Positions 1 through 21,840 of a stretch of DNA of 21,840 bases are shown here, piece by piece. Within the stretch, counting starts at the first letter, position 1, and the number at the start of each line of letters is the position of its first letter. The stretch comes from a virus. The DNA lies in IMG/VR virus record IMGVR_UViG_3300025012_000842, positions 1 through 21,840 of that record; one strand, given 5' to 3'. The position numbers and the translations under genes were made by a program. The notes under the pieces are model-generated. The model made no database searches. It worked only from the letters and a program-made list of their open reading frames with translations, and was not told where the DNA came from.

Positions 1-95
1 GATGGGAATTTCTGCCCGTATATATCTACTCTAGCGTGGATTGCGTCGGCTACCGAGCCATGCTTGAGAATGTGAAACAGAAGATAAACCTATGA
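1..95 (+). CDS. 3' end of an upstream phage gene (partial)
   Basis: An open frame enters from the window edge (first full codon at base 3) and ends at TGA 93-95. It overlaps the ATG of the next gene in an ATGA junction, the usual mark of translational coupling. About 30 residues are visible, ending in KQKINL. By position just before the tail completion gene it would be a head-tail joining or neck protein, but the fragment is too short to recognise. The call rests on the open frame and the ATGA overlap only. Confidence 0.5.
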   Translation, partial: WEFLPVYIYSSVDCVGYRAMLENVKQKINL

Positions 96-499
96 CGCAA
101 TTATCCATCCAGATCAACAACGCGGATATTGTGCGCCGAGGCTTGCAGGATTTGTCGGCGGAGATCCCGAAAATCGGGCGCTTGCAAATCTATCAGACAT
201 CACAGGCGATTGTCCGCCGGATGAAGATTTACCCGCCTGAGCGACCGGGGCAGAGATATATCCGCACAGGCAGGCTCGGCGGTGGTTGGATGATTATACC
301 GAACACAAACGGCTATACCACGCGCAACGATACACCATATACAAAATATGTCGTGGGTAACGCCTATGGCTTGGAACAAGCCTGGATGCACGAAGGGCGC
401 TGGAACCTTCTGCGCGACGTGCAGGAGGAGGAAGTCGCGAAACTTCCGAAGGCAATCGAAGAGGAGATCACGATGGTGACGCGCCGCGTAGGATTGTAA
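92..499 (+). CDS. Tail completion / neck protein (HK97 gp10-like)
   Basis: This 135-aa protein has the layout of siphovirus tail-completion proteins. It has an N-terminal helical part, then a basic segment (PPERPGQRYIRTGRLGGGW, about residues 48-66) like the R-T-G-x-L motif of the gp10/minor structural family, then a region with YTKYVVGNAYG and a charged C-terminal helix. Such proteins cap the tail and join it to the head connector. It sits directly upstream of a small gene and the tail tube, as expected. The start is fixed by the ATGA overlap with the previous gene. Function is inferred from motif and order. Confidence 0.7.
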   Translation: MTQLSIQINNADIVRRGLQDLSAEIPKIGRLQIYQTSQAIVRRMKIYPPERPGQRYIRTGRLGGGWMIIPNTNGYTTRNDTPYTKYVVGNAYGLEQAWMHEGRWNLLRDVQEEEVAKLPKAIEEEITMVTRRVGL

Positions 500-509
500 G
501 GAGACAAAC

Positions 510-716
510 ATGGCAATTAAATTGCATTACATTGGCCGGGGTGACGCGCTCATACACATACCCGCCCGCGACCTGATGGACGAAGATTTCGCCGAGCGTG
601 CGGAACTCTGGAAGGAACTTGGAATAGATGAGGCCGGGATGCTTGCAAGCGGCCTGTATGAGAAACCAAAAATAGAACAGCCGAAGAAAATCAAAACGGC
701 TAAGGAAGGTGAATAA
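510..716 (+). CDS. Small conserved phage protein between tail completion and tail tube genes
   Basis: A 68-aa protein with a good Shine-Dalgarno (AAGGAG, 6 nt before ATG). The N-terminal half (KLHYIGRGDALIHIPARDL) looks like a small beta fold, and the C-terminus is a Lys/Glu-rich tail (PKIEQPKKIKTAKEGE). Its stop shares one base with the ATG of the tail tube gene (TAATG), so the two are coupled. Small proteins in this slot are common in siphovirus tail modules and usually have no assigned function. No cysteine motif or membrane segment is present. Confidence 0.65.
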   Translation: MAIKLHYIGRGDALIHIPARDLMDEDFAERAELWKELGIDEAGMLASGLYEKPKIEQPKKIKTAKEGE

Positions 717-1717
717 TGGCTGGTCGTAGAAGTTTGAGAAAGCTCCAGTTTTACAGGGAGGCAACAGCCGGGACAACCTCATCCGCGACATTTATTTTTC
801 GCGGCATCGGGACGATCCTGGACAATATCCAGGTGCAACGTGTCAGTGAGGACATCGGGATTATCAGCGGCACGACCCGCACGAATGTACCCATGAAGGG
901 TGGGACGCTGGCAATTAGCCAAACCCCCGCGACATTTGAGGGTCTCCTGCACATCCTTGAAATGAGTGTAAAAACCGTTGCCGGTTCCCAGGACGGCGCA
1001 GGGACTGACTACATCTATACCTATGCGTTCCCCACTACCGCAGGCAACGCGATCAAAACTTATTCCATCGAGGGCGGGGATGATAACGAAGTTGAGCGCA
1101 TGGCGTATTGTTTCGTCAAGGACTGGACGCTATCCGGCAACGGGCGCACCGCATACCAGTTGCAGGCGAATATCCAGGGGCGCGCCCCGGCCCTGGGCGC
1201 CTTCTCAGCCGGTCTATCCCTGCTGGCTGTCAACAACATGAATTTCGGATTGACGAAAATCTATCAAGATGCGATTGGCGGCACGGTTGGAACGACGATC
1301 AAGTCCAATACGGTGCGGGGCGTCAATTTCAAGTTTGCATCAGGAATTGAGGCGAAGGATACCGCAGACGGGCGGCTCGACTTCTCTTTTGCACAGGGAA
1401 CGGATTATGTAGTTACCTGTGATTTGGAATTCGAGCATGACGCAATCGCCGCCGCGCAGAAAGTTTTATGGCGCGCACAAACGCCTGTCCTACTGCAAGT
1501 CAAAGTCGAAGGTTTGACGGCATTCGCCACTCCCGGCACGACATACAGCGTCCCGACGATGAAGATCAATCTCCCCGGCTATTGGGAGAGCTTCTCGAAG
1601 ATCGGGGAGGCCAACGGTAACGATATTGTGACAGGTAAGTTTGTGTCTGCGTACGATACCACAGCCGCCGCCGCTGGGTCGATCATCGTTGTAGTTGAAT
1701 TGGCAACAGTTCCATAA
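716..1717 (+). CDS. Major tail tube protein
   Basis: The 333-aa product is beta-rich with many Gly/Thr segments. It has phrases typical of phage tube subunits: an N-terminal KLQFYREATAGT, an internal WTLSGNGRTAYQLQANIQGR, and a C-terminal domain with DYVVTCDLEFEHDA. Tube proteins stack as hexamers around the tape measure and form the DNA channel. It follows the tail-completion gene and precedes the tail chaperone and tape measure, the standard order. The length fits a tube protein with an extra immunoglobulin-like or similar domain. A 5-bp GC hairpin (1718-1731) lies after the stop and may trim or attenuate the very abundant message. Confidence 0.75.
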   Translation: MAGRRSLRKLQFYREATAGTTSSATFIFRGIGTILDNIQVQRVSEDIGIISGTTRTNVPMKGGTLAISQTPATFEGLLHILEMSVKTVAGSQDGAGTDYIYTYAFPTTAGNAIKTYSIEGGDDNEVERMAYCFVKDWTLSGNGRTAYQLQANIQGRAPALGAFSAGLSLLAVNNMNFGLTKIYQDAIGGTVGTTIKSNTVRGVNFKFASGIEAKDTADGRLDFSFAQGTDYVVTCDLEFEHDAIAAAQKVLWRAQTPVLLQVKVEGLTAFATPGTTYSVPTMKINLPGYWESFSKIGEANGNDIVTGKFVSAYDTTAAAAGSIIVVVELATVP

Positions 1718-1731
1718 CGCGCTAATGCGCG
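1718..1731 (+). other. Small GC hairpin after the tail tube gene
   Basis: CGCGC and GCGCG pair around a TAAT loop immediately after the tail tube stop codon. There is no T-run, so it is not a full terminator. It could stabilise the 3' end of the tube message or attenuate read-through into the chaperone gene. Confidence 0.35.
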
Positions 1732-1746
1732 AGAAAGTAGTTTGTA

Positions 1747-2127
1747 ATGTCTGAGGATATACACATTAAGTTTTTGTTCGACGCGAAAACAGTAGGGAAG
1801 CGCCTGAAGTGGAAAGACATAAAAAAGGTGCAAAAATTCAGGCGCTTGAAAGCACAAGGCAACGATATTAACGACGAGTTTCTGGAACAAATCCAGATTC
1901 TATCCTGTCGCTTCATGGCTGACGAAAATAATCAGTACCTTCCGCAAGACGAAGCGTATGCAATATTTGATGAATTGAGCCGGGATGAAGCGGCGGATGC
2001 TATCAACAAATTTAGCGAAGCACTTGTGGAATCTACCATCCCAAACGCGAAAGGGGGTCAATTGAACTCTACTTCAGAAGTCGATTCCCTGACCCCGCAG
2101 ACCTCCCCGGATGGTTCGACGTTGTAG
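1747..2127 (+). CDS. Tail assembly chaperone, zero-frame product (G-like)
   Basis: A 126-aa acidic protein between the tail tube and tape measure genes, the place of lambda G/GT-type chaperones. The N-terminal half is basic and helical (KRLKWKDIKKVQKFRRLK). The middle has paired helices (DEAYAIFDELSRDEAADAINKF). The C-terminal about 25 residues are low-complexity Ser/Thr/Pro, typical of the part made after a frameshift site when no shift occurs. The -1 frame is open across this end and runs on to 2282, so a longer fusion is likely. These proteins coat the tape measure during tail assembly and are absent from the virion. Confidence 0.7.
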   Translation: MSEDIHIKFLFDAKTVGKRLKWKDIKKVQKFRRLKAQGNDINDEFLEQIQILSCRFMADENNQYLPQDEAYAIFDELSRDEAADAINKFSEALVESTIPNAKGGQLNSTSEVDSLTPQTSPDGSTL

Positions 2128-2282
2128 TGTTGGCGTTCGCTTTGCATCAATTACCCTGGAAAATCACAGGCGAAAAACCGTCGCGCTGGCGGCGGTATGT
2201 ATGGCAATTAAGGCTCACTTTATATATCAATGAATTGAATGCAAGGCAACAGCGCGAGATAGATGCAATGAGGAATCAATAA
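2016..2282 (+). CDS. Tail chaperone frameshift extension (T-like domain, -1 frame)
   Basis: The -1 frame relative to the upstream chaperone is open from 2016 to TAA 2280-2282 and has no convincing start of its own. It encodes a protein-like stretch including LHQLPWKITGEKPSRWRRY and then LYINELNARQQREIDAMRNQ. This resembles the T part of G/T chaperones. The likely slip site is the AAAGGGGGT run at 2050-2058 (zero-frame codons AAA GGG GGT). A slip there would give a fusion of about 178 aa. The heptamer is not a perfect X-XXY-YYZ, because only the GGT to GGG re-pairing is ideal. The end overlaps the 3' end of the opposing HNH gene by 7 bases, so the original C-terminus may have been altered by that insertion. 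Confidence 0.6.
   Translation, partial: RSTCGIYHPKRERGSIELYFRSRFPDPADLPGWFDVVVLAFALHQLPWKITGEKPSRWRRYVWQLRLTLYINELNARQQREIDAMRNQ
2050..2058 (+). promoter_or_regulatory. Candidate -1 ribosomal frameshift site
   Basis: AAAGGGGGT lies in zero frame as AAA GGG GGT, within the only overlap where both the G frame and the -1 T frame are open (2016-2124). The position, after the folded part of G and before its low-complexity tail, is where lambda-like phages shift. Confidence 0.45.
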
Positions 2283-2950
2283 ACGCCACGCTCGGCAATC
2301 ATATGGCAACCTCTGCAAAGAGAAATTAGGTTTTTGAGAACGTTGGCCTCTTTATATCTTTCGATACCGAAATTTCTAAAAGGAACTTTGTGATGGACAT
2401 CCAAGTGACGACCATATTCTCTTTCAGTAATGCCACAGTTCTGGCATGTGTACTTGTCGCGCTTGCGTGCGGAGCGTTTTTGCTGAAACCAGTTTCGACC
2501 ATAGTTATGATCGTATTCTCCTCCGCGCCAATTCGGGTGCTTAACAGGGTCTTGTCGAATGTGGTTGTACCAGCATTTAGTAGAACAATAGCGGCTTGCC
2601 TTTTGTTTTCCTGGAACATAGTAAATCGTTTTGCATTGTTCGCAAATCTTTTCCAAAAGTGGCTTGTGAGGGCGGGTGCGTCCCTTGTTGGCTTTTCCTA
2701 CGCGGCTAATAATTTCTCTAAGCCTATCTGTAAGGTGAATGGATGAATAATTTTTCTTCTTGCACTCTCTGGAACAAGTGGATGTTTCATATGATGGCCT
2801 TACCCGAAAAGGCTTTTTACATACAACGCACACTCTTGTTTCTATTTGGGAATTACGTCAGCAGGCGCGCGAACAAAAGCGAATTATCCTATCGCTGCGC
2901 CCTTGAAAATGCTTTCCACATTGTTCGCAGTGAATTTCGATTAGTGACAT
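2276..2950 (-). pseudogene. HNH endonuclease gene with an in-frame TGA, inserted in the tail operon
   Basis: Reading from ATG 2950, behind a GGAG motif, the frame gives MSLIEIHCEQCGKHF...FCSRAC, then TGA at 2860-2858. It continues in the same frame as RNSQIETRVCVVCKKPF and on to an HNH domain. The domain has CQNC, LDVHHKVPF and LISLCRGCHMIAE, with the zinc cysteines, both central histidines and the final Cys/His cluster present. The C-terminal 185 aa could restart at GTG 2833, but no Shine-Dalgarno is visible there. Several Cys-pair zinc modules precede the HNH core, as in free-standing phage homing endonucleases. It lies antisense to the late operon between the chaperone and tape measure. 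Either the first module is cut off by a nonsense mutation, or only the shorter form is made. Confidence 0.7.
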
Positions 2951-3083
2951 GGTACTCCAAACAAAATACCTCTCGCATCGCGGGCTAGCGCGACACGAAA
3001 GGTATATGGATTTTAACATGGAAACGCCTGCTAGCCCAGACGAATTGATTTACAAGGATTATATCACATGGCTGCCGAAGTAG
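2949..3083 (+). CDS. Small ORF overlapping the tape measure start (possible displaced chaperone tail)
   Basis: A 44-aa frame starting at ATG 2949 runs to TAG 3081-3083 and overlaps the tape measure start by 16 bases. Its second half (MDFNMETPASPDELIYKDYITWLPK) reads like real protein. Overlap with the tape measure start is where the T part of the tail chaperone normally ends. It lies in the same frame (positions divisible by 3) as the -1 chaperone extension that stops at 2282. It may therefore be the original C-terminal part, now separated by the HNH insertion, or a separate small gene. No good Shine-Dalgarno is seen before 2949; an internal ATG at 3007 is also possible. Confidence 0.4.
   Translation: MVLQTKYLSHRGLARHERYMDFNMETPASPDELIYKDYITWLPK
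3010..3018 (-). promoter_or_regulatory. Extended -10 promoter for the HNH gene
   Basis: On the minus strand the sequence reads TGTTAAAAT, a TGn extended -10 element. It lies about 60 bases before the HNH ATG at 2950, which has its own GGAG. The same motif precedes the other minus-strand insert genes at 7402 and 11555. No clear -35 was found. Confidence 0.4.
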
Positions 3084-5257
3084 AGATAGTGATAACGGGG
3101 AAGGACGAATTTTCGGGAGTTATGGGGGGAATAGTTGGATCATTCGGCGACTTCGGAAATATCGTCACTGGTATCAAATCGGCTCTTGACTTGGCTGCCG
3201 GTGCAATTGATGCTGTGCTTACGCCGGTTATTGCGTTTGGACAGGAAGCCATCCTTACCGCCGCACGCGTAGATGAACTTAGAGTAGTCAATCAGGTTTT
3301 AGGAGAAACTGCTGGAATTCCGGCGTTATATCTTGAAAAGATAGCGACATCAATTCGCAGTATGGGTATCGAAGCGGGAATTGCCGAAACAACAATCGCG
3401 GCGTTTATTGGTGCAGAACTCGATTTAGCGTATGCTACTGACATTGCTCGTATTGCTCAGGATGCAGCAGTTATTGCAGGACAAAATTCAAGTCAGACTC
3501 TAAAAGATATTGTATATGGTATTGAAACTCTCAACCCGCTTGTATTGCGCCATGCCGGGATTGTCGTTGATCTACAATTGGCATACAAAGAATGGGCGGA
3601 TGAAAACGATAGAACAACAGAAAGCCTGACCACTGCCGAAAAGCAGCAGATAGCATTGAATGAGGTATTGGAAGCAGGCGTAGGGATTGCAGGCGCGTAT
3701 GCCGCTGCAATGGAAGAGCCTGGAAAAGTATTGCGCTCATTTCCCCGATACTTCGATGACATCATGGTCGCTATTGGTGAACCATTTCAGGAGGCGTTTG
3801 GAACTGTCATTTTTGCTATTGCCGATCTTGCTAAATGGTTTGGTAAGGCTGTCTCAGAAGGCGGTACTTTGCGTCCAATCCTGGAAGATATTGGGAGAAT
3901 TGCTGCAATCGCAGGTGAGGGGTTTGCAGAATTAGTTGATATTTTTATGAAACTGGTAAGCGGCGATATAGTCAAATTATATGATCTTGGTGCTGCGATG
4001 CAATCGTGGAAAGATGTAAATCCAATCTTCTATGATCTTGGAACAGCATTGAGAATTATTCAGCAGGCTCTTGATAATGGTGATACGCTCTGGGGCGCAT
4101 TGATTACAGCGGCAGACAGGTTAGGTGGTTCTGGCAGTCCATTAGCTGGAGTTCTTGAGTATATTTTAGATTTAAAAGATGCTTTTGGTGAGGGTGATGT
4201 TATAGGTGTAATTGGCTTTGTTCTCGCAAGTATACCAATAGAAGATATTGCTACTTGGGTTGTTGATTTGACGGACGAGATTGACGTTAAGCTGGCGGAG
4301 GCGATAAAACTTCACGATTGGACGGCATCTGGTGATGCGTTCGGAGATGCGCTACTTGCAGCATTTGGAGCAGGTATAGAGAGCAATGAATCGGAAGCCG
4401 TTCCTGCTATTGGTCAGGCAATCAGCGACTGGTTCTTTGGTGCTATGGGATTGGCAGATTTCTTTCCTAGTTGGAAGGTTTTCTGGCAAAGAATGTTAGA
4501 TCAAGTTACAAGCCAGGAAAATTGGACTGCAATCGGTATTGGCTTTGCCGATATGTGGAGCTATCTTGTATTAAGTATTCCAAATATGATTGCTAATGCT
4601 GACTGGGCAGCAATCGGTATCGGCTTTGCAGACATGTGGAGTTATGTCGTTCTTGCTTCATTAGACACTCTTGGAGAAATCGCGACAGGTTTCATGGATA
4701 TGCTCACCTTTCTCTTTGTAGAAATAGTGGATTTTATTGTTGGCACTGATGATTGGCGACAAATAGGAGAAGCTATCTCTCAAGGTTGGCAAAAGGCTGT
4801 GGATTTCGATTGGTCTTGGGATGCTGACAAATGGGTACATGAGAAAATCATCGACCCTATAAAGAAATGGCTAGGCATTTCCAGTCCATCAACCGTCTTT
4901 ATGGAAATTGGCGTCAACATCGTTGCGGGATTGGTGGCTGGTCTTACCGCTGCAACGGCCTGGTTGATAAATACAATTCAAAACATCGTTGCATTATTAC
5001 TAGCCCCCTTCGAGCCGATATTGAACCTGCTTGGTATCGACATCAGCAGCTTGACCAATCCCACACCCATCCCGATTGGTGGTGGGACAGGCAGCGGGAC
5101 TGGCAGCGGGACTGGCAGCGGAACGGGAACGGTCGTCAATCAATACTTCGCGGGCGCGACGATCAACGTCGGCTCGTGGGGAGAAATTGCTTATGACTGC
5201 ATTTATCCCAACCCGTTCATCGCAGCGACCAGCGGGCAATTAGGCGGCGGCGTATGA
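3068..5257 (+). CDS. Tail tape measure protein
   Basis: At 729 aa this is the longest protein in the window. It sits after the chaperone and before the Dit-like gene, as tape measures do. It is alpha-helical with many hydrophobic segments (for example AFGEGDVIGVIGFVLASIPIE, and WLINTIQNIVALLLAPFEPIL near residues 635-655), which fit the membrane-active part of tape measures. Residues about 485-525 hold two copies of a 27-residue unit with the shared core AIGIGFADMWSY. A Gly-Thr-Gly-Ser repeat (5083-5130) forms a linker before a small C-terminal domain. The start follows AAGGATT. It sets tail length and helps DNA passage. Its stop overlaps the next ATG (ATGA). Confidence 0.85.
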   Translation: MAAEVEIVITGKDEFSGVMGGIVGSFGDFGNIVTGIKSALDLAAGAIDAVLTPVIAFGQEAILTAARVDELRVVNQVLGETAGIPALYLEKIATSIRSMGIEAGIAETTIAAFIGAELDLAYATDIARIAQDAAVIAGQNSSQTLKDIVYGIETLNPLVLRHAGIVVDLQLAYKEWADENDRTTESLTTAEKQQIALNEVLEAGVGIAGAYAAAMEEPGKVLRSFPRYFDDIMVAIGEPFQEAFGTVIFAIADLAKWFGKAVSEGGTLRPILEDIGRIAAIAGEGFAELVDIFMKLVSGDIVKLYDLGAAMQSWKDVNPIFYDLGTALRIIQQALDNGDTLWGALITAADRLGGSGSPLAGVLEYILDLKDAFGEGDVIGVIGFVLASIPIEDIATWVVDLTDEIDVKLAEAIKLHDWTASGDAFGDALLAAFGAGIESNESEAVPAIGQAISDWFFGAMGLADFFPSWKVFWQRMLDQVTSQENWTAIGIGFADMWSYLVLSIPNMIANADWAAIGIGFADMWSYVVLASLDTLGEIATGFMDMLTFLFVEIVDFIVGTDDWRQIGEAISQGWQKAVDFDWSWDADKWVHEKIIDPIKKWLGISSPSTVFMEIGVNIVAGLVAGLTAATAWLINTIQNIVALLLAPFEPILNLLGIDISSLTNPTPIPIGGGTGSGTGSGTGSGTGTVVNQYFAGATINVGSWGEIAYDCIYPNPFIAATSGQLGGGV
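4529..4650 (+). repeat. 81-bp direct repeat within the tape measure gene
   Basis: Two copies offset by exactly 81 bases (4529 and 4610) both encode AIGIGFADMWSY. The 27-aa unit is preserved at protein level with silent changes. Repeats of this kind are common in tape measures and change tail length by whole units. Confidence 0.7.
5083..5130 (+). repeat. 12-bp tandem repeat encoding a GTGS linker
   Basis: A 12-base unit (GGCAGCGGGACT type) is repeated about three to four times and encodes Gly-Thr-Gly-Ser units. It forms a flexible linker between the helical body of the tape measure and its last 40 residues. Such repeats can change in copy number by slippage. Confidence 0.75.
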
Positions 5258-7170
5258 ATCTGCTTCTATTGACGTGGAACGGGATTAGCATCAACAACGG
5301 CTCGCCGTTCTATTCCGATTTCCCACCCGGCTCAAAGGTCAATATACACGGCAACGTCGTTACCGTTCCGCGCGCAGATAACTATCCCTATGTATCGGGG
5401 ATCGTAGCAGATCCGCAGTCTCTTATAATCCGGGTGAGGATTGCAGCGGGACAGGATATTGACACCAATCGGGAACTACTCAAGCAGTATTTCAATTTTG
5501 AGGACGGGCAGCGTCATAATCTGATTGCGGAGAATGGAGCAAGCGGAACGCAGTGGTACGTGACCGGCTTTGTACGCGACGTCCGAAATGAGGGAACGAA
5601 TAAAAATTCCTTCATGGTCTTATTCCAGATCGAGTATCCATACTGGAAACTTGTCACGGCGACCGATACCAGTTGGAGTGTAACGGCATCCGGGCAGACG
5701 CAGGCGATCACCAACGCAGGTAACCGCAAGATCGGGCCGAAGCTGACCCTGACCCCCACCAGCGCGAAAACGGGCGGGCTGAGTTATCGGCGCTGGATAC
5801 CGATTTATAACAATATGGATATATCCTATATTGCGCCGCTGGACATTACTAATGGCGGGCTGGATACGGCGACACTCACCACTGCCAAGATGCAGGCAGA
5901 CGGGGATGATTTCCTGGTGCTTGTGGATGGGGTCTTTGTAGATAGATGGCTTCAGGACATGGATACGGCAACGACGAAATGTTGGGTCAATCTAAACCTG
6001 GGGCCGCGCCGTGAAGGGACGACGAATACCAGCATAGCGGGCAGCGGGGCGATCACGACCATCACGCTATCAAAAACAAAAGCTAACCTGGAATTTCTAC
6101 ACGCGATGGCAGCGGCGGTCAACAAGGTCGTGCTGATCGATTCGGAGGCATTTACATTTACAGGCGCCAATCTGGTAACCTATCAATTGACAGGTGTAAC
6201 ACGTACCAAAAAAGATACGACCATCGCGGCGCACACCGCGCCGAAAACTGTACGCTGGATCGAGCATGACATCTGGATACTCTACGGGGATAGCACATTG
6301 ACCGCCCCGGATGTGGACAATGATAACAAGCCGATGTGCTCACTCGCGTCCACAAACGGGGCATGGGTGCTTACTAACTATTTTCAGGCAACCGGCGCAC
6401 GCACGGGCATGTGGAAAGGGGAGGTATTATCATCCCGAACAGGCCTGTCATACGTCTATACCGCGCCGGATAATACATTTGCTGACCCGTCCACATCCCT
6501 GGGGCTGGCATTGATAGGGAGTGCGGACTTCCAGGTACAGAATGAGACAGGTACGCTGGATTGGATATTCTCCCACCCCGCCACGATCACGACTGTTTTG
6601 TTTTCGGGTGATAAGTATATGAGTGGCTCGTGGCCTGCCATTGTAGGGCTTCAATATCTCCAGACAAATGCCGTATGGTTCACGGCTGACAACCAGGCCG
6701 AACCGACCGTTACTTATTCCTGGCAGAGTTTTGGCCCCACGACTGCCAACCTTGCATCTCCCTACCCCTCCGCGATCCGCTTTGTAATCGATGGCCTGCT
6801 GTCATCTGCCATCAGCGAGATGGCACTGGCTCAATTCGACACGGTAACCGTCACCTTTTCGAGTTCCAACCTGCCAACCATTGCGGTAGGGGCTGAGGCG
6901 GCGGCGTATTACTTCGATGCTACGATCACCAACAATACAAGCACGGAATATATTAAGTGCGCCGTGCCTTGCTTCCTGAATGAGACGGTGACAATTGACT
7001 GCGAAGTTAAGGATGCGTATCTCTCAGACGGCTCGCGGGTCAATGTGACGCTATCCACCGACCGCGCCGAATGGCTGGATTTATCTCCCGGCGCGAGTAC
7101 CCTGCAATACGACGATGTGGGCAGCAACGCCGTTACCGTGCATGTGATTCATCGCGATAGAACCCTGTAG
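5254..7170 (+). CDS. Distal tail (Dit)-like protein with a long C-terminal extension
   Basis: The 638-aa product follows the tape measure with a 4-base ATGA overlap. Residues 1-140 (LLLLTWNGISINNGSPFYSDFPPGS, then GTQWYVTGFVRDVRNEG and FQIEYPYWKL) match the plan of siphovirus Dit N-terminal domains, which form the hexameric ring at the tail tip. The rest is beta-rich with many Thr/Gly repeats and no catalytic motif that I recognise. It is probably carbohydrate-binding or structural modules, as in evolved Dit proteins. It is longer than a classical Dit of about 250-300 aa. The alternative is a general tail-tip protein. The final 38 bases overlap an opposing small gene. Confidence 0.65.
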   Translation: MNLLLLTWNGISINNGSPFYSDFPPGSKVNIHGNVVTVPRADNYPYVSGIVADPQSLIIRVRIAAGQDIDTNRELLKQYFNFEDGQRHNLIAENGASGTQWYVTGFVRDVRNEGTNKNSFMVLFQIEYPYWKLVTATDTSWSVTASGQTQAITNAGNRKIGPKLTLTPTSAKTGGLSYRRWIPIYNNMDISYIAPLDITNGGLDTATLTTAKMQADGDDFLVLVDGVFVDRWLQDMDTATTKCWVNLNLGPRREGTTNTSIAGSGAITTITLSKTKANLEFLHAMAAAVNKVVLIDSEAFTFTGANLVTYQLTGVTRTKKDTTIAAHTAPKTVRWIEHDIWILYGDSTLTAPDVDNDNKPMCSLASTNGAWVLTNYFQATGARTGMWKGEVLSSRTGLSYVYTAPDNTFADPSTSLGLALIGSADFQVQNETGTLDWIFSHPATITTVLFSGDKYMSGSWPAIVGLQYLQTNAVWFTADNQAEPTVTYSWQSFGPTTANLASPYPSAIRFVIDGLLSSAISEMALAQFDTVTVTFSSSNLPTIAVGAEAAAYYFDATITNNTSTEYIKCAVPCFLNETVTIDCEVKDAYLSDGSRVNVTLSTDRAEWLDLSPGASTLQYDDVGSNAVTVHVIHRDRTL

Positions 7171-7402
7171 GATCATAGATGTTATGAAGTTTATCAATGT
7201 AAATTACTCGCACTTTTTCCATGACTTCTTGTATAGCGTTGGAAAGTTCTACAAGCCCTTCGCTAATAACCTCTACCATTTTTGGGATTTGGTTAAGAAA
7301 GAATATGAGCCGCTCGAATTTTTGTTCTGCTTTTTTGCGCCTACCAAATTGAACGCTGGCCCTGGAGCGCAAGTATCTTTTACCGTGCAATGTCTTTTTC
7401 AT
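7133..7402 (-). CDS. Small charged protein on the opposite strand within the tail operon
   Basis: An 89-aa frame lies antisense between the Dit-like and Tal-like genes and overlaps the Dit end by 38 bases. It begins with a strongly basic segment (KKTLHGKRYLRSR, GRRKKAEQKFERL), followed by an amphipathic, coiled-coil-like stretch (MVEVISEGLVELSNAIQEVMEKVRVIYI). A TGTTAAAAT extended -10 ends 6 bases before the ATG, which would give a leaderless message. I do not recognise the family. The plus-strand reading of the same stretch (74 aa, from 7184) is richer in Phe and less convincing. It may be an inserted accessory gene (moron). Confidence 0.45.
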   Translation of the reverse strand: MKKTLHGKRYLRSRASVQFGRRKKAEQKFERLIFFLNQIPKMVEVISEGLVELSNAIQEVMEKVRVIYIDKLHNIYDPTGFYRDESHAR

Positions 7403-7408
7403 GGATAA

Positions 7409-7417
7409 ATTTTAACA
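7409..7417 (-). promoter_or_regulatory. Extended -10 promoter for the 7133-7402 gene
   Basis: The minus strand reads TGTTAAAAT with 6 bases to the ATG at 7402. The transcript would start at or next to the start codon. The motif is the same as upstream of the HNH gene at 2950. The -35 region is poor. Confidence 0.4.
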
Positions 7418-7418
7418 C

Positions 7419-8483
7419 ATGCCTAGCAATTTGAGAATATTCGACCATTTTTCCAAACCTTTGTGTTTTCTAGAAGCACCAACGACGCCACGCTCATGGC
7501 TCCTGAACAGCTTCGGCAAGGCGGAGTTTTCCGTAGGCTTGCCATATCTCAAGGACAAGTTCACGCCAAAAGAAGAAACGGTCATGCAATACGGTAACCT
7601 TGTATTCGTGGAACATATCCCGTCCAAGGACGCGGCGGGAACAGCAAACGGGAAATTACCGGACTGGACGGGTATCATCCTGCCTGATAGGAATTGGCCT
7701 GACAAGATTCTGAACGCAACCGCATACAGCGCGGAAGCGATATTAACCTTTCGCCCCATGCCGCTGACCAAGATAAGCGGCACACCAGGGAGCATGTTCA
7801 AGCAGATGCTGGACATGGCACACACGATTACAGACGATATTGTCATTCAGCCGGGAGTTATTGAGGACATCCCCGAAACGTTCGGGGATAGCCTCGCCAC
7901 GTCCGCCTATGACCACATCAAAAAATTATGTGCCAATTCCGGCATGGATTGGGACGTGACCGGGCAGATAGATGGGCGCGGCAATCTGCAACTATACGCC
8001 AACCTGTACAGGCGCAAGGGCGCGGTCACGCGCCTGGAACTGACAAGAGACAATGTCGAGGGCAGCGGGCCTCTCCTGACGGAACAGGGAACACCATATA
8101 ACGTCATCTACGGATATTCCCAGGCATCCACGAAAGAGAGCCGTTATTTCGCAAAGGGGGTCAATCAGGCATCAGTGGATAAATATGGGGTGCTGGCGAC
8201 CAATATCGTTTTCTCCGGCATCACGGATCAAACATCCCTTACCAACGCCGCGCAGACAGCGGCGGATAACTCGCCGCCGCGCATGAAACTTCATCGCGTC
8301 GCGCTGGATATTGGCAAGACTTTTGACAGTTTGGCGGCGGGCAATACCATCACCGTGCGAGATAATACAGTTGGTTTCAAGCCCGGCGGGGGCTTCGGGT
8401 TTAGCGCAGCCGCGCGGATATTATCACTGGATTACAACGACCTGACAATAGGCAAAGCACCGCTTAATTTGGAGATCATCTAA
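7419..8483 (+). CDS. Tail-associated (Tal/hub-like) protein
   Basis: A 354-aa protein. Its N-terminal part (LRIFDHFSKPLCFLEAPTTPRSWLLNSFGKAEFSVG) and following NLVFVEHIP and DWTGIILP segments fit the gp27-like hub fold of siphovirus tail tips. Later parts (GDSLATSAYDHIKKLCANSGMDWDVTGQIDGRGNLQLYANLYRRKG) match the Gp37/Tal-like proteins that follow Dit in many phages. No peptidase or lysozyme motif is visible. It is separated from the Dit gene by the 249-bp insertion carrying an opposing gene and has no clear Shine-Dalgarno, so its normal translational coupling may have been disturbed. Its stop and the next start share TAATG. Confidence 0.6.
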   Translation: MPSNLRIFDHFSKPLCFLEAPTTPRSWLLNSFGKAEFSVGLPYLKDKFTPKEETVMQYGNLVFVEHIPSKDAAGTANGKLPDWTGIILPDRNWPDKILNATAYSAEAILTFRPMPLTKISGTPGSMFKQMLDMAHTITDDIVIQPGVIEDIPETFGDSLATSAYDHIKKLCANSGMDWDVTGQIDGRGNLQLYANLYRRKGAVTRLELTRDNVEGSGPLLTEQGTPYNVIYGYSQASTKESRYFAKGVNQASVDKYGVLATNIVFSGITDQTSLTNAAQTAADNSPPRMKLHRVALDIGKTFDSLAAGNTITVRDNTVGFKPGGGFGFSAAARILSLDYNDLTIGKAPLNLEII

Positions 8484-9322
8484 TGGCAATCGTGAATGAG
8501 AGCGGCGGCGGCGGTTCTTCCACAGATACGGGCGTCTGCGCCATCTCGCCATCTGATTTAGTCGGTTACACGGGCAACGCCCTTAACCGTATCAAGGACT
8601 TGGAACAGAGGGTCGCGGAATTGGAAGCGGCGATTGTCCAGGTGAACCAACTCTCGGATTTGTCCCAGCAGGTCGGCTGGGTGGGCAACGTCATCTATAT
8701 GGGAGTAGAGGGCTGGACACAGACCGAATACGGGACGCTGATACCGCCTCCCGGCGTGAGTTTCTCGTCGCTCGGCTTCACGCTCTCAGACGGCAATACC
8801 TACCCGTTCGTCGTGATGGACGAAAACGGCGTGTTGCAATATGGATTTACCAATACCGGGGAACTGGCCGGGGCAATGGGAACCGCAGTAGCAAAAGATA
8901 CACTGGTTTTATCGGCTGCATCCCAGACCCTGAATTCATTCAACCAGGCGATTAGCTGGAGCGCAATTCAATTCCAATCCGGGACTTCGATGAGTTGGAC
9001 TTCCGGCAGCACGGTCACACTGGCCGTACCAGGAACTTATGCAATTACTTATAGAACAGAAGCTACAACAGCATGGAACACGCCACCAACCGCCACAAAT
9101 GATCTATACATGCACTTTGCCACACAATTGGATAGTGGCGGTGTCAGTAATCCGCGCTTTCATTTTGTCAGATCAGGCACAGATTTCTTGCCTGAATTCA
9201 GGACGATCATTATCCATAAAACAGCAAGTCATACGACATCACTGACAGTTAATTTTAGAAATGCCGACGGCTCGGTTGACCTGACAAGCTCGCTTGCAAT
9301 CGTGCGGCTGGATACCAGATAA
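8483..9322 (+). CDS. Tail fibre / tip protein with coiled coil and jelly-roll-like C-terminus
   Basis: The 279-aa product begins with a Gly/Ser-rich linker, then a heptad-like helix (NRIKDLEQRVAELEAAIVQVNQL, about residues 36-58) that should trimerise. A beta-rich body follows (GNVIYMGVEGWTQTEYGTLIPPPG). The last about 130 residues (SWTSGSTVTLAVPGTYAITYRTEA) resemble the C1q/TNF-like beta sandwich found in receptor-binding tips. It is coupled to the upstream hub gene by TAATG. The role in host recognition is inferred from architecture and position. Confidence 0.6.
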   Translation: MAIVNESGGGGSSTDTGVCAISPSDLVGYTGNALNRIKDLEQRVAELEAAIVQVNQLSDLSQQVGWVGNVIYMGVEGWTQTEYGTLIPPPGVSFSSLGFTLSDGNTYPFVVMDENGVLQYGFTNTGELAGAMGTAVAKDTLVLSAASQTLNSFNQAISWSAIQFQSGTSMSWTSGSTVTLAVPGTYAITYRTEATTAWNTPPTATNDLYMHFATQLDSGGVSNPRFHFVRSGTDFLPEFRTIIIHKTASHTTSLTVNFRNADGSVDLTSSLAIVRLDTR

Positions 9323-9353
9323 CCCACCCGTTTAGAAAACTCATGGAGAACTT

Positions 9354-10076
9354 ATGCCATATAGAAACTTAGCTAGAGAATACTCAACTACCACAGGCAC
9401 AAGCGACTGTGTCCTTACCGGCGCGGTTCCCGGCTGCAATACCTGGGAACTGGCTGGGATCACAAACGGCGAAGTCGTGCGCTTTGGGATCATCACCTAC
9501 TCGACAACATCCAACCGCCCGACACACTCCGAGATAAGTTTGGGGGCATATAACACTGCAACAAATACAGTGGCACGCACAACGGTAGAATCATCAACAA
9601 ATGCCGGGGCAAAGATTGTATTGACGGGATTATCCGAAGTTTACATTTGTCCTAGCAGAAAGGACTTGCCGGTCTTTGCAGCCTATTACGGATCGACATT
9701 GGTGGTCAATGATACAGTGGATAATGCGCTGCTGGATGTAGATACCGAGTGGACAGACGAACACGGCCTAGCAACGCTGGCAAGCGACGTAATCACGATT
9801 AATTATCCATGCTGGGCGAGTATCTCCATGCACGTCACATTCGACGCGGCGTCGGCTTTCAATGGTTATGTCCATGTCGAGTGCAACCAATACGGGCAGG
9901 GAACCCGCAAAGGATACACGACCGCGATGGGCATCCTGGCAGATACAATTTTTCTTGGCCCGTTCCTGTTCAACGTTACAACAACGCAGGCGGTTAGTTT
10001 TCAATTCGACAACCACTTGGGCGCGAACGCGAACACGATTATCAATGACGTGCAGATAGAGGCGTGGCTGAAATGA
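9354..10076 (+). CDS. Tail fibre protein (phage fibre N-terminal module)
   Basis: A 240-aa protein behind a GGAG motif. The first about 100 residues (LAREYSTTTGTSDCVLTGAVPGCNTW ... GIITYSTTSNRPTHSEISLGAYNTATNTVARTTV) match a beta module repeatedly seen at the N-terminus of phage fibre and tip proteins. There it contacts the rest of the tail. The remainder is a second beta domain. Its stop overlaps the next gene start (ATGA at 10073-10076). It belongs to the host-range cluster 8483-10836. Confidence 0.6.
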   Translation: MPYRNLAREYSTTTGTSDCVLTGAVPGCNTWELAGITNGEVVRFGIITYSTTSNRPTHSEISLGAYNTATNTVARTTVESSTNAGAKIVLTGLSEVYICPSRKDLPVFAAYYGSTLVVNDTVDNALLDVDTEWTDEHGLATLASDVITINYPCWASISMHVTFDAASAFNGYVHVECNQYGQGTRKGYTTAMGILADTIFLGPFLFNVTTTQAVSFQFDNHLGANANTIINDVQIEAWLK

Positions 10077-10285
10077 TCGGCTTTGACGGGATCGGCTTCC
10101 ACGCCATAGGCGAGATGATTACCAATCTCTCCGCGCCGCTCACCTTTGAGCCGGTATCCCGCATCGTGGCCGGGGGCTGGTCCAACGGCAGACCGGCGGA
10201 AGTGGCGGTGCTGGGCGCTGAGTTGCTTTGGGATAATGATGATTTTATCGTCTATGACAGCGGCGATCATATCAACTGGTCATAG
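10073..10285 (+). CDS. Small tail-tip accessory protein
   Basis: A 70-aa protein starting at ATG 10073, coupled to the fibre gene by ATGA. An upstream in-frame GTG would add three residues but is less likely. The sequence (MIGFDGIGFHAIGEMITNLSAPLTFEPVSRIVAGGW ... DSGDHINWS) has no recognisable motif. It may be a chaperone or small structural partner of the adjacent fibres. Confidence 0.55.
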   Translation: MIGFDGIGFHAIGEMITNLSAPLTFEPVSRIVAGGWSNGRPAEVAVLGAELLWDNDDFIVYDSGDHINWS

Positions 10286-10293
10286 GAGATTAC

Positions 10294-10836
10294 ATGACAA
10301 ACAGATATATAAGCACCAACACAACCACAGGCGCGCCCTCAGGCGAAAAGACAACGCTGGTTGGAACGGAAGTATTCCCTATTTCGGGCAACCAAGTCGC
10401 GCTCGTGTCCTCCATCGCCACCTATACTCGCACCGTTGCGGGATGCTATGCAATCCCGGCGGGCTTCGCCTCCGTCAATCCTGCTGATGCAACGACTTAT
10501 TACTTCGGCGCGTTCCCGCATGTAGCGCTTGGGACAACCGCAGCCATACAGCGGCTTTACGTCATGCGCGCCGGGACGGTAGTCGCCTCTGATGTTTTTT
10601 TGGTTGCCACGACCGGGACGAGTGAGACAAGCACAATCTCATTCCGCCTGAATAATACGACCGATACAACCATCTCAAGCGCCGTGGCTTTGAACGCGTC
10701 GCCGTTCCACGTGCAAAACACGGCGCTCTCTATTGCGGTAGTGGCCGGGGATTATTTCGAGATCAAGTGGGTAACGCCGACCTGGGTGACAGATCCGACG
10801 AACGTGCTGGGCTGGGTGCAGGTGTTTGTAAGATAG
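10294..10836 (+). CDS. Terminal tail fibre / receptor-binding protein
   Basis: This 180-aa protein has a GGAG Shine-Dalgarno and ends the late operon. It is nearly all beta strand and rich in Thr, Ser and Ala. The second half (STISFRLNNTTDTTISSAVALNASPFHVQNTALSIAVVAGDYFEIKWV) looks like a compact beta-sandwich tip, similar in style to the 3' end of the 8483 gene. I infer a receptor-binding or decoration role from content and position. No enzymatic motif is seen. A hairpin follows the stop. Confidence 0.55.
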   Translation: MTNRYISTNTTTGAPSGEKTTLVGTEVFPISGNQVALVSSIATYTRTVAGCYAIPAGFASVNPADATTYYFGAFPHVALGTTAAIQRLYVMRAGTVVASDVFLVATTGTSETSTISFRLNNTTDTTISSAVALNASPFHVQNTALSIAVVAGDYFEIKWVTPTWVTDPTNVLGWVQVFVR

Positions 10837-10859
10837 CACTCCCCCATAAAAACAACACT

Positions 10860-10888
10860 CCCGCTTCGACTTGGGAAATGGAAGCGGG
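10860..10888 (-). terminator. Hairpin between convergent late operon and HNH gene
   Basis: CCCGCTTC (10860-10867) pairs perfectly with GAAGCGGG (10881-10888). On the minus strand a T-rich stretch follows about 6 bases later, so it best fits a terminator for leftward transcription. It may also stop the late operon from the other side. Nothing else recognisable lies between 10837 and 11037. Confidence 0.5.
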
Positions 10889-11037
10889 GGTTGCAGAAAC
10901 TAGCAAAGGGCGACGCTGGCGGCGATTTCTCTTTTAGTTTCCTGTCGGGCAGGGTTTCTCTGCTGTATTCGGGTGGCGGCGGTCTAAAGGAAGAGGCCAC
11001 TACCTCCTAAAGTGTAGCACTTTCGGCTACGCGTGTC

Positions 11038-11067
11038 AATCTAATTCAATAGGCATCGAATTAGATT
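11038..11067. promoter_or_regulatory. 10-bp perfect inverted repeat after the HNH stop codon
   Basis: AATCTAATTC (11038-11047) and GAATTAGATT (11058-11067) pair perfectly around a 10-base spacer. The repeat touches the stop codon of the HNH gene. There is no T-run on either strand. Its half-site AATCTAAT also forms the palindrome at 19442-19460, so it may be a protein-binding site rather than a terminator. Confidence 0.5.
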
Positions 11068-11555
11068 TAGGGGCGATAATCAATGTATTTCGTGCTTTTC
11101 TTGCAGTTACAAGAAAGACAAAGCGGCTGGGCGTTCTCAATAGTATTCCTACCCCCCATACTCAAGGGGAGTACGTGGTCAAGAGTTATTTCGACTTCAG
11201 GAGATCGTCTGCCACAACACAGACAGGTATTGTTATATTTTTCTTTCAGATCCTCCCATTCCTGATATATGATTTTCCCATTGTTGCCGTTGGCGCGAGC
11301 GCGGTAAGAATGGGAAAATATTGTCTGAATACGCGGAAATAACCCTACCACCCTCTTTTTTGGAAGATAACTGGCGTCTAGATAAACGGGAGGCGGTTTT
11401 GTTGTTTTTGTTTTAGGTGGTTTAGAAATACGCGCATCTCGTCCGCTGTAAACGCATGACCCTGGGTATCTACCTGGCTTGGGTTCTCTTTTGAATTCCG
11501 ATAATTTATGCTCTACCCCGCACCTTGGACAAAAGCGTGTTAAAATCTCTTCCAT
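11067..11555 (-). CDS. HNH endonuclease
   Basis: The 162-aa product starts behind an excellent GGAGG motif. It has an N-terminal CPRCG zinc knuckle and a basic Pro/Lys linker. The HNH core at residues about 118-158 reads CLCCG, TLDHVLPLSMGG, IENAQPLCLSCNCKKS. The DH pair, the Asn and the two Cys pairs expected for a beta-beta-alpha metal nuclease are all present. It is free-standing, leftward and flanked by its own promoter and an inverted repeat. It probably acts as a homing endonuclease that spreads the region between related phages. Unlike the HNH gene at 2276-2950, its frame is intact. Confidence 0.85.
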   Translation of the reverse strand: MEEILTRFCPRCGVEHKLSEFKREPKPGRYPGSCVYSGRDARISKPPKTKTTKPPPVYLDASYLPKKRVVGLFPRIQTIFSHSYRARANGNNGKIIYQEWEDLKEKYNNTCLCCGRRSPEVEITLDHVLPLSMGGRNTIENAQPLCLSCNCKKSTKYIDYRP

Positions 11556-11585
11556 CGAAGCACCTCCGTTGTGCTGAGATCACGC

Positions 11586-11611
11586 TCCCGGTGTTCCATC
11601 ACGCGGGAGCA
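11586..11611. other. Leader hairpin upstream of the HNH gene
   Basis: GCTCCCG and CGGGAGC pair across a spacer in the 5' leader of the HNH gene, between its -10 element and the Shine-Dalgarno. No T-run follows. It may shape the leader RNA and affect translation, but it is only a structural candidate. Confidence 0.35.
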
Positions 11612-11622
11612 CATTCGTTCTG

Positions 11623-11631
11623 ATTATAACA
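11623..11631 (-). promoter_or_regulatory. Extended -10 promoter for the HNH gene at 11555
   Basis: The minus strand reads TGTTATAAT, a consensus extended -10. It lies just past the terminator of the cassette array. The leader to the ATG is about 60 bases. The -35 position holds C-rich terminator sequence and no -35 element. Confidence 0.55.
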
Positions 11632-11634
11632 CAA

Positions 11635-11653
11635 AGCCCCCTAAGTGGGGGCT
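11635..11653 (-). terminator. Terminator at the distal end of the cassette array
   Basis: On the minus strand AGCCCCC pairs with GGGGGCT around an ACTTA loop and is followed by TTGTGTTAT. The hairpin sits immediately after the last attC R' core (11660-11666). It would close the long leftward operon before the HNH promoter. Confidence 0.6.
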
Positions 11654-11659
11654 ATTGGA

Positions 11660-11783
11660 GCCCAACGGACTTGCGTTAGCGGCGGCGGGTTGTTCCACGC
11701 ATTACTGAATGCAGTTCACCATTTTCAGAAACACCAACATTTTCGCGGACGTCATCAGTCGTCCGCTGCACGCCGTGTTGGGC
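11660..11783 (-). repeat. attC-like site 15 (last in array)
   Basis: On the minus strand the R'' core is GCCCAAC (11783-11777) and the R' core GTTGGGC (11666-11660). The inner arms pair as GCGT/ACGC and AGCGG/CCGCT with one extra base on the R'' side. The loop is about 70 bases and carries the end of the cassette 15 gene. Confidence 0.8.
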
Positions 11784-11897
11784 GGCGCACACAGGGCAAC
11801 TTTCTGGATATTCGTGACGGCTACAAACAATATGCCTACATATTTTGTAAGTTGCAAAACTATAACATGCTTTTCCGCAAGCATCACAAATTTTCAT
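11676..11897 (-). CDS. Cassette 15: Cys-rich small protein
   Basis: A 73-aa protein with a GTGAGGA Shine-Dalgarno. The first 40 residues are packed with zinc-ligand candidates: MKICDACGKACYSF, then CRHIVCSRHEYPESCPVCAAQH. Two to three Cys/His pairs could bind two zinc ions in a RING-like or B-box-like fold. The C-terminal third (TTDDVRENVGVSENGELHSVMRGTTRRR) is encoded inside attC site 15 and stops at the TAA of its L' arm. I do not recognise the family. It is the last cassette in the leftward operon. Confidence 0.65.
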   Translation of the reverse strand: MKICDACGKACYSFATYKICRHIVCSRHEYPESCPVCAAQHGVQRTTDDVRENVGVSENGELHSVMRGTTRRR

Positions 11898-11924
11898 GCT
11901 TCCTCACTTCCTGGCGGAGCGTCC

Positions 11925-12036
11925 GCCCAACGGGGCGCGTGAGCCGCCACTAATTACCAATTGGACAAAGTGCATTATGACCACCAACAGCGTGACCGCA
12001 CTTAGGACAAACAGTCGGCTCCACGCCGTGTTGGGC
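11925..12036 (-). repeat. attC-like site 14
   Basis: R'' GCCCAAC (12036-12030) and R' GTTGGGC (11931-11925) on the minus strand. GCGTGGAGCCG pairs with CGGCTCACGC, leaving a single extra G on the R'' arm. This is the classical extrahelical base of attC. Confidence 0.85.
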
Positions 12037-12138
12037 GGTTTGCTTTGATGGCAGCAAAACAATTGGAAGATCATTACTTCTTTGCTCGGTCACAGAGCCA
12101 TCCCTGTGAATTACTACTTGTTTTTTCTCGTCTGACAT
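11950..12138 (-). CDS. Cassette 14: small protein with a C-terminal zinc ribbon half
   Basis: A 62-aa protein with an AAAGGA Shine-Dalgarno. The N-terminal part (MSDEKKQVVIHRDGSVTEQR) is charged. The C-terminus (PTVCPKCGHAVGGHNALCPIGN) holds a CPxCG knuckle with further His and Cys. That C-terminal part is encoded within attC site 14, and the TAG stop lies in the loop. The same phrase type (VEPTCPNCG...H...C) ends the cassette 10 protein. Function unknown; probably a zinc-bound regulator or structural small protein. Confidence 0.65.
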   Translation of the reverse strand: MSDEKKQVVIHRDGSVTEQRSNDLPIVLLPSKQTAQHGVEPTVCPKCGHAVGGHNALCPIGN

Positions 12139-12167
12139 TTTATTTTCCTTTCAAAGTCGGGTAGTCC

Positions 12168-12297
12168 GCCCAACGGACTTGGGTTAGACGCTTGGCGTTT
12201 CACGCGCAAGCGATTCATTGAGCAATGCAATATCTTCGGCGGAGACACCGCAGAACGGGCAACCAGTAGCCAAGTCGCCTGCACGCATTTGTTGGGC
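12168..12297 (-). repeat. attC-like site 13
   Basis: R'' GCCCAAC (12297-12291) and R' GTTGGGC (12174-12168) on the minus strand. GCCAAG and CTTGGC form the inner stem. The L' arm has GTCTAACCC in place of the usual CTAACGC. The loop encodes the end of the cassette 13 protein. Confidence 0.75.
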
Positions 12298-12408
12298 GGC
12301 GATATAGTTTGGGGAATGATTACAATCGCAGATACCGCCGTCAATTTTACGATGACATCCCCCACTATCATGCTCGTCTATCGAATGTTTGCAATATTGA
12401 CAATTCAT
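12184..12408 (-). CDS. Cassette 13: small multi-zinc protein
   Basis: A 74-aa protein from ATG 12408; an upstream in-frame ATG at 12441 would start inside the preceding attC and is less likely. MNCQYCKHSIDEHDSGGCHRKIDGGICDCNHSPNY carries CxxC, H, C/H and CxC ligands. A second CPFC knuckle (GCPFCGVSAEDIALLNES) lies in the part encoded by attC site 13. The stop is the TAA of the L' arm. The CxxC-x-H-x-C-x-C-x-CxH pattern resembles small phage zinc proteins; function unknown. Confidence 0.65.
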   Translation of the reverse strand: MNCQYCKHSIDEHDSGGCHRKIDGGICDCNHSPNYIAAQQMRAGDLATGCPFCGVSAEDIALLNESLARETPSV

Positions 12409-12435
12409 TTCAAAATCTTTCTGTTGAGCTAGTCC

Positions 12436-12529
12436 GCCCAACGGTTTGCGTTAGTGGCTTTGGCGGCGATATAGAGCCACAAAAAATTTGCCACACAGTA
12501 GCCAAAGTCCACTGCACGCGATGTTCGGC
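12436..12529 (-). repeat. attC-like site 12
   Basis: R'' GCCGAAC (12529-12523) and R' GTTGGGC (12442-12436) on the minus strand. Arms pair as CTTTGGC/GCCAAAG, then AGTGG/CCACT, then GCGT/ACGC, with extra bases only on the R'' side. This is one of the cleanest attC folds here, but no gene precedes it. Confidence 0.85.
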
Positions 12530-12563
12530 TGGCAAGCCGTCCCTGTGCAAGCCCGTGTTAGCC
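12530..12563 (-). repeat. Orphan attC half-site (R''-L'' of site 11)
   Basis: The minus strand begins GGCTAAC (12563-12557), then GGCTTGCACAGG, as in the R''-L'' half of other sites. It is followed at once by the R'' of site 12 with no L', no R' and no gene between. It looks like the remnant of cassette 11's attC fused to site 12 by deletion. Confidence 0.5.
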
Positions 12564-12565
12564 CG

Positions 12566-12778
12566 CTACTCGGAATGGAATTTCAACTTATCGAACCACC
12601 GAGACGGCTCGAAGCGACCAACGATTTTCTTAGCCTTCTCGATTACGCCAGGCGCAGGATCATCATCCAAGAACCAGAGTGTGTATTCCCACGGATCACC
12701 CTTCTTTGCCTTATGGACTTCGACCTGACCTGCGCCGAACTCATTAGCAAGAGCCTGATTCGCTTTTGTATAGTTCAT
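12566..12778 (-). CDS. Cassette 11: small cysteine-free protein
   Basis: A 70-aa protein with an AAAGGAT Shine-Dalgarno. MNYTKANQALANEFGAGQ, then EVHKAKKGDPWEYTLWFLDDDPAPGVIEKAKKIVGRFE suggests a compact alpha/beta protein. No Cys pairs are present, unlike many neighbours. The stop lies 3 bases before the orphan R'' core, so the gene ends outside the attC. Family unknown. Confidence 0.65.
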   Translation of the reverse strand: MNYTKANQALANEFGAGQVEVHKAKKGDPWEYTLWFLDDDPAPGVIEKAKKIVGRFEPSRWFDKLKFHSE

Positions 12779-12789
12779 AACCTATCCTT

Positions 12790-13002
12790 TCAAGAGCGGG
12801 CTACTTTGCAGTCGGCGGTAGGGTGATAATGCAATGGTTCGCCGCAGTTTGGACAAGTCGGCTCCACGCTTTTGTTAGCTGGTTGCATTTCAGGCAAACC
12901 AAGCCCCATGAGTTTGATACACGGCAGGCAAAGTTCATTCCATGCCGAATAATGAGTTGGATACACCTTTACTTTTTTACCACAACGATCACATTTTTCC
13001 AT
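12790..13002 (-). CDS. Cassette 10: small double zinc-knuckle protein
   Basis: A 70-aa protein with an AGAAGG Shine-Dalgarno. The first half (MEKCDRCGKKVKVYPTHYSAWNELCLPCIKLMG) has CxxC plus CxxC, a complete four-Cys zinc ribbon. The second half (VEPTCPNCGEPLHYHPTADCKVARS) has CPNCG, H, H and C ligands and is encoded inside attC site 10. The stop falls just past the degenerate R' core. It is likely a zinc-binding nucleic-acid or protein adaptor; family unknown. Confidence 0.65.
   Translation of the reverse strand: MEKCDRCGKKVKVYPTHYSAWNELCLPCIKLMGLGLPEMQPANKSVEPTCPNCGEPLHYHPTADCKVARS
12798..12880 (-). repeat. attC-like site 10 (degenerate R' side)
   Basis: R'' is AGCTAAC (12880-12874) and matches exactly the core GTTAGCT at the 5' edge of its cassette. 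R' reads GTAGCCC (12804-12798), one T short of GTTAGCCC. The L'' arm (GCGTGGAGCCGAC) has no good partner, so this site is decayed. Confidence 0.55.
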
Positions 13003-13026
13003 GATTACCTTCTTTCTTGAAGAGCC

Positions 13027-13145
13027 AGCTAACGATTAGTTGCTCGGCGGGTCATCGAACACAATACGACCTTTTGCAATCACTTTTGGTTGCAGGTTGA
13101 AAACTTCGGGAATCTCCGCCGAGTCAACTGCACCCGTAGTTGGGC
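13027..13145 (-). repeat. attC-like site 9
   Basis: R'' GCCCAAC (13145-13139) and R' GTTAGCT (13033-13027) on the minus strand. The arms pair perfectly as CTCGGCGG/CCGCCGAG and AGTTG/CAACT with one extra base. The two cores of this site do not match each other but match those of the flanking cassettes. Confidence 0.8.
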
Positions 13146-13299
13146 GGCTCAATCTCCAAACCTCCAACGCCAAGTCTCCAGCAATTTGATGATATTTACG
13201 GACAAGAGTTGCAATTTCTTCGCGCAACTCATTATAGTTAGGATTGTCACAGCAGAATTCCGCAACAGTGTCGATCTCTTTTTCTAAATCAACGTTCAT
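13036..13299 (-). CDS. Cassette 9: small helical protein
   Basis: An 87-aa protein with a perfect AAGGAG Shine-Dalgarno 5 bases before ATG. MNVDLEKEIDTVAEFCCDNPNYNELREEIATLVRKYHQIAGDLALEVWRLS is amphipathic helical. The last 35 residues (TTGAVDSAEIPEVF ... IVFDDPPSN) come from within attC site 9 and stop at a TAA in its L' arm. The N-terminal part may be a helical bundle or dimerisation segment. Family unknown. Confidence 0.65.
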   Translation of the reverse strand: MNVDLEKEIDTVAEFCCDNPNYNELREEIATLVRKYHQIAGDLALEVWRLSRPTTGAVDSAEIPEVFNLQPKVIAKGRIVFDDPPSN

Positions 13300-13320
13300 T
13301 TCTACTCCTTACAGCGCACT

Positions 13321-13437
13321 GTCCAATGGTCTTGCATTACTGGCTGGCGATTTATACATCCAACCACGCTCGGCAAGACCACACAAATTCACCAATACGA
13401 TAATTAGCCCACGCCCAAAGCCCACGCTTTGTTGGGC
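13321..13437 (-). repeat. attC-like site 8 (degenerate)
   Basis: R'' GCCCAAC (13437-13431) is intact. R' reads ATTGGAC (13327-13321). L'' (GCGTGGGC) and L' (CAGTAATGC) pair poorly. It keeps the position and size of a site but has probably lost activity. Confidence 0.55.
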
Positions 13438-13552
13438 GGAATTTACGGCATTTGCAGGTTTGACGCACGCAAGCACCATCATAAGTATCATCAGACAAGT
13501 GCGTACCATGAAACCTTTGGGGGTGATTGCATTCACAAAAACTTTCTTTCAC
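13352..13552 (-). CDS. Cassette 8: CxC-H...C-CxC zinc protein
   Basis: A 66-aa protein from GTG 13552 with AAGGT just upstream. The head VKESFCECNHPQRFHGTHLSDDTYDGACVRQTCKCRKFRP has the pattern CxCxHx(4)H...C...CxC. This is a recurring small phage/plasmid zinc fold in my reading. The tail (GLWAWANYRIGEFVWSCRAWLDV) is aromatic-rich and encoded by attC site 8. An overlapping frame with a signal-peptide look (13309-13536) is judged a shadow. Confidence 0.65.
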   Translation of the reverse strand: MKESFCECNHPQRFHGTHLSDDTYDGACVRQTCKCRKFRPTKRGLWAWANYRIGEFVWSCRAWLDV

Positions 13553-13572
13553 GTTTACCTTGCAGGGCTTCC

Positions 13573-13703
13573 GCCCAAGGCTTGCGTTAGCGGCTGGTTG
13601 CGGGATTGCAAACCGAACAGTTGATAGCGATACCATCGGCGCGGATGATACCTTTATCGCCACACGCCCAGCAACCAGTCGGCTGTGCAAGCGGTTGTTG
13701 GGC
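13573..13703 (-). repeat. attC-like site 7
   Basis: R'' GCCCAAC (13703-13697) and R' CTTGGGC (13579-13573) on the minus strand. The inner stem CTGGTTGC/GCAACCAG is perfect and AGC/GCT extends it. Only the first base of R' departs from GTTRRRY. Confidence 0.75.
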
Positions 13704-13820
13704 GGCTTGTCTATCTAGCCAACTTGCAAAATCAAACCTTGCAAAATGATCGTTTACCTTAATTTTTCTTCCTGCTAGTCTCAATTCTTCCTCGTAATCA
13801 TTCATGAGTTTTAGATACAT
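13587..13820 (-). CDS. Cassette 7: small protein whose zinc ribbon lies in the attC loop
   Basis: A 77-aa protein with an AGGAAAGG Shine-Dalgarno. The first half (MYLKLMNDYEEELRLAGRKIKVNDHFARFDFASWLDRQAAQQP) is helical. The second half (GCWACGDKGIIRADGIAINCSVCNPATSR) is a four-Cys CxxC...CxxC zinc ribbon encoded wholly within attC site 7. It ends at the TAA of the L' arm. The recombination site therefore doubles as coding sequence for the metal-binding domain. Family unknown. Confidence 0.65.
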   Translation of the reverse strand: MYLKLMNDYEEELRLAGRKIKVNDHFARFDFASWLDRQAAQQPLAQPTGCWACGDKGIIRADGIAINCSVCNPATSR

Positions 13821-13845
13821 ATTTTACCTTTCCTAACTAAGTCCG

Positions 13846-13970
13846 CACCAACGGTTTGCGTTAGTTGCGGCGGGTTGCCGCACCACATTTACAACCGAAG
13901 TTCTCTAATTGGTAGGCGTTGCATGTACAGCCGGGAGCCTTCCCGCCGTCAACTGCACGCATTGTTAGAC
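13846..13970 (-). repeat. attC-like site 6
   Basis: R'' GTCTAAC (13970-13964) and an R' of the form GTTGGTG (13852-13846). The arms pair as CGGCGGG/CCCGCCG, then AGTTG/CAACT and GCGT/ACGC, with extra bases on the R'' side. The loop has an open frame with a Cys-rich peptide. Confidence 0.8.
13863..13963 (-). CDS. Possible 33-aa Cys-rich peptide within attC site 6
   Basis: An ATG placed between the R'' core and L'' (minus strand ...ACAATGCGTGCAG) opens MRAVDGGKAPGCTCNAYQLENFGCKCGAATRRN. It stops at the TAA of the L' arm. It has CxC and CxC pairs like the tails of neighbouring cassette proteins. No Shine-Dalgarno is visible. It may be the remnant of a longer frame whose 5' part was lost, or chance. 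It is listed because the pattern recurs in other sites. The 3' limit is set from the stop within the arm and is approximate. Confidence 0.3.
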
Positions 13971-13974
13971 CGCT

Positions 13975-14088
13975 TCATGGTAGCCACCAACACGGACAAA
14001 TTTGGCGAAGCTGTAATACAACCAAAACCAAACCTATGACTCCAGCCAGCCATACTGTGATAAATATTAGTTCTCGTTTCTTGTTCAT
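13975..14088 (-). CDS. Cassette 6: 37-aa single-span membrane protein
   Basis: ATG 14088 follows AAGGAAAA and encodes MNKKRELIFITVW, then LAGVIGLVLVVLQL, a basic N-terminus followed by one clear hydrophobic span. The tail RQICPCWWLP holds two cysteines and paired tryptophans. It ends 4 bases before the R'' core of site 6. The size, charge pattern and span fit a small inner-membrane protein with the N-terminus inside. Possible roles are superinfection exclusion or membrane modulation, but this is only inference. Confidence 0.6.
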   Translation of the reverse strand: MNKKRELIFITVWLAGVIGLVLVVLQLRQICPCWWLP

Positions 14089-14112
14089 TGATTTTCCTTG
14101 CCCGAAAGAGCG

Positions 14113-14228
14113 GGCTAACGGTTTGCGTTAGCGGTTGGCGGGATTTCTCAAAATCCATTCGGGCAACGCAATACCGGGTAATAATTCATCCGCCAATCCG
14201 CTGCACGCCGTGTTGGGCGGCACATGGG
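14113..14228 (-). repeat. attC-like site 5
   Basis: R'' GCCCAAC (14228-14222) and R' GTTAGCC (14119-14113). The stems TTGGCGG/CCGCCAA, AGCGG/CCGCT and GCGT/ACGC are all perfect, with one T and one extra base bulged. A textbook attC-like fold. Confidence 0.85.
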
Positions 14229-14397
14229 ACGCGCAGTACGCACGATAAAAACCATCTTTACGGATCGAGCCGCCATTTTTCAAAACAATCTTTTCGGTGG
14301 CTTTGGTTGTTTTGGCAGTTGCCAAATGGCGACCACACGAAAAACAGTATTGAGAGTGCATGATCTTACACACGATAGTATCACCTAAAATTTTCAC
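14128..14397 (-). CDS. Cassette 5: small CxxC protein
   Basis: An 89-aa protein from GTG 14397 behind a GGAG motif; an upstream ATG would start inside attC 4 and is less likely. VKILGDTIVCKIMHSQYCFSCGRHLATAK has a C...CxxC cluster, and RKDGFYRAYCASHV adds Cys and His, so one zinc site is likely. The last 29 residues (PPNTACSGLADELLPG ... NPANR) are encoded by attC site 5 and stop at its L' TAA. Family unknown. Confidence 0.6.
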   Translation of the reverse strand: MKILGDTIVCKIMHSQYCFSCGRHLATAKTTKATEKIVLKNGGSIRKDGFYRAYCASHVPPNTACSGLADELLPGIALPEWILRNPANR

Positions 14398-14426
14398 TGT
14401 TTGCTCCTTCTGGCTATAAGGTAGCC

Positions 14427-14516
14427 GCCGAACGGCTTGCGTTAGGCGCATGGGTGGCTATGACTGTCCGATTTTGACCGCCGCCCACCCATGTCGCCTG
14501 CACGCATTTGTTAGCC
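14427..14516 (-). repeat. attC-like site 4
   Basis: R'' GGCTAAC (14516-14510) and R' GTTCGGC (14433-14427). CATGGGTGG pairs with CCACCCATG over 9 bp, extended by GCG/CGC and GCGT/ACGC, with the extra base on the R'' arm. It is a short site of 90 bp. Confidence 0.85.
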
Positions 14517-14520
14517 CGCT

Positions 14521-14685
14521 TCATGACCTCTGAAACTTCCTGCCACACTTCGGACATACTTTCTCGACTTTGTTGCCAGTTTTCCTGACAACAAGTTTCA
14601 CGCCGAACCCACAAAAAATACATCTTGTTTTACGTAGTTCACGAAAAATCTTGGTACTGCTTCCGTGCGGTCTGACAATACTCAT
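14521..14685 (-). CDS. Cassette 4: 54-aa zinc ribbon protein
   Basis: ATG 14685 follows AAAGGATG. MSIVRPHGSSTKIFRELRKTRCIFCGFGVKLVVRKTGNKVEKVCPKCGRKFQRS is a compact zinc ribbon: CIFCG, a two-strand hairpin, then CPKCG, with a basic surface. This is the clearest metal-binding fold in the array and could bind nucleic acid. The stop lies just outside the R'' core of site 4. A longer frame beginning in attC 3 (102 aa) has no Shine-Dalgarno and is rejected as the start. Confidence 0.7.
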   Translation of the reverse strand: MSIVRPHGSSTKIFRELRKTRCIFCGFGVKLVVRKTGNKVEKVCPKCGRKFQRS

Positions 14686-14708
14686 AATTACATCCTTTGC
14701 AAAGTGCC

Positions 14709-14838
14709 AGCTAACGGCTTGCGTTAGCGGCGGGGCTGACCGCACGCAAGACAATAATTTGTGCCATTCGCCACCGTGAAGGATAACCCTTCTTTGCACG
14801 CACAGTAAGCCCCGTCCGACTGCACGCATGTGTTAGGT
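14709..14838 (-). repeat. attC-like site 3
   Basis: R'' ACCTAAC (14838-14832) and R' GTTAGCT (14715-14709). CGGGGC/GCCCCG and CGG/CCG stems with GCGT/ACGC and an extra base on the R'' arm. The R'' core matches exactly the GTTAGGT that starts its own cassette. Confidence 0.85.
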
Positions 14839-15350
14839 GGCTGGAATATGACAATGCACATCACGGCGGCGGCAATCATCCCACCCGCCACAAACATTCT
14901 GACCCTGACCAATGCGGCCGCGAGCACACTGGCGCTCAACATCACAGCAGCCAACGGCTGGGGTAAACCATGTTTGGCTCCGACAAAGATGGGACGACCA
15001 CGCAAAAAGCGAACCGTGCCTTTCATGCAAAAGTCGTGCCACCAATTAGTATTAGTGCGGGCAGGAAGTAGACAGACAACCGTTGCTCCTCGCAGGCTTT
15101 CCGTGTAAGCCTTTTTGACCCACACAGATTGCCGACCAAATGGCGGGTTCATCCAACACGCATGCCACTGTGACCAATCTTGCAAAAGACCATTCTCCTC
15201 AATGGTATATCTTAGTGAACACTTCTTGTTATGCTCGGAAGCACAAACATCAATCACGATGTCAAATTCAGCCTCCAACGGTTTGAAGATACTATCGGGA
15301 GTTTCCCAATCTTCTCTTGCGTGTGCAAACTTCGTATCAAATTTAGCCAT
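14724..15350 (-). CDS. dam: Cassette 3: phage-type DNA N6-adenine methyltransferase (Dam)
   Basis: A 208-aa protein. DTKFAHAREDWETPDSIFKPLEAEFDIVIDVCASEHN and WMNPPFG (residues about 67-73, the catalytic NPPF/DPPY-type motif) mark a phage Dam family methyltransferase. Later parts (VVCLLPARTNTNWWHDFC and RFLRGRPIFVGAKHG) also fit the family. Two oddities follow. A hydrophobic stretch (PLAAVMLSASVLAAALVRVRM and beyond) takes the place of the usual short last strand. The last about 40 residues, with CAC and CLAC pairs, are encoded by attC site 3. The only Shine-Dalgarno candidate, AGGTGG, overlaps the R' core of site 2. It could protect phage DNA from restriction or alter regulation. Confidence 0.8.
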   Translation of the reverse strand: MAKFDTKFAHAREDWETPDSIFKPLEAEFDIVIDVCASEHNKKCSLRYTIEENGLLQDWSQWHACWMNPPFGRQSVWVKKAYTESLRGATVVCLLPARTNTNWWHDFCMKGTVRFLRGRPIFVGAKHGLPQPLAAVMLSASVLAAALVRVRMFVAGGMIAAAVMCIVIFQPPNTCVQSDGAYCACKEGLSFTVANGTNYCLACGQPRR

Positions 15351-15355
15351 AAGCC

Positions 15356-15483
15356 ACCTAACGGTGTGCTTTACCTGCGCTTGGTGGGCTTGGATAAGGT
15401 TTGAGATGTGGATAAAACTTTCGGCTTGGAAACTGCTTTTTTAGGCGCAGACTCCCAAGCGTCAGGTGCAGGCTTTGTTCGGC
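15356..15483 (-). repeat. attC-like site 2
   Basis: R'' GCCGAAC (15483-15477) and R' GTTAGGT (15362-15356). CGCTTGG/CCAAGCG and ACCTG/CAGGT stems are perfect with a bulged T. The two cores of the site do not match each other, but each matches the far core of its own cassette. Confidence 0.85.
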
Positions 15484-15591
15484 GGCGTTATCATCTTCGT
15501 TTTCTTCTTCCAGGCGGCAAACTTCGCACAACTCAAATTCACCGCTTGGGCTTAGATTTGCTGGCAAACAACTACATTCATAAATACCCAT
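15358..15591 (-). CDS. Cassette 2: small Cys-rich acidic protein reading through its attC
   Basis: A 77-aa frame. The part outside the attC, MGIYECSCLPANLSPSGEFELCEVCRLEEENEDD, has CxC and CxxC pairs, one possible zinc site, and an acidic tail. The frame continues through the whole of attC site 2 as a basic segment (LRLKKQFPSRKFYPHLKPYPS...) and stops at the TAG of the R' core GTTAG. The Shine-Dalgarno is weak (GAAGTGAG). It is possible that only the first half is functionally important. Family unknown. Confidence 0.5.
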   Translation of the reverse strand: MGIYECSCLPANLSPSGEFELCEVCRLEEENEDDNAAEQSLHLTLGSLRLKKQFPSRKFYPHLKPYPSPPSAGKAHR

Positions 15592-15623
15592 TTATTTCTC
15601 ACTTCTCGGCTGGCAAGGTAGCC

Positions 15624-15714
15624 GCCGAACGGTTCGCTTTAGTGGCTTGGCGGTTCGTAACCTTCGCAAAAAGACACACCGTACCGCCAAGTCCACTGCA
15701 AGCGTTTGTTAGAC
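15624..15714 (-). repeat. attC-like site 1 (promoter-proximal)
   Basis: R'' GTCTAAC (15714-15708) and R' GTTCGGC (15630-15624). The arms pair as CTTGGCGGT/ACCGCCAAG and AGTGG/CCACT with bulged bases on the R'' side. It is 91 bp long. Confidence 0.85.
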
Positions 15715-15996
15715 CCCGCCCCACATATTGCGAATATCATCAGGGGAGAGACCACTGGACAAAAGAGAAGCAATCATTTGTTTACTCTCTTGTTCATTGC
15801 GATACTCTGGGGTCATTTGGTGCATGACCAAGAGACCAGCCACAACATCATCGCGCTCATCGTGGCTTGACTTGCCCATCATGCGGGCAACTGCGCCGAA
15901 TAAACCAGCCATTGCCATATTGTTTGGGTCATCAGAATCAATCCGCAGACCTGTTTCGCGTTCCATTCGTTCAATCAAATCACTTGCTGCGCTCAT
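15709..15996 (-). CDS. Cassette 1: small helical protein
   Basis: A 95-aa protein with a strong AAGGAG Shine-Dalgarno. MSAASDLIERMERETGLRIDSDDPNNMAMAGLFGAVARMMGK, then DDVVAGLLVMHQMTPEYRNEQESKQMIASLLSSGLSPDDIRNMWGGV is almost all helical with no Cys. The TAA stop lies inside the R'' core (GTCTAAC), a common arrangement in integron cassettes. It is the first cassette after the early operon and so probably the best expressed. Family unknown. Confidence 0.7.
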   Translation of the reverse strand: MSAASDLIERMERETGLRIDSDDPNNMAMAGLFGAVARMMGKSSHDERDDVVAGLLVMHQMTPEYRNEQESKQMIASLLSSGLSPDDIRNMWGGV

Positions 15997-16038
15997 GTTT
16001 TTTCTCCTTTTGGGTGATACCCTGCCAGCAAGACAGGG

Positions 16039-16045
16039 GTCTAAC
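16039..16045 (-). other. 5' boundary core of the cassette array (attI-like junction)
   Basis: The minus strand reads GTTAGAC, the exact partner of the R'' core GTCTAAC of cassette 1. No L'' arm or gene-bearing attC lies beyond it. An imperfect inverted repeat (ATGAGCG at 16052-16058 and CGCACTCAT at 16072-16080) sits just upstream. This is where the cassettes are joined to the phage backbone. Whether it ever worked as an integrase attI site cannot be told from sequence. Confidence 0.5.
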
Positions 16046-16082
16046 TAGGGTATGAGCGGAGTGTACATCGTCGCACTCATTT

Positions 16083-16277
16083 TCAAAAATCCAGCTTGAT
16101 GTACCTTTTCCGCTTTTTGTTTATTACAACATCAGGCACGACTTTCTCAAGTGCCTTTTCCAGGGCGATTTTTACCGCATCAGTCCTGCTCATTTTGTAG
16201 ATCGCATCCTCATTCAATTTATCTGCAAGTGCTTCGATGCAAGGCAGGTAGTCCGTGAGATCAGGTCGGTATTTCAT
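16083..16277 (-). CDS. Small early protein upstream of the cassette array
   Basis: A 64-aa basic helical protein (MKYRPDLTDYLPCIEALADKLNEDAIYKMSRTDAVKIALEKALEKVVPDVVINKKRKRYIKLDF). The middle resembles a ribbon-helix-helix or other small DNA-binding dimer segment (SRTDAVKIALEKAL), but this is tentative. Its start overlaps the previous gene by 17 bases, so it is coupled to it. It is the last backbone gene before the array. Confidence 0.6.
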   Translation of the reverse strand: MKYRPDLTDYLPCIEALADKLNEDAIYKMSRTDAVKIALEKALEKVVPDVVINKKRKRYIKLDF

Positions 16278-16419
16278 CTTCGTTTTCCAGCGCGTCGTGA
16301 TCCTGGACGCATTCCCACTCGCGGGTGAGTGGGTTGTACTCCATCTCGTGATCGCATATCCGGCAGACGGGATCGCCGTCCGGGGATTCGGAGGGAGGGT
16401 CGAAGGTGAGGCGGGTCAT
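16261..16419 (-). CDS. Small CxxC zinc protein of the leftward early operon
   Basis: A 52-aa protein: MTRLTFDPPSESPDGDPVCRICDHEMEYNPLTREWECVQDHDALENEDEIPT. CRICDHEM and WECVQDH give a Cys2-Cys-His zinc site. It is coupled by ATGA to the upstream gene (16416-16419) and overlaps the downstream start. Short Cys-pair proteins of this type are frequent in phage early regions; the role is unknown. Confidence 0.6.
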   Translation of the reverse strand: MTRLTFDPPSESPDGDPVCRICDHEMEYNPLTREWECVQDHDALENEDEIPT

Positions 16420-16682
16420 GCTGGCTCCTGGGCGAGAAGGGCGCGGGCTTCTTCAGGTAATTCCACGAACATCACACCAATTGAGGTTATGTGTTTTCCG
16501 GTCCCGTTACAGACGCGGCACTCAATCATATCATCCGAAAAAACGCCTTTGCCATTACAGTAATCACAATCGCTGAAGTTGTCAGAAAATTTACTGACAA
16601 ACTCCCTCAGTTTCGCATTCTCCGCTTCCAGCGCCGCGATAGTTTGTGTTTGACTACCATGCAATTCTTCGAATTTGTTCAT
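16416..16682 (-). CDS. Coiled-coil protein with DnaJ-like CxxCxGxG repeats
   Basis: An 88-aa protein with an AAAGGAAAA Shine-Dalgarno. The N-terminus (NKFEELHGSQTQTIAALEAENAKLREFVSKF) is a coiled coil. The middle has CDYCNGKGVF and CRVCNGTGKH, two CxxCxGxG units as in the DnaJ zinc domain, enough to bind one zinc. The C-terminal helix is acidic. It is the first gene from the minus promoter at 16708-16737. It may be an adaptor that binds a host protein or nucleic acid. Confidence 0.65.
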   Translation of the reverse strand: MNKFEELHGSQTQTIAALEAENAKLREFVSKFSDNFSDCDYCNGKGVFSDDMIECRVCNGTGKHITSIGVMFVELPEEARALLAQEPA

Positions 16683-16707
16683 GTGCGTTTTCCTTTTCTA
16701 TACCAGG

Positions 16708-16737
16708 ATTATAAAGCAGGAACATTGAATTTGTCAA
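16708..16737 (-). promoter_or_regulatory. Leftward early promoter (sigma70-like)
   Basis: On the minus strand TTGACA (16737-16732) and TATAAT (16713-16708) are both perfect, with an 18-base spacer. It drives the three small early genes and, with no terminator seen between, the whole cassette array down to 11635. Confidence 0.85.
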
Positions 16738-16741
16738 GGGC

Positions 16742-16752
16742 GTTTACTAAAC
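16742..16752. promoter_or_regulatory. Operator candidate 1
   Basis: GTTTACTAAAC is a perfect palindrome around its central base. It lies between the two divergent early promoters, where a repressor could bind. Confidence 0.45.
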
Positions 16753-16780
16753 TGGTTTATAAAGAAGTTACAAAAATGAC

Positions 16781-16792
16781 AGTAAATTTACT
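16781..16792. promoter_or_regulatory. Operator candidate 2 overlapping the plus-strand -35
   Basis: AGTAAATTTACT is a perfect 12-bp palindrome. It shares the TTTACT half with candidate 1 and abuts the -35 TTGACA of the HTH gene promoter. Binding here would block that promoter, possibly by autoregulation. Confidence 0.5.
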
Positions 16793-16820
16793 TGACAACA
16801 CAATCAAGGCGTAGTAATAT
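16792..16820 (+). promoter_or_regulatory. Rightward promoter of the HTH gene (leaderless message)
   Basis: TTGACA (16792-16797), a 17-base spacer and TAATAT (16815-16820) form a near-consensus promoter. Only 6 bases separate the -10 from the ATG at 16827. The transcript must then begin at or within a base of the start codon. Confidence 0.8.
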
Positions 16821-16826
16821 CAGGAC

Positions 16827-17042
16827 ATGGAAAAAAAATACCCCACCCCCCACTCCCGCCGCGTGCTGGGAAATGAATATGAACAGACCCGCCGCGAATA
16901 TGCAAAGCGGGCGCGCAGCCTGCTAAAGAAAGGTTACTCGCTGAGACGGGCCGCGGCGATCATCGGGGTTAGCCACCAAACAATTAATTTATGGATGAAT
17001 ATATACTATCCATCAGATAAGGAGGCGGAAGGGGAAGCGTAA
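16827..17042 (+). CDS. Small helix-turn-helix regulator
   Basis: A 71-aa basic protein. Residues about 24-58 (YAKRARSLLKKGYSLRRAAAIIGVSHQTINLWMNIYYP) form a clear helix-turn-helix with the GYS-x-RxAA-x-xxGVS-x-xTINxW pattern of resolvase/transposase-like or MerR-type HTH domains. There is no other domain. It is transcribed from its own promoter as a leaderless message and sits next to two palindromes. It is a strong candidate for the regulator of the divergent early promoters. The acidic C-terminal tail (DKEAEGEA) is short. Confidence 0.7.
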   Translation: MEKKYPTPHSRRVLGNEYEQTRREYAKRARSLLKKGYSLRRAAAIIGVSHQTINLWMNIYYPSDKEAEGEA

Positions 17043-17086
17043 CCAAAACACATCGCCAGCGTCATGTTGGTGATAGAATAGAAAAA

Positions 17087-17108
17087 GCCCGTCACGTGAA
17101 TGACGGGC
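17087..17108 (-). terminator. Hairpin with T-run facing left
   Basis: GCCCGTC (17087-17093) pairs with GACGGGC (17102-17108), and on the minus strand it is followed by TTTTTC. It would end leftward transcription just before the divergent control region. No minus-strand gene to its right is evident, so it may block antisense reading. Confidence 0.45.
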
Positions 17109-17198
17109 AGGCAACTGAGCAATCATCCTTCTCCGGGATTAGGCTCTTCTCCATCTTACCACAACTCGTGGAAAATGGGAAAGGGCGGAAAGGCAAGA

Positions 17199-17537
17199 AT
17201 GTATCATCCCTACAAATCCAAAACAATCGAACGTATCTCCCTCGCGCAGGTTCCTGTACGCGAGATCACGCCGCAGGAGCAGCTTGACATTCTCGACAGA
17301 GAGATCAAGACGCTCCGCGGCTGGATAACTGTTTATCTCAAGGCGGGGCAGGCCAAAGAAGCTGCCACTCATCAGGCGACACTCGCCCGCTTCGAGATGG
17401 AGCGCGAGCAGATCAAGGCGCACATTTACGCAGACCCCCAGCGTGCCAAACTTGAAAAACGCCTCCCGTTTTTTGACGCTATCCTGGCAAACGACACAGA
17501 GGGAATGCGCCGATTGCTGAAAGCGGTGCGATCATGA
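17199..17537 (+). CDS. Small helical early protein
   Basis: A 112-aa protein from ATG 17199, which follows GGAAAGG. The 145-aa version starting at 17100 begins inside a hairpin and is less likely. YHPYKSKTIERISLAQVPVREITPQEQLDILDREIKTLRGWITVYLKAGQAKEAATHQATLARFEMEREQIKAH is mostly coiled helix. The C-terminal part (FFDAILANDTEGMRRLLKAV) is helical too. It is coupled to the next gene by ATGA. No known family recognised; it lies two genes upstream of recT. Confidence 0.6.
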   Translation: MYHPYKSKTIERISLAQVPVREITPQEQLDILDREIKTLRGWITVYLKAGQAKEAATHQATLARFEMEREQIKAHIYADPQRAKLEKRLPFFDAILANDTEGMRRLLKAVRS

Positions 17538-17752
17538 CCGACAACGATTATTTCGAGTTGATATTCCTGGAACTCTACGCACATGCCGCATTTGAAGCGG
17601 ACGACTGCGACGAGAACCTGAGCGAATGGGCGCACCTATCCCGCACATTGAGTCGGGAGCGAGCCGAGCGAGCCGCCGCACGAGCGCCGCAACCGCCTCC
17701 CGTCTTTGGATCGGCGGAGTGGTTCGCAAGTGTGCCTGAAATTGAACCCTAA
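17534..17752 (+). CDS. Small acidic early protein
   Basis: A 72-aa protein, start fixed by ATGA overlap at 17534. MTDNDYFELIFLELYAHAAFEADDCDENLSEWAHLS is acidic and helical. The next stretch (RERAERAAARAPQPPP) is an Arg/Ala/Pro-rich linker. The function is unknown. It lies just before recT, where phages often place small recombination accessory proteins. Confidence 0.55.
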   Translation: MTDNDYFELIFLELYAHAAFEADDCDENLSEWAHLSRTLSRERAERAAARAPQPPPVFGSAEWFASVPEIEP

Positions 17753-17777
17753 TCACAGAAAGAAAGGAATAAACATC

Positions 17778-18890
17778 ATGCAAAATGCAATCGTAAAAAA
17801 TCCAGTTACCGAATACCTCCGCCAGCCTGACAACTTCCAGGATTTTGTCAACCTGCTTGGAAAAGATGCCGCGCCTTATGTGCAAAGCGTAATCATTGCC
17901 GCGTCCTCCACAGAGGACTTGATGCAATGCACGCCGCAGAGCATTCATAGAGCCGCCTTGCGCGCCGCGTCTCTCGGTTTATCCTGTGACCCCGCCGTAA
18001 AACAGGCATGGCTTATCCCTCGCAATCGAAACATTGCCCCGAAAGGGCAGACCCCGAAGTGGATCAAGGAAGCGCAATTTCAGCCTCATTATTTTGGGGT
18101 TTACTTCCTCGCTATGCGAACGAACAAGTACTGGATCATCAACGTTGCGCCGATCTATGAAGGCCAGCAGGTGTTTGAAAACCCATTGACCGGACTGCAC
18201 GCGGTACAGGAGGAAAATGGATTTATGGGTCAGCCGCAATCCTATAACGCCGCATATTCCCGCAATGTCACTGTGCGACGCGACCAGGGCAAGAAAGTAA
18301 TAGGCTGGCTTGGCTACTACAAGACCACGAAGGGGTTTGAGAAGTCCGTCTATATGTCCTGCGTCGAGATCGAAGAACACGCCATGAACTATGTCAAAGA
18401 CTATTTAGACGACGACGGGAAGATAAAAAACCCAAACTGGAAAGACCCAAAGAAGCGCCCCACGATGGAAATGAAAACCGTCCTGCGTGCGCTTTTGAAT
18501 TGGGCGGATAAGAGCGGCATCGAACACTCTCCGCAACTCAGGGAAGCATTGAGGGCAGATGAGCCGATTGACGTGGAGGCAGAGGATATTCCGGTGACGC
18601 AAGACCTGTCTGCACAGGCAGAGCCGGAGGACATCACTGGCGATTTGGATAAAGATTTTCCACCCGAAACCGACTTGCACCCCATGACCTACGACGAAGC
18701 GAAGCAGGTTGTCGTCAAAGTCAAAGGCGGCAAAGAGAAGTTTATGGGCGAGTTGACCAAAGAGCAACTCGATTATGTGATTGAAAAATCCATCCTGAAC
18801 GAGAAAGTCGAAGCCGCCAGGATTGTGCTTGCCCATGATTTCCAGATGGAAGCCGTGAGCGCAGAACCGGAAAGCCCAAAACTTTTATAA
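17778..18890 (+). CDS. recT: RecT-family single-strand annealing protein
   Basis: The product is 370 aa from ATG 17778 behind AAAGGA; an in-frame start at 17706 lies in the previous gene and is unlikely. The RecT signature is clear. The N-terminal helical part (YVQSVIIAASSTEDLMQCTPQSIHRAALRAASLGLSCDP) is followed by the central core (AWLIPRNRN..., FQPHYFGVYFLAMRTNKYWIINVAPIYEGQQVFE). KVIGWLGYYKTTKGFEKSVYMSCVEIEEHA is typical of the family, as is RPTMEMKTVLRALLNWADKSG. The C-terminal about 90 residues are acidic and variable. It anneals complementary single strands during phage recombination and replication. A partner exonuclease is not evident in the window. Confidence 0.9.
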   Translation: MQNAIVKNPVTEYLRQPDNFQDFVNLLGKDAAPYVQSVIIAASSTEDLMQCTPQSIHRAALRAASLGLSCDPAVKQAWLIPRNRNIAPKGQTPKWIKEAQFQPHYFGVYFLAMRTNKYWIINVAPIYEGQQVFENPLTGLHAVQEENGFMGQPQSYNAAYSRNVTVRRDQGKKVIGWLGYYKTTKGFEKSVYMSCVEIEEHAMNYVKDYLDDDGKIKNPNWKDPKKRPTMEMKTVLRALLNWADKSGIEHSPQLREALRADEPIDVEAEDIPVTQDLSAQAEPEDITGDLDKDFPPETDLHPMTYDEAKQVVVKVKGGKEKFMGELTKEQLDYVIEKSILNEKVEAARIVLAHDFQMEAVSAEPESPKLL

Positions 18891-18900
18891 CCCTATCATC

Positions 18901-18934
18901 CCCCAGCGCGGTTTCTTGGCTCGCCGCGCTGGGG
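18901..18934. other. Strong hairpin after recT
   Basis: CCCCAGCGCG (18901-18910) pairs perfectly with CGCGCTGGGG (18925-18934). No T-run follows, so it is more likely an RNA processing or stability element, or a weak terminator between recT and the next gene. Confidence 0.5.
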
Positions 18935-18940
18935 TGGGCA

Positions 18941-18955
18941 AACATGAAAGAAGGA
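18941..18955 (+). repeat. Leader repeat copy 1
   Basis: AACATGAAAGAAGGA precedes the gene at 18957. The identical 15-mer recurs just before the gene at 19221. It includes the Shine-Dalgarno (GAAGGA) and a possible mini-ORF start. Confidence 0.6.
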
Positions 18956-18956
18956 C

Positions 18957-19160
18957 ATGATGGAAGAACAACATATTTATCACCACTCAGATAATGACGG
19001 CGCACGTATCAATGTAAAAGTTGAAAAGAATACAAAGGGTTTCAACTATGAAGCAACTATCACAGGCGCGAAAACTGTTGATGAAGCAATCGCGCTTTTG
19101 AAAGAAGCCCAGGCGAAACTTCAAGCCGAGTATGGCGGTGAAGCGGGCAACACGCCGTGA
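18957..19160 (+). CDS. Small conserved phage protein
   Basis: A 67-aa protein (start at 18957 or the next codon, 18960). EEQHIYHHSDNDGARINVKVEKNTKGFNYEATITGAKTVDEAIALLKEAQAKLQAEYG has a beta-hairpin, then a helix with the spacing of small phage nucleic-acid-binding or anti-defence proteins. I cannot assign it to a family. It follows recT after a hairpin. Its Shine-Dalgarno is part of a repeated leader. Confidence 0.6.
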   Translation: MMEEQHIYHHSDNDGARINVKVEKNTKGFNYEATITGAKTVDEAIALLKEAQAKLQAEYGGEAGNTP

Positions 19161-19202
19161 GCCTTCGCACTACCTAAGCCACTCCGCGTACCACCGGCGC
19201 GA

Positions 19203-19217
19203 ACATGAAAGAAGGAT
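19203..19217 (+). repeat. Leader repeat copy 2
   Basis: A second exact copy of AACATGAAAGAAGGA, followed here by TGA, so that ATG AAA GAA GGA TGA makes a 4-codon mini-ORF. Its stop is close to the ATG of the next gene. Confidence 0.6.
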
Positions 19218-19220
19218 GAC

Positions 19221-19412
19221 ATGTATTGGATGAATATTGATACAGGAAAAGTAACAGCAAGGGATTTTGACGATCCGCCATTTGGTAATTTATGGATAGA
19301 GATCACCGAAGAAGAGTATGGCGATCTTGTTCATCCCTTGGGAACTGGGCAGCAATATTCTATCTACACCCAAGAGTTTGACGACTTCTCCGACGCAGAC
19401 CCCGGACTTTAG
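19221..19412 (+). CDS. Small acidic protein
   Basis: A 63-aa acidic protein (MYWMNIDTGKVTARDFDDPPFGNLWIEITEEEYGDLVHPLG, then QQYSIYTQEFDDFSDADPGL). It has the look of a DNA-mimic or small inhibitor by charge alone, but no motif proves this. The leader repeat copy 2 supplies the Shine-Dalgarno. It is followed by a 447-bp gene-free stretch. Confidence 0.55.
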   Translation: MYWMNIDTGKVTARDFDDPPFGNLWIEITEEEYGDLVHPLGTGQQYSIYTQEFDDFSDADPGL

Positions 19413-19859
19413 CCACAAGCGTGACCGGCGGCATGCTGGCAAATCTAATCTGATTAGATTACACAGATGATTGCAACCGCCGGCTGGCCGCCGCCCCCAC
19501 CGACCAGTATGAACCACTACATAACCCTGCTGGCGGTTCCACCAGCAACAGCCCCGGAGCGGCGGGGCAAAACATAAGGTATTACGGGCTGGTCGAAAGG
19601 GTGCTTGGGCTGTATAGCCGTTAGCAATTCTCGATAAGTATGCCGAAGTTGCAGAACATCCAGAGACAAACAAGCCCCTACCAGCCCGCTACCACCCCTG
19701 CCGTGTGAGTTGTCTCTTATCGCTACCGACGACAACGTAATTCTAGCGAGCGGCAAGGGGAGCATAGGTCACCGAGCAAGCGGGTCTTGCAGTCTCTTGA
19801 AAACAGGCGTTTGGCTTAGTCGAGTGGGCGTGACTTGCTACATGAGAAAGGATTGACCA
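19413..19859 (+). ncRNA. Gene-free stretch with dense secondary structure (candidate structured RNA or origin)
   Basis: No convincing gene is seen in 447 bp on either strand. Perfect stems are frequent: CCGGCGG/CCGCCGG (19425-19431 with 19477-19483), GCTGG/CCAGC (19529-19546), GCCCCG/CGGGGC (19551-19568) and GGCT/AGCC (19608-19619). CGGGCTGGT (19585-19593) pairs with ACCAGCCCG (19680-19688). AGAGACAA (19662-19669) pairs with TTGTCTCT (19710-19717). The last two cross, which gives a pseudoknot-like plan. The stretch lies between recombination and replication genes. It matches no RNA class I know; an origin region is the alternative. Confidence 0.45.
19442..19460. promoter_or_regulatory. 19-bp perfect palindrome
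   Basis: AATCTAATC and GATTAGATT flank a single central T. It has the form of a dimeric repressor or initiator site. The half-site AATCTAAT is shared with the inverted repeat at 11038-11067. Confidence 0.55.
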
Positions 19860-20069
19860 ATGTTGGCATATATCGACCAAACACTCAAAACGCGAATGGA
19901 GAGCATTCGCATCAGCCCGCCCCGCGCCTTCTGGTGCATGGAGCACGGCTGGCGGAACAGGCACGGCGTAGACCGTGATGGCCACGGCGGGTACATCTGT
20001 ATCGTTTGCAAACAGCCGATCACGAAGATCGTGGAACTCGCCGCCGCGCTGGAACAGGAGAGCACATGA
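19860..20069 (+). CDS. Small zinc-knuckle protein upstream of the replication gene
   Basis: A 69-aa protein with an AAAGGATT Shine-Dalgarno. FWCMEHGWRNRHGVDRDGHGGYICIVCKQPI contains Cys, several His and a CxxC pair, and could bind one zinc. The N-terminal part is helical and basic. Its stop overlaps the start of the replication gene (ATGA at 20066-20069). An accessory role in replication is possible, but there is no direct evidence. Confidence 0.6.
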   Translation: MLAYIDQTLKTRMESIRISPPRAFWCMEHGWRNRHGVDRDGHGGYICIVCKQPITKIVELAAALEQEST

Positions 20070-20833
20070 GCAAGAACCCACTACTTCAAACCCTTATTTC
20101 GATGACAGGGCAAGATAATGTTATTACGGTTCACCGCCCGTTTGTCGAGTTCACAGGATCACTTGAGGCGGCAATGATGCTATCTCAATTGCTCTACTGG
20201 ACATCAAGATCAACAATGGGCGGGTGGATAGCAAAGTCAGATAAGGACTGGAAAAAGGAACTTTGTCTTACCAGATACGGGCATCGAAAAGCAACCGAGA
20301 CACTTGTATTGATGGGTGTGGCTGAAACACAAATAAAGAAATTCAACGGCGCACCAACCACTCATTACCTAATCCTTTGGGAAACTCTAGAAAACGAGTG
20401 GATTAGCTGGCTCCGTTCGTCTGAAAACGAACGAACGGAAAGTGCGAAAACGGACGATGGAACGTCCGAATCCGAACTTTCCTTAACAGAGACTACAGCA
20501 GAGACTACTTCAAAGATTGAGGAGGAGGACGTAACTCAAGACATTTTCAAAGTTTACCAACGCGAGATTGGTGTATTGACTAAAGTATCTGCTGACTTCT
20601 TGGAAGATGCTGAAAAGACTTACGGCCCCAAATGGGTCTGTGATGCCATTACAGAAGCCGTGAAAAACAACGTCCGGAACTGGAAGTACATCGAGGCGAT
20701 TTTGAAACGCTGGAAGGCGCAAGGCAACCAAGAAGCGATGAATAAAAACGGTAAATGGAAATCCAGCAAGCCTGACCTCACCGAAATCATGCGCGAATAT
20801 GCAGAGGAACATGGATATGGCAACGCATTTTGA
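20066..20833 (+). CDS. DnaD-domain replication initiation protein
   Basis: A 255-aa protein, start fixed by ATGA. Residues 1-120 (RPFVEFTGSLEAAMMLSQLLYWTSRS, then WKKELCLTRYGHRKATETLVLMGVAETQ) form a winged helix as in phage replisome organisers. A Ser/Thr/Glu-rich linker follows. Residues about 170-220 (DIFKVYQREIGVLTKVSADFLEDAEKTYGPKWVCDAITEAVKNNVRNWKYIEAILKRW) are a DnaD/DnaB_2 domain with the family's YIEAILKRW ending. Such proteins bind the origin and recruit the helicase loader. The gene-free stretch just upstream could be the origin. It is followed by a second replication gene. Confidence 0.85.
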   Translation: MSKNPLLQTLISMTGQDNVITVHRPFVEFTGSLEAAMMLSQLLYWTSRSTMGGWIAKSDKDWKKELCLTRYGHRKATETLVLMGVAETQIKKFNGAPTTHYLILWETLENEWISWLRSSENERTESAKTDDGTSESELSLTETTAETTSKIEEEDVTQDIFKVYQREIGVLTKVSADFLEDAEKTYGPKWVCDAITEAVKNNVRNWKYIEAILKRWKAQGNQEAMNKNGKWKSSKPDLTEIMREYAEEHGYGNAF

Positions 20834-21533
20834 GATAACAGAAGTCGTAAACTTAATCAAGCGTCTCCCAAACTCCCCTATTACAGACAAGATCGGACTT
20901 GACGAAACGGTACGCCTGTTCCTGGCGGTGCTGGGTGATCTACCTGCTGAAACTATAAAGACGGCGACCATCCAATACTTGAGCGAGGGCAACCCCTTCT
21001 TCCCCACTCCTGGCGCAATCCGCGATAAGGCGATGGAACTGCAAATGCTGGCTCTTGGAATCCCGACGCCTGCGGAGGCATGGGGAATGGTGCTCACGGC
21101 GCGGCAATATGTGGAGCCTGTATTTTGTGCCGAGGGCTGGAGGTCACGATCAACCGGGGATAAGGCGAATGAAGAATACTGGAAGGTGGTCAAGGAATCA
21201 CGCAAGCATGATGACGAATGTACGTCCTGTCGTCCTGGTGGCTTTCAGGAAATTTACGGGCATAATGCCGTCGCTGAAACTGTGCGTCTGCTGGGGGGGC
21301 GTGACATCATTCTGACCGACAACCCCGTAGCAGACCGAGCGCGCTTTATTGAAGCATACCGCGAAGTAGTCGCCCGCGAGCGCATGAAGATGGCGATGAC
21401 GCCGCGAGTATCACAGTTTATTGAACAGTCTCAACACCTGCTGGAAGATGACCAGCGCGCAGCGCTTGATACCGGCGAGAGTGCAGAACTCAGCAAGCAA
21501 ATGAAACGGCTTACAGCCAGATTGGAAAAATGA
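20817..21533 (+). CDS. Probable helicase loader / second replication protein
   Basis: About 238 aa from ATG 20817, overlapping the DnaD-like gene; starts at 20811 or 20799 are also in frame and GAGG precedes both near ones. FEITEVVNLIKRLPNSPITDKIGLDETVRLFLAVLGDLPAETIKTATIQYLSEGNPFFPTPGAIRDKAMEL is a helical region with the FFPTPGAIR phrase typical of phage replication proteins that work beside DnaD or lambda O-type initiators. The middle has Cys in DDECTSCRPGG. The C-terminus is charged. Function is inferred from context; no ATPase motif is visible. Confidence 0.6.
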   Translation: MATHFEITEVVNLIKRLPNSPITDKIGLDETVRLFLAVLGDLPAETIKTATIQYLSEGNPFFPTPGAIRDKAMELQMLALGIPTPAEAWGMVLTARQYVEPVFCAEGWRSRSTGDKANEEYWKVVKESRKHDDECTSCRPGGFQEIYGHNAVAETVRLLGGRDIILTDNPVADRARFIEAYREVVARERMKMAMTPRVSQFIEQSQHLLEDDQRAALDTGESAELSKQMKRLTARLEK

Positions 21534-21534
21534 A

Positions 21535-21705
21535 ATGGCAACGATACACACGACGATGGATTTACCGCACGGCTGGCACAGATGGTTTCTGGTTCACGAC
21601 GAAGCGGAAGCCGCGCAGATAGCGCAAGGCAAGACCGGATGCTACCTGTTCCAGTCGCAGATCATCAAGGCGCTGTACCTTTTAGTGCCAGAAAGTAAGG
21701 ATTGA
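21535..21705 (+). CDS. Small conserved early protein
   Basis: A 56-aa protein (MATIHTTMDLPHGWHRWFLVHDEAEAAQIAQGKTGCYLFQSQ, then IIKALYLLVPESKD). It starts one base after the previous stop. An overlapping frame from 21530 (30 aa, very basic) is less convincing. No motif is recognised. It is followed closely by a zinc-knuckle gene. Confidence 0.55.
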   Translation: MATIHTTMDLPHGWHRWFLVHDEAEAAQIAQGKTGCYLFQSQIIKALYLLVPESKD

Positions 21706-21706
21706 C

Positions 21707-21840
21707 ATGCCTCCCGCAAAACAAAAACGAAGTACAGTCCACAAGTGCTTCCATGCGGACTACATAAATGGGAAGTGTCTCAGATGCCGCAACAATCGCC
21801 GCTGGAAGGAATACAAAGAAAATGTCTACCCTATTTTCAC
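21707..21840 (+). CDS. Zinc-knuckle protein (partial, runs off the window)
   Basis: A Shine-Dalgarno (AAGGATT) precedes ATG 21707. The visible 44 residues are basic and contain HKCFHADYINGKCLRCRNNRRWKEY, a Cys/His plus CxxC cluster suited to one zinc ion. The frame is still open at the end of the window. It is another small metal-binding early protein like those in the leftward operon. Family unknown. Confidence 0.55.
   Translation, partial: MPPAKQKRSTVHKCFHADYINGKCLRCRNNRRWKEYKENVYPIF

Follow-up and report, generated by a model that had tools for sequence, protein, structure and literature searches.

The window analyzed here, a 21,840-nucleotide stretch of viral DNA, carries a row of small ORFs on the minus strand with attC-like sites between them (Table 1). 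A covariance model and a template scan, taken together, placed 14 such sites in a single orientation within 11660-15714. The covariance model (R1) was built in this analysis and is not that of IntegronFinder; its training set was 53 sites from other viral contigs and contained neither the window nor any of its relatives. R1 gave 13 matches at E ≤ 1 (23.6 to 78 bits, 90 to 131 bp), all on the plus strand and all inside 11660-15714, and found no further site anywhere else in the window. The template scan, which tolerated up to 7 mismatches, also gave 13 sites on that strand and in that interval, compared to 0 to 4 in 20 block-shuffled windows. The scan overlooked attC 9, which R1 found, and attC 10 was detected by the scan with no R1 match. 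Three of the 13 sites scored by R1 fell below 35 bits. A first-pass annotation, made from the letters alone, had described about 14 repeats with RYYYAAC and GTTRRRY cores in one orientation, and both searches confirmed them. It had given their span as 11660-16045; the full repeats occupy 11660-15714, and what lies at 16039 is a single core box rather than a repeat. The ORF of cassette 2 was considered as a gene common with host loci and was rejected, as the match in L179 falls within an attC.

Table 1. Positions of cassettes, attC sites and flanking features in the window.
Feature	Position	Strand	Score or match
Promoter-like site TTGACA-18-TATAAT, directed into array	16708..16737	-	consensus match 12/12
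Small ORF (88 aa) flanked by attI-like box and promoter-like site	16416..16682	-	
64-aa ORF immediately upstream of attI-like box	16083..16277	-	
attI-like end box; plus-strand reading GTCTAAC followed by TAGGGTATGAG	16039..16056	-	
Cassette 1 ORF, 95 aa	15709..15996	-	
attC 1	15624..15714	- (top strand on -, modelled strand reads on +)	R1 59.9 bits
Cassette 2 ORF, 77 aa	15358..15591	-	
attC 2	15356..15483	-	R1 73.2 bits
Cassette 3 ORF, 208 aa, Dam-type DNA adenine methyltransferase	14724..15350	-	Pfam PF05869 9.1e-29, phrog_111
attC 3	14709..14838	-	R1 65.5 bits
Cassette 4 ORF, 54 aa	14521..14685	-	
attC 4	14427..14516	-	R1 62.8 bits
Cassette 5 ORF, 77 aa	14128..14361	-	
attC 5	14113..14218	-	R1 74.2 bits
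Cassette 6 ORF, 37 aa	13975..14088	-	
attC 6	13846..13970	-	R1 78 bits
Cassette 7 ORF, 77 aa	13587..13820	-	
attC 7	13573..13703	-	R1 41.2 bits
Cassette 8 ORF, 66 aa, uncertain frame	13309..13509	-	
attC 8, weak	13321..13437	-	R1 23.6 bits
Cassette 9 ORF, 87 aa	13036..13299	-	
attC 9, weak	13027..13145	-	R1 31.3 bits
Cassette 10 ORF, 70 aa	12790..13002	-	zinc-ribbon matches, all under Pfam cut-offs
attC 10, weak and degenerate	12803..12880	-	template scan only
Cassette 11 ORF, 70 aa	12566..12778	-	
attC 11 (12436-12529) with box remnant to about 12554	12436..12554	-	R1 70.7 bits; remnant by eye
Cassette 12 ORF, 74 aa	12184..12408	-	
attC 12	12168..12297	-	R1 51.2 bits
Cassette 13 ORF, 62 aa	11950..12138	-	
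attC 13, weak	11925..12036	-	R1 34.9 bits
Cassette 14 ORF, 73 aa	11676..11897	-	
attC 14, final site of array	11660..11783	-	R1 74.3 bits
Terminator-like hairpin directly after array	11635..11653	-	weak: 8 such sites vs 7.8 in shuffles

The sites consist of R boxes (RYYYAAC and GTTRRRY) around L arms that pair with each other, one of which bears extrahelical bases; some of the sites in the window are weak. Among the 53 training sites, inner helix pairing was 97.6% and covariation was 0.405, compared to 0.129 (sd 0.009) when shuffled and at most 0.105 when slid. An unpaired T was invariant across these sites and an unpaired G was present in at least 90% of them, both in the right arm of the plus strand, which is the attC bottom strand. 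The extra base on one arm noted at first reading is therefore real, with weak window sites such as attC 8 deviating from the pattern. Folding of the bottom strand had been proposed as a check. Mean folding-energy z scores were -2.4 for the bottom strand and -2.65 for the top strand, compared to -0.52 for 40 control pieces, so that the bottom strand is not favored, and energy was uninformative as a test of strand.

The layout is that of an integron array, with sites in one orientation and the ORFs between them in one direction; the small genes had been described as all pointing the same way, and the small ORFs do lie on the minus strand. At least 2 attC sites with integrase absent nearby also make the locus a CALIN. 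Rfam at gathering cut-offs gave no matches in the window, no tRNA genes were present in it, and comparison of its sequence by megablast to 50,697 phage records returned no match. The attC covariance model that had been called for does match the sites, which supports the reading as integron cassettes, and on sequence grounds we regard a genuine integron-style cassette array in a phage as confirmed.

At the upstream end of the array, 7 of the 8 variable bases of the attI-like box are complementary to the box of the last attC. This box was not among the observations of the first-pass annotation. In four of eight host loci, those with an attC in reach, the attI box likewise paired with the last attC at 7, 8, 7 and 6 of 8 bases. 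The end box matches the host attI consensus at 4 of 7 positions in the window, and at 5 of 7 and 3 of 7 in the related phages G004 and G005, respectively. Among viral end boxes picked by complementarity, 10 of 24 matched the host attI motif in at least 6 of 7 positions, a level reached by 0.1% of AAC triplets and by 0.4% of RYYYAAC sequences. ORFs like the adjoining 64-aa ORF, which had no Pfam match at 1e-4, occur at the same place in G068, G081 and G084, with fragments in G059 and G005. The promoter-like site is a putative promoter by its consensus match, and no second site scoring 12/12 was present within 10900-16900.

Related phages have the same backbone and other cassettes. DNA identity to the window was 85.1% over 8.0 kb of backbone for G004 and 78.8% over 8.4 kb for G005, and G004 and G005 were 80.5% identical over 21.3 kb. 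At about 79-85% identity, these relatives hold different cassettes at the same location: G004 and the window share one attC, and neither G005 and the window nor G004 and G005 share anything. The common site is attC 14, which aligns over 116 bp with an attC of L014/G004 at 91% identity; the DNA beyond is unlike and the ORFs differ. The comparison of related phages proposed earlier thus found differing cassette content rather than an array fixed among them. No near-identical phage pair differing by one gained or lost cassette was found, and G004 and L013 were identical across 12.5 kb including the array. When genomes of the putative host order were searched for phage relatives, 2 of 301 contained the portal of G004.

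A motif scan found sites in 33 further viral records, 27 of which hold at least 2, and the viral array records belong to at least three terminase groups. A first right-arm pattern had found one viral contig and a left-arm pattern did better; a fuzzy-regex scan overlooked most sites, and a weighted scanner was useless at low cut-offs and at 40 gave 2 sites in 1.24 Mb of reversed sequence. Terminal direct repeats were present in ten array records, nine of which had a terminase or portal match, and two more records with different metagenome ids carry the array of the window at 99.99%. Both results argue against an assembly artefact in which a bacterial integron contig was joined to phage sequence. 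Two strain variants are combined in the 80-kb record that contains the window sequence (G001), as would suit an artefact, but we consider this explanation extremely improbable.

Core boxes in viral arrays, leaving out the window and G001, matched across the cassette at 6.39 of 8 bases (n = 135) compared to 3.75 within the site (n = 172; P = 2e-32). The boxes thus pair across the cassette and not within the site, as for units moving as circles. In the window only, the signal was weak (5.67 across, n = 12, vs 4.85 within, n = 13; P = 0.06). A whole cassette including its attC is common to G066 and G073 (98% over 260 bp). A cassette body in G071 is 89% identical to a cassette in a chromosomal array; this pair has an ORF part in common but not the cassette's own attC (126 vs 91 bp), of which only two 27-base stem arms are alike. 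On sequence evidence, plain cassette transfer explains neither this pair nor the window and G004. Homologous recombination between attC stem arms that resemble each other could instead have changed the cassettes, as could the usual mosaicism of phages, with no part for an integron integrase. One attC with differing ORFs in the window and G004, and one ORF part with differing attC loops but like stem arms in G071 and the host chromosome, would fit this. Against it, the box matching over 135 viral cassettes and the attI-like ends are what core cleavage predicts, and G066 and G073 share their cassette whole; we judge it improbable.

The array could also be a relic: illegitimate recombination would have brought in part of a chromosomal integron once, and this part would now only decay without further cassette exchange. 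The weak attC sites and fused remnant in the window, its weak box signal, and the identity of G004 and L013 through the array are in keeping with a relic. However, relatives have the backbone in common and not the cassettes, viral sites are spaced at 338 bp compared to 822 bp in bacterial loci, and attI-like boxes occur in many viral records, and we therefore hold a relic to be unlikely, if less so than stem-arm recombination. The window array itself may be partly decayed, because its box signal is weak, its end box agrees with the host consensus at 4 of 7 positions, and three of its scored attC sites are low.

The array had been read as having no integrase in view, and no match to intI (TIGR02249), the gene that a complete integron would have, was found in any of the seven records G001-G007. 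Among these records are G001, with the window sequence, and G004, which has terminal repeats. From those repeats, G004 is apparently complete. An intI gene was present in 1 of the 10 terminally redundant array records and in 3 of the 33 further viral array records. Together with related viral genes, the intI genes of these 3 records group in a single clade and are directed toward the array, and the IntI of G079 is 42.6% and 43.8% identical to the phage integron IntI of Vibrio phage Va_90-11-286_p16 and Shewanella phage M16-3, respectively. Above the cut-off, intI was also found in 27 of 48 genomes carrying this attC motif, which makes it plausible that integrase is supplied to the window array in trans.

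Taken together, these data make it likely that the locus is an array of the Anaerolineales attC type in a tailed phage, with an attI-like end and no intI, served by an integrase in trans and providing a replaceable stock of genes. The attC fold, the modularity of cassettes across the viral group, the differing cassettes of relatives, the attI-like end and the records in which intI was not found support this reading; recombination in trans, promoter use, the host and the benefit we infer. Phage DNA replication would expose single-stranded attC bottom strands, and an integron integrase from a host chromosomal integron, or from a co-infecting phage with intI, could recombine them. The box at 16039 would be the entry point of new cassettes, and the leftward promoter-like site near 16737 would drive their transcription. 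Most of the cassettes are small, and DNA methyltransferases are encoded by some of them, so the likely benefit would be an exchangeable supply of genes against restriction and for other interactions with the host. A broader proposal, on which we are close to evenly balanced, is that Anaerolineales phages may have their own integron economy, shared among them. Some would have the viral IntI clade reading toward the array, and many would have attI and cassettes only and need integrase in trans. Miniature cassettes, some for DNA methyltransferases, would circulate in a pool largely separate from the bacterial one but leaking into it. Within incomplete literature coverage, we found no earlier account of the attI-like end, the viral IntI clade or the small-cassette pool.

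Integrons are regarded as bacterial gene-capture devices and phages as their occasional carriers. Here, arrays with a landing-site-like end are found repeatedly in phages that fall into several terminase groups and have one bacterial host group in common, the cassettes are smaller than bacterial ones, and some of the phages have a separate integrase clade. More integron cassettes may reside in phages than has been believed. Cassettes could be transferred by way of the phage arrays, which might also supply part of the cassette pool and let phages swap anti-restriction genes. Cassette shuffling driven by phage replication, through exposed single strands, becomes testable.

The chromosomal integrons of Anaerolineales (Chloroflexota) have the same attC type and attI box as the phage arrays, and one ORF part in common with a viral cassette, that of G071. 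Their attC sites are mostly 129-130 bp and about 822 bp apart, whereas viral sites are shorter on average and closer together; their intI adjoins attI and is directed away from the array, whereas most viral arrays have no intI. The first-pass annotation held that cassette arrays are not normal in tailed-phage genomes, but attC clusters and integrons in phages have been known since 2023 (Qi et al., PMC9892861). That report gives 17 CALINs among 10,705 genomes, and recombination with IntI1 for 5 of 6 tested phage attC sites. The Vibrio and Shewanella phages named above have the integron-integrase gene in the phage record, as do some arrays here, and the one in the Vibrio phage is described there as belonging to the chromosomal integron of its host. 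CALINs in the portion consulted and the window are alike as integrase-less attC clusters with methyltransferase cassettes. The example there with a stated site number has 3 sites, compared to up to 14 here, and its virulent-phage clusters without intI are given no attI-like end in that portion, whereas here the box recurs. Occurrence in one host group and several terminase groups further sets the present arrays apart from the CALINs described in that part of the report.

The window, a virus record of 21,840 bases, runs from tail genes on the left through an HNH gene and the repeat region to RecT and replication genes. A template scan located 13 repeats, compared to 0-4 in 20 block shuffles. 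IMG/VR was searched with an 18-base motif derived from the window sites, which gave 39 stretches in 37 contigs; four of the contigs belonged to the window phage or its relatives. A covariance model (R1) was trained on 53 sites from the remaining stretches plus locus L017, with the window, L014, L016 and the relatives' stretches excluded; because the motif was taken from window-type sites, this set is biased toward them. The structure of R1 was written by hand and scored on the alignment of the 53 sites. In the inner helix, 97.6% of cells were paired and eight pairs had changed on both sides, and in the outer R-box helix 83.6% were paired. Covariation was 0.405, compared to 0.129 when shuffled and no more than 0.105 when slid; the numbers of both-side-changed pairs (10) and of pair types (31) in the alignment were not above shuffles. 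R1 gave 13 matches in the window, on a single strand and all inside the array, with no match elsewhere in the window; the 14th site was found by the template scan only. Two HNH-type endonuclease genes were also noted.

Positions of features in the window and in other records
Feature	Record	Position	Strand	Remark
HNH-type endonuclease gene	Window	2276-2833	minus	Within tail region
HNH-type endonuclease gene	Window	11067-11555	minus	Between tail region and array
attC-like array	Window	11660-15714		14 sites, one orientation
attI-like core box	Window	16039-16056	minus	End of array
Small ORF	Window	16083-16277		Adjoins attI-like box
Four short attC (L349, L350)	G114:C8	97133-98254		244-549 bp apart
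IntI-like gene	KX853513 (Virus Rctr41k)	4689-5639		Annotated xerD

If each cassette is one circle, as in an integron, the variable bases flanking an ORF have a common origin, so boxes are expected to agree across the ORF rather than within a site. In the viral records, leaving out the window and G001 (a record holding the same array), matching was 6.39 of 8 across the ORF (n = 135) compared to 3.75 within the site (n = 172; P 2e-32, with neighbours within one array non-independent), and at least 7 of 8 bases matched in 81/135 and 10/172, respectively. With G001 included, the values were 6.37 across, 3.81 within, 3.99 for skip-one and 3.95 for random pairs. Bacterial loci gave 7.07 across (n = 129) and 4.09 within (n = 224). 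The window alone gave 5.67 (n = 12) and 4.85 (n = 13), respectively (P 0.06).

The same array was present at 99.99% in two further records, G001 and G002. G001 (80,305 bases) is composite in that its first 26 kb repeat its last part in variant form (76-97%), as though assembly had run 1.4 times round a circle. The relatives G004 and G005 had backbone identities to the window of 85.1% over 8.0 kb and 78.8% over 8.4 kb, and each carried its own array, placed and oriented as in the window. Within the array region, the window had one attC (91% over 116 bp) in common with G004, as well as 95 bp past the end box, and nothing in common with G005. G004 has terminase and portal matches, and its 115-bp terminal repeat was read as indicating completeness. 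Two other viral records, G066 and G073 (87.6% identity over 4.4 kb), had in common a whole cassette with its attC (98% over 260 bp) and four additional array matches of 58-99 bp.

The scanner was run at a cut-off yielding 2 sites in 1.24 Mb of reversed sequence; at this setting, at least one site was present in 31 of 33 further viral records and at least two in 27. All sites within a cluster lay on one strand; in G056, G061 and G080, which have sites of both orientations, these are widely separated. Terminases of the array records belonged to at least three PHROG groups, namely the phrog_2 kind (G004, G062, G071, G078), phrog_9 (G072, G084) and phrog_38 (G059, G081, G067, G079), and the search identified none in a good part of these records. 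Site spacing was 338 bp in viral records (quartiles 274-472, n = 137) compared to 822 bp in host loci with a Chloroflexota title (733-1062, n = 101; P 1e-30). The corresponding values were 335 and 810 in a first run, which included G001 and in which some of the host loci overlapped or bore another title. Viral attC had a bimodal length distribution with a median of 112, compared to 130 for host attC. The small ORF adjoining the attI-like box, whose window copy had no Pfam match, was kept in the same place in G068, G081 and G084, a set that spans different terminase groups.

Scanning genomes with a window-type motif gave 98 stretches, with 65 of the 80 listed titled Chloroflexota of some kind; R1 at 1e-3 found 246 sites in those 80 (top 93.8 bits). 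This attC type also occurred in L087 and L117, loci titled Bathyarchaeota that are perhaps misbinned bacterial contigs. An integron integrase gene (intI) exceeded the cut-off in 27/48 genomes with the motif compared to 0/14 control genomes, and 39 of 121 genomes drawn from one order of this group had a site at 1e-8. One of these 39, G114, had a terminase-like gene (34% to the G079 terminase) near other phage-like genes, and four short attC carrying small cassettes lay 3 kb from it; this locus is likely a prophage with a phage-type array of its own. A cassette of phage G071 matched one near intI on the G034 chromosome at 89% (392/441), core box to core box. Since the cassette's own attC was alike solely in two 27-base stem arms, the pair shares the ORF part and not the whole cassette.

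AAC followed by TATGnnTTA lay 140-200 bases before intI in 7 of 20 fetched regions, five with a full RYYYAAC box; an eighth such box (L193) lay past the 3' end of intI. Four of these loci had an attC in reach, and the box matched the last attC at 7, 8, 7 and 6 of 8. Of 42 viral cluster ends, 29 had a candidate box scoring at least 6 of 8. We analysed 24 boxes, comprising 23 of the 29 and that of G005, added by motif; left out were G001, which repeats the window, and five by eye (four run on as AACGG, like attC, and one in G062 fits nothing). The host attI consensus was matched at 6 or more of 7 in 10 of the 24 and at 4 or more in 21, compared to 0.1% and 5% of AAC triplets. The exclusion by eye flatters this figure, but 10/29 would still be far above chance. 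The window scored 4, G004 5 and G005 3.

No integron integrase was found in any of the seven records G001-G007, among them G001 with the window's array and the relatives G004 and G005. Among the 33 further records, often fragments, three exceeded the cut-off and five had any match at 1e-3; among terminally redundant records, 1/10 had intI (G072). In G067, G072 and G079, intI ends at the attI-like box and is directed toward the array; in seven host loci it is directed away from the box. Scanning with these three proteins gave 286 viral loci, and among the 80 listed, 17 were of the array-directed kind as judged by 3' end and neighbouring sites (13/17 with a downstream site). Sixteen of these 17 formed one clade (100/99) separate from 19 host rows, which came from motif-picked genomes only, and the clade may possibly have bacterial members. 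Terminase was present in 3/3 checked contigs of the 17. The other 63 listed loci (L280-L282, L286-L312, L314-L346) were of another kind, 49-59% to the G079 protein, and 13 of them had a scanner match upstream of intI in classic orientation at a permissive cut-off. Against 50,697 phage records, the G079 protein had nine matches at 1e-20, the best at 49%. Virus Rctr41k, from an enrichment culture, has a gene product 45% identical to the viral protein.

DNA methyltransferase families were found by Pfam in 12 of 20 cassette ORFs, one of the 12 below its cut-off; the 20, the window's included, were picked by eye from 37 of at least 125 aa. We claim no enrichment, because 17 of the 37 were outside the scan. 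Nine other window ORFs had no Pfam match at the cut-off.

The literature search, with preprints and most subscription journals outside its coverage, found no description of such arrays in phages of Chloroflexota, passages of PMC12772301 included. For 10,705 phage genomes, PMC9892861 reports 17 CALINs (attC clusters with no integrase nearby), three complete integrons and one integrase on its own; it also reports that five of six phage sites tested recombined.
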